NCBI GenBank assembly: GCA_002841695.1
Contig: PHAN01000009.1
Location: 1-52,484, forward strand
Length of the DNA stretch: 52,484 nt
Reading direction: 5' to 3'
Origin: Elusimicrobia bacterium HGW-Elusimicrobia-1
GTDB lineage: Bacteria; Elusimicrobiota; Endomicrobiia; PHAN01
Position numbers and translations under genes: made by a program. Under the pieces are notes generated by a model. It saw nothing but the letters and a program-made list of their open reading frames with translations. It was not told the DNA's origin and did no database searches. Each line of letters begins with the position of its first letter. Positions within the stretch are counted from its first letter, which is position 1. Positions 1 through 52,484 of the stretch are shown one piece after another.

Positions 1-181
1 CCAAGGCGGAATTCCAGACGGAAAACTTTACTTCGTATGCGCCGCTTAGAGGTATGCCGTTTTTGTCGGTGAGGCGGCCTTGAAGGTTCATCAGGCGGGG
101 GACGGAGGCAAAAGAGACATTCACCAAAAATATCAAAACAACCGTCGAAAGGAACGACTTACAAAGGGAAATCGGCGCCAT
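1..181 (-). CDS. Secreted protein, N-terminal part only
   Basis: Reading the minus strand from the ATG at 181 gives a 60-residue fragment that runs off the left edge. It starts with a typical signal peptide (Lys near the N-terminus, then a STVVLIFLVNVSFA-like hydrophobic stretch) and continues with a mature start containing NLQGRLTDKNG. That motif is common at the start of large secreted proteins in environmental Gram-negative genomes. The start is supported by an AGGGGG ribosome-binding site about six bases upstream. A promoter with a TTGACT -35 lies further upstream. The function cannot be told from this fragment. Confidence 0.72.
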   Translation of the reverse strand, partial: MAPISLCKSFLSTVVLIFLVNVSFASVPRLMNLQGRLTDKNGIPLSGAYEVKFSVWNSAL

Positions 182-217
182 ATTACCCCCTGCTATGCTG
201 TTTGATCCACACTTTAG

Positions 218-246
218 CATATACACAAATTTACCGCTGAAGTCAA
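218..246 (-). promoter_or_regulatory. Probable sigma70 promoter for the left-edge secreted protein
   Basis: On the minus strand TTGACT (241-246) is followed after 17 bases by TATATG (218-223), upstream of the ATG at 181. The -10 is weak, so this is a moderate call. Confidence 0.4.
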
Positions 247-293
247 GTTTTTATTAAGAGGCATCGAAACAAGACCGCCGCCCGCCGGTTTTT

Positions 294-302
294 TGATAAA
301 AT
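294..302 (+). promoter_or_regulatory. Extended -10 promoter giving a leaderless mRNA
   Basis: TGATAAAAT at 294-302 is an extended -10 (TG plus one base plus TAAAAT). It ends nine bases before the ATG at 312, so transcription would begin at or next to the start codon. No Shine-Dalgarno sequence is present. Confidence 0.45.
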
Positions 303-311
303 ACTCGTAAT

Positions 312-2348
312 ATGAATAAAATAGTCGCTTCGGCGGCGGTTTTTCTTGCGGTTACCGCCCTCTATGTTCGGGGGTTATCGCCGACGATAACATCGGACGA
401 TTCCGGAGAACTCGCGGGGGTCGCCCATACGCTGGGCGTGGCTCACTCTCCGGGCTATCCCGTTTATTCTCTGACGGGCGGGGCGGCCAAGACGCTGTTG
501 CCTCTCGCAAATCCGGCTTACAGAGCGAATCTTGTGTCGGCGATTTCATCGGCGGCGGGTGTGACTGCTGCTTTTTTCTTTTTTGCGGCGGTATCGGGTT
601 CCTCGGCGGCGGGATTCTGGGCCGCGCTTGCGCTGGGAGCATCCGCGCTTTTTTACGGAACAGCAACGGTTACGGAAGTTTACGGGCTGTCGATTTTTTT
701 CTCGGCGGCGATGCTGTGGGCTCTGTCGTCGGGGATGGAAGCGGGCAAAAAACTCCGGCTGGCGTTTTTCGTATGGGGATTGTCTTTCGTGTCGCATTAT
801 ATAGCGGCGTTCTGGCTGCCCGCGATTTTTTATTTCGCGTGGAAGGAAAAGCGGGTTGCCACGAGGGACATAGCATCATACGCGTTTTTCGGCGCGCTCG
901 GAATGACTCCTTTGCTATTGATACCCGTAAGAGCCGCCGCGGGAGCCGTATACTCGTGGGAGGACCCGTCCACGGCGGCGCGGTTTCTCGACGTGGTTTT
1001 GCGTTCCAGATACGGCGCGGCCAAGCTGGCGCAGGGCGAAATGAATTTGCTCGACATTTCGCCGTGGATTCCGAAACTCCGATTTCTCGTCTCTGAACTC
1101 ATCTCGTCTTTTTCGCCTGCCGGATTTCTGACCGGCTGCGCGGGACTGCTTTTAAGTTTCATCGTCAAAAAAAATAAAACGTCCGACGGAAAAGATAAAA
1201 AAACCGCGGGCGGCGGAATATTTCTTTTTCTTCTTTTTATCGGAGCGGGGCCGGCCTTTCTGGCGGCCGCAAACGTGGGCGTGGACAGAAACTCGTCGGC
1301 GCTGCTGTCGAGATTTCTTTACCTTGCGGGAATAGCGTGGTGCACTTATATCGCAATAGCGCTGGCGCGCCTCAAAGACGCGCGCGTCATCGCCGCGGCG
1401 GGGATTATTCTGACGGCGGCGGCGGTAAACGGGTCGGCCGTAAAAAACTCGTCAAGATATCATTTTACCTTCTACGATTACGCCTGCAACCTGCTTAAAA
1501 ACACTCCGCCGGATTCTCTGGTCATATTCGACCGCGCGGATGAAATGGAATTTTGCGTGAGTTATCTTTTGCGAATCGCGGGAAAACGTCCCGACATCGA
1601 TTTTCTCGACGCAAACGCGGGTGTTTCCAAAAGCGTTTATGGCGTCGATTACTATAAAATATGGGGCGCGGGGCGTCTTGCGCTCAGAAATAAAATCGAA
1701 TCGGCTCTGATAGAAAACGCTTCCGCAGGCGGCAGGCGGGTTGTTTACGCCACATTCCTGCCGGCGCAGACCGTCACGCCTAAAACGCCGCGCGGACTTC
1801 TGCATATTTCGCGGGGCGAAAAAATTCCGGCGGTATTTCCCGACGAGATTTTCGTCCTGCGGCCTCCTGAAAAAGAAATCCGCAGCGAGGGAATTTATGC
1901 GAGTCACTTTTTGATTTTAGGAGATTATTACGCGGCGGCGGGCGACGCCAAACGGGCGGCAAGAAACTTCAAAACGGCTTTTTGGCTCGACAACCCGGGC
2001 GCGTACCACCGTCTGGGATACTTTTATTTTGAGCGGGGCGATTACTCCGCGGCGGCCGATACTTTCGGAAAACTTTTGCGGTTTTATCCGCGGGACGCCG
2101 ACGCGCGGCTGAATCTGGGCGTGATATCCGAGAAATTCGGACGGCTCGACGAGGCGGAAATATTTTATCGGGAGGCCGCAATAGTCGAGCCGTCGAACGC
2201 GAGGGCGCACTACAATTTGGGCGCTTTGGAGTGGAAGAGAAGCAGATGGCGCGAAGCGGCGAAGGCATTCGGGCGGGCGGCATCCATAGAGCCGTCGAAC
2301 GAGGAGTACCGAAGGTTTGCCGTCGAGGCGGCGGCGAAAAGTAAGTGA
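312..2348 (+). CDS. DUF2723 membrane protein with C-terminal TPR repeats
   Basis: This 678-residue protein begins with a signal-anchor helix and the DUF2723 signature (SDDSGEL then HSPGYPVYSL, residues 27-52). That family is the GT-C fold relative of protein O-mannosyltransferases. About ten hydrophobic helices follow to roughly residue 370. A soluble segment comes next, then TPR units from about residue 545 to the end (GDYYAAAGDAKRAARNF, DADARLNLGVISEKFGR, NARAHYNLGALEWKRSRW). The acidic residues after the first helix match the catalytic position of GT-C enzymes. The likely role is transfer of a lipid-linked sugar to secreted proteins at the inner membrane, but no family member of this exact architecture has a proven substrate that I know of. 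It converges on mnmA, and its stop codon lies at the edge of an inverted repeat. Confidence 0.8.
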   Translation: MNKIVASAAVFLAVTALYVRGLSPTITSDDSGELAGVAHTLGVAHSPGYPVYSLTGGAAKTLLPLANPAYRANLVSAISSAAGVTAAFFFFAAVSGSSAAGFWAALALGASALFYGTATVTEVYGLSIFFSAAMLWALSSGMEAGKKLRLAFFVWGLSFVSHYIAAFWLPAIFYFAWKEKRVATRDIASYAFFGALGMTPLLLIPVRAAAGAVYSWEDPSTAARFLDVVLRSRYGAAKLAQGEMNLLDISPWIPKLRFLVSELISSFSPAGFLTGCAGLLLSFIVKKNKTSDGKDKKTAGGGIFLFLLFIGAGPAFLAAANVGVDRNSSALLSRFLYLAGIAWCTYIAIALARLKDARVIAAAGIILTAAAVNGSAVKNSSRYHFTFYDYACNLLKNTPPDSLVIFDRADEMEFCVSYLLRIAGKRPDIDFLDANAGVSKSVYGVDYYKIWGAGRLALRNKIESALIENASAGGRRVVYATFLPAQTVTPKTPRGLLHISRGEKIPAVFPDEIFVLRPPEKEIRSEGIYASHFLILGDYYAAAGDAKRAARNFKTAFWLDNPGAYHRLGYFYFERGDYSAAADTFGKLLRFYPRDADARLNLGVISEKFGRLDEAEIFYREAAIVEPSNARAHYNLGALEWKRSRWREAAKAFGRAASIEPSNEEYRRFAVEAAAKSK

Positions 2349-2451
2349 TTAGTGGTTAGTGATTAGTATTTTTCTGCTGTGCCCCAATCACCAGCCATTC
2401 GCCACTGCTTTTTTGCTTTTACTAACCACTAATCACTAACCACTAACCACT
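2344..2451. repeat. Imperfect inverted repeat between convergent genes
   Basis: The arms at 2344-2368 and 2420-2451 are built from tandem AGTGRTTAGT units. They pair with only G/A differences, which become G-U pairs in RNA. The left arm supplies the stop of the DUF2723 gene and the right arm encodes the last residues and stop of mnmA. The hairpin probably acts as a bidirectional terminator. Confidence 0.7.
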
Positions 2452-3545
2452 GCTTTTATAATTCCACCGCCGATGATTTTATCTCCCTTGTAAAATACCG
2501 CCGACTGGCCGGGTGTCACTCCGAACGCGGGTGTTTCCAATTCTATTTTCAGTTTATCCCCTATGCGGGTCACGCGGCCTTTCATTTCTGCGGAGAGATA
2601 GCGGATTTTCACCCCGTATTCAGCGGGAAGTTTTTCGCCGGGCGCGTGCAGCAGCCAGTCGCCGACGGCAAACGTCTTCGAGAGCGCGCTTGGGCGCGGC
2701 CCCACCGTAACGCGCCTCGACGAAGGGTCGATATTCAGTACATACAACCGCTCTTTGGCCGCCACGCCTGCGCCGGAACGCTGTCCGACGGTAAATCTGA
2801 ATATCCCTTCGTGACGTCCCAGGACTTTGCCGCTTTCATCGACGATGTCTCCCGCCGCCGAGGCGGACTTTTCTCCCGACGGAAACCCGCTCCGGCATAC
2901 GCCTGCCAAAAATTTCTTGTAATCGCCGCCCGCGAAACACGCGTCGCGGCTTTCTTTTTTTTCGGCGACGCTCAGACCCGCGTCGAGGGCTATGCGGCGT
3001 ACGGCGGATTTTTTGAGCCCGCCTATCGGAAACATCGCGGAAGCCAGCCGCATCGGAAGCACCCGCCACAGAAAATACGTCTGGTCGCGGGAAGGGTCGG
3101 CGGCCTTTGTCAAAAGTAATGTTTTGTTTTTTCCGCGTCCGGCGAAGGATGTCCGCGCGTAGTGCCCCGTGGCAAGATAATCAAATCCGAGCGAAACGGC
3201 CTTGTCGACGAGGGCGCCGAACTTTATGGTTTCGTTGCAGACCACGCACGGATTGGGAGTCCGTCCCGCCAGATATTCGGCGACGAAATAATCCGCGACT
3301 TCGCGCTTGAAGACATCGGAGAAGTTGAAGACGTAGTGGCGTATGCCCAACCTGCGGCAAACCGCCGCGGCGTCGGAAACGTCGTCGAGAGAACAGCAGC
3401 CGGAGCGATGTTTGTCGTCGGAGGCGCTCCAGAGCCGCATTGTGGCGCCGACCACTTCGTATCCGGCTTTTTGAGCCAGCAGGGCGGCGACGGAACTGTC
3501 TACTCCGCCCGACATCGCCGCCAGAACCTTTATATTTTTTTTCAT
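2436..3545 (-). CDS. mnmA: tRNA-specific 2-thiouridylase MnmA
   Basis: MnmA activates U34 of tRNA-Glu, -Gln and -Lys with ATP and replaces the C2 oxygen with sulfur. The 369-residue length is normal. The PP-loop SGGVDSS is at residues 12-18. The first catalytic cysteine is in PNPCVVCN near residue 100, and the second, persulfide-carrying one is in SRDACFAGG near residue 205. The GHYAR tRNA-contact motif is present, and the C-terminal beta-barrel is intact up to VVSG. It is the last gene of an overlapping operon iscS, glycosyltransferase, mnmA. IscS provides the sulfur that MnmA uses, so the linkage makes functional sense. The ATG at 3545 overlaps the upstream stop by four bases. The last residues are encoded by a spreading repeat. 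Confidence 0.95.
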   Translation of the reverse strand: MKKNIKVLAAMSGGVDSSVAALLAQKAGYEVVGATMRLWSASDDKHRSGCCSLDDVSDAAAVCRRLGIRHYVFNFSDVFKREVADYFVAEYLAGRTPNPCVVCNETIKFGALVDKAVSLGFDYLATGHYARTSFAGRGKNKTLLLTKAADPSRDQTYFLWRVLPMRLASAMFPIGGLKKSAVRRIALDAGLSVAEKKESRDACFAGGDYKKFLAGVCRSGFPSGEKSASAAGDIVDESGKVLGRHEGIFRFTVGQRSGAGVAAKERLYVLNIDPSSRRVTVGPRPSALSKTFAVGDWLLHAPGEKLPAEYGVKIRYLSAEMKGRVTRIGDKLKIELETPAFGVTPGQSAVFYKGDKIIGGGIIKAVVSG

Positions 3546-5362
3546 CGCCGGTAATTCCCCGCCCGCCTCGACGGCGACACGCTGTCACAGCGCCCCAGCT
3601 GCCCCGCAAGCCACGGCGCGGCTTCGCACGCGGCGCGCACGGCCGCAAGAGCTCCGTTCATTTCGGCGGCGATTTGTCCTGAAATCGGCGAGGTCGCCGA
3701 CAAGCGGACGTCTTTCGCCGCTACGCGATAGTAAACGAATATCGGCGCGCCGCCGGAGCTGATTTCGCCGAGCGCAAACGCGCGCGGATATATTTTCAGG
3801 AACGCTTTCTCGACGGCGGCGTCGGCCGCAGACATCCGCGACATCATATAAATCATATCCTTCCGAGGAGGAGACAAAAACTCAAAATCCGCCGAAGAAA
3901 CATAACATCCGAAACGTGATTTCCACACGGTTTCGGCAAGAAATGTCACGGCCGGATTCGTATAAAAACTCATGGGCGCCGCGACGTCTCCCGAGGCCGT
4001 GAAACCGCCCGCGTTTTTTAGCGCTTCTATCTGCCACGAACCGAAAGCCTGGCGCGTTACGGCGGAGTCCGCCCAGACAGAAAAATAATTTCTCAACTCG
4101 CCGAAAGCCAAAAAAACCAGAAAAGCCGCAACTAAATATTTCGCCGACTTTTTACGCGGCCATCCGCGGTAAACCGCAGCCGCAAAGTATCCACAGAGAA
4201 TAAAAACCGGCGGCTGAAGCCCTATGGTTCTTAAAGCGTGGGGCGCTTCCGACGAAAATATCGACGGAATACCCATGATAGCCGCCCAGCCGATAAGAAA
4301 TCCGCCCGGATTCCCGTGCTCAAAACTTGGCCCGAAGTTTTTGCCGCAGGGCGGGCCGATAATCATATTTTTTACGGCAAGAAAAAAACCGCCCGCGAAA
4401 AGCGCGAACAGCGGCAGCGAAAACATAGGATATCCCGGGATATTGTGACGGGGATTGGCGTCGCCCTCCACACCGAACATAAGAGCGACTTTGACAAGAT
4501 TTGCCGCCGCAGATCCCGTGTCCAAAACCTCGCGGGCTCGCGCCGCAAAAAACTCAGGGTGATGTATAAAGTGAATCCAGAGCGGCGCGCTCGCCATCGC
4601 CATAGCCGCAAACGCCGTCGCCGCGCCGCGCGAAATGTATTCCGCGCCGGTTTTTCCGCCGGCAACCGCCTGTCGCCGCCAACGAATCAGAAACGCCAAA
4701 ACCGCCGCAACCGGAACGAGTCGGGCCGGCAAATAAGTATAAAATCCCAAGCCCAGAAAAAGTCCCGACAGGGCAAAATCCCGTTGCGCGCGCGTCCGGA
4801 AAGCCCTGAATAAAAAGTAGAAAGCAAAAACCGATACCGCCGGAAGCAATATCCCCTGGAAGGCGATGCGGCTAAAATTGATATGCCATCGACAGAAAGC
4901 CGCGACAAACGCGGCGACAAACGCCGCAAAACGCGCAAAATCGTCGACGGACTCGGGCGGACGGACTTCAGACGGCGGGCGCGGCCGCCTGAAAATCTCA
5001 AACGTCAGAAGAAATATCCCCGCGACCGTCAATGCTCCGGCCAAACCCGCCACAAGCCGCAGGGAAAATACGGACGCGCCGAAGATTTTGAAACTCACAG
5101 CCGCAAGATACGCGTACATCGCGTCGACGCCCCAAAGCCGGTTGAAATAAGCGGGGCGGTCGCTCCCGTCGACGATGTCCGACGCGCACAAGCCATAAAC
5201 GCCCTCGTCGAGATAAAATCCCGGCGGGATGCCGTCGAGATTCCATACTCTTGCCCCAAGCGCGGCCGCAAAAACCGCGGCCACGGCGACGCCGTAGAGA
5301 CAGCGGCCGCTCAGGCGGGATGTTTTCCCGACGGACGCGGGCGCTCTTGAAGATGATTTCAT
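3542..5362 (-). CDS. GT-C family membrane glycosyltransferase (ArnT/PMT-like)
   Basis: This 606-residue protein has a short cytoplasmic N-terminus, a first membrane helix (residues 22-40) and then the periplasmic loop motif YLDEGVYGLCASDIV. That motif is the acidic catalytic signature of ArnT/PMT-type GT-C enzymes, which use polyprenyl-phosphate sugars. About ten further hydrophobic helices extend to residue 420, followed by a soluble C-terminal domain of about 180 residues. It sits between iscS and mnmA with four-base overlaps on both sides, so it is translated from the same message. Its acceptor is unknown. Protein glycosylation or lipid A decoration are both possible. The placement inside a tRNA-thiolation operon is unexplained. 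Confidence 0.78.
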   Translation of the reverse strand: MKSSSRAPASVGKTSRLSGRCLYGVAVAAVFAAALGARVWNLDGIPPGFYLDEGVYGLCASDIVDGSDRPAYFNRLWGVDAMYAYLAAVSFKIFGASVFSLRLVAGLAGALTVAGIFLLTFEIFRRPRPPSEVRPPESVDDFARFAAFVAAFVAAFCRWHINFSRIAFQGILLPAVSVFAFYFLFRAFRTRAQRDFALSGLFLGLGFYTYLPARLVPVAAVLAFLIRWRRQAVAGGKTGAEYISRGAATAFAAMAMASAPLWIHFIHHPEFFAARAREVLDTGSAAANLVKVALMFGVEGDANPRHNIPGYPMFSLPLFALFAGGFFLAVKNMIIGPPCGKNFGPSFEHGNPGGFLIGWAAIMGIPSIFSSEAPHALRTIGLQPPVFILCGYFAAAVYRGWPRKKSAKYLVAAFLVFLAFGELRNYFSVWADSAVTRQAFGSWQIEALKNAGGFTASGDVAAPMSFYTNPAVTFLAETVWKSRFGCYVSSADFEFLSPPRKDMIYMMSRMSAADAAVEKAFLKIYPRAFALGEISSGGAPIFVYYRVAAKDVRLSATSPISGQIAAEMNGALAAVRAACEAAPWLAGQLGRCDSVSPSRRAGNYRR

Positions 5363-6561
5363 TTTGATTTGTACAGAGGCGAGATGGCCCGGAGTTTTTT
5401 CACCGCCGGCGGGAGTATGGCCAGAACATTGTCGACTTCCCGCTCGGTGTTAAACTTTCCCAGCGAAAATCTTATGGATCCGCGCGCCAGAGCCGGCGGA
5501 CAGCCGATGGCCGTAATAACGTGACTGGGGTCCGTCGAGCCGGAGGCGCAGGCCGAGCCCGTGGAAACGCAAACGCCTTCCATATCGAGAGCCACGACCA
5601 GCGACTCGCCGTCCAGATAATCGAAGGCCGCGTTCAGCGTGCCGGCCAGCCGCTCCGAGGGATGTCCATTGACTCGAACGTCGGATATGGCCGAGAGTAT
5701 GCCGCTTTCGAGTTTTTGCCGCAGCGAAAGAATTTTCGCGCCGTCTTGGGCCGCCGAGGCAACGCCGAGTTCAAGCGCCCGCGCCATTGCGACGGCTCCG
5801 GCCACGTTCTCCGTCGACGCGCGGCGATTGCCTTCGTGATGGCCTCCGTGCAGAAGCGGATGGAAATCCGCGCCCGAGGAAGCGTATAGACATCCGACGC
5901 CTTTGGGGCCGTAAAATTTATGCGCCGAAACGCTTAAAAAATCGACTCCCATTTTTTGGACGTTTATGTCGATTTTTCCCGCCGATTGCACGGCGTCGAC
6001 GTGATAGAGCGCCCGCGGCTTGGATGCGGCCTCGCGGCGGCGGTTTGCGTTTTTGAGCAACCGGCCGATTTCTTCGACGGGCTCTATGGTTCCTATCTCG
6101 TTATTGGCGTGCATAACGCTCACCATCACGGTAGTGTCGCGCAATGATTTTTCCACATCTGCGGGGTCAACGAGTCCGTGCGTGTCCACAGGCAAATACG
6201 TAATTTCAAATCCGTGCTCGCGGGACAGATACTCGCAGGTATTTAACACTGCGTGATGCTCGACGAGCGTGGTTATTATGTGATTTCCGCGCGAGCGATT
6301 GGCAAACGCCGCGCCTTTTATGGCGGTATTATCGGATTCGGTTCCGGAGGCGGTAAAGACGATTTCGGACGACTTAGCGGCGCCCAGAAGACTCGCGATT
6401 TTTTCCCGCGATTCTTCAAGAGCGGCTTTGGCTTCCTGCCCCGCGGAGTGCACGCTCGACGGATTACCGCACAGCGTGCGGGCGGTGACGGCCATAAGTT
6501 CTATGACTTCGGGAATGGCGAAAGTGGTTGCGTTATTGTCGAAATATATGCGTTTTTTCAT
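5359..6561 (-). CDS. iscS: Cysteine desulfurase (IscS/NifS)
   Basis: This pyridoxal-phosphate enzyme removes sulfur from cysteine to form an enzyme persulfide for Fe-S clusters and tRNA thiolation. The 400-residue chain starts with YFDNNATT. It has the VEHHAVL histidine motif near residue 105, the PLP lysine in SAHKFYGPKGVG near residue 212, and the catalytic cysteine in STGSACASGS near residue 335. No IscU, NifU or IscR gene is adjacent. The partner within the operon is MnmA, two genes downstream, which suggests a dedicated role in 2-thiouridine synthesis, although a general role is equally possible. The ATG at 6561 lies downstream of a REP-like repeat that forms the 5' leader. Confidence 0.93.
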   Translation of the reverse strand: MKKRIYFDNNATTFAIPEVIELMAVTARTLCGNPSSVHSAGQEAKAALEESREKIASLLGAAKSSEIVFTASGTESDNTAIKGAAFANRSRGNHIITTLVEHHAVLNTCEYLSREHGFEITYLPVDTHGLVDPADVEKSLRDTTVMVSVMHANNEIGTIEPVEEIGRLLKNANRRREAASKPRALYHVDAVQSAGKIDINVQKMGVDFLSVSAHKFYGPKGVGCLYASSGADFHPLLHGGHHEGNRRASTENVAGAVAMARALELGVASAAQDGAKILSLRQKLESGILSAISDVRVNGHPSERLAGTLNAAFDYLDGESLVVALDMEGVCVSTGSACASGSTDPSHVITAIGCPPALARGSIRFSLGKFNTEREVDNVLAILPPAVKKLRAISPLYKSK

Positions 6562-6590
6562 ACTTGCGGAATTCCAAACTCTCAGATTCT

Positions 6591-6655
6591 GTCATTCCCG
6601 CGAAAGCGGGAATCCAGATAAAATAATGGATTCCCGATAAAAACATTCGGGAACG
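6591..6655. repeat. REP-like palindromic repeat in the iscS leader
   Basis: Two successive hairpins are visible: ATTCCCGCGAAAGCGGGAAT followed by a second one with TTCCCGA and TCGGGAA arms. The same ATTCCCG...CGGGAAT core recurs near 41,174. This is the classic dispersed CATTCCCGnnnnnCGGGAATG-type repeat. It lies between the iscS promoter and its start codon, so it would be transcribed as structured leader RNA. Confidence 0.7.
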
Positions 6656-6705
6656 ACGAACGGAGAAAGGAAATTTTTAACAACCAAAATAAAGTCATTG
6701 TCCGA

Positions 6706-6735
6706 ATTATATCACAATTATCCGGACTTGGCCAA
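6706..6735 (-). promoter_or_regulatory. Probable iscS operon promoter
   Basis: On the minus strand TTGGCC (6730-6735), an 18-base spacer and a perfect TATAAT (6706-6711) precede iscS by about 145 bases. The promoter overlaps the last codons of purC. Confidence 0.55.
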
Positions 6736-7467
6736 AGGAATGCCCAGCGCCTTGCAAACTTCAAAATGACAGAGCAGACGCCGCCCCTTAAAAAACCTCG
6801 CGGTATCGCAGGAAAAATCGTCTATCAGAAGAAGTCGGGAAGGCGCGCGCGACGACGATTTGCCGCCGAACCGTCTGCCGAATTCCGCCTTAAAATCCAC
6901 AAGTTCTATTCCGGCCCGACGGCACGGAGCGCGGGCGACGCGATTCATTTTAAGCATCGCGGAGCGTATCGCGGCGAGTTCGCGGGAAGTTGCGTGACTC
7001 AGAATCTGTTTTGAATCAAGAAGAGGGTCGTCGAGCATATCGGATTTAAGCGTGTATTCAACAACCGGACGTCCGAACGCCTCAAGCGCCCTGACCCGTC
7101 TTTTTGCTCCGCGCGACAGATAACTGCCCCACGCGCGGTTGCGGCAAATAAACTCGACGCCGATTCGCCGCGTTTTTTCGACGACAACGTCCGTCCGCGA
7201 CGGCCTCCCTCGAAAATGCGTCGGAATCCCGCCCGCTTCGAATTTCTTAAAAAAATATTCGCACATCGCGGCGGAAGCCGCGCCTTTGCCGGCGCGCGTG
7301 CCGACCACTTCGTTTCCGCCGGAATCGGGCCGGCCCGCACGTCCCAGCAGATTATCCTTGAATCTCAAAAGAAGAAAGCGTCGTCCGCGGCTTGCAAATG
7401 CCGCGACGTCCTTGGTTTTTCCCCTGTAAGAAAAAACCGGACGGGCGGGGGCGGCAGGATTTTTCAT
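6718..7467 (-). CDS. purC: SAICAR synthase PurC
   Basis: PurC ligates aspartate to carboxyaminoimidazole ribonucleotide in purine synthesis. The protein shows YRGKTKDV (the family's nucleotide-binding YEGKTKDVY), then KTRRIGVEFICRNRAWGSYLSR, the SDMLDDPLLD motif, IELVDFKAEFG, and LLIDDFSCDTARF (the usual EISPDTCR). The frame is open to 7533. I prefer the ATG at 7467 because the residues upstream do not look like the family and AGGCG precedes it, giving 249 residues, close to the usual size. It follows glnA and lies just beyond a terminator-like hairpin, so it may be transcribed by read-through. Some motif positions are unusual (RVARAPCRRAGIEL), so the sequence is divergent. Confidence 0.82.
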   Translation of the reverse strand: MKNPAAPARPVFSYRGKTKDVAAFASRGRRFLLLRFKDNLLGRAGRPDSGGNEVVGTRAGKGAASAAMCEYFFKKFEAGGIPTHFRGRPSRTDVVVEKTRRIGVEFICRNRAWGSYLSRGAKRRVRALEAFGRPVVEYTLKSDMLDDPLLDSKQILSHATSRELAAIRSAMLKMNRVARAPCRRAGIELVDFKAEFGRRFGGKSSSRAPSRLLLIDDFSCDTARFFKGRRLLCHFEVCKALGIPLAKSG

Positions 7468-7479
7468 ATGGCGCCTATG

Positions 7480-7515
7480 AAAACAAAAGAGGCGAGCATC
7501 GCGCCCGCCCCTCTT
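7480..7515 (-). terminator. Intrinsic terminator after glnA
   Basis: On the minus strand AAGAGGGGCGGGC pairs with CTCGCCTCTT and is followed by TTGTTTT. It lies 29 bases past the glnA stop and only 13 bases before the purC start, so it separates the two or sets their ratio. Confidence 0.65.
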
Positions 7516-7543
7516 ATTCGTATTTAATATCAACCGCGAAGCA

Positions 7544-8866
7544 TCAAAGCACCGCGAGATATTTTTTAATCTCGTACTCGGTGACCTGAGTGCGGTACAT
7601 ATCCCACTCTATCTTTTTGTTTTCTATGAGTTTGCCGAACACGTGATCGCCCAGAGTTTTTTTGAGCAGTTCCGATTTTTCGGCGGCCTCGATTGCCTCT
7701 ATGAGCGAACCCGGAAGGGTTTTTATTCCCTCTTTTTCCCTTTCATCCTCGGTAAGATGGAAAATATCTTTTTCGATGGGTTCGGGCATCGGGTATTTGT
7801 TACGGACGCCTTCAAGACCGGCGGCAAGCATTATCGCAAACGACAGATACGGATTGCAGGCCGGATCGGGGAAACGAAGTTCAATCCTGGTGGCCATTTC
7901 CTTGCCGGGCTTGTACATCGGAACGCGCACCAGCGCCGAGCGGTTTCTGCGCGCCCAGGAAATATAAGCCGGCGCCTCGAATCCGGGAACAAGCCGTTTG
8001 TAGGAATTGACCCACTGATTGGTGACTATGCACATCTCCGGAACGTGTTTAAGCACGCCCGCGATGAAATGCTTTGCCATCTCGGAGAGATGATATTTGT
8101 CCTTCGCCTCGTAGAACGCGTTTCTTTCCCCGGAAAACAGGGACATATGCGTGTGCATTCCTGAACCGTTGACGGACGCAAGCGGCTTGGGCATAAAAGA
8201 CGCGTAGAGGCCTTTTGAGTAGGCCACCTGTTTTACCACGACTTTATATGTCATTACCGTGTCAGCCATTTTGAGCGCCTCGTCGTAACGCAAATCAATT
8301 TCGTGCTGCGACGGAGCCACTTCGTGGTGCGAATACTCCACTTTGATGCCCATTTTTTCAAGTATCAGTATCGTCTCGCGCCTCAAATCGCGCGCCACGT
8401 CCAGGGGCACCGTGTCGAAGTAACCGCCCTCGTCGATAATTTCGGGGGCATTGTCGGATTTGAAATAGAAGTATTCAAGCTCCGGTCCCACAAAATAGCC
8501 GAATCCCTGTTTTTTGAGTTCCGCCAGATTTTTTTTGAGTATATAACGCGGGTCGCCTTCGTACGGGGTGCCGTCGGGATTGAGGATGTCGCAAATCATT
8601 CTGGCCGAGCCCTCGCCTTCGGGACGCCACGGCATAATGGTGAATGTGGCGGGATCGGGTTTTGCTATGAGGTCCGACTCGAATATCCGGGCAAAGCCCT
8701 CTATCGACGAGCCGTCGAAACCCATTCCTTCCGCCATTGCGCCTTCGAGTTCCCTGGGCGTAATGCTGAACGATTTAAGTTTGCCCAGAATGTCGACGAA
8801 CCACAAGTTGATAAACTTGATGTTTTTTTCTTTGACGATTTTCAATACTTCTTCGGCTGTATACAT
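7544..8866 (-). CDS. glnA: Glutamine synthetase, type I alpha
   Basis: GlnA joins ammonia to glutamate with ATP in a cytoplasmic dodecamer. The 440-residue length is typical of GSI-alpha. Visible motifs are MGFDGSSIEGF (N-terminal beta-grasp), the metal and glutamate site NGSGMHTHMSLF, the glutamate-binding NRSALVRVP, and the second metal-site glutamate in ELRFPDPACNPYLSF. The adenylylation tyrosine of GSI-beta enzymes is not present: the equivalent segment reads EKDIFHLTEDE, with Phe. The enzyme is therefore probably controlled by feedback or at the RNA level rather than by GlnE. A strong promoter, a structured leader and an AAGGAG ribosome site precede the ATG at 8866. Confidence 0.96.
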   Translation of the reverse strand: MYTAEEVLKIVKEKNIKFINLWFVDILGKLKSFSITPRELEGAMAEGMGFDGSSIEGFARIFESDLIAKPDPATFTIMPWRPEGEGSARMICDILNPDGTPYEGDPRYILKKNLAELKKQGFGYFVGPELEYFYFKSDNAPEIIDEGGYFDTVPLDVARDLRRETILILEKMGIKVEYSHHEVAPSQHEIDLRYDEALKMADTVMTYKVVVKQVAYSKGLYASFMPKPLASVNGSGMHTHMSLFSGERNAFYEAKDKYHLSEMAKHFIAGVLKHVPEMCIVTNQWVNSYKRLVPGFEAPAYISWARRNRSALVRVPMYKPGKEMATRIELRFPDPACNPYLSFAIMLAAGLEGVRNKYPMPEPIEKDIFHLTEDEREKEGIKTLPGSLIEAIEAAEKSELLKKTLGDHVFGKLIENKKIEWDMYRTQVTEYEIKKYLAVL

Positions 8867-8893
8867 TGTATTTTCTCCTTAAAAAAAGAAAAA

Positions 8894-8938
8894 TCCTCAA
8901 ACTCCGTCGTCGGTATTTGCCCGCTTCGGTATTGAGGA
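8894..8938 (-). promoter_or_regulatory. Hairpin plus T-tract in the glnA leader
   Basis: On the minus strand TCCTCAA and TTGAGGA form a seven-pair stem around a loop that can fold internally. It is followed directly by ATTTTTCTTTTTTT and then the glnA ribosome-binding site. The form is that of a weak intrinsic terminator just before a gene, as expected for attenuation. Nothing identifies a ligand. Confidence 0.45.
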
Positions 8939-8964
8939 CGTCGGCGTCCGTTCTGTCGTCGGGC

Positions 8965-8993
8965 AGTATATCAAAATCACTTTATCTTGTCAA
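8965..8993 (-). promoter_or_regulatory. glnA promoter
   Basis: On the minus strand TTGACA (8988-8993), exactly 17 bases and TATACT (8965-8970) form a near-consensus promoter. It overlaps the end of the upstream acyltransferase gene and starts a leader of about 90 bases. Confidence 0.75.
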
Positions 8994-9879
8994 GGATTGA
9001 CGGGTCGCTCTTCCATCTTCTGTGCAGCCAGAACCAATGGTCGGGCCTCATACGCACAAAATCTTCAAGACGGCGGGTGTAGTTTTGCGTAAATATTTTA
9101 ACGGCTTCCTCCGTCGGAAGGCCTTCCGGCGGACGCTCGACTTCGGCGAAATATATTTTGAAACGGCCGTCGTCTCCGCGGATTATGAAACCCGTAACGA
9201 GAGGAGCGCCCGTCTTCAGGGCGAACGTCGCGGGGCCTTTGGGCGTGGAAGCCGGCTTGCCGAAAAACTCCACGAAAACGCCGTGTTCTCTTGCGTCCTG
9301 GTCGGAAAGCATACACACTATCTCGCCGGATTTAAGAGCCCTCAACACATTTTTGAGCGCCATCTCAAGAGGAATTATTTTAACGCCCTTGCCGAGACGA
9401 AGATTATTCAGCATACGGTCGGCAGGAGCGTTTTCCTGTTTGCCGACGAGCAAATTGACGGTGATATACTTATTCAGAGCCGCGCCCATCAGTTCCCAGT
9501 TGCCGAAGTGTCCCGAAATGAATACGGCGCCGCGCTTTTCGGAAGCGAGTTTCTTTATCAGGCCGAGACCTTCTATGTCCACGAGATTATTGATATCATC
9601 GACGGAAAGATTGGGAAAATACACAAGTTCCGACATGGACACCATAAATTGAATATAGGAATCTCGGGCGATTTTAACGGCTTCCGCCGGAGAAATCGCG
9701 GGGAACGCCGCGGCGACTCTTCCGATGACTTCTTCCCTGCGAATTCTTAAAACGCTCCAGGCGAAAATACCGAGCCATCGGCCGAATAATCTGGCGCCGG
9801 ACAAAGGAAACAGCAATATCGCCTCGGACACGACGCGCAAAAGAATATACAATGAGTAATAGAATATTTTTTTAGGCAT
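8977..9879 (-). CDS. Lipid A acyltransferase, LpxL/HtrB family
   Basis: This 300-residue inner-membrane enzyme transfers an acyl chain in late lipid A synthesis. One N-terminal membrane segment is followed by the catalytic HxxxxE motif in FISGHFGNWELMGAAL (residues 120-135). Next come the LSDQDA segment, the substrate motif GVFVEFFGKPASTPKGPATFALKTGAPLV and the family ending RMRPDHWFWLHRRWK. Length and motif order match LpxL/LpxM proteins. The gene is strong evidence for an outer membrane with lipopolysaccharide. It follows the DUF362 gene by three bases, so it is in the smc-led operon. Which acyl position it serves cannot be read from the sequence. Confidence 0.9.
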   Translation of the reverse strand: MPKKIFYYSLYILLRVVSEAILLFPLSGARLFGRWLGIFAWSVLRIRREEVIGRVAAAFPAISPAEAVKIARDSYIQFMVSMSELVYFPNLSVDDINNLVDIEGLGLIKKLASEKRGAVFISGHFGNWELMGAALNKYITVNLLVGKQENAPADRMLNNLRLGKGVKIIPLEMALKNVLRALKSGEIVCMLSDQDAREHGVFVEFFGKPASTPKGPATFALKTGAPLVTGFIIRGDDGRFKIYFAEVERPPEGLPTEEAVKIFTQNYTRRLEDFVRMRPDHWFWLHRRWKSDPSILDKIK

Positions 9880-9882
9880 AAT

Positions 9883-11055
9883 TTATTTCCGCCGCGCGGA
9901 ACTCCGCCTTGTAAGAACGTCGGCCAGACGCGAATATTCTATATCTATGGCTTTGTCCGGACAGAGTTCGTGGCAGCACATACACTCGATACAGAGAGAT
10001 TTATCGACGACAAGACGGTCTTTTTCAAAAAAAATCGCCTTTGCGGGACAGGTGTTGTAACAGATACGGCAGCGGGTGCAGACATCGGCGTCGATGCGCG
10101 GTTTCGCCCAGAATATTTTTTTAACCAGCGGCCCGAGGAATCGCGGCACCATCCTGATCTTCCAGTTCGACGGTTTTTTGAAATCGCCAATTATGAAATC
10201 TTCGAGGCGCCCGTCGCCGACAATCTCTATGCGGCTAAGGTCCGCCGTGCCCAGCCCCAGACGGGCGCACGCCTTGAGCGTGTGGTCGCGCAACGGGTCG
10301 AAACCCATTATCGCGGCCATTACGGCGTCGACGGCCACGGAATCGGCGCCCATGATTATAAGACCCGTGCGACGCTGCTCGCCGGCCGAGGGACCTTCGC
10401 CCTCCATAGACACAATGGCGTCGACTATGGAGAAACGGGGCTTCACTATCAGCGTTATGTCGGCCAGAAGCTCCGCGAAATCGTCGGGGTGCACGGCCAT
10501 AAAATGGTAGTGCGCTTTTCTTAAACCCGGCACGCATCCGTAGAGATTTTTTATGGCTCCCGTAAAGAGCATAAGCGTGTGGGTTTTCATTTTGGGAAGC
10601 GAAACGAGCGCGTCCGCGTCGAGCGCGGCCTTGGCGATGTCGATGGTTTTTATTCTTTTGTTGCGGGGATTTTGCGATTCAAACGGCACGGAGCCGGTTT
10701 TTTCAAATATGACTTTATAGAGATTCTCCGACTCGCATACCGCGCCTATTCCGGTTTCGTTCCACACGCGGCCCGTGCCGGACACGGCTCCGCCGGGAGA
10801 ATCTCCGGCGGAAATTTCCGTAGTGATTTTTTTGAAAACCCTCGAAACGGCTCTCAGAAATTCCGGATGAGTTGTGACGGCGACGTCGGGTTTTTTGGCG
10901 GAGAGCATATTCGGTTTAAGCAGCACGCTCTCGCCGGCCCGGAAGAACGCGGAAATCCCGCCCAGAACGTCAAAGCCCCTCTCGACGGCGGCCGCGACGC
11001 GGCCGGCATCGTAATCGGGACATCTTATGATTGCCACTTGCGAAATTTTTTTCAT
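9883..11055 (-). CDS. DUF362 protein with C-terminal 2[4Fe-4S] ferredoxin domain
   Basis: Residues 1-290 form a DUF362 domain (VLLKPNMLSAKKPDVAVTTHPEFLRAV, DALVSLPKMKTHTLMLFTGAIKNLYG, MGFDPLRDHTLKACARLGLG). The C-terminal part carries two CxxCxxCxxxCP cluster motifs, CTRCRICYNTCP and CIECMCCHELCP. The family is widespread in anaerobes and its reaction is not established, so an electron-transfer or iron-sulfur handling role is only an inference. The ATG at 11055 overlaps the upstream transferase stop by four bases. The neighbouring envelope enzymes give no further clue. Length (390 residues) is normal for the family. Confidence 0.88.
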   Translation of the reverse strand: MKKISQVAIIRCPDYDAGRVAAAVERGFDVLGGISAFFRAGESVLLKPNMLSAKKPDVAVTTHPEFLRAVSRVFKKITTEISAGDSPGGAVSGTGRVWNETGIGAVCESENLYKVIFEKTGSVPFESQNPRNKRIKTIDIAKAALDADALVSLPKMKTHTLMLFTGAIKNLYGCVPGLRKAHYHFMAVHPDDFAELLADITLIVKPRFSIVDAIVSMEGEGPSAGEQRRTGLIIMGADSVAVDAVMAAIMGFDPLRDHTLKACARLGLGTADLSRIEIVGDGRLEDFIIGDFKKPSNWKIRMVPRFLGPLVKKIFWAKPRIDADVCTRCRICYNTCPAKAIFFEKDRLVVDKSLCIECMCCHELCPDKAIDIEYSRLADVLTRRSSARRK

Positions 11056-11807
11056 TGTGTTTTAGCTACGAGCGTCATTTTCATCCTGATTATTTCCGCG
11101 ACGAACAAAGGCAATCTTGCGATGCGGACGAAACGTCGCGGCTCGGACATCAGCCGCCAGAGCCATTCGGCGCCCAAACCGCGGAAAATCGCCGGCGCGC
11201 GGCGGAGTCGTCCGGAAAGAACATCGAAAGATCCTCCCACGCCGACGGCAAGGCGCACGCTGGACAGAAGATGCTTGTTGCGGGCTATCCAATATTCCTG
11301 CCGCGGCGAGCCGAGACCGGCCAGAAGGATTGTAGCGCCGGAGGCGGCTATTTCGCGGGCTATGCCGGCGGACTCGGCGTCGTCGAAAAAACCATCGCGG
11401 AAACCGGCTATGCGCAAGGGCGGGAAACGCGCCGAAACGGCGCGGGAGGCGGATTCGGCCACGCCGGGCCGTCCGCCCAGAAAGTAAAATGCGGCGCGCG
11501 AAGAGGGCGCCAAAGAGGAGTCCGAAGCAAAAAGCGCATCGAGCATGTCTATTCCGGCAAGCGGCGATATCTTAAGATTATACAAAAACTTCGCCGCCCA
11601 CTTTATGCCCGAAGATTCGGCCAAAAGCAAATCCGCCGAGCGCAGGATCGCGGCAAAATCAGGGTCGGCAAGAGCGTCGAGATACATCAGGGGGTTGAAG
11701 GTGACCAGGTGAACCGGCCGCGACGACGTCGAAACGGCGCCGGCGCGCGCCATAATTTCGTCGGATGTGAGGGATTCCAACTCGAAACCGCCGATCTTCA
11801 AGCGCAT
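11052..11807 (-). CDS. WecG/TagA/CpsF family glycosyltransferase
   Basis: This family (GT26) transfers N-acetylmannosamine or a related sugar to a polyprenyl-linked precursor during cell-surface polysaccharide synthesis. Visible are THLVTFNP-like VHLVTFNPLMYLDAL, the active-site region DLLLAESSGIKWAAKFL (where DGxG is usual, so the Asp is replaced by Glu-Ser), the LAGLGSPRQEYWI motif and GGSFDVLSGRLRRAP. The frame is open to 11873, overlapping smc. I prefer the ATG at 11807 because family members begin with an (M)RLKIGGFELESLT-like strand and a GGAG lies upstream. It is coupled to the DUF362 gene by a four-base overlap. Confidence 0.82.
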   Translation of the reverse strand: MRLKIGGFELESLTSDEIMARAGAVSTSSRPVHLVTFNPLMYLDALADPDFAAILRSADLLLAESSGIKWAAKFLYNLKISPLAGIDMLDALFASDSSLAPSSRAAFYFLGGRPGVAESASRAVSARFPPLRIAGFRDGFFDDAESAGIAREIAASGATILLAGLGSPRQEYWIARNKHLLSSVRLAVGVGGSFDVLSGRLRRAPAIFRGLGAEWLWRLMSEPRRFVRIARLPLFVAEIIRMKMTLVAKTQ

Positions 11808-11844
11808 AACCGCGATGGCTCCGTCCGCACGCGAATGCCCGACG

Positions 11845-14800
11845 TCACGCCGAAATCGCTTCGCCCGCGGCACGCTCGAACTTCATGGAGATGGCCTTTG
11901 ACACGCCGAATTCCTCCATTGTTATTCCGTATATGACATCGGCGCGAAGCATGGTGCGCTTGTTGTGGGTGATGATAAGAAACTGCGAGCGGTCGGTAAA
12001 CGTCGACAGGAGGTTCAGGAAACGCTCGACGTTGGCTTCGTCCAGAGGCGCGTCGGCTTCGTCCAGCAGGCAGAACGGAGCCGGCCTGACCAGATAAAAC
12101 GCAAACAGCAGCGCGACGGCCGTCAGCGCCTTTTCGCCGCCCGACAGAGAAATGCTCTTGGTGGTCTTGCCCGGGGGGCGCGCAATAATTTCGACGCCGC
12201 TGTCGAGTATGTTGTCGGGGTCGGTAAGAACGAGGTCGCCCTGTCCGCCTTCAAACAATTTCGCAAAAACGTTTTGGAAGTTTTCGCGCACGCGGACAAA
12301 TGTCTGGGTGAGCTGCTCTTTGGTGGTCTTGTTGATTTTCTGAATTATTTCTTCAAGGTCGGATTTGGCCTTATCAAGGTCGTTTTTCTGGGCGAGTATG
12401 AATTCGTATTTTTTGTTCAGTGCCTCGTATTCTTCCGGCGCGGCGAGGTTGACGGCGCCCAGTATTTCGATGCGCTTCTTAAGTTTCGCCATTTCTTCGG
12501 CGTCCAGCAGCGAATCGGTTACCATCTGCCTGGCGGATACCTCGTTGGTCTCGTATTCTTCCGAGAGCCGCGAAAGCGACGCTTCCACTCCCACGGTAAG
12601 CGTTCTTATCTCCATCTCAAGTTTGTGTATCTCGTCGTTGATTTCGTCTTTTTCCGACGAGAACTTGCGAATCTCGTCTTCAAGCGCGTCGAGACGGCGC
12701 CGGGCTTCTTCTTTTTTGGCGAAAACACCCGACAGCGCGACGTCGAGCGTCTCTTTTTGGGCGCGGGAAGTCGAGAGCGCTTCGATTTCGGACGCTTTTA
12801 GTTTTTCGTGTCCGGATATTTCCGTTTTCCAGGATTCCATCTCCCTTATATTCTGTTCGACGGAAGATGATATCATTCGGGTCTGTTCGGATACGGATTC
12901 CATTCTGGATTTCAGCGATTCGATTTTGGGTTCAAGCGTGTAGAGTTCCGCGCGGACGGCCTCATACTCGGATCTGCGGCGCCCGGCATCAGGGAGTATC
13001 TGAGCGATTCTTGCGCCGACACCGGCCAGAGCTTTTTTCAATTCCTCGTCGGAAGCTTTTATTTGACGCGATTTCTCGTCGAGAGCCGCTATGCGCCCGC
13101 GCGATTCGGATATTTCACGTTCCGCAAGGGCTATCTCGCCGCGCAGCGTGACTACAAAATCACCGCGCTCGGCGGACATTTTCTCCATCTGGCGCGCTTC
13201 GCCGGCGAGCCATTCCACGCGGGCGGAACGGGTTTTCAGCTCGGATTCAAGGACGTTTTTTTCGTCTTCGGCGCGGGACGCTTCCAGAGATTTGGTTTCC
13301 ATCCGTGCGGCGACGGCCGACAGATTGGAACGCTCGGCGGACAAATTGTCAACACGGTTTTTTACCAGCACAAGGGTATCGCCCGCGGACGACGGATTTT
13401 TCGCGCCGCCGCGCACGACGGCTTTTGAAAATATTACGCCGTCGGAATGGCGGGTGTCGGCCAGAAGATACCTTAATATATTGATGTCCGACGGACGGGC
13501 GCAAACGGCGCCTTCAAGCAGAGATTCATCCCACGCGGCGGCGGCGGGGATTTCGGCTTCCACCACGAAAGACAGGGCGCTGAGGCCTTCGCGTTTAAGG
13601 AAATCCACGGCTTCAAGCGCCGTCTCCCGCGTACGGACAGGGACGTAAAGAGCTTTTTCGCCCAATGCCCTGAGAATTATTTCCTTCGATTGTTCGGGCG
13701 CATCAAAAATATTTATGACCGCCTCGCCTATTTCCCCGGAGCGCACGCCCGACGCCTTGAGGGCTTTTATCGACGACAATGTCGGATCGCTTTCCTCGAA
13801 ACGCCGCATCGCGGCGATTTCGCCTTCGAGCACCGAAACGGCCTGCGACGCCTCGGCCGCGCGCGTTCTGAGAGCGGCCAGATCCTCGGATGCCGCCGTT
13901 GAAGCGGCTGCGGCCTCGGAGAATTTGGCATCGAGAGCTTTGGTTTCCGACTCGAAAGATATTTTCTGCTCTTCCTTGGCTTTAAGCGCGGCTGATGTTT
14001 CCCGCGCGGCGGCTTCGGCTTCCTGGAGTTCCTTGCGGACCCTGTCGAGACGGCTTTGGGCGTGATCCAAATCGGACTCAAGACGGGTTTTCTCCGACGA
14101 TGTTTCCATCATCAGCGGCATCTGCGCGAAAATTTTGGACGATGCGGCCTGTTCCTCTTTTTTGAGTTCGTCGAGACGCGAAGATACGATGTTATGCTCG
14201 TTTGAGGCCGTTTCGTGTCGGGCTTTTACGTCGGTGGCGGCGGTTTCAAGCGGTTCGAGTTCGGCCTGCAGCGTTTGGAGCTCGCCGGCGAGGCGGACGG
14301 AATCGGCGGTGAGCCGCTCGTTTTCTTCCTTGCGTGAGGATATTCTTTCGGCCGCGGAACGCGCCATGTCGTCGGCCTGGGATATGCGCGAATCGGCGAG
14401 TTCCATCCGCGAGGAAAGTTTGGATATTTCTTCCTGACGGGAAATTATCTCTTTGTCCGTCTCGGCGATTTCGGATTTTATCTTTTCCGTCTCGGCCAGA
14501 ATCCCGCCGGAATCGGCGATGTTTCTTTCTCTTTTTTCTATAAGGGGGTCAAGACCGGCTTTGAGCGTCAGGTTTTGGGCGCGGGAGGCGTCGATTCCGG
14601 ACAATAAATGCGAAAGCTCCGCGCGGCGGAGTTCGTCTTTTAATTTCTGATGCTGTTTGGCCTTGCGGGCCGCCGACTCCAGCGACCTTACCTGTTCCTC
14701 GTGCAGAATGAGCACGTCGTTGATTCTGGATATATCCTGCCGGACGCGCTCAAGTTTTCTTAACGCCTCTTCTTTGCGGAATTTATATTTGGAAATTCCG

Positions 14801-15297
14801 GCGGCCTCTTCTATGAGTTCTCTTCTCTGCTCGGGCTTGGATTCAATGATAAACTCGACTTTCCTTTGCTCGACTATGGAATATCCGTCGGCGCCTATGC
14901 CGGTGCCGGCAAAAAGGTCTCTTATGTCCTTGAGACGGCAGGGAGATTTATTGATGAAATATTCGCCGTCGCCGGAGCGGTAAAGTTTGCGGCCTACGGT
15001 AACTTCGGTAAAATCGATGGGGAGGGTTCCGTCGGTGTTTTCAAAAGTAATGTTGACTTCGGCCATACCCAGAGCCGGACGGCGGTTCTCGGTGCCGTTA
15101 AAGATTACATCGGTCATTTGGGAAGTGCGCAGCGACTTGGCGCTCTGCTCTCCCAACACCCATTTTATGGCGTCGGAAACATTGGATTTTCCGCAGCCGT
15201 TGGGGCCTACTATTACGGAAATGCCGGGTCCGAATTCGAGTTTGATTTTTTCGGCGAATGATTTGAATCCTACGGCTTCCAGAGATCTAAGGTACAT
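11845..15297 (-). CDS. smc: Chromosome segregation ATPase SMC
   Basis: SMC is the core of bacterial condensin, a ring-forming dimer that organises the chromosome with ScpA and ScpB. The 1150-residue chain begins with the head domain and Walker A GPNGCGKSN (residues 32-40). A first coiled coil runs from about 170 to 490. The hinge lies near 500-650 (DPTLSSIKALKASG onward), and a second coil runs to about 1000. The C-terminal head carries the signature LSGGEKALTAVALLFA and Walker B FCLLDEADAPLD. All parts needed for ATP hydrolysis are present. It has its own promoter upstream and leads the wecG-like, DUF362 and acyltransferase genes. No scpA or scpB is in the window. Confidence 0.97.
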   Translation of the reverse strand: MYLRSLEAVGFKSFAEKIKLEFGPGISVIVGPNGCGKSNVSDAIKWVLGEQSAKSLRTSQMTDVIFNGTENRRPALGMAEVNITFENTDGTLPIDFTEVTVGRKLYRSGDGEYFINKSPCRLKDIRDLFAGTGIGADGYSIVEQRKVEFIIESKPEQRRELIEEAAGISKYKFRKEEALRKLERVRQDISRINDVLILHEEQVRSLESAARKAKQHQKLKDELRRAELSHLLSGIDASRAQNLTLKAGLDPLIEKRERNIADSGGILAETEKIKSEIAETDKEIISRQEEISKLSSRMELADSRISQADDMARSAAERISSRKEENERLTADSVRLAGELQTLQAELEPLETAATDVKARHETASNEHNIVSSRLDELKKEEQAASSKIFAQMPLMMETSSEKTRLESDLDHAQSRLDRVRKELQEAEAAARETSAALKAKEEQKISFESETKALDAKFSEAAAASTAASEDLAALRTRAAEASQAVSVLEGEIAAMRRFEESDPTLSSIKALKASGVRSGEIGEAVINIFDAPEQSKEIILRALGEKALYVPVRTRETALEAVDFLKREGLSALSFVVEAEIPAAAAWDESLLEGAVCARPSDINILRYLLADTRHSDGVIFSKAVVRGGAKNPSSAGDTLVLVKNRVDNLSAERSNLSAVAARMETKSLEASRAEDEKNVLESELKTRSARVEWLAGEARQMEKMSAERGDFVVTLRGEIALAEREISESRGRIAALDEKSRQIKASDEELKKALAGVGARIAQILPDAGRRRSEYEAVRAELYTLEPKIESLKSRMESVSEQTRMISSSVEQNIREMESWKTEISGHEKLKASEIEALSTSRAQKETLDVALSGVFAKKEEARRRLDALEDEIRKFSSEKDEINDEIHKLEMEIRTLTVGVEASLSRLSEEYETNEVSARQMVTDSLLDAEEMAKLKKRIEILGAVNLAAPEEYEALNKKYEFILAQKNDLDKAKSDLEEIIQKINKTTKEQLTQTFVRVRENFQNVFAKLFEGGQGDLVLTDPDNILDSGVEIIARPPGKTTKSISLSGGEKALTAVALLFAFYLVRPAPFCLLDEADAPLDEANVERFLNLLSTFTDRSQFLIITHNKRTMLRADVIYGITMEEFGVSKAISMKFERAAGEAISA

Positions 15298-15381
15298 TAT
15301 TTCCTTCCTCGACTTTCAACAACCGCAGTTTCAAACCTGCGTTCGGGAAAACGCCTTGTCGTGTATTCCATATTTTACCGG

Positions 15382-15411
15382 ATTTTATCATATAAGCGCG
15401 GGTATTGTCAA
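15382..15411 (-). promoter_or_regulatory. smc promoter
   Basis: On the minus strand TTGACA (15406-15411), an 18-base spacer and TAAAAT (15382-15387) lie 85 bases before the smc start. Confidence 0.65.
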
Positions 15412-15442
15412 GTAAGTGTGGAGACGGATAACTACCTCCATC

Positions 15443-16384
15443 CTATTCTTTAACGCGGATTTCGTATTTGGAAACCATCTTGGCGGGATGATAAGACATT
15501 TTGGCCTTGCGGAGGTTGGCAAGACCGAGGTCCTCTTCCTTATTAATATATGTATACCCCATCTCAACGGCCCTTTGAGCGGACAGGCGGGACATTGTCT
15601 GATAGGAGCCCGCAAAAGACGTGTCGGCTTTTTCCAGATGCATAACCAAAGTATCGCGGTTCAGCCGCTCGCCGACCGAAAAAGCCGCGACTTCGCCTCC
15701 GACAAAAATCGCGCATCCGCAAAGATTCAGCGCGCCGAAGTTTTCAAGAAGCTCGCGCGCAGCGGCGTCCTCGTCGAGTATGGATTCGGGGGCGTCATAA
15801 AGCTTCATCCCCTTCCATTTTTTCTGCAGCCCAAGACAAATTCCGGCCGTCGCGGCATCCAGAAGACGATACTCGAAAGCATGGTTTTTTTTGAACCTGT
15901 TGACGAAATTGCGCTTGGATTGATAGCGGTCGCCGGCCAAATCGGCCAAATCGCGGGACCGGTACACATAGTCGAAATATTCCCTCTGGGGCAGAATGTC
16001 CGCGACATCGCCGGCAATACGGCGGGTAGCGTCGGCGAGATACTGCGCCGCGCAGATCATCCGCATTTTTTTTCCTTTCAGGGCAAGAAGCGCGTCAACG
16101 CACGCGCGAGCGGTTGATTCAGGCGAAACGGCGGTCATTCCCGACGGAACCGGCGGAAAAAGAAAATCCGCGCCCGAAATCCTTCCCCTTATAAGAATAT
16201 GTCCGCCGAACCGCGACAGCCCCAGAACAAGCGGGTTTCTCCACGAGTAAAGGTATCCGAAGCAAAACTCGGATGTCTCCGGATTAAGCGCGGCATAGGC
16301 ATCGTCAAAAATCTTTTTATGCCCCTGCGATAACGGCGTGAAAGCCGGAAAATGTGGCACGTTCTTGTTATCGGATAATGACAT
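15443..16384 (-). CDS. DUF2156 (GNAT-like) family protein
   Basis: This 313-residue protein matches the DUF2156 family, whose tandem GNAT-like fold is shared with the C-terminal domain of phosphatidylglycerol lysyltransferases. Typical segments are SEFCFGYLYSWRNPLVLGLSRFGGHILI near residue 40, the DYVYRSRDLADLAGDRYQSKRNFVNRFKK segment, and the ending YTYINKEEDLGLANLRKAKMSYHPAKMV. There are no membrane helices, so it is the soluble transferase-like part only. The substrate is unknown; aminoacyl or acyl transfer to a lipid or peptide is an inference from the fold. It lies upstream of smc but has a separate message because the smc promoter lies between them. Confidence 0.75.
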   Translation of the reverse strand: MSLSDNKNVPHFPAFTPLSQGHKKIFDDAYAALNPETSEFCFGYLYSWRNPLVLGLSRFGGHILIRGRISGADFLFPPVPSGMTAVSPESTARACVDALLALKGKKMRMICAAQYLADATRRIAGDVADILPQREYFDYVYRSRDLADLAGDRYQSKRNFVNRFKKNHAFEYRLLDAATAGICLGLQKKWKGMKLYDAPESILDEDAAARELLENFGALNLCGCAIFVGGEVAAFSVGERLNRDTLVMHLEKADTSFAGSYQTMSRLSAQRAVEMGYTYINKEEDLGLANLRKAKMSYHPAKMVSKYEIRVKE

Positions 16385-16398
16385 TATTTATATATTTT

Positions 16399-17015
16399 CT
16401 ATCTTATGAGTATACGCCGGCCACTGCCTGAATAGTTGATAAACACAGTTTTGGTTTCGGTGAAAAAATTTAATCCTTCCTCTTCCATTTCGCGGTCGCC
16501 GTAACTGGTGGATTTAGTCCCTCCGAACGGAAGCTGCGCCTCGCCGCCGACGGTCGGTTCATTGACATGAGCCATCCCTATTTCAATATTTTCGATATAC
16601 TTCATGGCATTGGCGATTATCGACCGACGGACCGAGTGTGACATCTCGGTCCAGCCCGTAACCGGATTTTATTCGTCCGACTTTTTCGATAAGTCCCTTG
16701 ATAAATTCTTCTTTCACCTTTTTGTGCACCAGAACCCTGCTCGCGCGTCATGACTTTGGCTATATTTTCGGCTTCTCTTTTGGCTATTTCGGCGACTTTC
16801 AAGAGATAGCGCCCCCTTTCCGGAGCGGGCACATCTTTCCACGCTTTGTAGGCGTTTTGGGCCGCTGAAACGGCGTCGAGAATATCGTTTTCTCCCGCCG
16901 CCGGGAATTCCGATATAACATCCATGATATTTGCGGGGTTCACATTTTTTATTGTTTTGTCCGACCCGGGCCGAACCCATTTACCGTTGATAAAACTTCC
17001 TGTCCGCATTTTCAT
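16399..17015 (-). pseudogene. Aldehyde dehydrogenase, decayed by internal deletions
   Basis: Three pieces of one NAD(P)-dependent aldehyde dehydrogenase are readable in three frames. The first (from 17015) gives SFINGKWVRPGSDKTIKN to VMTREQG, the normal first 90 residues. The second, in another frame around 16,620-16,730, gives VLVHKKVKEEFIKGLIEK and TLGPSV, which belongs near residue 300. The third, ending at 16399, gives NAMKYIENIEIGMAHVNEP and PFGGTKSTS up to the C-terminus. The catalytic cysteine and most of the cofactor domain are missing. Two internal deletions explain the pattern. The gene cannot be functional as it stands unless the assembly is wrong here. It sits directly outside the left end of the integrated element. 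Confidence 0.85.
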
Positions 17016-17145
17016 TCCTCCTGTGAAAATATCCGGCGCGAATCCCCAAGTTTCTTAACGGTGTTAATACAAGATATTTGAGGAATCTTGCTAGCGTAAA
17101 TTGCCCGCCCCGCGGAAAAACTAAAAAACATCCCCGTTCATTCAT

Positions 17146-17175
17146 TTGACGAGGACGGCATTTTTTTAATATAAT
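17146..17175 (+). promoter_or_regulatory. Original tRNA-Tyr promoter, now orphaned
   Basis: TTGACG (17146-17151), 18 bases and a perfect TATAAT (17170-17175) precede the tRNA-Tyr fragment at the expected distance. Since the element split the tRNA gene, this promoter now transcribes only the 5' tRNA half and the stranded integrase tail up to the terminator at 17,299. Confidence 0.75.
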
Positions 17176-17196
17176 CGCTTAACTTTAACCGAACAC

Positions 17197-17235
17197 GGGC
17201 AGGTGGCGGAGCGGTTAATCGCACCAGACTGTAAA
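17197..17235 (+). repeat. attL core: 5' half of tRNA-Tyr
   Basis: These 39 bases repeat positions 46,252-46,290 of the intact tRNA-Tyr gene with one difference (C for T at the sixteenth base). They stop in the anticodon loop just after CTGTAAA. This is the left boundary of the integrated element and a tRNA fragment, not a functional tRNA. Confidence 0.92.
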
Positions 17236-17274
17236 AGCGGCCCCGCCGACGAAAAATCTCAGACGAAAAAGTGA
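17236..17274 (+). other. Detached 3' end of the integrase gene
   Basis: Directly after the att core the integrase frame continues for 12 codons (SGPADEKSQTKK) to a TGA at 17272-17274. In the integrated state this piece is 29 kb away from the rest of the gene. In the circular form it would be joined to it and replace the tRNA-encoded end. Confidence 0.75.
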
Positions 17275-17303
17275 AATCACCGACGACAAACGGTGATTTT
17301 TTT
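17274..17303 (+). terminator. Intrinsic terminator after the integrase tail
   Basis: AAATCACCG (17274-17282) and CGGTGATTT (17291-17299) form a perfect nine-pair stem with loop ACGACAAA and a trailing T-rich run. It starts on the last base of the integrase-tail stop codon. Confidence 0.85.
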
Positions 17304-17346
17304 ATTTGTATGACTTTGTGCCAATTTGGCCGAATTTGGATGCTGA

Positions 17347-17560
17347 ATGGACACTTTTTGGACACTTTCGGCGTCCCGCGAAAGCGCCTTTTTTCGCACC
17401 GGAGTTTCAGCGCGGCGCGGAGTTGTAACAGCGGAATTTTAGTCCCGCGCCCAGGATTTAGTATAGCATTTTGGACACTTTTTGGACACCGGCGGGCGCC
17501 GCTGTTTTGGACATCGGCGGGCGCGCTTTTTGGGGCCGCCGCGCGCCTCTATTTTGGACA
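17347..17560. repeat. TTTTGGACA repeat cluster, probable integrase arm sites
   Basis: The unit TTTTGGACAC or a close variant occurs about six times. Two are in tandem at 17347-17367, two at 17469-17489, and single variants lie near 17,512 and 17,552. A 21-base tandem identical to the first pair occurs inside the integrase gene at 46156-46176. The repeats would flank the core on both sides in the circular form, as arm-type sites of lambda-like integrases do. The rest of 17,300-17,586 has no gene that I can support. Confidence 0.55.
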
Positions 17561-17586
17561 GTCGTCAAAAATACACGCTTGTAAAT

Positions 17587-17615
17587 TTGACATGTGGTTA
17601 AAATACTTGTATAAT
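17587..17615 (+). promoter_or_regulatory. Consensus promoter for the first DUF4143 ATPase
   Basis: TTGACA (17587-17592), exactly 17 bases and TATAAT (17610-17615) end eight bases before the ATG at 17624. The predicted transcript starts at or within a base or two of the start codon, so it is leaderless. Confidence 0.8.
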
Positions 17616-17623
17616 CCCATATT

Positions 17624-18733
17624 ATGAAAAGATACCTTTTTGAACAGATAAAAACGGACATAAAGAAAAAGATGGTTTTTCTGGGTGGTCCGCGTCAGGT
17701 CGGCAAGACCACCCTCGCGCTCGATATTCTGGGCGACAAGCGCGGCTATCTCAACTGGGACGCGCCCGAGCACAGGGAGAAAATATTAAAGCGCGAGCTC
17801 CCGTCCGGCGATACGCTGGTCTTCGACGAAATACACAAATACAAGTCCTGGAGAAATTATCTCAAAGGTCTTTACGACCTCCGCCGCGGGAAAACAAAAA
17901 TACTCGTCACCGGAAGCGCGCGGCTCGATTTTTACCGCTTCGGCGGGGATTCCCTTCAGGGGCGGTATCACTTTTTGCGTCTTCACCCTTTGTCCGTCGG
18001 AGAACTCGGAATCAAAACGCAAAAAGATTTTATGGAACTCCTTGAACTCGGCGGATTTCCCGAGCCGTTTTTAAGCAACTCGCGGGTAGACGCGAAACGC
18101 TGGTCCCGCGAATACAGAACCCGTCTCATCAGGGATGACCTTATGTCGCTTGAGCGTGTTCAGGATGTCGGCAATCTGGAACTCTTGATGCTCCGCCTGC
18201 CGGAACTCGTCGGCAGCCCTCTTTCATTAAACGCCCTGCGCGAGGACTTGCAGGTAAGTCATAAAGTTTTATCCAAGTGGATGGATATTCTTGAACGTTT
18301 GTACGCGGTCTTTCGCGTTATGCCTCTGGGCAGCCCCAAAATCCGCGCCGTGAAAAAAGAGCGCAAGCATTATCATTTTGATTGGTCGTTGGTTCCGGCT
18401 CTGCCGCAACGTTTTGAAAATCTCGTGGCATCTCATCTATTAAAAATGGTTCATTTCGAAGAGGACACTAAAGGCCGCGATATGGAACTGCGCTATTTCA
18501 GGGATGTCGATGGGCAGGAAGTTGATTTTGTCGTGACGGAAAATAAGAAACCCGTTTCATTTGTGGAATGCAAATGGTCGGACGATGACGTGAGTAAATC
18601 CCTCATCTATTTGAAAAGAAAGTTTCCGAATGTCCCCGCGTGGCAGATCCACGCCGCGGGCAAGCGCGATTATCAGACGGCGGAGGGGATACGCGTCGCC
18701 CCGGCTTTGACATACCTTCGAGATTTGATATAG
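17624..18733 (+). CDS. AAA ATPase with DUF4143 nuclease-like C-terminus
   Basis: This 369-residue protein has a P-loop GPRQVGKTT (residues 22-30), Walker B DTLVFDEIHK near 65 and sensor motif ILVTGSARLDF near 95. A winged-helix part follows, then a DUF4143 region ending with GQEVDFVVTENKKPVSFVECKWSD, a PD-(D/E)XK-like motif. Proteins of this type are common in mobile and defence islands of anaerobes; their role is not established. A second family member lies at 36,927. It is transcribed from a leaderless consensus promoter just inside the left end, so it is probably expressed while integrated. Confidence 0.85.
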   Translation: MKRYLFEQIKTDIKKKMVFLGGPRQVGKTTLALDILGDKRGYLNWDAPEHREKILKRELPSGDTLVFDEIHKYKSWRNYLKGLYDLRRGKTKILVTGSARLDFYRFGGDSLQGRYHFLRLHPLSVGELGIKTQKDFMELLELGGFPEPFLSNSRVDAKRWSREYRTRLIRDDLMSLERVQDVGNLELLMLRLPELVGSPLSLNALREDLQVSHKVLSKWMDILERLYAVFRVMPLGSPKIRAVKKERKHYHFDWSLVPALPQRFENLVASHLLKMVHFEEDTKGRDMELRYFRDVDGQEVDFVVTENKKPVSFVECKWSDDDVSKSLIYLKRKFPNVPAWQIHAAGKRDYQTAEGIRVAPALTYLRDLI

Positions 18734-18842
18734 ACGGAATTACTGCCGTTTCGCTCACTCGGGGAATCGGTGGGATTTCCGGGGATTTTGAATTGAATCG
18801 CGGACGCTCTTCTTCTTGACTTGCAGCGGCGGCAAGTTATTT

Positions 18843-18884
18843 AATGTCAACTAAAGTGGACAATCGTCCATTAAAAATGACATT
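18843..18884. repeat. Nested dyad upstream of the rep region
   Basis: AATGTCA (18843-18849) pairs with TGACATT (18878-18884). Inside it TGGAC and GTCCA flank AATC. The nested symmetry suggests a protein-binding site or a hairpin of the replication region. A CGGGATTGCGATCCCG hairpin follows at about 18,889. No gene is visible in 18,734-18,967. Confidence 0.5.
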
Positions 18885-18967
18885 GACGGCGGGATTGCGA
18901 TCCCGCGTTTGAAATTTAGCGCGGCATTTTCTTTTTGACTTTGTAGTCCATCGTAATATGTTTTAAC

Positions 18968-19044
18968 GGTGCTGGTGAGGCAAACTCAAGGCACTCGTTG
19001 GTTATCAAGTGTAAATACTTGATGCCTGGCGAGTGCTTTTTTTT
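18968..19044 (+). ncRNA. Two-hairpin RNA element, copy A
   Basis: The first hairpin uses GTGC...GCAC with inner TGAG/CTCA and loop GCAAA. The second uses GCACTCG...CGAGTGC with an inner ATCAAGT/ACTTGAT stem and ends in eight Ts. The GCAC bases belong to both hairpins, so only one can form at a time. A possible promoter (TTGACT, 16 bases, TATGTT at 18,935-18,962) would start an RNA of about 77 bases right at its first base. It lies between the DUF4143 ATPase and the iterons. Copies B, C and D share the plan with compensatory changes. Confidence 0.65.
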
Positions 19045-19207
19045 ATTTACCGTCGTTGCTTTTGTCCGAAAATATCCCGAAGGGATACGCCAAAAATCTT
19101 TGTCCTTTGTATTTAGGCTTATTCTAAGTGTTTAAACTAAAAGCTTGTACTAAAAGCTTACAGGAATTCGAATGTGTTGAAAAATCAGAGCGAACTCGTA
19201 TGCGAAA

Positions 19208-19295
19208 GTGGCAAAAAGTGACATATGCGGTGGCAAAAAGTGACATGTCCGGTGGCATAGGGTGACATATCAAGTGGCAAAAAGTGACATATCCG
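19208..19295. repeat. Four 22-bp direct repeats (iterons)
   Basis: Four head-to-tail units begin at 19208, 19230, 19252 and 19274, each starting GTGGCAAAAAGTGACATRT (the third has ATAGGG in place of AAAAAG). They end two bases before the rep ATG. Head-to-tail iterons of 20-22 bp beside a rep gene are the hallmark of iteron plasmid origins, where Rep binds both to start and to limit replication. Confidence 0.88.
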
Positions 19296-19297
19296 AT

Positions 19298-20755
19298 ATG
19301 ACGCGAGAATCGAAGCAGGAGATTATAAAAGTCGAGGGCAACTTCATCGAGCTGTTCCCCGCTCGCTTTGAACGGGCGCGGTCTCGCCGCAGCCGTCCGG
19401 ACTCTCCGGTGGAAACCATAATCACGCCCAACGGCAAAATCACCGTCAACCACCACAGCCGACTTTTCAGCGCATTCGATATGGATGTGATGCTCGCGGC
19501 TTTTGCTCTTGCGTATCGTCACACTGAACGCCGATTCCAGGCGGTATTAGCCGACTTCGCCCGCGTTATGCGGCTCAACCCCTTCGGCAAGAATCTGGTC
19601 AAAATCCGCGAATCGCTGAACGAACTCGCGCTGACCCCGGCGGAGTTCGTCGAGTCGTGGCGGGACAACAAAAACCGGCGGTACACAAGCGAGGCGGTTA
19701 CATCGTTCATCGCTTATCGGCTGGTTGCCCGCCGGGAAATCGTCGAGTCCAAACTCAGCCCGAAGGAAATACGGGACGGCTCGTGGATTGCCATACCGGA
19801 TCTTTTTTACGATAGTATCGACGGCGGTTATTTCAAGTATATTGACACCGAAGTTTATTTTTCGCTCCCGTCGGGATTGAGTCGCGCCGCATTTTTGTAT
19901 CTTGAAAAACGGCTGGGGTTGAAAAATTATTACGAAGAAAATATCGGCTCGGCTCTCGCGAACATCATCAAGCGCCCGGCAAAGCCTCAGGACATAAAGG
20001 ACTTCAAACGGCGCACACTGCCAAAACTCTCCGGCGTATTTCATTTCGACAAAACCAAACTTGATAATGGGACGCTCGTCATTGCCCGCCAGCTTTCGTT
20101 TCGCAGCGCGTCGCCGGGAACAGCGACCACAGCGGCGGCGGAAGCGGCGACAGAGGAGAAAGCAGATGCGGCGGCAACGGCGACAACGGCAGCTGTCTCG
20201 GTGGGAGCGGCTGCGGAAACGACAGCGGTTGCGGGCGCGGCGGCAGCTGCGGAAACGGCAGCGATTGCGGATGCGGCGGCGGTTGGGATTGGGGCGACGA
20301 TTGCGACCGTGGCGGCTACGGCGATGGCGGCGGCGGAAGTGTCGGCGACGATTGCGACCGTGGCGGCGACAGCAGACGGAGATTTTACCCCCCGCACCGC
20401 GATGGGCGTCTCAGCCGATTTGCCAAGTAACCCCGCGACGCCGAGCATCCGGGGCGATGCTCGTCCAGTCCGGCCATCACTCCCTAAAAACCTCGCCGCT
20501 CACAGCGACACAGCCCAAGTTTCACAACCGCGCGTGGCCCCGCCGCCCCGCAAAAAACTCACATCTCACGGCGAGTATGTTTTGGAAAGGGCGTGTATAT
20601 TTTGTAACCGCGACGACGATTATTTCAAGAACGTCATCAAGAAATACATCTTCATTTTGGGGTCGGACCTTGTTGACGGGGCAATAGGCGATACCCGCGA
20701 CGCCGACGCCGAATCAAAGGACAGGTATCTCATTCATCTTCTTAAAAATATGTAG
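19298..20755 (+). CDS. Plasmid-type replication initiator (RepA-like)
   Basis: The 485-residue protein probably opens replication at the iterons beside it. Residues 20-270 resemble a winged-helix RepA-type initiator (NHHSRLFSAFDMDVMLAAFALAYRH, then SWIAIPDLFYDSIDGGYFKYIDTEVYFSLPSG and RAAFLYLEKRLGLKNYYEENIGSALANI). An alanine-rich, low-complexity linker of about 110 residues follows, then a conserved-looking C-terminus with KKLTSHGEYVLERACIFCNRDDDYFKNVIKKYIF. I chose the ATG at 19298; the frame also has a GTG at 19262 inside the iterons, which is unlikely. Homology is by pattern only, so the family name is tentative. The iteron context supports the function. Confidence 0.72.
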   Translation: MTRESKQEIIKVEGNFIELFPARFERARSRRSRPDSPVETIITPNGKITVNHHSRLFSAFDMDVMLAAFALAYRHTERRFQAVLADFARVMRLNPFGKNLVKIRESLNELALTPAEFVESWRDNKNRRYTSEAVTSFIAYRLVARREIVESKLSPKEIRDGSWIAIPDLFYDSIDGGYFKYIDTEVYFSLPSGLSRAAFLYLEKRLGLKNYYEENIGSALANIIKRPAKPQDIKDFKRRTLPKLSGVFHFDKTKLDNGTLVIARQLSFRSASPGTATTAAAEAATEEKADAAATATTAAVSVGAAAETTAVAGAAAAAETAAIADAAAVGIGATIATVAATAMAAAEVSATIATVAATADGDFTPRTAMGVSADLPSNPATPSIRGDARPVRPSLPKNLAAHSDTAQVSQPRVAPPPRKKLTSHGEYVLERACIFCNRDDDYFKNVIKKYIFILGSDLVDGAIGDTRDADAESKDRYLIHLLKNM

Positions 20756-20969
20756 CAATCCATGAAGGCGCGAGAGCCGGAAATATTGGCTTGACCTGAC
20801 ACGGCGCCGCTTATATTTTGTCAGTATTTTTGTTATGCACCATTGCACAATGTGCTTCCGCTAAATTTCCGCGTCAATGTCCGCGCTTTCAGTTTCGTGT
20901 AATTCCGCTTGGCACAGGGTCGCGGCAGCGCAAAAATTATCACCGGCTTCATAAGGAGCGACAATCGCA
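20756..20969. other. Rep-relaxase intergenic region, candidate oriT
   Basis: The 214 bases hold a promoter-like TTGACC, 17 bases and TATTTT (about 20,791-20,819), and a GCACCATTGCACAATGTGC hairpin near 20,836. The relaxase ribosome site TAAGGAG is at 20,951. MobF relaxases usually nick next to an inverted repeat just upstream of their own gene, so oriT is most likely here. The nick site cannot be placed. Confidence 0.4.
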
Positions 20970-23663
20970 ATGCTTACTTCGATGAAACTCTCCGGCAACA
21001 TAGAAGACATCATGGCCTATCACTGCCGCGAAGAGAACTACTACTTCAAACAGGGCCGCGACCTGGTGGACGAGCTGGCCGACAAAGGCATCAAAGCGCG
21101 CAGCGAGGAGGCCTTGAGTTACGTCCTCGTGCGCGGCAAACTCTGCGAGCGGCTGGGCTTTACGGACGGCCAGAAGATAAGCGAAATTGACTTTGAGAAC
21201 CTCTTGGCTGGGCGAAATTCTCGCGGCGATAAAATCGCCCGCGCTCACAAATGCCACGGCATAGACCTGACCTTCTCTGCGCCGAAATCGGTAAGCATAG
21301 CCGGGCTGGTGCTCCATGATGGAACGCAACGGGCTGTAATGTACGCGCACCAGAAATCCGTTGAAGACACGATGAGGGAGATAGAAAAACGCGCCTACGG
21401 CCGGCTCACTTCGAACACGAAAGACCACACCGGCAAAATGGTCTGGGCCGAGGTACAGGACGGCTATAGCCGCGAGAGAGACCCCCACCTTCACACCCAC
21501 TGCGTGGTGATGAACCTCACCGAAGTCGGCGACAAGGTCGTGGCTTTAGACGGCAGAGAAATTATGAAGCGCGACTTCAACCAACTATTCGGCGCGCTCT
21601 ACCGACAGCGACTGTCCGAGCGACTTTACAAGGATCACGGTTACGAAATTGACTACGCCAAAAACGGCGAGTGGCGACTTAGGAAAGTGCCGCGCGAACT
21701 TGAGGAGAAGTTTTCCAAGCGTCGGCAACAGATACTCGACGCGGAAAGCGAAGGACTACGCGGTATTGACGCCTGGCGCAAGACCCGCAAGGACAAAGAC
21801 AACAAGGCCGACAAGGCCGCCGTCCTCGCCAGTTGGCAGAAAACACTCGCCGAGTTCAACCATGCCCGGAAGACCAAACCGGCCGACCGGCAAGACGGCG
21901 CGGCGTGGCGCAGAGACTGGAGCCAGAAAGCGGTTTACAGCGTCGAGGCCGAGCAGGAACGGGGAGGCGACAGGGAAAATGCGAGTAACAAAAAAAAGTG
22001 GCAGCTCGCCCTGAGACGCGCCACGCAAAACGAGGCGACGACGACAAAAGAGACGTTGCTCCATCAGTTTGTTTGTGAACAGATGCGCGACGAGAAATGG
22101 AACTCCACGACCTGCGAGCGCGTCGTCGTCGAACTCGATGAACAAGTAAAGCAGGGCAACATCATCGAAGTTGACGGACACTACACATCTTGGGAAATGG
22201 CGCGTAGTGAGCGGGAGTATATTTCATTTGCGGACGATAAAAGCGAGACGGTCATTTCCGCGCCGAGGGAAAAAATCATCGATTGGGAGAAAGAACAGGC
22301 GCGTAAACTCTCCCCGATACAAAAAGAGGCGGTGGCTGGAATTTTATCAAGCCGTGAGCGGTTGGTCGTTGTTCAAGGCGACGCGGGAGCAGGCAAGACC
22401 ACGACGCTAAAAGCCGTCGCCGATATTTACAAAAACGAGGGCTTTGAAGTTATCGGACTTTGTATGCAGGGCGTCGCCGCACAGAAACTAAAACAAGAAA
22501 CGGGCGTTGCGGCGTTCACGCTCAAATCTTTTTTCAGCCGCAACCCACGCTCTTTCCGCGAGTCGTCGGGACAGCGTGTGCTAATCTTCGACGAAGCGAG
22601 TATGCTTGACAGCCGAAACGCCGCGAAACTATTCCGCTCGGCAAAAGAAAACGGCGATAAAATAATTTTAGTCGGAGACCGCAACCAGTTGGAGTCAATC
22701 GCGGCGGGGAGGGCTTTTGAGCGACTCTGTGAAATCAAAGAGCGCAAAGGCCTTTTGATTGAGATGAACGAAAACTTCCGTCAGCGCGACGAGCGGCTGC
22801 GCGAAGCCGTTGTCGAGGCCCGAAAAGGCAGGATGAAAAAATCATTAGACATACTTGATAAGCGCGGCGACATTATCGAGATATCAAACAGATTTATCGG
22901 CGGAAAGAATAGCGCCGCCGAACGCCGCAGCATTATCGCCAAACAATACGGCAAAGACACATTGATAATCACAGGCACACAACAAGCCAGAGACGAGCTG
23001 AACCTTTTAATCAGAACATCTTTGAAATCCGACGGCAACCTGAAAAAAGAAAAATCGTTCGACCTTGCGCGAACCAACCGTGAAGGAATCGACGAACCCC
23101 TGAAAATGAATATCGCCGAAGGCGAGTTAATCGTATTCACAAAAAACGAATACAAGAATTACGACGTCAGAAACGGCGAGCGCGCGACGGTCGTAAAACT
23201 TCACACATTAAAGCCGCACACCATCACCGTCCGCACAGAAGACGGCCGCGCAATCGACATCGACACAAAAAAATACAAAAACATCGACTACGGCTACGCC
23301 CTCACCACCTACAAATCACAGGGTCAGACCTACGACAAAGTAATCGTAGACGCCGACACATCCGGCGCGCCCGCCTTAAACGATATGCGCGCGCAATACG
23401 TCAACATCACACGCGCCCGCGACAGCGTAAAAATCTACACCGACGATAAATCCGACCTGAAAGACCTCGCTCGACGGTTAGAGCACAAAAGAGACACGCT
23501 CGGCAGAACCGACATTACACTGGAACAGGCGATTGAAAAAGAGGGAACTTTAGAGGCGGGCCTTAAAGCAAGTTACCAGAGCGAGCGGGAACTGACAAAT
23601 GATGAGTCCGAAACCAAAAGCGCTGGGAGAGGGCGTGGGCGGGGGTTTGTGAGGAGGATATGA
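20970..23663 (+). CDS. MobF-family conjugative relaxase with helicase domain
   Basis: The 897-residue protein nicks one strand at oriT and unwinds it for transfer. The N-terminal TrwC-type relaxase domain (to about 290) has the catalytic tyrosine region near YHCREENYYFKQ and the metal-binding three-histidine motif in DPHLHTHCVVMNL. The C-terminal superfamily 1 helicase has Walker A VVQGDAGAGKTTTLKAVA, Walker B VLIFDEASMLDS, motif III LVGDRNQLESIAAG and the late motif DYGYALTTYKSQGQT. Length is typical for MobF proteins of small plasmids. TAAGGAG precedes the ATG at 20970; an ATG at 20982 is an alternative start. No type IV secretion genes are nearby, so the element is mobilizable rather than self-transmissible. 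Confidence 0.93.
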   Translation: MLTSMKLSGNIEDIMAYHCREENYYFKQGRDLVDELADKGIKARSEEALSYVLVRGKLCERLGFTDGQKISEIDFENLLAGRNSRGDKIARAHKCHGIDLTFSAPKSVSIAGLVLHDGTQRAVMYAHQKSVEDTMREIEKRAYGRLTSNTKDHTGKMVWAEVQDGYSRERDPHLHTHCVVMNLTEVGDKVVALDGREIMKRDFNQLFGALYRQRLSERLYKDHGYEIDYAKNGEWRLRKVPRELEEKFSKRRQQILDAESEGLRGIDAWRKTRKDKDNKADKAAVLASWQKTLAEFNHARKTKPADRQDGAAWRRDWSQKAVYSVEAEQERGGDRENASNKKKWQLALRRATQNEATTTKETLLHQFVCEQMRDEKWNSTTCERVVVELDEQVKQGNIIEVDGHYTSWEMARSEREYISFADDKSETVISAPREKIIDWEKEQARKLSPIQKEAVAGILSSRERLVVVQGDAGAGKTTTLKAVADIYKNEGFEVIGLCMQGVAAQKLKQETGVAAFTLKSFFSRNPRSFRESSGQRVLIFDEASMLDSRNAAKLFRSAKENGDKIILVGDRNQLESIAAGRAFERLCEIKERKGLLIEMNENFRQRDERLREAVVEARKGRMKKSLDILDKRGDIIEISNRFIGGKNSAAERRSIIAKQYGKDTLIITGTQQARDELNLLIRTSLKSDGNLKKEKSFDLARTNREGIDEPLKMNIAEGELIVFTKNEYKNYDVRNGERATVVKLHTLKPHTITVRTEDGRAIDIDTKKYKNIDYGYALTTYKSQGQTYDKVIVDADTSGAPALNDMRAQYVNITRARDSVKIYTDDKSDLKDLARRLEHKRDTLGRTDITLEQAIEKEGTLEAGLKASYQSERELTNDESETKSAGRGRGRGFVRRI

Positions 23664-23965
23664 CAGTAAATATTCCTCCCCATAACATACAAAATTCAGC
23701 GGCGCTTGGCGAGTATCTCTCTGGCAAGCTGTCTGCTCGTTCCGGCCGCTTCCCTTTTTCTGACGCCGTCGGCATGGTAATGGATATACCAGATTTTCCC
23801 CCTTTTGTAGAGCCCTCTTTCTTTTGTGTTATTCATAAAGACCCCCGTTGCAGAACGACCGTACTTTTGAAACCAATGCGTCGGTTATCGCTCATCCTTT
23901 TTCTGATTTCAATTCCCGTAGTATCGGTGTCTTCAGTGATTGCGCATCGGGAAGCTTGCCCTTAA
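23660..23965 (+). CDS. Small protein coupled to the relaxase, function unknown
   Basis: The ATG overlaps the relaxase stop (ATGA) and follows a strong GAGGAGG, so translational coupling is likely. The first 70 residues look plausible. The last 25 (LSLILFLISIPVVSVSSVIAHREACP) are read antisense to the end of the DUF1016 gene, which suggests the gene is a 3'-truncated remnant of a longer mobilization gene joined to that gene at about 23,890. No family is recognised. Confidence 0.4.
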   Translation: MTVNIPPHNIQNSAALGEYLSGKLSARSGRFPFSDAVGMVMDIPDFPPFVEPSFFCVIHKDPRCRTTVLLKPMRRLSLILFLISIPVVSVSSVIAHREACP

Positions 23966-24929
23966 ATTCTTTGGGCAATTTTTTTGTGATGTAATACTCG
24001 GCCACGCCCAGCGGCTTTTTGACGCTACGCAAGGCGTATTCCACGACGATATCGTCTTTATCCGCGCACAGGATAATTCCTATCGGCGGGTTCTCATCTT
24101 TTAATCTCGTTTGTTCATCCAACAGGTGCAGATAAAAATCCATTTTCCCTGCATATTCGGGTTCAAACTTTCCGGTTTTAAGCTCAATCGCCACAAGGCA
24201 TTTGAGAATACGGTTGAAAAACAAAAGGTCAACGAAATATTCGTTGTTCCCCAAGACAAGCCTGTATTGGTTACCGATGAAAGAAAATCCTTTGCCAAGC
24301 TCAAGCATAAACCGCTTAATCTTGTCCACCAAGCGCTTTTCTAATTCTCGTTCCAAGACCTCTTTTGTGATGCCAAGAAAATCAAGATTATAAACACTTC
24401 TCACGGCTTCATCCGCCTGTTCAGCAAGATACACCGGCAAGACATTAGGAAAATTATGGGTTTTCTGCCTAAGGCTTAATTTATAAGCGCCGGCTTTTAT
24501 CTGATTGAGAAGCACGTTTCTTGACCAACCCATGTCGCGGGAAGATCTGATATAATATTCCCGTTCTTTATCGCCATCGACCTTTTCCATAATCAACAAA
24601 TTATGTCCCCATGGAATTTCTGCAACAGCTTGTTGCAGAAATGGCTTATCCTTGTATTCCTCATAAAATCTGCGCATATTCCAAACGTTTCTCTCTGAGA
24701 ATCCGGGCGATTCCGGAAATACCGCTTTCAAATCACGGGCAAGCAACTCAACTATAGCATCTCCCCACTTATACTTTTTTTGCCGTTCCGCAATCGTTTT
24801 ACCGATGTCCCAATATAAAAGTATAAGTTCTTTGCTGACCGACCGAATCGCCTGAATCCGCGCCGTAACAATCCGCGATTTTATTTCGTTCAAAAAAATA
24901 ACGTATTCTTTGCCTGTTATATTTTTCAT
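23892..24929 (-). CDS. DUF1016/YhcG PD-(D/E)XK nuclease-family protein
   Basis: This 345-residue protein has the N-terminal DUF1016 helical domain (SKELILLYWDIGKTIAERQKKYKWGDAIVELLARDL, FSERNVWNMRRFYEEY). Its C-terminal nuclease-like domain carries NNEYFVDLLFFNRILKCLVAIELKTGKFEPEYAGKM, where Asp and the ExK pair of the PD-(D/E)XK core are kept. Relatives are frequent next to restriction and toxin-antitoxin genes and resemble RpnC/YhcG; their biological role is uncertain. It converges on the relaxase operon and overlaps the small coupled reading frame by 74 bases. The start at 24929 has only a weak ribosome site. Confidence 0.85.
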   Translation of the reverse strand: MKNITGKEYVIFLNEIKSRIVTARIQAIRSVSKELILLYWDIGKTIAERQKKYKWGDAIVELLARDLKAVFPESPGFSERNVWNMRRFYEEYKDKPFLQQAVAEIPWGHNLLIMEKVDGDKEREYYIRSSRDMGWSRNVLLNQIKAGAYKLSLRQKTHNFPNVLPVYLAEQADEAVRSVYNLDFLGITKEVLERELEKRLVDKIKRFMLELGKGFSFIGNQYRLVLGNNEYFVDLLFFNRILKCLVAIELKTGKFEPEYAGKMDFYLHLLDEQTRLKDENPPIGIILCADKDDIVVEYALRSVKKPLGVAEYYITKKLPKEFKGKLPDAQSLKTPILRELKSEKG

Positions 24930-25020
24930 TTGGACTTCAATAACTTTCTCTTTTGTCTCGGGACTGATTTGATGATTATACCTGTTTTTTCAAAAATTTC
25001 AAACGCGACAAACGCCCGTT

Positions 25021-25200
25021 TTACCTCAGAAGGATTTTTCGTTTATCAATGATTTTGTCAATATCCTGTTTGTCGAATTTGACCCGCCGCCCTATTTTGA
25101 CATACGGCAGTTTCCTTTGATTTACCCAGTTATATATCGTTCCCCTGGGAACGGCGATATACTCGGTAAGTTCGTCAATAGTCAGCAGACGTTTTTCCAT
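25021..25200 (-). CDS. Excisionase-like HTH protein, copy 1
   Basis: The 59-residue protein reads MEKRLLTIDELTEYIAV, a helix-turn-helix (PRGTIYNWVNQRKLPYVKI) and the wing GRRVKFDKQDIDKI, the standard HTH_17/AlpA-type excisionase fold. Such proteins bend attachment-site DNA to direct excision or act as small activators. Its start overlaps the end of the upstream 119-residue gene by 26 bases. It is a paralogue of the HTH at 44,919, next to the integrase, and each is paired with the same upstream gene. Its distance from the integrase and its opposite strand suggest a second or older recombination module. Confidence 0.85.
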   Translation of the reverse strand: MEKRLLTIDELTEYIAVPRGTIYNWVNQRKLPYVKIGRRVKFDKQDIDKIIDKRKILLR

Positions 25201-25534
25201 TTAATGTTCCTCCCGCATAAGCGTATTGTATGGCGGATTGCGCCCTGTATCTTTTTTTTACCTCAATCTCGACGGCGCGGCCGGCGCAGACGTCAAAAAC
25301 GACATCGCCGTGGATTTTTTCCCGCCTCAATCGTTCGACGAAAGCGAGGCACGCTTCAAGCGGGATGGGCATTTCGCCGCAGGATAGGCCCGACGCCATA
25401 TTTTTGCGGGTTTCGTCCCGCACGACGACTTCGCCTTTGACAAGTTTTACCACGATACTGCCGGTAATCCCGCCCGCACAGAATTGATTCAGATTTTCTT
25501 CCAGGTCCCGCGAGACGTTTCGCATTTTTGTCAT
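25175..25534 (-). CDS. Small conserved protein paired with HTH, copy 1
   Basis: No family is recognised. The 119-residue protein aligns with the 112-residue product at 44,584: LNQFCAGGITGSIVVKLVKGEVV against LHRFCSGETTGRILAKLADGNIV, then LEACLAFVERLRREKIHGDVVFDVCAGRAVEIEVKKRYR against LPAKCAAFIERRIGTDFFGDITVDIIHGKILDVRVKKIYK. The conserved Cys after the first helix and the final VKKxY are shared. In both places it directly precedes an excisionase-like HTH and follows a copy of the two-hairpin RNA. A role with the HTH in recombination or its control is inferred from this repeated context. Confidence 0.75.
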   Translation of the reverse strand: MTKMRNVSRDLEENLNQFCAGGITGSIVVKLVKGEVVVRDETRKNMASGLSCGEMPIPLEACLAFVERLRREKIHGDVVFDVCAGRAVEIEVKKRYRAQSAIQYAYAGGTLNGKTSADY

Positions 25535-25564
25535 ACTCCGGATATGGTTAAATTTGAACTCTTA

Positions 25565-25638
25565 AATAAAAAAAGGCGCCCGCCAGTCCCTGTAATACAA
25601 GAACTGACAAGCGCCTCGGGCCTTTTCCCGTCAGCGCC
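25565..25638 (-). ncRNA. Two-hairpin RNA element, copy B
   Basis: On the minus strand the first hairpin is GCGC...GCGC with inner CGGG/CCCG. The second is GGCGC...GCGCC extended by TTGTCAGT/ACTGGCGG and ends in seven Ts. Compared with copies A, C and D the outer GTGC/GCAC has become GCGC/GCGC, and an inner T-A pair has become C-G, so pairing is kept. A GTCGGCC...GGCCGAC hairpin lies just upstream. It ends 31 bases before the 119-residue gene. Confidence 0.65.
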
Positions 25639-25731
25639 GACAATAAAATGTTCCGCCGTCGGCCGCGCGGGGCCGACAATTACATTAATTTTACCTCAAG
25701 AGGATTTTCTCCTCTATTTATTATCCGTTTC

Positions 25732-28131
25732 TTACTGGCTCACATTTATATCATCAATATAAAACTCGGCGCCCAGACTATTGGAGAATCCCTCGGCGCG
25801 GAGGTTGAGCGTTGCGTTTTGCGTCGGAGTACCGGCGTTGATTGTGATTAGCTCCCAGGCGTCCTGCGCGGCGCCGGTGGCCGAAATGCTCGTCGTCGTT
25901 ATGCCGCGACCGCTTAAAGTAAGTTTCGGTTTTGTCGCGGAGCCGCCGTAACTTGTGTTGTAGCGGATGTATGCCGTTATCGTCAGAGCCGCTCCCGCTT
26001 TTACCGGAACGTCCCACTCCCAGACCGCGTCGCCGACGAAGCCGAAAGAATTGGGCCCCGTTCTTGCGGGTTTGCCTTGCGCGGATTTTGATTGGAACGC
26101 CCCGGGCTTTGTGCGCCACTCCTGATTTGAAGAATATCCGGAAACATTGTCGAGAACGTCTCTTGAGCGAACGCGGCAGTAATATCTTTTATTCCGCAAA
26201 AGTCCGGTGAATGTATAACTCGCGGCAATCCAGCCGGAATTATAAACATTACCGCCGAAATTGCCGCTCGTCGAGATTTCGACATAATACGGTGTCGCGT
26301 GAAGCCCCCCTCCCGAGTCTGTCGCGCCGCCAGAGGTTATCGTTATCGAAGAGACGCCCGAGGCAAAAGATATTACGGTCTGTCCCGACGGAGGTATCGT
26401 GTCAATCTTGACACAGTAGGTTGACGAGTAAACCGACCATGCTCCGTATGTGTCGGATGTGCGGACGAGCCAGTAATAGGCTCCGCTCGCAAGCGCGCCC
26501 GGCGGCTGATACTGCGCGGCGCCCGACGATGTGTCTCCTGAATCATTGGCTATTGCCCCGGTAAAGCCGTAAGGTGACGTTGCGGATTTGTTCGTGTGTG
26601 TGGCTATCTGGACGCGGAAGCCCGTCTGAGAGTCCGACTCATCGTCCACGAAGTTCCATTTGAATACGGGCTGGGTCGAGGAAATCCAGACGCTGTCCGC
26701 CGGAGAAATCAAATTCGGCGAGGTGGCGGTGTTTGTCGCGTATTGGATATTAACTTCAAGTAATTGCGGAGTTGAGGTAGAGACGCTCGTCGTGAACGAT
26801 GAGATATACTGTATATAGCGCGCTCTCGGCGAAGCGATGGGTGTTCCGGTATTGACGGTGAACCATTCGCTTGCGGGCGACCACGCAGACCACGAGCCGT
26901 CGGGGGTTGATGTATCGCCTGTTCTGGTTTTGAGTTTTATCGAGGTGCCGGCGGGCACGCTTTGGCCCCACGAGACCTGTCCCCACTTCGAGCCTTTCGA
27001 GCCGGTGTCTATAGCGCGGGATTGGAGTTCGGCGGAGGGACGATAACATAAATATCTTACTATTACGATGCCGGAGCCGCCGTTGCCGCCTGCGGCACCA
27101 GCAACTCCATTACACCCACCCCCACCCCCACCGCCACCTGAACCAGTATTAGCGCCAGCGTTACCACCAGAATTTGGTGTTGGTGTCCCAGCAGTACCAT
27201 TTGCTCCACTATTTAAAGCACTTCCTCCACCAGTACCAGCAGTAAAATTATAACTTCCACCACCACCACCGCCACCAAGTCCACCATTACCAGCATTATT
27301 ATCAAGACCTGTACCACCGCCGCCAGCTGCCCAATAAAGATTTGTGCCATTGATTGAGTTAGAAACACCGTTTGCTCCGGCAGGTGCATTTGTGAGAGCG
27401 CTATTTCCATAACCACCGCCACCACCAGAGCCGTTCGAGGCGTAATAACCACCTGTACCACCACTTCCATTACCTGCACCACCCGGATTTGCTCCTGCAT
27501 ACGTGGACCCACCACCACTACCACCAGTAGCCCTACCAGAACCAGCATTAGTCGAAGGGTAGTGGCCTCCATAACCGCCACCTCCTGCAGTCAAACCAAA
27601 CGCCGTGGTATCTTGCCCTGCCGATGCAGCAGTTCCAGAAGTTCCAGTAGATGTAGTCCCTATGCCGCCATTACCAATTATAATATTATAACCTTGCGCT
27701 GTTACATTTGTTGAACCAGACAAAACTCCCCCTCCGCCTCCTCCTCCGCCATTGTTTCCAGAACCTCCTCCTCCGCCACCAACCACCAAATATTCAACAG
27801 CCATAGTAGTATTTGGTGTGAATGTTCCGTTTGAAGTGAAAGTATGAATGGTATATTCACCTGAATAAGTAATTGTGCCACCTATGGCTTGAACTGTTGA
27901 AATCTCGACATAAGCAGCGGCACCGGTGCCTTTTACCGTCACCGATGACTTGACGAGACCGGCGTTGAAATCCGTGTCGGTTGTGTCGGTGGCTGTAGAG
28001 TAATTGATGGCATAGATTTTGAGCGCCGAAATGGCGCTTAGGAAAAATATGTAACAAGCGGCTATTAAAATGGGTCGTAAAGGCAGTTTGGGGGTATGGC
28101 GCGAGAGACGGCGAGACGGCCTTGAAAACAA
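25732..28131 (-). CDS. Giant glycine-rich secreted surface protein
   Basis: The frame gives 799 residues from a TTG at 28131, but the true start is uncertain (see findings). A basic N-terminus and a hydrophobic stretch (LRPILIAACYIFFLSAISALKIYAI) act as signal peptide or anchor. Residues 85-365 are a glycine-rich domain introduced by TFTSNGTFTPNTTMAVEYLVVGGGGG, a type seen in large bacterial surface proteins. Two or three fibronectin-III/carbohydrate-binding-like segments follow (GTSIKLKTRTGDTSTPDGSW, SPADSVWISSTQPVFKWNF), then a jelly-roll-like C-terminal domain ending EFYIDDINVSQ. The glycine-rich part uses GGT and GGA codons and is AT-richer than the flanks, a sign of domain acquisition. 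An adhesin or matrix role is an inference. Confidence 0.78.
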   Translation of the reverse strand: MFSRPSRRLSRHTPKLPLRPILIAACYIFFLSAISALKIYAINYSTATDTTDTDFNAGLVKSSVTVKGTGAAAYVEISTVQAIGGTITYSGEYTIHTFTSNGTFTPNTTMAVEYLVVGGGGGGSGNNGGGGGGGGVLSGSTNVTAQGYNIIIGNGGIGTTSTGTSGTAASAGQDTTAFGLTAGGGGYGGHYPSTNAGSGRATGGSGGGSTYAGANPGGAGNGSGGTGGYYASNGSGGGGGYGNSALTNAPAGANGVSNSINGTNLYWAAGGGGTGLDNNAGNGGLGGGGGGGSYNFTAGTGGGSALNSGANGTAGTPTPNSGGNAGANTGSGGGGGGGGCNGVAGAAGGNGGSGIVIVRYLCYRPSAELQSRAIDTGSKGSKWGQVSWGQSVPAGTSIKLKTRTGDTSTPDGSWSAWSPASEWFTVNTGTPIASPRARYIQYISSFTTSVSTSTPQLLEVNIQYATNTATSPNLISPADSVWISSTQPVFKWNFVDDESDSQTGFRVQIATHTNKSATSPYGFTGAIANDSGDTSSGAAQYQPPGALASGAYYWLVRTSDTYGAWSVYSSTYCVKIDTIPPSGQTVISFASGVSSITITSGGATDSGGGLHATPYYVEISTSGNFGGNVYNSGWIAASYTFTGLLRNKRYYCRVRSRDVLDNVSGYSSNQEWRTKPGAFQSKSAQGKPARTGPNSFGFVGDAVWEWDVPVKAGAALTITAYIRYNTSYGGSATKPKLTLSGRGITTTSISATGAAQDAWELITINAGTPTQNATLNLRAEGFSNSLGAEFYIDDINVSQ

Positions 28132-28226
28132 AAACCCCGAGGTTTCATGCTTCCTCGGGTGTTTGGTTTTGGGTCGTTTGGGGGTTAACGCGCTTAAAGC
28201 GCCTTTTAATGCTTCATATTGACAGC

Positions 28227-28260
<34 letters not shown>

Positions 28261-28539
28261 GGAGCGTTTTTCATATCAGGGCCTTTTTGGGGGCATTTTG
28301 AGGCTAAAAACGGAGCGTTTAGGGGCGTTATTTTTGTCATTTTGTGAACTCTGTTTTTCGGGGCGAGGCCGGTGGCAGCGTCAACCTTGAGGCTATACCG
28401 CAATAATCCCCGCCTGCTACTGGAAAGATTCTACAAAAAACTTGTTACGAAGTTGTTACGGCGTCAAGGGTATGGCGGCGGCGCCGGCGATTCCGGACAG
28501 GGAGCGAAGAGCCGCGCGTTTCCTTTATGACTTTACTTC

Positions 28540-28866
28540 CTATTCTTTACATAAACTCAAAAGCGATTCCTTTTTGGGGCGGCTGAGAGACTTAATTTGC
28601 ATTTCGCGGATGAGAGCTTCGGACCTGTTTTTCAATGTTTCTGTGTAAACAAGTTTTACGGGTCGATGGATGCGAGTATAGGCAGCGCCTTTGCCACTGT
28701 TGTGCTTTTCAATCCTTTTTGAAAGATTCTTGGTGATGCCAGTGTAAAGAGAACTGTTATTGCACCTTACTATATATACCTGCCATGGTTCCGAAACTGA
28801 GGAGATGTGTTTATCCTCACTTTTTTCTTTCATCCGATTAAGCATTGATTTGTATTTGGAGTTCAT
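28540..28866 (-). CDS. GIY-YIG domain protein (UPF0213-like)
   Basis: The 108-residue protein is a stand-alone GIY-YIG domain: WQVYIVRCNNSSLYTGITKNLSKRIEKH (the catalytic Tyr pair and Arg), YTRIHRPVKLVYTE, and the catalytic Glu in SEALIREMQIKSLSRPKKESLL. Free-standing members of this family are similar to SLX1-type nucleases, but their cellular role is mostly unknown. They often travel on mobile elements. The start is uncertain: ATG at 28866 gives a basic N-terminal extension that typical members lack, and an ATG 11 codons further in is an alternative. Confidence 0.88.
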   Translation of the reverse strand: MNSKYKSMLNRMKEKSEDKHISSVSEPWQVYIVRCNNSSLYTGITKNLSKRIEKHNSGKGAAYTRIHRPVKLVYTETLKNRSEALIREMQIKSLSRPKKESLLSLCKE

Positions 28867-28949
28867 AGTGGAGAATTAACACCAGATTAAGACGTGAAAA
28901 TTCAATATCTCAACCCGTCCATAACTCCGTCCCGCAACTCGCACTATTT

Positions 28950-29144
28950 TTAATCCGGAAACTTCTCATCTGCCGGCGCACCGCCCAAACCCCAGTTTTC
29001 TTTTTCGACTTCGCCGATGACCACCTGAACGGCTTCCGGCGGACAGCCGATTGATTCAACCACAGCAGATGTCACGTTTTTAATCAGTTTTTTCTTCGTT
29101 CCTTTATCCCTGCCCTTCCACAAATCAATCCTCACAAAAGGCAT
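28950..29144 (-). CDS. 4-oxalocrotonate tautomerase family protein
   Basis: At 64 residues this is the usual size of the 4-OT family. Initiator Met is followed by Pro (PFVRIDLWKGR), which becomes the catalytic N-terminal proline after Met removal. Arg near position 11 is kept, and TSAVVESIGCPPEAVQVVIGEV matches the family's second half. It isomerises unsaturated keto acids in related enzymes; the substrate here is unknown. AAGGAG precedes the ATG at 29144. It stands alone among island genes, so it is cargo or a remnant. Confidence 0.88.
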   Translation of the reverse strand: MPFVRIDLWKGRDKGTKKKLIKNVTSAVVESIGCPPEAVQVVIGEVEKENWGLGGAPADEKFPD

Positions 29145-29213
29145 GTTGTGTTCTCCTTAATCCGACAAAAAAATATATTAGCAGCGCCCACCCTTTTCTT
29201 TTTATACAATTTT

Positions 29214-30017
29214 TTAATGTTTAACTACTTTAACAACGATATTTTGACTCTTTTCAAAAGCAGTAACAAACCGTTCTATATCTCTAATAAAACCTGTATC
29301 GTAAACAACAAATAATAAATTACCATATTTTGTTTGATAAGCAAGTATATCGTCATTTATTTCTGCAATTATTTCTTTCTCACGAGTAGATTTGTTACAC
29401 AACTTAATTTCTATTATAAGGTCTATTTTAGGAAGTGTAAAATCGGGAATATATGTTTTAGATGAATATTCTATTTTCTCTGCTTCCCGTGAATATTGAA
29501 TATCAGCACCAACAAGTAAATTTTCAAGTGCCTCTTGAATTTCAATTTCTATATCAGGTTTTTTTCTAATCATTTTTCTAATTTTAAATTCTACAAGATT
29601 TATAATCTTAAAAATTTCACTAGATTCTGGAATTGTATTTTTGCCTTCATATACCAAAATCAAGTCCCTCTTCTGAAGATAATCATAAGCTGCAATTAAT
29701 AAACCATGAGCACTTTCTAAGTCTTGTAAATATGCTATATGATGCTTTTTTTCTATAGATTTTTGCGGATTCCAAGAACCCTCAGGGTCCATTGGCCCTC
29801 CAACCAATAGAGAACCAGTAACTGACCAGTGAAAATTGGTAAATGTTGCATAATACCGAGAATTTCTGCCAAAAACTTCTTCTAAAATAATAATTACTCT
29901 ATCAATCCACTGTACATGTTCTGCGGAAAATCTTTTTGATTTAGATAAAGTATTAGTTGTCTCTGCTAATATTTGTAATTCTTGCAAAGCTTCATCTTTT
30001 GTCCATTTTTTTGTCAT
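29214..30017 (-). CDS. PD-(D/E)XK nuclease-domain protein
   Basis: The 267-residue protein has a helical N-terminal part (residues 1-160, with FHWSVTGSLLVGGPMDPEGSW). Its C-terminal domain carries the nuclease core: YIPDFTLPKIDLIIEIKLCNKSTREKEIIAEINDDI holds the Asp and ExK. The ending QTKYGNLLFVVYDTGFIRDIERFV is typical of restriction-like folds. I chose the ATG at 30017 (GGAG eight bases upstream) over the in-frame ATG at 30035. It follows another PD-(D/E)XK gene on the same strand by 78 bases and is AT-rich like the restriction operon next to it. A role in defence is inferred from context. Confidence 0.75.
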   Translation of the reverse strand: MTKKWTKDEALQELQILAETTNTLSKSKRFSAEHVQWIDRVIIILEEVFGRNSRYYATFTNFHWSVTGSLLVGGPMDPEGSWNPQKSIEKKHHIAYLQDLESAHGLLIAAYDYLQKRDLILVYEGKNTIPESSEIFKIINLVEFKIRKMIRKKPDIEIEIQEALENLLVGADIQYSREAEKIEYSSKTYIPDFTLPKIDLIIEIKLCNKSTREKEIIAEINDDILAYQTKYGNLLFVVYDTGFIRDIERFVTAFEKSQNIVVKVVKH

Positions 30018-30095
30018 TGTTTTCTCCAAAATCATTTTTTCAAGTTTTAAAAATCGGGAAAATATTAAGCGTTCTCATCCCCACCCCCCAAAAAA

Positions 30096-30980
30096 CTATT
30101 CGCCTTGTGTGTCGTATGCTTGTTTTATTAAATCAAGTGCATAGTTTAATTTATCCATATTGTTAATTTTCATTTCCCTTGTTACCGTCCAGCCCCTTTT
30201 AGAAATATCTTTTGCAAACTTCTTCTGGTCTTTAAAGGTTCTCTCATTAACTCTCAGCTGGATTATCAGCCATTTTTTTCTCACATGAACAACCAAAAAA
30301 GTTGTTTTAACAGAATATTTAATATAATTGGGAGCATATCCTTCTTCAATATTGTCTCCCATCTTAAATACTCCATCTCTTAATTTGTCTAATAATAACT
30401 TCCCCTCTTTATCGGCTCTGTTTCTATGGTCTTCCAGTGTAATTTCTTTATGAGTCTGTTTACCGTTATAAATTTTCTGTTTTTTGAACTGATTTACAAT
30501 AGGGTCAAGATGAATATCTAATTCGTTTTCGTGAAGAGTATAACTATAGCATTCAATTTCAGCGTCTAAATGCTTAATCAAACTAATATCCCAGTTAGAA
30601 TATTGTTTTGCTACGCAAATTAAGCGAATTTTTGACCAGTCAACATCAATTTTTTTAGTAGTGTTATTCTCTTTAACAATTCTCTCAAACTCAAACTTTG
30701 TAGGTCTCTGCTTTAACCAATCATAATAAAAAACTATTTGGTTCAATACCGTATCTTCTTGCTTGTGCTTATATTCAATAATGCAGGGGTTCCCATCTTC
30801 GGTAATCGCAAGAGTATCAATTTCTCCGCTTGGTATTTTATGAAAACTTTTAAGAAAATAACATTGTAAGAGTTGGTTTAAGTAGCTTTCAATATATTTT
30901 TGTAATTGGTGTTCTGGGTTCCCACCGCTAAATTCCTGAGGTTTAATTATTTTGCCTGTTTTTAAATTTATCCTTGCCAT
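30096..30980 (-). CDS. PD-(D/E)XK nuclease with C-terminal DUF5655-like domain
   Basis: The 294-residue protein begins with a RecB/NucS-like nuclease domain: EHQLQKYIESYLNQLL, then PSGEIDTLAITEDGNPCIIEYKHKQ with the Asp and ExK of the active site, and a QIVFYYDWL helix. The C-terminal 110 residues (NYIKYSVKTTFLVVHVRKKWLIIQLRVNERTF) match a DUF5655-type domain that often accompanies such nucleases. It is a DNA-damage or defence-type nuclease by family; the target is unknown. GAAGAGG precedes the ATG. The 291 bases upstream (30,981-31,271) contain nothing I can support. Confidence 0.8.
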   Translation of the reverse strand: MARINLKTGKIIKPQEFSGGNPEHQLQKYIESYLNQLLQCYFLKSFHKIPSGEIDTLAITEDGNPCIIEYKHKQEDTVLNQIVFYYDWLKQRPTKFEFERIVKENNTTKKIDVDWSKIRLICVAKQYSNWDISLIKHLDAEIECYSYTLHENELDIHLDPIVNQFKKQKIYNGKQTHKEITLEDHRNRADKEGKLLLDKLRDGVFKMGDNIEEGYAPNYIKYSVKTTFLVVHVRKKWLIIQLRVNERTFKDQKKFAKDISKRGWTVTREMKINNMDKLNYALDLIKQAYDTQGE

Positions 30981-31271
30981 ACATATACCTCTTCCCCACC
31001 TTGGACTACCCCAACTGATTTTATATATAGTGTCTGATTATAGTTCATATTGTGGCTATTACAGGAACAGTTGTAGTATTCCTACCAAAAATCATTTTCT
31101 CAAGGTTTCAAATCAGAGGCACCCCAATTACTCATATAGTTTTTACACCAAATCTTATATCCAAGCAATTCTTTCGAAATCATTGGCACATCTCCCTAAC
31201 AGTCGATTATTACAAACTCAATAACTGTTATCTTCCATTATCTTGCTATTTATATTCCACTCTCAATACGG

Positions 31272-31757
31272 TCAAGCAATAAGTATACCTTTACATAACT
31301 GCACCAACAAAAGCATCAACCCAACTATGACAAATATGAGTTGAAGCCAAACAAAAATAGTATTCGATTCGGCTTGGATAAGGCTTTGTTTCTCTACTGA
31401 TCTTTCCCAGATATTGTCATCGGTAATCTCTTTTCTGGCTATACCTTCTACAACACTATATTTAGCTCGATGCCATGCACGAAAGAAATAATGATCTACA
31501 ACCAACTGTACAATGCCCATGGGAATGGAAATTGCGATGAGCACCATAGCGAACATAAAGAGATATTTATCAAGCACGGTAAATTTCGTTACCTCTGTTC
31601 TGCTAAGCACATAAGGTCCCAAAGTCACAAGCACGGTGGCGGTAAGGATCAATTGCCGCACTAGTTCACGGAAGACCTCATTGGCTTCGGCCCTGTATCT
31701 TTCAGCATAATCTTCAAATTTGGTCTTCTGTTGACGTATATATTCATTGTTGGCCAT
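31272..31757 (-). CDS. Small membrane protein of the restriction operon
   Basis: The 161-residue protein has three clear membrane helices: about residues 35-52, 63-87 and 132-157. A cytoplasmic N-terminus rich in charge precedes them, and a loop of 45 residues lies between helices two and three (FFRAWHRAKYSVVEGIARKEITDDNIWERSVEK). I do not recognise the family. It lies 38 bases after hsdS with GGAGG before its ATG, in the same direction and with the same AT-rich composition, so it belongs to the operon. Defence operons often carry a membrane effector, and this is a candidate for that role by context only. Confidence 0.7.
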   Translation of the reverse strand: MANNEYIRQQKTKFEDYAERYRAEANEVFRELVRQLILTATVLVTLGPYVLSRTEVTKFTVLDKYLFMFAMVLIAISIPMGIVQLVVDHYFFRAWHRAKYSVVEGIARKEITDDNIWERSVEKQSLIQAESNTIFVWLQLIFVIVGLMLLLVQLCKGILIA

Positions 31758-31795
31758 AGTGAAATCCTCCAGGACAATGAATTCTATAAAATCTA

Positions 31796-33448
31796 TTATT
31801 TAGATTTTTTGCTTGGAGCATCAGCTTTGGTATTATTGCCCGATAGTTTGGTGGTTGAAACAGGTTGGCTCGGAGTTATTGGCTTGGGATCTGGAAGCGT
31901 AGGGCTTGCCAAACTACTTTTTCTAATTATTTTATTGCTTTCAACGTTTTTAACATCTGGGGTCGTCGGACTAGCCAAACTTAACCCTCGGAATTCACCC
32001 ACATCCTTTTTCTTTTCCTTATCCATATCCCGCCTCCTGATTAAATCGGTCATACTTGTTTTAATCCAACTCTCCGCCTCTTTTTCACCCTTCTCTATTG
32101 CCATTTCAACGCCACGCTTGGCGATGTCGAGAAGGCTTTTTGATAATGCTTTTGCGTTATACATCTCCGTGATTTTCTTCTTAAGCTTATCCTGAACAAT
32201 TGCGGGCAAATCAGGTAAGATTATCCGTTTAAATTCATCATCCCCAATAGCAGTTAAAATTGTGCCGGAGCATCCTTTTTTAAGTTGTAATTGACCGACC
32301 AATGATCTGAGCAATACAAGCAAGGTTTCGGAATTTATCCTTTCTGAATTGATAACAAAAAAACCTGTTGAACATAAAGCGTTATCTAAATCATCGCTTA
32401 CCAAAGCAATGCTTGAAAGAGCCCCTTCAATGGTCGAAACAATGACATCTCCGGCATCAACCTTACGCCTTGCCCTGGTAGGCAATTCTTTGCCTTGCGC
32501 TTCGATAAATCCGTTGATATTTCCATTAGCTGAGATATTCGCAAGCTCAATATAACGGTAAGTCACATCGTCTTTAGGCTGAAAATTCTTGTCCTTAACC
32601 TTAACAATCTCGGCCAAAGGTTTATAGCCTTTTCTATATTGCTTAATACGTTCGACGACTTCCTCATACTTCGGCTGGAAGTATTCGGCATCGATGCGCT
32701 CGCTGTTCTGTGTGTCGGAGAATCTCTTGACGAAGGATAGATAATGCTTCGGCTTCCAATTTACAAGGCCAAGCTCGGAGAGAAGGGTTTGTTCGGCTTG
32801 GGAATAAAGAGATATTGAATTTTCTAATAGTTCAAATGATTTTCTGACTATATCAGATATACTATTTTGCAGGCCAAGCAAAATCGGAACTGCCATGTTT
32901 AATACTGCTGGATTTCCAACATTTCTTTGTCGGATGCCTTTTGCCCAGCGTTCAATATGGTCCCTGCAATATTTTGAGGAAAGAACTATAAATAAAAATT
33001 CAGGTGCGTTGATTTTGTCTTGCTTTTTTAGTCTAAGAAGCGCAACTCTCTGATTCCATGACAATTTTTCTTTGGGCGGATTAAATATTAGTTGCACTTT
33101 TCCGACATCGGGAGGATCGCCGGTTAAGGTCATTAAAATATCATTGTGTTTAAGATATTTTGCCTTAAATTCCTCAAAATATTTTCTTGAAACTCTTTCC
33201 CATGAATTAAAATCTCGTTTTTGAGTAACATCACCTATCTTTGAAATATAAATTTCTCCTTCAAAAGAAAACTCGTTTGAATCAAATGCATGCCCATTAG
33301 AAAAACTAACACAATCAATCAAAGAAAGTATATTTATCCGGTTCAACTGATTTTCTTCTTCAATATATTTTGGCAACCAAAATTCCGACTCGTATCTGAA
33401 ATCAGAATTTTCTTTTACCGTTTTATAATTTACAATGGATATTTGCAT
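31796..33448 (-). CDS. hsdS: Type I-like specificity subunit HsdS
   Basis: HsdS chooses the DNA target for the methyltransferase. The 550-residue protein has two target-recognition domains. The first runs to about residue 195 (ISKIGDVTQKRDF, DILMTLTGDPPDVGKVQLIF, NVGNPAVLNMAVPI) and the second to about 425 (YRYIELANISANGNINGF, DVIVSTIEGALSSIALV, LTAIGDDEFKRIILPDLP). Each is followed by a conserved helix (LENSISLYSQAEQTLLSELG and KKKITEMYNAKALSKSLLDIAKRG). The C-terminal 80 residues form a Lys/Ser/Pro-rich tail in which SLASPT-PD occurs twice; normal HsdS lacks it. It follows the HEPN gene by two bases. Confidence 0.88.
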   Translation of the reverse strand: MQISIVNYKTVKENSDFRYESEFWLPKYIEEENQLNRINILSLIDCVSFSNGHAFDSNEFSFEGEIYISKIGDVTQKRDFNSWERVSRKYFEEFKAKYLKHNDILMTLTGDPPDVGKVQLIFNPPKEKLSWNQRVALLRLKKQDKINAPEFLFIVLSSKYCRDHIERWAKGIRQRNVGNPAVLNMAVPILLGLQNSISDIVRKSFELLENSISLYSQAEQTLLSELGLVNWKPKHYLSFVKRFSDTQNSERIDAEYFQPKYEEVVERIKQYRKGYKPLAEIVKVKDKNFQPKDDVTYRYIELANISANGNINGFIEAQGKELPTRARRKVDAGDVIVSTIEGALSSIALVSDDLDNALCSTGFFVINSERINSETLLVLLRSLVGQLQLKKGCSGTILTAIGDDEFKRIILPDLPAIVQDKLKKKITEMYNAKALSKSLLDIAKRGVEMAIEKGEKEAESWIKTSMTDLIRRRDMDKEKKKDVGEFRGLSLASPTTPDVKNVESNKIIRKSSLASPTLPDPKPITPSQPVSTTKLSGNNTKADAPSKKSK

Positions 33449-33450
33449 AA

Positions 33451-34290
33451 TCAGACCTTTTTAGATATCTGAAAAATTGCGATTTTCAAGACCTGCCAAC
33501 ATAATTTAGCCGTATGCTCATCTGGATTAAAATGTTCGCTTGCTTGCGCATAAGGATGAATATAATTCCTAAAATTACGCAGTGCATGACTAAATTTTTT
33601 AACATCTTCATTTAGGAAATCGATCTCTTTTGCGACATCTATTAAATTGCTTAGAGCCCATTCATGAAATTGTAAAACTTTTCCGCTCTTATCTTTTGGA
33701 CTTGATGTCGTCACATTAAACTTTTGTGGATTATTTGATGCGATTCCAAGCAGTATACCTTCGAGTGTGCTACCACAAAGAAAAATGGTTGCTAAAGCCG
33801 CCTTTGAGTGCAAACATTTTTTTATCTCGTCAAGCCTTTGTTCAAGTATGCTTGTTATCGCTCCATCCAGTTTTAAAGAACTAATCGAAACTTCTTTAAA
33901 TTCTTTTTTTAGGAATTCATCTTCCGTGATATTTTCTTTACGCACCGATTTGCCGAGTAATCTATCGCCGATTTCCTTGCCTTTATCAACAAGGTTTTGA
34001 GGAAAATCGCTTTGCTTGAGAACCCCAATCAAAATTTGATTTTCGATGTATTCAATAAGTTTAATAATTGACTTGCCAGCCAAAGGATCTTCAGATACTT
34101 GCCAAAAGCCCCTCATACGGTTGGCTTTTGATCCGCTGGCATAATTATATTTTCCTTCATAGATATTAATACCAACATCATCATGGAAAAATTCTCCCAT
34201 TGTTCTATCTGAAAAATTAAGGACGTAACCTCCGCTCATTTGAAAAAGTTTCTCTAATACTTGCTTGTCATTTGTAGATAGATTTGCCAT
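33451..34290 (-). CDS. HEPN-domain protein, AbiJ-like
   Basis: The 279-residue protein begins with LSFSDRTMGEFFHDDVGINIY-like sequence (VLNFSDRTMGEFFHDDVGIN) and GSKANRMRGFWQVSEDPLAGKSI, which resembles the N-terminal domain of AbiJ-type abortive-infection proteins. The C-terminal half is helical and ends with the HEPN signature HALRNFRNYIHPYAQA, an Rx6H motif expected of HEPN ribonucleases. It sits between hsdM and hsdS with gaps of 13 and 2 bases, so the three are co-translated. RNA cleavage triggered by phage or by loss of methylation is a family-based inference. The ATG at 34290 is preferred over the TTG two codons upstream. Confidence 0.75.
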   Translation of the reverse strand: MANLSTNDKQVLEKLFQMSGGYVLNFSDRTMGEFFHDDVGINIYEGKYNYASGSKANRMRGFWQVSEDPLAGKSIIKLIEYIENQILIGVLKQSDFPQNLVDKGKEIGDRLLGKSVRKENITEDEFLKKEFKEVSISSLKLDGAITSILEQRLDEIKKCLHSKAALATIFLCGSTLEGILLGIASNNPQKFNVTTSSPKDKSGKVLQFHEWALSNLIDVAKEIDFLNEDVKKFSHALRNFRNYIHPYAQASEHFNPDEHTAKLCWQVLKIAIFQISKKV

Positions 34291-34303
34291 TGTCAAAATT
34301 AGA

Positions 34304-36352
34304 TCATTTCCAAAAACTTAATTTCTCTTTTTTCGCCCAATCAATAAACGCCTCGGCGATACCATCAGGAAGCTCGCCTTTATGGTTATGCAAATCGTGT
34401 TCAACGATTATGTGACCATATTTATCGAGTTTTGGCTTACCATTGCCATTCTTGACGTAAACATATTCACCAGAATTATCTTTGCCTGATTTATCAGAAA
34501 CAGCAAAGAAAATGGGATAATCCTTTCTCTTAGGACAAAGTTTATCGTCCCATTTTTGCAGAAATAGAACACTTGTCTTTGTTCCGGCGTGAGGCTTAAA
34601 AGTGTTGCCGTGCAGGCCCACAACTGCTAATATGCGGGCTTTGTTGGCTACATATTTTCGAAGGTCTTTATCTGAAAAATTATTAAGCCTACCCTGAGGC
34701 AAAACTATACCAAGACGTCCGCCGGGTTTTATAAAATCGAGATTGCGTTCGATGAAAAGAATATCACGACCAACCTTTGACTTAGGTTTGTTTTGTTTAT
34801 TATAACCGAGTTCATATTTATGAATGATGCGAGATTCTTTGATGTCACCGGCAAAGGGCGGATTAGCCATCAGGATGTCAAAAAGGAATTCCTTGTTCTG
34901 GCCTTTATCTTTCTTGAGAGCTTCAAGTCGTTTAAAACCACTGCCATAAGTCATAATCCAATCTTCATTCTTAGTGGTCTCGTTCCAGCGATCATAATCG
35001 AGAGTATTTAAATGCAAGACGTTTGTTTCACCGTCACCGGCAATCAGATTAAGTGTTCTGGCGACACGGACGACCTTTTCATCAAAGTCAATACCGAAGA
35101 CTTTAAGAACGTCCTCTTTTTCTTCTTGTGAAATCTCGGTATTTTCAAATAGATGGCCGGTTAACTGAAAGATGGTATGAACTGTAAATCCGCATGAGCC
35201 CGAGGCGGTGTCAATCATGTATTCGCCTTTTTGGGGATTGAGCATCTTGACGCACATGTCAATGACATGTCGAGGCGTGAAATACTGTCCCTTTTCGCCT
35301 TTAGAGGACTTACTCACCAAATATTCAAAGGCTTCGTCAATAACTTGGAGATTGGAGTTAAATAGCTTTACGTCTTGCAAACTGGAAACGCAGACGGAAA
35401 GATGAGACGGTGAAAGGTCAATCCTGCTTTCATCAGGGAATACCCCTGGCCACTTCTTTTTGGCCTCGTCAAAAAGTCTTTGAATCTTTTTCTTTAATTC
35501 ACCCTCTGATTGCCCAGTGTTTCTAAACTCAAGCACTCGGAAATCATTATCATCGACTTGCGAAATAACTTGTTTTAGTTTCTCATAATCACCATAATCT
35601 TTCTTTAAAATACGTTTAATTTCTCGATCCAAATAATCTTTATCTTTACTGCTTTTCATTTCATCATACAGTTTAGTAAAAATGAGTTTGAACACTTCTT
35701 CAAACGAATCAACACCTGCGCCAGCAAGAACCTCATCTTCCATTTCGGTGACTATCGTTTTTAATGATTTTCCCTCATTGGGAATTTTATCTTTCACAAT
35801 TAAATTCTTCCATGTGAATCGCTCTTTTATGATGTCTTCAAGGGTCTGATCAGCCTTTGGAATATCAGTTATATCCTCAAAGAAATTCGGGTCTTTGCGG
35901 TTATAGTGGGAAATCTGCCCCCCATTTGACCAAACACCAATCGGGGCCCCGGTAGCATTGCAATATGATTTAAGCTGATCTTTGCCATCCTTGAGTTTGG
36001 GCTTCTTAACCTCAACAATAATATATTCAACCGTCGGCCGGTCTTTATCAAATACTACGATATCCGCCAACTTGGTTTCTCTGCCAAATTGAACAGGGTG
36101 TTCAAAGCGGATGCGCTTTTTGGGGTACCCATAATCGTTGATGAGTTTTATCGCGTAGAGTTGGCGAACGATTTCTTCGGGCTTAAGCTGAACCTCTTTA
36201 TCCCGAACGATACAGCTGATATAGGGTTTGTTCTTCTGAACTTTTATTCTAGATTCGAGAGATTTGATAACGGCAGGAGAAAAGAGCGAAAGGTCGTAAC
36301 TTGAGTCCTTCAGAATGGAACGTAAAGTTATGTCATTTTTACCGTTTGGCAT
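34304..36352 (-). CDS. hsdM: Adenine methyltransferase with N-terminal nuclease domain
   Basis: The 682-residue protein fuses two parts. Residues 40-180 match the N-terminal domain of type I restriction HsdR: EIVRQLYAIKLINDYGYPK, ADIVVFDKDRPTVEYIIVEVKKPKLKDGKDQLKSY, with the Asp and ExK nuclease core. From about 330 an HsdM-type N6-adenine methyltransferase follows, with GQYFTPRHVIDMCV, the SAM motif IDTASGSCGFTVHTI and the catalytic NPPF in ILMANPPFAGDI. No translocase gene of HsdR type is in the operon. The layout therefore resembles BcgI-like enzymes, in which cleavage and methylation are in one subunit and HsdS is separate. AAGGAAGG precedes the ATG. It heads the operon hsdM, HEPN, hsdS, membrane protein. 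Confidence 0.9.
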   Translation of the reverse strand: MPNGKNDITLRSILKDSSYDLSLFSPAVIKSLESRIKVQKNKPYISCIVRDKEVQLKPEEIVRQLYAIKLINDYGYPKKRIRFEHPVQFGRETKLADIVVFDKDRPTVEYIIVEVKKPKLKDGKDQLKSYCNATGAPIGVWSNGGQISHYNRKDPNFFEDITDIPKADQTLEDIIKERFTWKNLIVKDKIPNEGKSLKTIVTEMEDEVLAGAGVDSFEEVFKLIFTKLYDEMKSSKDKDYLDREIKRILKKDYGDYEKLKQVISQVDDNDFRVLEFRNTGQSEGELKKKIQRLFDEAKKKWPGVFPDESRIDLSPSHLSVCVSSLQDVKLFNSNLQVIDEAFEYLVSKSSKGEKGQYFTPRHVIDMCVKMLNPQKGEYMIDTASGSCGFTVHTIFQLTGHLFENTEISQEEKEDVLKVFGIDFDEKVVRVARTLNLIAGDGETNVLHLNTLDYDRWNETTKNEDWIMTYGSGFKRLEALKKDKGQNKEFLFDILMANPPFAGDIKESRIIHKYELGYNKQNKPKSKVGRDILFIERNLDFIKPGGRLGIVLPQGRLNNFSDKDLRKYVANKARILAVVGLHGNTFKPHAGTKTSVLFLQKWDDKLCPKRKDYPIFFAVSDKSGKDNSGEYVYVKNGNGKPKLDKYGHIIVEHDLHNHKGELPDGIAEAFIDWAKKEKLSFWK

Positions 36353-36509
36353 GTTGGGCCTTCCTTTGTGTTTGACGTCAGCAACCGCGACGAAGACGCC
36401 CGGGCTATGTCGTTTCTGCCGTCAAGAGGTTACAAAACATCGTCTGTCCCCGCTCTATTTTGGGTGTCGCGTTATTCTATCATTCTATTGGATTTTATTC
36501 AACACAAAT

Positions 36510-36818
36510 TTATCTCGTTTCGGCCTTTATCCACTTCTCAAAATCCGCATTCGCAGTGACCGGGATTTTCATTATGCAGGGCGTCTCGTAGGGATGGAGT
36601 TTTTCGACGGCGGATCTGACTTTTTGCCAGTTTGCGGTTCTGGTCTTTACGATGGCGACAACCTCGCGGGCGGTTTCGATTTTTCCTTTCCACCAGTAGG
36701 AACTTTCTATCGGGAAGAAGTTGGCGCAGGCGATGAGGCGTTTTTTAAGAAGGTGCGAAGCGATTTTCTTGGCGGTTTTTATGTCGGGGTTGGTGATGTA
36801 GATGATTATGAAACTCAT
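36510..36818 (-). CDS. cutA: CutA1 family protein
   Basis: The 102-residue protein has the normal length and motifs of CutA1: ITNPDIKTAKKIASHLLKKRLIACANFFPIESSYWWKGKIE, then VKTRTANWQKVRSAVEKLHPYETPCIMKIPV. CutA1 forms a very stable trimer long linked to divalent metal tolerance, although its molecular role is debated. GAGGGG lies just upstream of the ATG. It stands alone and is higher in GC than the restriction operon beside it. Confidence 0.95.
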   Translation of the reverse strand: MSFIIIYITNPDIKTAKKIASHLLKKRLIACANFFPIESSYWWKGKIETAREVVAIVKTRTANWQKVRSAVEKLHPYETPCIMKIPVTANADFEKWIKAETR

Positions 36819-36926
36819 AAATCCCCTCTTATTTGAGGCGCAAATTATTGTATGAAATTACGACGGCGCTTCAAACTGAAACCGACTCCGAATATGCGGA
36901 TATTCCGTCGCACGCCCCGCTCCTCA

Positions 36927-38063
36927 TCACACCACAAAATCCAGATAATTTTCCTTTGTTATCACTTTGTAGACGGAGTTTTTGTATGCTTCGCGCCATT
37001 CTTTCGGCGCGGCGTTTTTCTTGCGGTCTTTGCCCCACTTGATTTCGTAGCCGTGAAGTTTGCCGCCGCGCTCTTCGATGAGGTCTATCTCTTTTCTGTC
37101 GTAAGTTCTCCAGAAGTAGTTGTTGGCGCGGAGCCGTTTATATTCCTGCTTTTTGAGCATCTCCACGACGATATAATTCTCCCACAACATCCCGACGTCG
37201 TTGCGCATCGAGAGCGGATTAAAATTGTTTATCAGCGCGTTTCGGATTCCCGTGTCCTGAAAATAATATCTCGGATTCTTGACGATTTCATTGCGCAGGT
37301 TTCTTGAGAAACCCGTCATCTTGAAGACGACGAATGATTTTTCAAGAAGGTCGAGATAACGCTCGATGGTATTTTTGCTCATCGCAAGATGTGTGCCGAG
37401 TTCGGTGTAAGAAACCTCTTTTCCGATTTGAAACGCCAGCAGTTGAAGAAGTTTCCCGAGTTTGTCGGAGTGCCTGACACCTTCGAGTTCCAAGATGTCT
37501 TTATACAGATATGAACTTACGATTTCCCTCAAGTACTCTTTTTTTATCGAGTCGCCCGCGCTGACGACCACTTCGGGATAACTGCCGTAGAGAAGGCGGT
37601 TTTCAAGACGGGCGGATGTCTCGGCGCGCGTCTCAACCGCCGAAAGTTCAAGTTGAGAAAGCGGAAAGAGTTTCAGAGTGTATTTCCGTCCGGTGAGCGG
37701 CTCGCCGACTTCTTTCGCCAAGTCGAACGACGAAGAACCGCTCGCAAGAACTTTTATTCCCTCGATGTGATCCAGAATCAGTTTTATGTTCAGGCTGATA
37801 TCTTTTACTCTTTGCGCCTCGTCTATCACAAGTATTTTGTTCTTTCCGACGAAGTTTCGGAGTTTCTCTATCGAGCGGCTTGAGAGATAATCCTGAACGG
37901 TTATGTCTTCGCCGCTTACGAAAAGATATTTTTCTTTGAAGTTTTTGCTCGACTCTTTAAGGAGCGTGGTTTTCCCGCAACGGCGCGGGCCGTAGATTAT
38001 AAGGGCCTTGCCTTTTTTAAGATATTTCGGGATGTTCTTCAAATGATATTGCGGGATATACAC
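36927..38063 (-). CDS. AAA ATPase with DUF4143, second copy
   Basis: Walker A YGPRRCGKTTLL (about residue 25), Walker B ILVIDEAQRVKD and the sensor KVLASGSSSFDLAKEVGEPLTGR are intact. A winged helix follows (YTELGTHLAMSKNTIERYLDLLEKSFVVFKM), and the DUF4143 end carries YDRKEIDLIEERGGKLHGYEIKWG, a PD-(D/E)XK-like Asp and ExK. The frame is open to 38087, but an AAGGAG six bases before the GTG at 38063 decides the start, giving 378 residues. The promoter carries two operator-like repeats, so its expression is probably repressed. Function in the cell is unknown. Confidence 0.85.
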   Translation of the reverse strand: MYIPQYHLKNIPKYLKKGKALIIYGPRRCGKTTLLKESSKNFKEKYLFVSGEDITVQDYLSSRSIEKLRNFVGKNKILVIDEAQRVKDISLNIKLILDHIEGIKVLASGSSSFDLAKEVGEPLTGRKYTLKLFPLSQLELSAVETRAETSARLENRLLYGSYPEVVVSAGDSIKKEYLREIVSSYLYKDILELEGVRHSDKLGKLLQLLAFQIGKEVSYTELGTHLAMSKNTIERYLDLLEKSFVVFKMTGFSRNLRNEIVKNPRYYFQDTGIRNALINNFNPLSMRNDVGMLWENYIVVEMLKKQEYKRLRANNYFWRTYDRKEIDLIEERGGKLHGYEIKWGKDRKKNAAPKEWREAYKNSVYKVITKENYLDFVV

Positions 38064-38085
38064 GGCGGGCTCCTTCGGGTTTATC

Positions 38086-38140
38086 AAAATACGGTCATTA
38101 AACTGACTGAATTATATAAAATACGGTCAGGCAATGTCAA
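38086..38140 (-). promoter_or_regulatory. Promoter with paired operator repeats for the ATPase
   Basis: On the minus strand TTGACA (38135-38140), 18 bases and TATAAT (38111-38116) form a near-perfect promoter. The direct repeat TGACCGTATTTT occurs on both sides of the -10, at 38118-38129 and 38086-38097. This looks like a repressor site. Confidence 0.7.
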
Positions 38141-38268
38141 GCGCGACGGCGGGAACGCCCTATATTATCGGATGCAACCGCTAACCCCAAAAAATGCCGG
38201 TCGGGTCACGACGGACTTCATCAAGAAGCGCGGCGAAACTTTTTGTCGGTTTGACGAGCGTATAAATG
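38133..38268. repeat. Direct repeat left of the abiE cassette
   Basis: About 135 bases, including the last 30 codons of the DUF3024 gene, recur at 39970-40108 with roughly a dozen differences. The cluster of abiEi and abiEii lies between the two copies. Confidence 0.9.
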
Positions 38269-38525
38269 TGCCAACGATTATTGCGGTCTCTGTAATAAAG
38301 CGTCCACTCTTGACGCCCGGCGACAAACCGAAATCTGGCGACATTCGTTTGCGTCCACCTCGACGGGTCGCGGAAGTACGGTCTTTCTTCCAGAAGCGTG
38401 ACGGCGTTCCCCTTTATCGCAAAAACAATCCGCAACTGATGACGCACTTCCGGCGGTGCCATCGTATCACAGAAGTTCCGCAGCGAATTTTCAATCTTGA
38501 CGCGAATGTTTTCCGGCAAACTCAT
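38181..38525 (-). CDS. DUF3024 family protein
   Basis: The 114-residue protein matches DUF3024: VRHQLRIVFAIKGNAVTLLEERPYFRDPSRWTQTNVARFRFV, then EWTLYYRDRNNRWHIY and the ending LLDEVRRDPTGIFWG. The family's function is unknown; members are widespread and often sit near toxin-antitoxin or mobile genes. Start at 38525 has only a weak upstream purine stretch (GAGGTAATTCTATG-like). It lies directly downstream of the abiE pair on the same strand. Its 3' end is duplicated on the far side of that pair. Confidence 0.85.
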   Translation of the reverse strand: MSLPENIRVKIENSLRNFCDTMAPPEVRHQLRIVFAIKGNAVTLLEERPYFRDPSRWTQTNVARFRFVAGRQEWTLYYRDRNNRWHIYTLVKPTKSFAALLDEVRRDPTGIFWG

Positions 38526-38588
38526 AGAATTACCTCGGTAGAATTGCTGTTTATTTTCAAAAAAAACCGCGCTCGCGAACGGGCGGCG

Positions 38589-39347
38589 CTACCGTCCGAT
38601 TTGTCTTGAAAGTTCCGCCGCGAACGCCCTTTCAAAATCGCGCGCGACGGCGTTCTGGTCGGCGGGCAAAAACGCGCCGAGTTCCCGCCGGAAATCTATC
38701 TTTTTGGCGTAAGCGATTATCTTGTCCTTCATCCCCGCCAGACGGCGTTTCTGAGCCGGCGAAAGCATTCCCTTTCGCATAATGAAATAAAGGTCGTAGA
38801 AGTCGCGCGGTTTTTTCCTGTCCATCAACGCCCCGAATACCTTTTCATCCACCAGTTCTATTTGCGGAAGATGAACGAGCGTATAACTCGGCACAAAATC
38901 ACTCGCCACGCTCTCCACCTCGCCCCGTCCGCCGACAGCGCGCCGGGCCGATACGTTTATCTCGACGCCCGTCGGGCGGTAGTCGTGAATCCTGAAAGTC
39001 GCCGTGCCGAAATATCCGCCGCTGGTGGCGCCGGATTTGGCTCCTATTTCAACCCTTATGCCGACTCTTTCCGCCGCCGCAAGCGCGCGCAGAAACAAAT
39101 CTTCCACGAACGGTTTTATTCTGTCGGAACGCACGCCCGACAGAGAAAAGTCCAGGTCCTCCGAAAATCGCGGACTGCCGTATACGATACGCAGAGCCGT
39201 CCCGCCCTTAAACAAAAGTTTTTCCGACTCGGGCAGTTTGTAGAGTTCGGCCAGAAATACGTGCTGAAAATATTCGCGCACCACGTTCGGAAAAACCGCC
39301 GTGCGGTATTGGAGGGCTAATTTTTCGAGTGTTTCTGCGGTTATCAT
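38589..39347 (-). CDS. abiEii: AbiEii-type nucleotidyltransferase toxin
   Basis: The 252-residue protein carries the DUF1814 nucleotidyltransferase signature: LLFKGGTALRIVYGSPRFSEDLDFSLSG (residues 40-70), the GG and DxD metal-binding motif. Downstream are the conserved LVDEKVFGALMDRKKPRDFYDLYFIMRKG segment and a helical C-terminus. Related toxins transfer nucleotides to tRNA and stop growth during phage infection. Its ATG overlaps the antitoxin stop by four bases, the normal abiE arrangement. Confidence 0.92.
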   Translation of the reverse strand: MITAETLEKLALQYRTAVFPNVVREYFQHVFLAELYKLPESEKLLFKGGTALRIVYGSPRFSEDLDFSLSGVRSDRIKPFVEDLFLRALAAAERVGIRVEIGAKSGATSGGYFGTATFRIHDYRPTGVEINVSARRAVGGRGEVESVASDFVPSYTLVHLPQIELVDEKVFGALMDRKKPRDFYDLYFIMRKGMLSPAQKRRLAGMKDKIIAYAKKIDFRRELGAFLPADQNAVARDFERAFAAELSRQIGR

Positions 39348-39943
39348 CGCAATATCTTCTTTATTGTTTCATCAAGAGCCGCGTTGGCGAAAAGTCGGGC
39401 GTAGCGCGCGGCTTTTTTGATGTTGATTTTATCTTTTTTGAAGCGGTTGAGCGGCTCAATGCCGTCGAGAACTCGGAAATAACACGAGTCGACGAACGCT
39501 TTTTCCGGGTCGGCTATAAAAAATCCCGCGCCGCCCTGTTTTTGGGCGGCGTATCCCGTGAAAGCGGCTTTTTTTATCCGTCGGTACGAATAGATTTTAT
39601 CCAATGCGGTGAAACGGCGGGTCGCCTTGGGAGTTACCGAGGTAATTTCGTAAACGCTCTCCGGGATGACGCCGTGATACGAAAGGGCGAACTCCAAAGA
39701 CACGTAAGAGGGCTCGTATAGTTTATTGGCGATGAAAGGTTCAGGCGGAAGCGCGTCGGGCAGGGCGTAGAGTCCGCGTTTGATTCTTACGATGAACCCC
39801 TTTTTGGCGTAGCGATGAAGAAGAAAATCAGCCGCGACTTTGGAACTCCCGAACAAACGCCGGACCTCGGCGGAAGCAAAGAGTTTTATTCTCTTTTCCC
39901 TGATGATTTTGTTGAAATCGTGCCAATTCACTAATTTAGCCAT
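39344..39943 (-). CDS. abiEi: AbiEi-type antitoxin and repressor
   Basis: The 199-residue protein has an N-terminal winged helix (KLFASAEVRRLFGSSKVAADFLLHRYAKKGFIVRIKRGLYAL) and the AbiEi C-terminal domain (YVSLEFALSYHGVIPESVYEITSVTPKATRRF, then ADPEKAFVDSCYF). AbiEi proteins bind their own promoter and neutralise the toxin. Two copies of a palindromic TAATTTAGC box overlap and precede its start codon, consistent with autorepression. Confidence 0.92.
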   Translation of the reverse strand: MAKLVNWHDFNKIIREKRIKLFASAEVRRLFGSSKVAADFLLHRYAKKGFIVRIKRGLYALPDALPPEPFIANKLYEPSYVSLEFALSYHGVIPESVYEITSVTPKATRRFTALDKIYSYRRIKKAAFTGYAAQKQGGAGFFIADPEKAFVDSCYFRVLDGIEPLNRFKKDKINIKKAARYARLFANAALDETIKKILR

Positions 39944-39957
39944 ATTGCTAATTTAGC
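39931..39957. promoter_or_regulatory. Probable abiE operator
   Basis: CTAATTTAGC at 39931-39940 and GCTAATTTAGC at 39947-39957 are two near-palindromic boxes over the abiEi start. They suit autoregulation by AbiEi. Confidence 0.6.
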
Positions 39958-39969
39958 AAAATAACTAAG

Positions 39970-40108
39970 GAATGTCAAGGGGCTGCGGGCGGGATCGCCC
40001 TATATTATCGGATGCAACCGCTAACCCCAAAAAATGCCGGTCGGGTCACGACGGACTTCATCAAGAAGCGTGTCGAAATTTTTCGTCGGTTTGACGAGCG
40101 GGTAAATG
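39970..40108. repeat. Direct repeat right of the abiE cassette
   Basis: Second copy of the 135-base repeat at 38133. It includes a DUF3024 3' remnant and stops abruptly after the codons for LVKPTK. Confidence 0.9.
40027..40108 (-). pseudogene. DUF3024 3' fragment
   Basis: On the minus strand LVKPTKNFDTLLDEVRRD followed by PTGIFWG and TAG repeats the end of the intact DUF3024 protein. The rest of the gene is missing. Confidence 0.85.
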
Positions 40109-40191
40109 AGAAATATCAAATCATCCAAATATAATCCGTCACCCTGTCAAGTCATCAAGAAATGTAACCCGTCCTTGATAAGTTGGTTGGC

Positions 40192-40220
40192 TTGACAAAT
40201 TTTTATTTTTTTGCTATCAT
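40192..40220 (+). promoter_or_regulatory. Promoter of the DnaB-like gene and its leader
   Basis: TTGACA (40192-40197), 17 bases and TATCAT (40215-40220) would begin a transcript about 15 bases before the 87-base structured leader. It is the best match to consensus in the AT-rich block. The rest of 40,109-40,242 shows no other feature. Confidence 0.75.
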
Positions 40221-40242
40221 ACATTTGTAACAATATCAAAAA

Positions 40243-40329
40243 CAGTGTGGAGTTAGAAGGAATAAATCCTGCACTATAAATAAAGAAAACCTTCCTGCGG
40301 ATAAAAGCCGCGGAAGGTTTTTTATTTTT
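40243..40329 (+). ncRNA. 87-base leader RNA with terminator, copy E
   Basis: A first fold pairs AGTG with CACT and AGGA with TCCT around ATAAA. A second, strong hairpin (ACCTTCC...GGAAGGT with inner GCGG/CCGC) ends in a T-run just before the ribosome site GGAGG of the next gene. GAAGG of the first fold could instead pair with CCTTC of the terminator, which is the logic of an attenuator. It is 92 percent identical to copy F at 42,659. Confidence 0.7.
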
Positions 40330-40338
40330 GGAGGTTTT

Positions 40339-40788
40339 ATGAGATTTGCTCAAAAAAAGAAAGATTCTTCTTTGAAATTTTTAGCGGATATTGTGGCGAG
40401 CAAAAAACGGGTTATTATTGTATTTTCTCCGCTCTTAAGCAAGGAAAAATTCATGATGAGGCTTCTTTGCTTGAATTCTGGGATAGATTGTTCAGATATG
40501 GATGAAAGGACAATACCAAAATCTGAGTGGCCGAAGCTTACTTTTGCTGCTGATAACTTATGTAATTCAAAACTTTATATTGATGATTCATCTAATTTAA
40601 CATTACTGGAAATGAAAAAGAGAATTGAACGTTTAAGAAATTCTTTAGCGACGAAAAAGTTGAATATAGACCTCGTGGTTATATATACTACAGAAGCGTT
40701 TTTAAGCGGTAATCCCAAAAATAAAAAAATATTATTGTCACAAATTATGAAAATAGCGCCCGCTTCCGCAGGATTGATGCTTCTTTAG
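40339..40788 (+). CDS. Truncated DnaB-like protein without ATPase motifs
   Basis: The 149-residue protein resembles the middle of the DnaB helicase RecA domain. KRVIIVFSPLLSKEKFMMRLLCLNSGID corresponds to the DnaB segment with SLEMS, KLYIDDSSNLTLLEMKKRIERLR corresponds to plyIDDtp.lti, and NIDLVVIYTTEAF corresponds to LIVVDYLQL. The Walker A loop is absent, the catalytic Glu of SLEMS is replaced, and the Walker B Asp is replaced by Tyr. It can hardly hydrolyse ATP. It might bind DnaB or act as a structural relative; this is speculation. GGAGG lies four bases before the ATG, directly after the leader terminator. Confidence 0.55.
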   Translation: MRFAQKKKDSSLKFLADIVASKKRVIIVFSPLLSKEKFMMRLLCLNSGIDCSDMDERTIPKSEWPKLTFAADNLCNSKLYIDDSSNLTLLEMKKRIERLRNSLATKKLNIDLVVIYTTEAFLSGNPKNKKILLSQIMKIAPASAGLMLL

Positions 40789-40803
40789 TAAACAAATTAA
40801 AAA

Positions 40804-40839
40804 AACTTCGTATAGAAAAATCTGTGTGGGGTTTTTTAT
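40804..40839 (+). terminator. Terminator just before the zinc-ribbon gene
   Basis: AACTTCGTATAGA pairs over 13 positions (with G-U pairs) with TCTGTGTGGGGTT around AAAA and is followed by six Ts. Its T-run ends about five bases before the AGGAGGAGG ribosome site. The position mirrors leaders E and F, though the sequence is diverged. Confidence 0.55.
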
Positions 40840-40854
40840 TCAGGAGGAGGTTTT

Positions 40855-41112
40855 ATGGCAGGAGTGCAGGCAAAACTTTGTGGGAGTTGTGGATTCGGCA
40901 ATAAGGCCGACGAGTGCGTAAAGTGTGGGCAGCCTTTTGCTACCATTGAAGCACAATTATGCAATAATTGCGGTTTTGGAGCAGCCGGTGATAATTGTGT
41001 CAAATGCGGAGCATGGGTCGGCAGTAATTCTGTGCCTGCTAAATTGTGCAGTTCTTGTGGTTTTGGTTCCGGCAAAGACAACTGTATTAAATGCGGCAAT
41101 TGGGTTGGATAA
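40855..41112 (+). CDS. Triple zinc-ribbon protein
   Basis: The 85-residue protein is three tandem copies of one unit: LCGSCGFGNKADECVKCG, LCNNCGFGAAGDNCVKCG and LCSSCGFGSGKDNCIKCG. Each has CxxC and CxxCG knuckles ready to bind one zinc, with short linkers. There is nothing else in the protein. The near identity of the units points to recent internal duplication. AGGAGGAGG precedes the ATG. Binding of nucleic acid or protein is likely for such ribbons but not shown. Confidence 0.85.
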   Translation: MAGVQAKLCGSCGFGNKADECVKCGQPFATIEAQLCNNCGFGAAGDNCVKCGAWVGSNSVPAKLCSSCGFGSGKDNCIKCGNWVG

Positions 41113-41139
41113 AATTAGAAATTAAATCCTTAAGAGGCT

Positions 41140-41281
41140 ATCCGACCCCGACTTGTCGGGGCGAGGTGTGCGTCATTCCCGAGTGCCTTTATCGGGAATC
41201 CATTTTACGTTGGAAATACCGAACCTCTGGATGCCCGATTACGGATTTCGGGCATGATAATAGAGGTTGTCGACAACCTCT
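41140..41281. repeat. Mosaic of palindromic repeats
   Basis: Successive hairpins are CCCCGACTTGTCGGGG (41146-41161), a CATTCCCG...CGGGAATCC unit of the same kind as at 6,591, ATGCCCGAT...TCGGGCAT, and the perfect 20-bp palindrome AGAGGTTGTCGACAACCTCT (41262-41281). This is a typical REP mosaic. It separates the zinc-ribbon gene from the nuclease gene. Confidence 0.75.
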
Positions 41282-41308
41282 CAAGTATCTCAAAAAAGAT
41301 TAAATAAA

Positions 41309-42028
41309 ATGATTGAAGCCGAACTGCATCATAAAATAGAAAAATGTGAAGATGTCCTAACTTCATCTGTATTTGGTTTATTAAAACATAAATTTGCGAC
41401 TGGTTTATTAAAAGATTTTTTAGGGCGAGCGAGATTATATTTTAATGAAAAATATGATGAGAAAAAATTATTTGAAAATGAGATTTTAAAGAATAAACTA
41501 TTTGACAAGGAATATAAATTTATTTTTTGGAAGAGATATGAAAAATATGGCGAACCAGATATTATTATTTCTGGCAGTGATTTTGTTGTATTAATCGAAG
41601 TAAAAGATGACGCGAAAGAATCTTCTCAAAATCAATTAGCAGATTATTACACTTTATTAGAAGAAAATTATGCCACTAAAAAAAATATGTATCTGATATA
41701 TTTGACAAAGGATTTATATCAACCTGAAATTTCCGATGATATTACTAAATTAAAGGGTAAAAATTTTTATTGGCTTTCTTGGTATGATATTTGCCATGCT
41801 TTAAAAAATACAGATGAAAAAAAGAATGAGGCATTGTATGAAATAGCAGAATATTTAAAAGAATATCTGAGAGAATGCAGAGATATTTTTCTTTTTGATG
41901 GTTTTGGTGAATATAAAGAAGTGAAAAAAGAAAAACCTTTGTTTTGGAGAGGAGAAACAATTATTTTTTCAGAATATAATAAGATAGGTTTAAGTAAACC
42001 TATTTTCTGGGGAGGCGAAAATGCTTGA
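41309..42028 (+). CDS. PD-(D/E)XK nuclease-like protein
   Basis: The 239-residue protein starts MIEAELHHKIEKCEDVLTSSVFGLLKH, the usual opening of a group of restriction-like proteins (LTSSVFG). It then has the core KYGEPDIIISGSDFVVLIEVKDDAKESSQNQLADYY with Asp and ExK. The middle (NMYLIYLTKDLYQPEI, YWLSWYDICHAL) fits the same fold. I chose the ATG at 41309; the frame extends upstream into a repeat. It overlaps the next gene by eight bases. Very AT-rich composition points to recent transfer. A defence role is inferred from family and partner. Confidence 0.75.
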   Translation: MIEAELHHKIEKCEDVLTSSVFGLLKHKFATGLLKDFLGRARLYFNEKYDEKKLFENEILKNKLFDKEYKFIFWKRYEKYGEPDIIISGSDFVVLIEVKDDAKESSQNQLADYYTLLEENYATKKNMYLIYLTKDLYQPEISDDITKLKGKNFYWLSWYDICHALKNTDEKKNEALYEIAEYLKEYLRECRDIFLFDGFGEYKEVKKEKPLFWRGETIIFSEYNKIGLSKPIFWGGENA

Positions 42029-42620
42029 TAAGAGTAAGAATGTTTTTGATATGGTAAGGCAGATGCAAGATTTGTATAAAGAGATAGGTGGGTTTATGAG
42101 ATACTTTGAAAAAATTGTCGGTGAGAATGACTATGAACCAATTACAAATTCTTCAACCGTGATAAAAGAAATTTCTCAGTCTTTGAATGATTCAGAATCT
42201 TGGCTTCCAATATGGATGTATCGGACATATCAGAATAAAAAGAATAAAAATGAGTTAATGTCAATCAATATTGCTTTAGATTATCCACTTTATCGCGATA
42301 GAATAATAGAACCATTAGTATTAATATCTAAAATTGAGGGCAAAAAAATTGACCGCGAATTTGCGTGGTATCCGTGGGATATATATTTTCATTTTAGAAC
42401 ACGTGAAAAACAAGTTGAAAAACAAAAAGACAAAGTTTATCTTTTAAAAGATTTAGATTTAGATAATAAAGATACAGAAGAAGAAGGAGTGATAAAAGGT
42501 AATTTTGAGGCAATTGAAAAATTAAAATTTATTGCAGTTCCTCTGATGGAAATTGAAAATGAAAAAGCAATAAAAGCAATAATAGAAAAATTGATAAACC
42601 CCCTTTTAGAAGTAGAATAG
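42021..42620 (+). CDS. Unknown partner of the nuclease gene
   Basis: I do not recognise this 199-residue protein. It is acidic and soluble, with a helical start (KNVFDMVRQMQDLYKEIGGFMRYFEKIVGE), a beta-rich middle containing SESWLPIWMYRTYQ and SINIALDYPLYRDRIIEPLVL, a run of charged residues (LDLDNKDTEEEG) and a last helix. Its start lies inside the end of the nuclease gene, so the two are translated together and may form a complex, for example nuclease and regulator. Base composition matches the nuclease gene. Confidence 0.7.
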   Translation: MLDKSKNVFDMVRQMQDLYKEIGGFMRYFEKIVGENDYEPITNSSTVIKEISQSLNDSESWLPIWMYRTYQNKKNKNELMSINIALDYPLYRDRIIEPLVLISKIEGKKIDREFAWYPWDIYFHFRTREKQVEKQKDKVYLLKDLDLDNKDTEEEGVIKGNFEAIEKLKFIAVPLMEIENEKAIKAIIEKLINPLLEVE

Positions 42621-42658
42621 TAAAACATCTAACAAGTTTACTTTTTTGATTATTATAA

Positions 42659-42745
42659 CAGTGTGGCGTTGGAAGGAATAAATCCTGCACTATAAATAAA
42701 GAAAACCTTCTTGCAGACAAAAACTGCGGAAGGTTTTTTATTTTT
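42659..42745 (+). ncRNA. 87-base leader RNA with terminator, copy F
   Basis: Same length and order of parts as copy E, seven differences in 87 bases. In the terminator stem GCGG/CCGC of copy E has become GCAG/CTGC, a paired change that keeps the helix. The T-run ends about ten bases before the GGGAGGG ribosome site of the AAA+ gene. A promoter is less obvious than for copy E. Confidence 0.7.
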
Positions 42746-42765
42746 AGAAACGGGAGGGTAAAAAA

Positions 42766-44073
42766 ATGGGGCCGCCAACAGAATTGCATAAATCGACAAT
42801 GGAATGGGTAGCGGGTTCTCTTGCAAATGCGATGCAGTCCCCGGTTAAATTATTAGATACTTTTTTTGTGGATATTGATTCAGAAGAGATTTGTTTATTT
42901 TTCGGTTGCAAAAGAGACGAGTTGTTTTTAATAAGAGGGGGCGTTTTTTATTACAATGAAAAATTTTTTAAGATTTTAACCGAATATTTTACCGCGAATG
43001 GTTTTACGAAAATAAAAGAGACTGGCAAATGGAAAACAGCAATGAATCTTGCCATACATTCGGGCGAAAAGTCCAATCCGCTTATTGACGGGCTTCAATT
43101 CTATGAAAATCATAAAGATAAATTGGTTTTGTCCTGCGGATGTTTTAATCCGTTTGAAAGAAGGACCTTTTTCTACATAGATTTTATTGTTCACAAAGAG
43201 TGCAGGGAAATCGTTTCAACGATTTACAATCGTATTTTCTCCGATTGCTCTCTGAAAGGAAAAATTATTACAAAGGACAGGGAAGAAATTTGCCTTGATA
43301 GAAAATATTCTTTCGATGAACTTGTTCTCGATAATGAAAAAATACAACTCATCAAGGAAAACACAATCGGGTTTTTAAAAAACAAAGATATTTTTAGTAA
43401 ATACAACATACCGTTTAAACGTGGGATTATTTTGGAAGGTTCGCCCGGGAACGGAAAAACACTCCTCGGCAAAATATTGGCTTCAACTGGTATGTTCACG
43501 GTTATATGGATAACCCCCAGGGGTTTTACGGGGTCGGAAAGCGCCGAACTGGTAAAAAGGATATATGAATTTGGGAATAAACTTTCGCCGACATTAATAT
43601 TTTGGGAGGATGTGGACCTAACAATTTCAAACAGGCAAGGTAACAAAGATAATGCAATATTAGGCGAACTGTTAAACCAACTTGACGGATTAAACGCCAT
43701 TTCGGGCATAGTAACTATTGCGACTACAAATATGACGGAAGCGCTGGATAATGCATTGAGTCATAGACCTAACAGATTTGACCTGCGCATAAAATTTGAT
43801 AACCCCGATTACAACACAAGAATAAAAATGCTTTCTAAATTCACGGAAGACGTAATTTTGTCGGACGATATAAAGTTTGAAATTATTGCAGAAAAATCGG
43901 AAGGGTTCAGCGGCGCCTGTATGAAAGAAATGGTTCTGGAGGCAAAGAAGTTCGCTATTATTGATGGGTCTTACAATGAGATGGATAAAATTATATTGAG
44001 AAAAGAATACATGGATAAATCATTAGAAAAAACTAAAAAAATAGTAGAAACAGTGACGCCTCTTGGTTTTTAG
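42766..44073 (+). CDS. AAA+ ATPase with unknown N-terminal domain
   Basis: The 435-residue protein has an N-terminal domain of about 190 residues that I do not recognise, then one AAA+ module. This has Walker A EGSPGNGKTLLGK near 224, pore-type segment PRGFTGSESAELV, Walker B TLIFWEDVDL, sensor 1 IATTNM, the arginine-finger stretch HRPNRFDLR and sensor 2 in GFSGACMKEMV. The layout is like BCS1/FtsH-related remodelling ATPases but without protease or membrane helix. A tandem 17-base duplication (GGTTTTTAGCGATA twice) spans its stop codon. Control by the leader RNA is likely. A defence or element-maintenance role is possible. Confidence 0.82.
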   Translation: MGPPTELHKSTMEWVAGSLANAMQSPVKLLDTFFVDIDSEEICLFFGCKRDELFLIRGGVFYYNEKFFKILTEYFTANGFTKIKETGKWKTAMNLAIHSGEKSNPLIDGLQFYENHKDKLVLSCGCFNPFERRTFFYIDFIVHKECREIVSTIYNRIFSDCSLKGKIITKDREEICLDRKYSFDELVLDNEKIQLIKENTIGFLKNKDIFSKYNIPFKRGIILEGSPGNGKTLLGKILASTGMFTVIWITPRGFTGSESAELVKRIYEFGNKLSPTLIFWEDVDLTISNRQGNKDNAILGELLNQLDGLNAISGIVTIATTNMTEALDNALSHRPNRFDLRIKFDNPDYNTRIKMLSKFTEDVILSDDIKFEIIAEKSEGFSGACMKEMVLEAKKFAIIDGSYNEMDKIILRKEYMDKSLEKTKKIVETVTPLGF

Positions 44074-44098
44074 CGATATTGGTTTTTAGCGATAATGG

Positions 44099-44149
44099 AA
44101 AAAGGCGGCAAAGGTATTTTTTGCATCTTTGTCTTTCCCCCGCCTTTTA
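44099..44149 (+). terminator. Terminator after the AAA+ gene
   Basis: AAAAAGGCGG and CCGCCTTTT arms enclose a 31-base loop and are followed by a short T-run and AATTAT. It ends the AAA+ transcript before the promoter of RNA copy C. Confidence 0.6.
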
Positions 44150-44173
44150 ATTATCCCATAGTAAAGCCCCTAC

Positions 44174-44203
44174 TTGACAACGCTCAAGATATTTAGGTAG
44201 AAT
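44174..44203 (+). promoter_or_regulatory. Promoter of RNA copy C
   Basis: TTGACA (44174-44179), 18 bases and TAGAAT (44198-44203). The transcript from about 44,210 to 44,368 would carry two extra hairpins (GATGCG...CGCATC and CGCCCC...GGGGCG) ahead of the conserved element. Confidence 0.65.
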
Positions 44204-44297
44204 CACCGGCAGATGCGGATTGGCAAACAATCGCATCGCCTCCGGCGCCCCGGTTTGTGGGGCGGCGGCGAAGCAGATAGTGTCGTAATTTCACATT

Positions 44298-44368
44298 AGT
44301 GCTTGTGGGGGATGCCCAAGGCACTTATTGGTTCCGCAGAAGGCGGAACTGGTAAGTGCCTTTTTTAA
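44298..44368 (+). ncRNA. Two-hairpin RNA element, copy C
   Basis: First hairpin GTGC...GCAC with inner TGGG/CCCA; second GGCACTTA...TAAGTGCC with inner TTCCGC/GCGGAA and a six-T run. GGCAC is shared by both. It lies in tandem with copy D, 172 bases upstream of it, and no gene separates them. Confidence 0.68.
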
Positions 44369-44404
44369 TTTACGCGGGTCCGCGACAAGTTCAAACACTT
44401 TGAC

Positions 44405-44433
44405 TTGACAAGAGGCCGTAATTTGAGTAAAAT
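44405..44433 (+). promoter_or_regulatory. Promoter of RNA copy D
   Basis: TTGACA (44405-44410), exactly 17 bases and TAAAAT (44428-44433). A transcript from about 44,440 ending at the T-run near 44,541 would be about 100 bases long. Confidence 0.7.
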
Positions 44434-44469
44434 CATGACAGTAGTAGGCAGTGTCACAATATCGTCACA

Positions 44470-44541
44470 GGTGCTTGTGGGAGACAAACCCAAGGCACTT
44501 ATCGAGCAAGTCGGGGACTTGCGCGGTAAGTGCCTTTTTTA
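44470..44541 (+). ncRNA. Two-hairpin RNA element, copy D
   Basis: First hairpin GTGC...GCAC with inner TGGG/CCCA and loop AGACAAA; second GGCACTTA...TAAGTGCC with inner GCAAGT/ACTTGC and a six-T run. It ends 43 bases before the small-protein gene of the excision module and has its own promoter. It therefore acts either as a leader-attenuator of that operon or as a free small RNA. Confidence 0.7.
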
Positions 44542-44583
44542 GTTTCAGCGGGCGCGCGATAAAATCGGCGTAAGGGTGTAAAT

Positions 44584-44922
44584 ATGTCCGCCAAAATAAA
44601 CGAACTCAAACTTAAAAATGCGTTACACCGGTTCTGTAGCGGCGAAACAACGGGCCGGATCCTGGCGAAACTCGCCGACGGAAACATCGTCCACGTGGAG
44701 ACGATGGAGCAAACGTTTCCGCGGGCGGGGGCGCCGGTCGGCAAGCCCGACGTGCTTCCGGCAAAGTGTGCCGCTTTCATAGAGCGGCGCATCGGGACGG
44801 ACTTCTTCGGCGACATTACCGTCGATATCATTCACGGCAAGATTCTCGACGTCAGAGTCAAAAAAATATACAAGCCGCGAGACATTGAAAAAGAAATCTG
44901 CGGCGCGGGGAGCGCTCGATGA
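44584..44922 (+). CDS. Small conserved protein paired with HTH, copy 2
   Basis: The 112-residue protein is a paralogue of the one at 25,175, with the shared FCxGxxTG segment near residue 18 and the VKKxY ending. The mid-part is more acidic. It is followed by the excisionase-like HTH with a four-base overlap and then the integrase, so the three form one operon behind RNA copy D. The family is not recognised. A role in recombination directionality or in control of the operon is an inference. Confidence 0.75.
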   Translation: MSAKINELKLKNALHRFCSGETTGRILAKLADGNIVHVETMEQTFPRAGAPVGKPDVLPAKCAAFIERRIGTDFFGDITVDIIHGKILDVRVKKIYKPRDIEKEICGAGSAR

Positions 44923-45128
44923 GCATCAAACGACTGCTTAATATAGACGAAGCCGCCGAGTACACCGGATTGAAAAAGAACACGCTTTATTCCTGGGTGT
45001 GCCAGCGACGACTGACTTTCGTGAAGTGCGGCCGGCGGACGATGTTCGACATAAAAGATTTGGAGCGGTGGATTGAGGCGAATAAAACCGAAGAAAAGAA
45101 AATTGCCGCGAAAAACGATATTTTGTAA
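44919..45128 (+). CDS. Excisionase-like HTH protein, copy 2
   Basis: The 69-residue protein has the HTH_17 fold: LLNIDEAAEYTGLKKNTLYSWVCQRRLTFVKCGRRTMFDIKDLERWIEA. This is the usual form of small excisionases (recombination directionality factors), and it lies directly upstream of the integrase. Its start overlaps the previous gene (ATGA). It most likely decides between integration and excision of this element. Compared with copy 1 it has a longer, lysine-rich tail. Confidence 0.88.
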   Translation: MSIKRLLNIDEAAEYTGLKKNTLYSWVCQRRLTFVKCGRRTMFDIKDLERWIEANKTEEKKIAAKNDIL

Positions 45129-45153
45129 AATACTTATGCGGGGAGAGAAACCA

Positions 45154-46341
45154 ATGGGACTCACGAGAAAAGGCGATAACTGGTTCATCGATTATTACGC
45201 CGGCGGCCGTCGGAAGAGAGAGAAAATCGGCGCGAGCAAAAAACTCGCCGAGCAGGTTCTCGCCAAAAGAAAAACCGAAATCGCCGAGAACAGGTATCTG
45301 GACATCAAAAAAGAGAAAAATATACCGTTTCAAAAGTTGACCGAACTTTATCTGTCATACGCGCGGACGAACAAAAAGTCGTTTTCAAACGACATTCATT
45401 ACATGAAAAAATTCATCGAGTTCTTCGGCGACAGAAACATCTCAGGGATAACGCCGCTTATGGTCGAGCAGTTCAAAGCCGCGCGCAAAGACGCCCTCTC
45501 CGAAGCGACGATAAACCGGTATCTTTCCGTCTTAAAACATATGTTCAACAAGGGTATCGAGTGGGGGCTTTGCGACGGCAATCCCGTCAAGAAAGTGAAG
45601 TTGTTCAAAGAGAACAATTCGCGTATCAGGTATCTGGAATTTGACGAGATGAATAAGCTACTCGATAACTGCTCGGATTTCCTCAAACCCGTCATATTGA
45701 CGGCTCTGAATACCGGAATGCGGCAGGGCGAAATACTCAATCTTAAGACGGAAGATGTTGACTTAAAAAGAAAAATAATATATATTAGAAAAAGCAAAAG
45801 CGGCGAATCGAGAGAGTGCCCGATAAACTCGGTTCTGTCGGAAACTTTTCAATCGCTCGAAAAAAATCCGAAAAGCCCGCACATTTTTTTGGATAACGAA
45901 GGGCAGAAACTGGGCCGCTTCGTGGTGAGATATTCTTTTGAAAAAGCGGTCAAACAGGCGGGCATCGAAGATTTTCACTTTCACGATTTGAGGCACACTT
46001 TCGCTTCGCATCTGGTTATGGCAGGCGTGGATATTATGACAGTCAAAGAACTTTTGGGACACAAAACACTGAAGATGACTTTGCGTTACAGCCATCTTTC
46101 GCCCGGTCATAAGAGCGCGGCGGTCGAGACGCTGGGCGCGAGCTTGCGGAAAAATATGGACACTTTTTGGACACTTGAGGGTGGTCGGGAAGAAAAAGGC
46201 GTTTCGGATGGTATACAAAAATCACTGAAAAATGATACAATAGATGACAATGGGCAGGTGGCGGAGTGGTTAATCGCACCAGACTGTAAATCTGGCGTCC
46301 TTAGGACTGCGAAGGTTCGAATCCTTCCCTGCCCATTTTGA
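45154..46341 (+). CDS. int: Tyrosine recombinase (integrase)
   Basis: The integrase inserts and excises the element at tRNA-Tyr. A basic N-terminal arm-binding domain (RKGDNWFIDYYAGGRRKREKIGASKKLAEQVL) and a SAM-like core-binding domain are followed by the catalytic domain. Its active-site residues are R in TALNTGMRQGEIL, K in RKSKSGESRECPI, HxxR in FHDLRHTFASH, H in LLGHKTLKMTLRYSH and the tyrosine in that last segment. I chose the ATG at 45154 because GGGGAGAG lies seven bases upstream; an ATG at 45136 next to a TAAAAT box is possible. The last 29 residues are translated from the tRNA gene, giving 395 residues. In the circle the protein would be 391 residues with a different end. Confidence 0.93.
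   Translation: MGLTRKGDNWFIDYYAGGRRKREKIGASKKLAEQVLAKRKTEIAENRYLDIKKEKNIPFQKLTELYLSYARTNKKSFSNDIHYMKKFIEFFGDRNISGITPLMVEQFKAARKDALSEATINRYLSVLKHMFNKGIEWGLCDGNPVKKVKLFKENNSRIRYLEFDEMNKLLDNCSDFLKPVILTALNTGMRQGEILNLKTEDVDLKRKIIYIRKSKSGESRECPINSVLSETFQSLEKNPKSPHIFLDNEGQKLGRFVVRYSFEKAVKQAGIEDFHFHDLRHTFASHLVMAGVDIMTVKELLGHKTLKMTLRYSHLSPGHKSAAVETLGASLRKNMDTFWTLEGGREEKGVSDGIQKSLKNDTIDDNGQVAEWLIAPDCKSGVLRTAKVRILPCPF
46156..46176. repeat. Arm-type repeat pair inside int
   Basis: A tandem of TGGACACTT units identical over 21 bases to 17347-17367. It lies 76 bases before the right core and encodes MDTFWTL of the integrase. Confidence 0.6.
46252..46335 (+). tRNA. tRNA-Tyr (GTA), attR site
   Basis: The 84-base class II tRNA has acceptor GGGCAGG/CCTGCCC with discriminator A, anticodon stem CCAGA/TCTGG with loop CTGTAAA (anticodon GTA), a long variable arm and the T-arm GAAGGTTCGAATCCTTC. 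CCA is not encoded. Bases 1-39 come from the element and the rest from the chromosome, so the gene was rebuilt on insertion. Its present upstream sequence has TACAAT about 16 bases ahead but no clear -35, so expression may depend on the integrase transcript. Confidence 0.97.
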
Positions 46342-46390
46342 TACAGTAGTCAGCGAATAGTGGTGAGTTAAACCTGTTTTGGTCCGCAAG

Positions 46391-46430
46391 CCCGCGTCTT
46401 TACATTAAAAGAGAGCGGGTTTTTTGTTTT
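46391..46430 (+). terminator. Terminator after tRNA-Tyr
   Basis: CCCGC and GCGGG arms with inner TCTTT/AAAGA pairing are followed by TTTTTTGTTTTT. It ends the int and tRNA-Tyr transcript facing the convergent lipoprotein operon. Confidence 0.75.
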
Positions 46431-47461
46431 TACTCTCCGCCGAGAAAATCGTTTTTAATCTTACGCTCGAACAAATCGCCCAGAATTTTAAGCCCCGCGA
46501 TGCGTGCTTTTTGAAACGCTGTTTTATCGTCGGGATTGGACTCGCTGCCGGATGCGGCGGCGGCTATTATAACCTTGCCGGAATCTCTGACCTCGACGCG
46601 GCCTTCCCATCGGTAATATTTCCACGCGACCTGAGTCGCGCGCGAAAACTCCGAGACGTCGAACCGCGCGTCGACATCCATCGACACGGATGCGGAGTCC
46701 GTCGAAGCTCCGTCGGCGAAGGCGACCACGGCAAATCCCAGTTTTGTCAGGCGTCTTGTAAGCTCGACGGCAAACTCCCCGGACAAGCCGTCGGCGGCGT
46801 TTACCCTGAAAGTCGTGCGGCTCTTGGCGTCGGCGATTTCGGACTCTATCGAGGAAAATGACAAGTCGTCGGGCAGGGGCGGCGACGGCATGTCGTCCAC
46901 GACTCGGCGGCGCAGATAAAGGCCGTCGCGGACAGAGGCGGCGGAGCGCGCTTCGGATAGATTTTTGAGTTTTTCCGCGAAGGACATTGTCTGTCGCGCG
47001 GATTCCAGCGACTTCATTACTTTTTCTTCTGCGGAAAGTATTTTCAGCGAAAGTTCGCGGCGGTATTTGGCCTTATCGAGCACCGCCAGCGCCCAGTAGA
47101 CCTTGTCTTTTTTGTCGTACCACATCTGGGCGATTTCCACGCCCTCGACGGTATCGACGACTTTGCTTTCGGTCTTCTGAACCACGTCAACGGATATTTC
47201 CGCGCGGCCGCCGGTGGCTTCCGAAGAACGTTCGGAAGACGTCTCGACAGTCGCCTGCTCGATGCGCATACTGAATGCTTTGGCGATTTCCGCCCGGGCG
47301 ACGTCGCGCGAGGAATCCATCGTGGAACCGGCGCCCACGCCCGTTATGAAGCCGGCGGCCGGATATTTTTTGCTCTGCCCGGAAAGCCATTCGGGCGCGG
47401 CGAAACCTGTCGAGGCGAAGAATAAGGCCAGAACAGCCGCGGAAATAATTTTTTTTGTCAT
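46430..47461 (-). CDS. LPP20-like secreted envelope protein
   Basis: The 343-residue protein has a signal peptide (KKIISAAVLALFFASTGFA) and then an LPP20-type start: APEWLSGQSKKYPAAGFITGVGAGSTMDSSRDVARAEIAKAFSMRIEQ. Two more domains follow, a coiled region near 170-215 and a DUF-like ending with RVEVRDSGKVIIAAAASG. The ATG at 47461 follows AAGGAG, so the longer frame to 47503 is not used. Family members are periplasmic or outer-membrane proteins that occur with LpoB and COG3014 lipoproteins, exactly the neighbours here. Its precise role is unknown. Confidence 0.78.
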   Translation of the reverse strand: MTKKIISAAVLALFFASTGFAAPEWLSGQSKKYPAAGFITGVGAGSTMDSSRDVARAEIAKAFSMRIEQATVETSSERSSEATGGRAEISVDVVQKTESKVVDTVEGVEIAQMWYDKKDKVYWALAVLDKAKYRRELSLKILSAEEKVMKSLESARQTMSFAEKLKNLSEARSAASVRDGLYLRRRVVDDMPSPPLPDDLSFSSIESEIADAKSRTTFRVNAADGLSGEFAVELTRRLTKLGFAVVAFADGASTDSASVSMDVDARFDVSEFSRATQVAWKYYRWEGRVEVRDSGKVIIAAAASGSESNPDDKTAFQKARIAGLKILGDLFERKIKNDFLGGE

Positions 47462-47477
47462 TTTCGTCTCCTTAAAA

Positions 47478-48920
47478 TCACATCGCCGAACGCAACGCCG
47501 CAAAAGTTCTGCGGCCTTTACGCACGGACACGCTTTTGATTGTTTCCGACGTCACTTTATATCCGGCGTTGTCGTAAAAATCTACCACGATATCGTAAGT
47601 CCCCGTCGCCGCCGGCAACCTTGCCAGAAATATTTTATCCGGAAGCGTTCGCCACGACCTTTTGTCGGCCAATTCCGTGGCCGCCGCCGCGCCGGCGACG
47701 ATTTTTTGGGCCAGCCAGCCGAGCGCTCTGTCATTGCTTGATTTGGCGACTTCCGCGCCGATTTTTTTTGAAAGCGCGTATTTTACGGCTGAACGCGCGA
47801 TGGTCTTTGCGCGGATGCGGCCGATTCTTTCGTCGAGAACTTTGACCGCTATGGCGCCTATGTCCTCGGCCATCTCGGCGCGGGCCGTCGCGCTCGCGGG
47901 GGGCGCGTTACCGTCGGGCGGCTGTTCGGCGGAAGCCCTGAGCGCGACATCGAACCGCGCCGCGCGATAGGGCGACGGCGCATATTTGGGAAAGGCCATA
48001 ACGACTTGGTCCTCCGCGGCAATAGAGCGGGCAATACGTCCGGCCTGCTCCACTTGCGAGACGTCGTCGCCGCGGGCTTCCACGGAACCCACGTGAATCC
48101 AAGCCCGCCCGAAACTTATCTCAAAGAACGAATCAATCTTTACGGGCGACAACCCCGCGTAAAGCACAATGACTATCTCGCCCGAATCCGCGGCGGCGAC
48201 ATCTTTTGACTGAACCCCGCGCTTGCTTATTATCTCCCGCGCGCGATCTTTCATTCCCAGCCGCTCCGCGGTGCGGACGGCATCGGCGGCAAGACGCGCG
48301 GGCGGAGGTGTGCCGTAGTTTTTCAGGTAAGCGTCGTAGGCGTCGAGCGCTCTCAGGTAAGAAACATGAGCGGAGTTGATTTCCCCCGCTTCCTCCTGTA
48401 TCAACCCCGACAGATACCGCGCGAACGCGTCTTCGCGGTAGGACATTTTTCCGTCGTAGTGCGTTTCCAGAGTTCTTAGCACGTGATCGGCGCGGCGCGT
48501 TTCGACCAGGGCGGCTTCGTAATCGTCGAGGAGCACATAATTCAGCGCCGAAAAAACGTGAATGAGAACCCGCTCAAAGTCCTCGCCGTAATAAGGTCTT
48601 ACGTTATCGCTGACCAGAAACGTGGCCGCTTCCGCGGATATGCTTTTGGTGAATAGTTCGCGCGAAAGCTGCTGCGCCGTCTCAAAGGCCTCGTTCGACG
48701 CGCGGTAATCTCCCGCCAGATGCAGCAAAAATCCTCTGTCTAAAAAATAGAGCAGATCGTTCTTGGCTCCGTAAATTTTCTTGCGCGACTCTCCGGCGAA
48801 AGCGCCCGCCTCGGCGTACCTGGAATCCCGCACAAGGCCGTTAATCCTCTCGTAATATCCGCCGGTGGATGCGCAGCCGGCGACAAGAAAAAGCGCGGCG
48901 GGCAGCAACAACCGTTTCAT
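47478..48920 (-). CDS. COG3014-type lipoprotein with TPR-like repeats
   Basis: The 480-residue protein starts with a lipoprotein signal (LLLPAALFLVAGC, lipid-modified Cys near residue 16). Residues 25-240 are TPR-like helices (LLYFLDRGFLLHLAGDYRASNEAFETAQQL, VLIHVFSALNYVLLDDYEAALVETRRADH). The second half is beta-rich with EIVIVLYAGLSP and a conserved ALSKKIGAEVAKSSNDRALGWLAQKI stretch. This matches the COG3014 family that sits beside lpoB in many Gram-negative genomes. A role in cell-wall synthesis or lipoprotein function is suggested by that linkage only. Confidence 0.75.
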   Translation of the reverse strand: MKRLLLPAALFLVAGCASTGGYYERINGLVRDSRYAEAGAFAGESRKKIYGAKNDLLYFLDRGFLLHLAGDYRASNEAFETAQQLSRELFTKSISAEAATFLVSDNVRPYYGEDFERVLIHVFSALNYVLLDDYEAALVETRRADHVLRTLETHYDGKMSYREDAFARYLSGLIQEEAGEINSAHVSYLRALDAYDAYLKNYGTPPPARLAADAVRTAERLGMKDRAREIISKRGVQSKDVAAADSGEIVIVLYAGLSPVKIDSFFEISFGRAWIHVGSVEARGDDVSQVEQAGRIARSIAAEDQVVMAFPKYAPSPYRAARFDVALRASAEQPPDGNAPPASATARAEMAEDIGAIAVKVLDERIGRIRAKTIARSAVKYALSKKIGAEVAKSSNDRALGWLAQKIVAGAAAATELADKRSWRTLPDKIFLARLPAATGTYDIVVDFYDNAGYKVTSETIKSVSVRKGRRTFAALRSAM

Positions 48921-48939
48921 TTTATTATATCTCGGCGGA

Positions 48940-49545
48940 TTACGGCCTGTAATTAGGACGCTCCACGACCTTTTTGATTTTTTTCTGGCCTATCCAAACT
49001 TTCTCGTTAGTCAGTATATTTATCATCTCGAGTTCAACCTGATAATATTTAAGCTGGGTCTTTCCGGCCTCGTCGAGGATAGTGTTAATCTGGCCTTTTA
49101 CCATAAAGTCGGCGCCGTGCTCCTGGCCCATACTTTTGGCGGTTTCGATTGAGGCGTGTTCCGCCTGCTCCATACGCTCTTGTCTTATCTCGCCGCGCTG
49201 CTCGCTCGACGCCACGAAAGATACTCTGCCCGAATTTATCAACTCTCTTTCGAGATCCTTTACGAATGTCTCGGTGTTGATATGCTCGTGGCTTTTATTG
49301 AGCACGCTGCCGACGATAACGCGCGGCTGGGCGCCTTTTGCCGACGAGAAATTGCTTATCCAAGCGCGCGAGAGGGCGTCTTTTATCATCTCTTCGGACA
49401 CCATGCGCGAATCCGTGTCGTTCCAGTTTCCGCTCAAATCAATCTGTTCTTCCACGCCCACGCGCTGAACCTTGGGCACCGTGCGGCAGCCCGACAGAAA
49501 TACCGCAGTCATCGCGGCGGCAAAGCAAAAAACAAGAATCCTCAT
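48940..49545 (-). CDS. LpoB-like penicillin-binding protein activator
   Basis: The 201-residue lipoprotein has signal RILVFCFAAAMTAVFLSGC and the LpoB fold pattern: QIDLSGNWNDTDSRMVSEEMIKDAL, PRVIVGSVLNKSHEHINTETFVKDLERELINSGRV, then GADFMVKGQINTI and ITNEKVWIG-like ILTNEKVWIGQKKIKKVV. LpoB reaches through the peptidoglycan from the outer membrane to stimulate PBP1b. The GGAGG just upstream fixes the ATG at 49545; the longer frame to 49689 has no such support. It is the first gene of the three-gene lipoprotein operon and diverges from the methyltransferase. Confidence 0.87.
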   Translation of the reverse strand: MRILVFCFAAAMTAVFLSGCRTVPKVQRVGVEEQIDLSGNWNDTDSRMVSEEMIKDALSRAWISNFSSAKGAQPRVIVGSVLNKSHEHINTETFVKDLERELINSGRVSFVASSEQRGEIRQERMEQAEHASIETAKSMGQEHGADFMVKGQINTILDEAGKTQLKYYQVELEMINILTNEKVWIGQKKIKKVVERPNYRP

Positions 49546-49665
49546 ACGGCCTCCATAGACGCGGAGCGCCTCCCATCGGCGTCCGCTTTTTCTTAGTTGA
49601 ACATTGCATAATATTATACATATTTTGACGCAAAACAAAAGAGGCGTGCCGACGACACATTTTGA

Positions 49666-49671
49666 TAAAAT
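49666..49671 (+). promoter_or_regulatory. Extended -10 of the methyltransferase gene
   Basis: TGATAAAAT (TAAAAT at 49666-49671) ends six bases before the ATG at 49678, so the mRNA would be leaderless or start within the gene. The same TTTTGATAAAATA arrangement precedes the ATG at 312. Confidence 0.4.
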
Positions 49672-49677
49672 ATCCGC

Positions 49678-50820
49678 ATGGCAAAGCATCCAAAAAAAAA
49701 TACGGGCGGCGGAATCGATTTCGACGCGCCGTTTTTGACGTCGCGGCTTATAACCTGCATAGGCAACAAACGCTCCCTGCTGCCTTTCATAAACAGCGCC
49801 GTGGCTGAGGTAAAAAAACGCCTCGGTAAAAAAAAGTTATCGGCGCTCGACGGTTTCGCCGGCTCGGGCGCGGTCGCGCGGCTGCTGAAATATCACGCAT
49901 CGGAACTTTGGGTCAATGATATGGAGCGCTACAGTGAAGTCCTCAACGGCTGCTATCTTTCCAACCGCTCCGAGGTCGACATCGACTATATCCAAAACAC
50001 TATTAACTCTCTAAACGCAAGAAAGTCCGACGACGGCGGCCGCGGATTCATCGCCAAAAATTACGCCCCCGAAAACGACAACGACATAAAATCGGGAGAA
50101 AGGGTATTTTACACAAGCGCAAACGCCGGGGCCATAGACAACATCAAGCGGATTATTTTTAGCGAAATCCCGGGCGCGCAAAGGAATTTTTTTTTGGCGC
50201 CTCTTCTGGTCGAAGCGTCGATTCACACCAATACTTCGGGGGTATTCAAGGGATTCCACAAAAAATCCGGAGTGGGCTGTTTCGGCGGAAGAGGCGGCTT
50301 CGCTCTTTCAAGAATCAAAGGCGGGATATCGCTTGAAATGCCGGTCTTCTGCGGCGCCGAATGTCCCGTCGTCGTAAAAAAAACCGACATCAACAAACTA
50401 TCGGCATCGAAAGAACTTCCGCCGGAGCTGGATATAGCGTACTACGACCCGCCGTACAATCAGCATCCATACGGCTCGAATTATTTTATGCTTAATATAA
50501 TAGCGTCCCGCGCGGCTTCCGCAAAAATCCAGGACGGTGAAAGCGGTATCGCGCTGGATTGGAACCGTTCCGCGTACAACAAGCGCGGACAGGCGGCGCA
50601 AGCCATGGAACGTCTTATTGAATCCACGCGAGCCAAATATATTTTGATTTCCTACAATAACGAGGGCCTGATAAAAACCGATGAACTGTCGGGAATTTTA
50701 AAAAAATACGGAAGCTGTGAAACAATGAGCCGCGAATATAATACTTACAGGGGATCAAGAAATCTGAACGGCCGCAATATAAAGGTAAAAGAGATTCTTT
50801 GGATTCTTAAGAAACGATAA
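49678..50820 (+). CDS. D12-class DNA adenine methyltransferase
   Basis: The 380-residue protein is an alpha-type (Dam/D12) N6-adenine methyltransferase. It has the N-terminal IGNKRSLLPFI, SAM motif LDGFAGSGAVARLLK, and catalytic DPPYNQHPYGSNYF near residue 260. The inserted region (residues 110-240) is the target-recognition part. No restriction gene is adjacent, so it is either an orphan regulatory methyltransferase or the survivor of a lost system. No ribosome site is seen before the ATG, in line with a leaderless mRNA. The target sequence cannot be predicted. Confidence 0.88.
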   Translation: MAKHPKKNTGGGIDFDAPFLTSRLITCIGNKRSLLPFINSAVAEVKKRLGKKKLSALDGFAGSGAVARLLKYHASELWVNDMERYSEVLNGCYLSNRSEVDIDYIQNTINSLNARKSDDGGRGFIAKNYAPENDNDIKSGERVFYTSANAGAIDNIKRIIFSEIPGAQRNFFLAPLLVEASIHTNTSGVFKGFHKKSGVGCFGGRGGFALSRIKGGISLEMPVFCGAECPVVVKKTDINKLSASKELPPELDIAYYDPPYNQHPYGSNYFMLNIIASRAASAKIQDGESGIALDWNRSAYNKRGQAAQAMERLIESTRAKYILISYNNEGLIKTDELSGILKKYGSCETMSREYNTYRGSRNLNGRNIKVKEILWILKKR

Positions 50821-50924
50821 GAATACCGCGGCATAAAATCGGCGGTTGCAATTGTTTATGCAATGTTGATTTTGTGAAACTGCCGGTTGGACAACTGATC
50901 TTTAATTATTGAATCGGCGCACTT

Positions 50925-51830
50925 TCATTTTCCGGAAATTTTCAATTTATCTCTCAATGCGAGCATTTTTTGATAATCTTTTTCGGAATATACCCCGACA
51001 GGGGTTTTTAATTTTATTTCCATCTTCGGAGATCCCGCGTTTTTCCACGCGCTGTACCACAGAGAAGCCAAATCCTCGGCCGCTTTTTCAACCTGGCGGC
51101 GCGTCATGTCCGCAGTATCCGCCCAAAGCGCTCTAAGATTGTTCCCGTGCCCGGTATCCGCGGCAAGTATAACGGATATCTTGTCATGAGAGTCGATTAT
51201 GAAATCGAACGCGAAATTAAGGGGGTCGGCCACATATCTAACGTTATCGGCGCGCGGGACGGCGCCGTCAAAAAATACGTCGGCTGTCCGCGATTCATAC
51301 CTGAAATGTATCCCTTGATTGCCGGTGTACTGTCCATCGTAATTTTCAGTCGTGTGAAGCGGCTGGTGGGCGTCGGCGACATAATGTCCCATAACCGCGG
51401 CGCACAACATCGCGTAGTTGAATGTTTCAGAACTCTTTAAAAATAAAGTGAGCATCTCGCAATGCTCCGCTATCGTCCATGGAACAACACCGTTTGAAAC
51501 CGCCTCGCCTTCGCCATATTTTTCGATAACATCATTAAGGGATTTCCTGATACTTCCGAACGGGGGCGGTCCGAAAAAATCTATGTCCACGTAATGCCGG
51601 TATTGCTCGCCGTCGAGAAAGCCCTTCCACTCGTCGGGGGCGGCGCTCTGCGAAACCAGATATTCAGCGCATGACTTAAAACTTTTCATCTCCGCGGGCA
51701 ACAGCATCGCCGCCTCGCCGTTGATGTATCCGTGTATTTCATAGCCCCATCCGAAGACAGGCGCCCGCCACAGAGAGGAAACGACGCAAAATATACAAGC
51801 GAATAAGTACGCCCGTTTTACCTTGCTCAT
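50925..51830 (-). CDS. S1/P1-type nuclease or zinc phospholipase C family
   Basis: The 301-residue protein has a signal peptide ending around FGWG. The mature protein begins WGYEIHGYINGEA, with the N-terminal Trp and His that bind zinc in this family. Further zinc ligands are in YRHYVDIDF, in the helix MGHYVADAHQPLHTTENYDGQYTGNQGIHFRYE, and in the first helices. This is the S1/P1 nuclease and phospholipase C fold, acting outside the cytoplasm. Substrate (single-stranded nucleic acid or phospholipid) cannot be decided. It is a single gene facing away from the tRNA operon. Confidence 0.82.
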   Translation of the reverse strand: MSKVKRAYLFACIFCVVSSLWRAPVFGWGYEIHGYINGEAAMLLPAEMKSFKSCAEYLVSQSAAPDEWKGFLDGEQYRHYVDIDFFGPPPFGSIRKSLNDVIEKYGEGEAVSNGVVPWTIAEHCEMLTLFLKSSETFNYAMLCAAVMGHYVADAHQPLHTTENYDGQYTGNQGIHFRYESRTADVFFDGAVPRADNVRYVADPLNFAFDFIIDSHDKISVILAADTGHGNNLRALWADTADMTRRQVEKAAEDLASLWYSAWKNAGSPKMEIKLKTPVGVYSEKDYQKMLALRDKLKISGK

Positions 51831-52053
51831 AGATTTATTCTTCAGTATACGTCATACGTCGTCAAGCGATTCGGGACACTTTGCGGTTTTTTATTGAAGT
51901 GCGTTTCAAAACAAGTATAGCATATAGACACATCACGCCGACTTCATCAATTGTGATAACTTACACCCGACCACTCATCATACCGCACTCAAACACCTCT
52001 TATCGCCTGTGGGAATGCGCCGGGCCCGAAATATGCGACGTTAAAGAATTGAT

Positions 52054-52082
52054 TTGTAATGTCGGGGGTTTTTTGTTATAAT
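52054..52082 (+). promoter_or_regulatory. Promoter of the tRNA-tuf operon
   Basis: TTGTAA (52054-52059), 17 bases and TATAAT (52077-52082) lie 22 bases before tRNA-Gly. The rest of 51,831-52,053 contains no supported feature. Confidence 0.75.
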
Positions 52083-52104
52083 AGCGCTCGCCGTTGGGTC
52101 GACC

Positions 52105-52177
52105 GCGGGAGTAGTTCAGTGGCTAGAACATCTGCCTTCCAAGCAGAATGTCGCGGGTTCGAATCCCGTCTCCCGCT
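52105..52177 (+). tRNA. tRNA-Gly (TCC)
   Basis: 73 bases: acceptor GCGGGAG/CTCCCGC, discriminator T, anticodon stem TCTGC/GCAGA with loop CTTCCAA (anticodon TCC), T-arm CGGGTTCGAATCCCG. CCA is not encoded. Confidence 0.97.
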
Positions 52178-52226
52178 TTCTCTTTGAGACGGCAGGACGC
52201 CCGCCGGCCGCATAAAAAAAGCTTGC

Positions 52227-52299
52227 GCCCGGATAGCTCAGTCGGTAGAGCACTTCATTGGTAATGAAGAGGTCAGCGGTCCGATCCCGCTTCCGGGCT
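52227..52299 (+). tRNA. tRNA-Thr (GGT)
   Basis: 73 bases: acceptor GCCCGGA/TCCGGGC, discriminator T, anticodon stem CTTCA/TGAAG with loop TTGGTAA (anticodon GGT). The T-loop reads TCCGATC where TTCGATC is expected, so base 55 is C instead of the nearly universal T. Confidence 0.95.
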
Positions 52300-52419
52300 T
52301 TTAAAAAGACGTGAGGGGTGAATGGAGAAGTGCGAAGGGTTAAAGAAAAATCACTCTTCCCCCTTTACGATTTACGGTTTTTCAACTCTTTTCACCTTGA
52401 GAAACAGGAGGAAACATTT

Positions 52420-52484
52420 ATGGCAAAAGCTAAATTCGACAGAAGCAAACCTCACGTAAACGTAGGCACGATAGGCCACGTGGA
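52420..52484 (+). CDS. tuf: Elongation factor Tu, N-terminal part only
   Basis: [21 protein letters not shown] is the unmistakable start of EF-Tu, with the first G-domain motif (GxxxxGK) beginning at GHVD as the window ends. GGAGG lies nine bases before the ATG. Co-transcription with tRNA-Gly and tRNA-Thr recalls the tRNA-tufB operon of proteobacteria. Confidence 0.97.

Follow-up and report, generated by a model that had tools for sequence, protein, structure and literature searches.

Integrase genes that span their own attachment sites

The described system closest to ours is that of the Myxococcus phage Mx8, whose Int and IntX are reportedly the subject of papers by Tojo in 1996 and Magrini in 1999. 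In the passages on Mx8 cited here, attP lies within a tyrosine integrase gene, and integration makes a new int 3′ end that encodes a different C terminus: 112 residues give way to 13, and the integrase becomes less active (PMC4701971, PMC6070905). A small excisionase gene, uoi, sits directly upstream of Mx8 int. Archaeal SSV-type ‘suicidal’ integrases also carry the attachment site inside the integrase gene (PMC8371274), as do streptococcal ICEs in rumA, which differ in using a serine integrase and a protein-coding target (PMC4701971). The integration-dependent immunity of mycobacteriophages likewise places attP in a coding gene and exchanges a functional C terminus at a tRNA site, but there it is the repressor that is affected, through loss of an ssrA-like tag, and int is uncut (PMC9262239). 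The principle of an integrase gene spanning its attachment site is known from Mx8, SSV and the rumA ICEs, and these are also the very few elements known to regulate a recombinase by rewriting the gene that encodes it.

Islander, a catalog of 3919 islands, places in its relevant passages 159 that leave a 5′ tRNA fragment and supply the 5′ part of the tRNA; the same passages note integrases extending across attP and describe no conserved int tail there (PMC4383910). Among the papers searched, none reports the integrase clade treated here. What we add is a 5′-half tRNA setting outside phages, a recurrence across a bacterial phylum set against non-overlapping controls, and comparative evidence suggesting that the circular-state C terminus is under selection.

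An element that rebuilds half a tRNA gene

The window, by which we mean the whole stretch of 52,484 bp that was analyzed, contains a 29,055-bp element inserted in the tRNA-Tyr gene of an Elusimicrobiota contig. Its main features are as follows.

17236..46290, no strand: integrative element, from core repeats, tRNA fragment and Pfam TrwC
17197..17235, + strand: attL core, the displaced 5′ half of the host tRNA-Tyr, including the anticodon and the A’s after it
46252..46290, + strand: attR core, within int and within the intact tRNA-Tyr
46251..46336, + strand: tRNA-Tyr (GTA), ARAGORN; 5′ half element-derived, 3′ half chromosomal
45154..46341, + strand: int, a tyrosine integrase by Pfam PF00589; 395 aa when integrated, with C-terminal residues read from tRNA-Tyr
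44919..45128, + strand: small HTH_17 protein of 69 aa (Pfam HTH_17, 1.7e-14), directly upstream of int

The two cores are 39 bp each and identical at 38 of 39 positions, with a sole mismatch of C at 17212 and T at 46267. The core corresponds to the 5′ half of tRNA-Tyr and ends just after the anticodon. The full Islander signature is present, with an intact tRNA at one end, a displaced fragment at the other and an integrase between them in the correct orientation; as in the 5′-fragment islands of that catalog, the 5′ part of the tRNA comes with the element and a 5′ fragment stays behind. A TrwC-type (MOBF) relaxase gene at 20970-23663 suggests that the element is mobilizable or conjugative. It was found by searching 20 window proteins, a subset of the ORFs, against Pfam, and none of the 20 matched mating-pair genes.

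GenBank holds a near-identical contig under HGW-Elusimicrobia-3. In our genome set, a contig of G195 (PHAL01000028.1) matches the window contig except for a 97-bp deletion at 17440-17536. G195 belongs to another family, and one of the two genomes probably received the shared contig through misbinning; we rejected the G195 copy as an independent state of the element, since it is the same contig minus 97 bp.

One integrase gene, two C termini

Int scores 131 bits against PF00589 (cut-off 27.1) and has the catalytic residues R190, K215, H277, R280, H303 and Y312, of which R280 is nearly invariant and the rest invariant in 21 relatives. Its predicted structure consists of an N-terminal domain with a three-stranded sheet and a helix, which is plausibly an arm-binding domain, followed by core-binding and catalytic domains. 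Residues 339-395 mostly have pLDDT below 50. In SSV-type integration the gene is split and inactivated (PMC8371274); here Pfam, the catalytic residues and the predicted model all find the catalytic domain whole in the integrated copy, and the tail alone changes.

In the chromosome, the int frame runs through the core and tRNA-Tyr, then one TTT codon, to a TGA at 46339-46341. Joining the ends at 46290/17236, the predicted circular form, gives instead an integrase of 391 aa that ends in SGPADEKSQTKK, with TGA at 17272-17274.

17236..17274, + strand: circular-form int tail, 12 codons (SGPADEKSQTKK) and TGA in the joined frame
17273..17303, + strand: intrinsic terminator from a terminator scan, 10-bp stem and T-run directly after the tail; kept in the tRNA-His element

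Because int runs across the element’s own attachment site, its tail is swapped at insertion into the tRNA gene, 12 codons being exchanged for 16. A sequence-only reading of this DNA had proposed a frame through the core, a 391-residue joined form with its own stop, a terminator after the tail, and exchange of the int 3′ end on integration. The first three are all present in the sequence, and the anatomy bears out the fourth.

With the attP core in its frame and a different C terminus in each state, the window int is of the Mx8 type. The likeness extends to the HTH_17 protein, which, like uoi, lies directly upstream of int and from its position is likely to be an excisionase or directionality factor. 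There are differences. Mx8, in the passages cited above, swaps 112 residues for 13, and the window int 12 for 16; the window element is non-phage and rebuilds the 5′ half of a tRNA gene. BLASTP between the two integrases gave no significant similarity (E = 0.5). From its sequence the window int would work like Mx8 Int, with kinship supported only to superfamily level.

The junction base also has a counterpart. Contig C7 of genome G002, which has no terminal overlap, shows a joined att configuration, either a circle or a tandem copy; its ends meet at the equivalent base, and arm sites flank the junction. A contig of G283 (C6) was considered as another joined int and rejected, being an attL with a short int-tail remnant upstream. 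Collections of plasmids and phages yielded no circular close relative, only distant integrases (best about 33% identity among the matches listed), and a search of viral_contigs returned only relatives of 39% identity or less.

Arm-type sites in the integrase tail

Three exact copies of TGGACACTTTTTGGACAC occur in the window, and all of them adjoin att sites.

46157..46174, + strand: presumed arm-type site TGGACACTTTTTGGACAC, inside int; present in relatives
17348..17365, + strand: presumed arm-type site of the left end, exact repeat; equivalent in several relatives
17472..17489, + strand: another copy of the arm repeat at the left end; missing in the G195 contig

The second left-end copy lies within the 97-bp stretch deleted in the G195 contig. 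Several relatives have an equivalent left-end site ~105-113 bp after the core, and relatives carry a tandem repeat of the same type in the int tail, which in L011 falls in a different reading frame. Int would extend to the core because of these repeats, the DNA from catalytic domain to core being attP. This raises the question of whether the overlap is simply a neutral by-product of compaction, in which int runs into arm site, promoter and core DNA because these have to be its neighbors, the tail need only do no harm and the swap regulates nothing. We regard this as a serious possibility, although we lean somewhat against it. The arm motif TGGACACTNTTTGGACACC is conserved as DNA and is read in another frame in L011, and the disorder predicted for most of residues 339-395 also fits.

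An arm-like repeat, GGTCACTTTTTGGTCACTT, also lies outside a tRNA-Ser element of G000, ~95 bp upstream of its attL (contig C3; L126, oriented position ~9970). It suggests that this tRNA-Ser was already the target of an older element.

Relatives and their targets

Relatives were drawn from 341 Elusimicrobiota genomes plus others, and 72 of the 341 have int matches at E <= 1e-40. Many of these integrases lie directly upstream of a same-strand tRNA, and at least 14 kinds of tRNA are involved. Most of them end upstream of the tRNA or within its first 20 bases, and this enzyme class can therefore do without a state-dependent tail. In 9 of the 41 relatives with a same-strand tRNA downstream the frame stays open across the core, mainly at tRNAs Tyr, His, Gln, Ser and Leu, whose 5′ halves allow an open frame. 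The through-type is confined to one half of a tree of 65 integrases, on which it requires four to five changes. The sequence-only reading had held that related integrases ending naturally before the tRNA would speak against it. Such integrases do occur in other lineages of the clade, which makes the overlap optional, but not absent here. An optional overlap, found mainly where the tRNA permits it, is also what neutral compaction would predict; sister elements at other tRNAs without overlap serve as natural controls.

The counts do not support a frame held open within the core in particular. Given that the tRNA is reached, the int frame passes through in 9/15 cases and other frames in 4/9, so an open frame is by itself unremarkable.

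The window genome has two more through-core elements, in tRNA-His and tRNA-Ser, whose integrases are 53% and 44% identical to the window int. Intact tRNA-Tyr genes without int occur in three genomes related to the occupied G283, namely G281, G282 and G285.

The circular-form tail looks selected

Ten through-type elements, the window element included, have both ends found, and the circular-form tail with its stop, which the sequence-only reading had suggested looking for in relatives, recurs in all of them. The joined tails are given by target tRNA.

Tyr, window: SGPADEKSQTKK, 12 codons
His, same genome: TVPADENLETEK, 12 codons, equal in position and length to the window tail, same terminator as the window
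Ser, G000: QGEEKKPPTENPPSDGKTPTET
Ser, G331: NAKDEDKETPSEKPISDEKKEK
Tyr, G222: KPKDPPIENPGQ
Tyr, G233: CQEPPSENDEKT
Tyr, G283: SLFEPFEFSEEEPKKPPFSDEK
Gln, G281: LSEPVSSPSDDKP
Gln, G283: LSAPVSDPSDDKP
Leu, G066: TDNPPSNPDSTPPSPSNPV

A stop 11-22 codons after the core occurs in the int frame of 10/10 elements and in 4/20 of the two other frames (Fisher p about 3e-5). With six non-overlapping elements added as controls the comparison figure becomes 6/38 (Fisher p 1e-6), and collapsing the elements to seven left-end families gives p 4e-5; the elements are related, so these p-values are guides only. The circular tails are acidic and proline-rich, with 25% D/E, no R and 12% hydrophobic residues. Other frames after the core have 4% D/E and 18% R, and the integrated tails are 43% hydrophobic. 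Measured from the catalytic Tyr, the circular form extends 74-87 residues and the integrated form 66-98 (nine elements).

The residues themselves are another matter. In four close pairs the tail before the core has 33 non-synonymous against 12 synonymous codon differences, compared with 93 against 254 in the catalytic part. Its residues are thus unconstrained, and we rejected conservation as protein for this pre-core part, a drift that again accords with neutral compaction. After the core, DNA motifs of the type CCGACGRAAAA recur, also in the non-coding left end of the G002 element, so constraint on DNA may underlie part of the likeness among tails. Neutral compaction by itself gives no account, however, of 10/10 stops at 11-22 codons or of an acidic, arginine-free composition, seen in the int frame only. 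From stop distance and composition together, selection appears to have acted on the length and character of the circular tail, whose residues are not strictly conserved.

Could the alignment of frames be coincidental, the real int ending earlier? Freely varying tail residues would be expected in that case, but there is no in-frame stop between the catalytic Tyr and the tRNA and the pattern repeats in ten elements, and we give coincidence very little credence.

Terminators, promoters and the tRNA

The terminator at the left end invites comparison with phage lambda. Lambda attP, unlike that of the window element, lies outside the int coding sequence. There is nonetheless a likeness, in that a signal beyond attP controls lambda int only in the circular state; this retroregulation by sib is documented (cited in PMC6379469). 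Integration might similarly serve to move a terminator or processing signal away from int, leaving the protein tail irrelevant. The terminator directly after the tail is kept in the Tyr and His elements of the window genome despite 53% integrase identity, and in the Tyr element of G233 a hairpin overlaps the stop. In a simple hairpin scan, the left ends of the Ser elements (G000, G331) and of the G222 Tyr element showed no such terminator, whereas all ten have a coded tail. Termination would also be useful simply to shield the element from transcription begun at the stranded tRNA promoter. On balance we doubt the lambda-like explanation.

17146..17175, + strand: original host tRNA-Tyr promoter, TTGACG-18-TATAAT (promoter scan 11/12), stranded at attL
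46212..46241, + strand: promoter-like site for the rebuilt tRNA, TATACA-18-TACAAT (promoter scan 9/12), inside the int tail

By these predicted sites, the host promoter stays behind at attL when the element integrates, and the rebuilt tRNA has to rely on a weaker promoter-like site within int. The terminator would end int transcription in the circle and, in the integrated element, transcription from the stranded promoter. The earlier reading was right that integration sets int transcription ahead of an essential tRNA, but the tRNA also receives a promoter-like site from the element. A congener, G001, has the same tRNA-Tyr site and the same downstream gene with element remnants only (C15, L054:2838-3103). 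The remnants, about 80% identical, are the equivalents of 44172-44268 and 46114-46250. There is a stop in the old int frame, and int is gone from this decayed copy except for its 3′ tail, with a -10 box of TATAAT. The int tail has thus served as tRNA 5′ flank after loss of the remaining int: an element can take over a tRNA’s promoter, and G001 keeps the int remnant in front of its tRNA-Tyr.

Elsewhere at the left end of the window element, a perfect TTGACA-17-TATAAT promoter at 17587-17615 stands before the first element gene (17624-18733, a DUF4143 ATPase).

A model for state-dependent integrase

The reading we prefer, and think probable, is that the window element has a tyrosine integrase from a clade that targets the 5′ halves of tRNA genes and keeps its attP core in the 3′ end of int in the manner of Mx8, that the circular C terminus is the selected one and the integrated C terminus a by-product, and that the integrated gene may yield a less active integrase. 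The joined sequence gives int a short, acidic, presumably disordered tail and its own stop, with an adjacent terminator in the window, His and G233 Tyr elements. Comparison of relatives points to this C terminus as the one kept open, short and hydrophilic. Integration replaces it with tRNA-encoded residues and an accidental stop, and rebuilds tRNA-Tyr behind the element-borne promoter-like site. The exchanged tail may lower integrase activity, and processing of tRNA-Tyr out of an int read-through transcript may cut the int message before its stop codon. Both effects together would make integration the favored reaction of the circle and restrain re-excision as long as the HTH protein is absent. 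By analogy, such tuning of the integrase by integration state is plausible.

A stricter version would make RNase P the off-switch. Read-through transcripts would be cut at the tRNA-Tyr 5′ end (46251), inside the int frame, giving a stop-less message, and the protein made from it would be tagged and degraded; the circle has just half a tRNA and would yield full-length integrase with its own stop and terminator. We consider this switch improbable. If true, it would hold for all elements whose int frame runs through the core.

Cargo and internal repeats

The cargo at 23892-42028 is rich in defense-like genes, among them a YhcG-type nuclease, a DpnII-like protein, type I restriction subunits, an AbiE toxin-antitoxin pair, a DUF4143 ATPase and a PD-(D/E)XK nuclease. 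A DnaB C-terminal fragment lies at 40339-40788. On the minus strand, 23696-23815 is a relic of the N terminus of another integrase, 50% identical to int residues 2-41 and with one stop. There are two apparent repeats within the element: 38129-38268 with 39968-40108 (142 bp at 91%), and 40241-40329 with 42657-42745 (89 bp at 92%).
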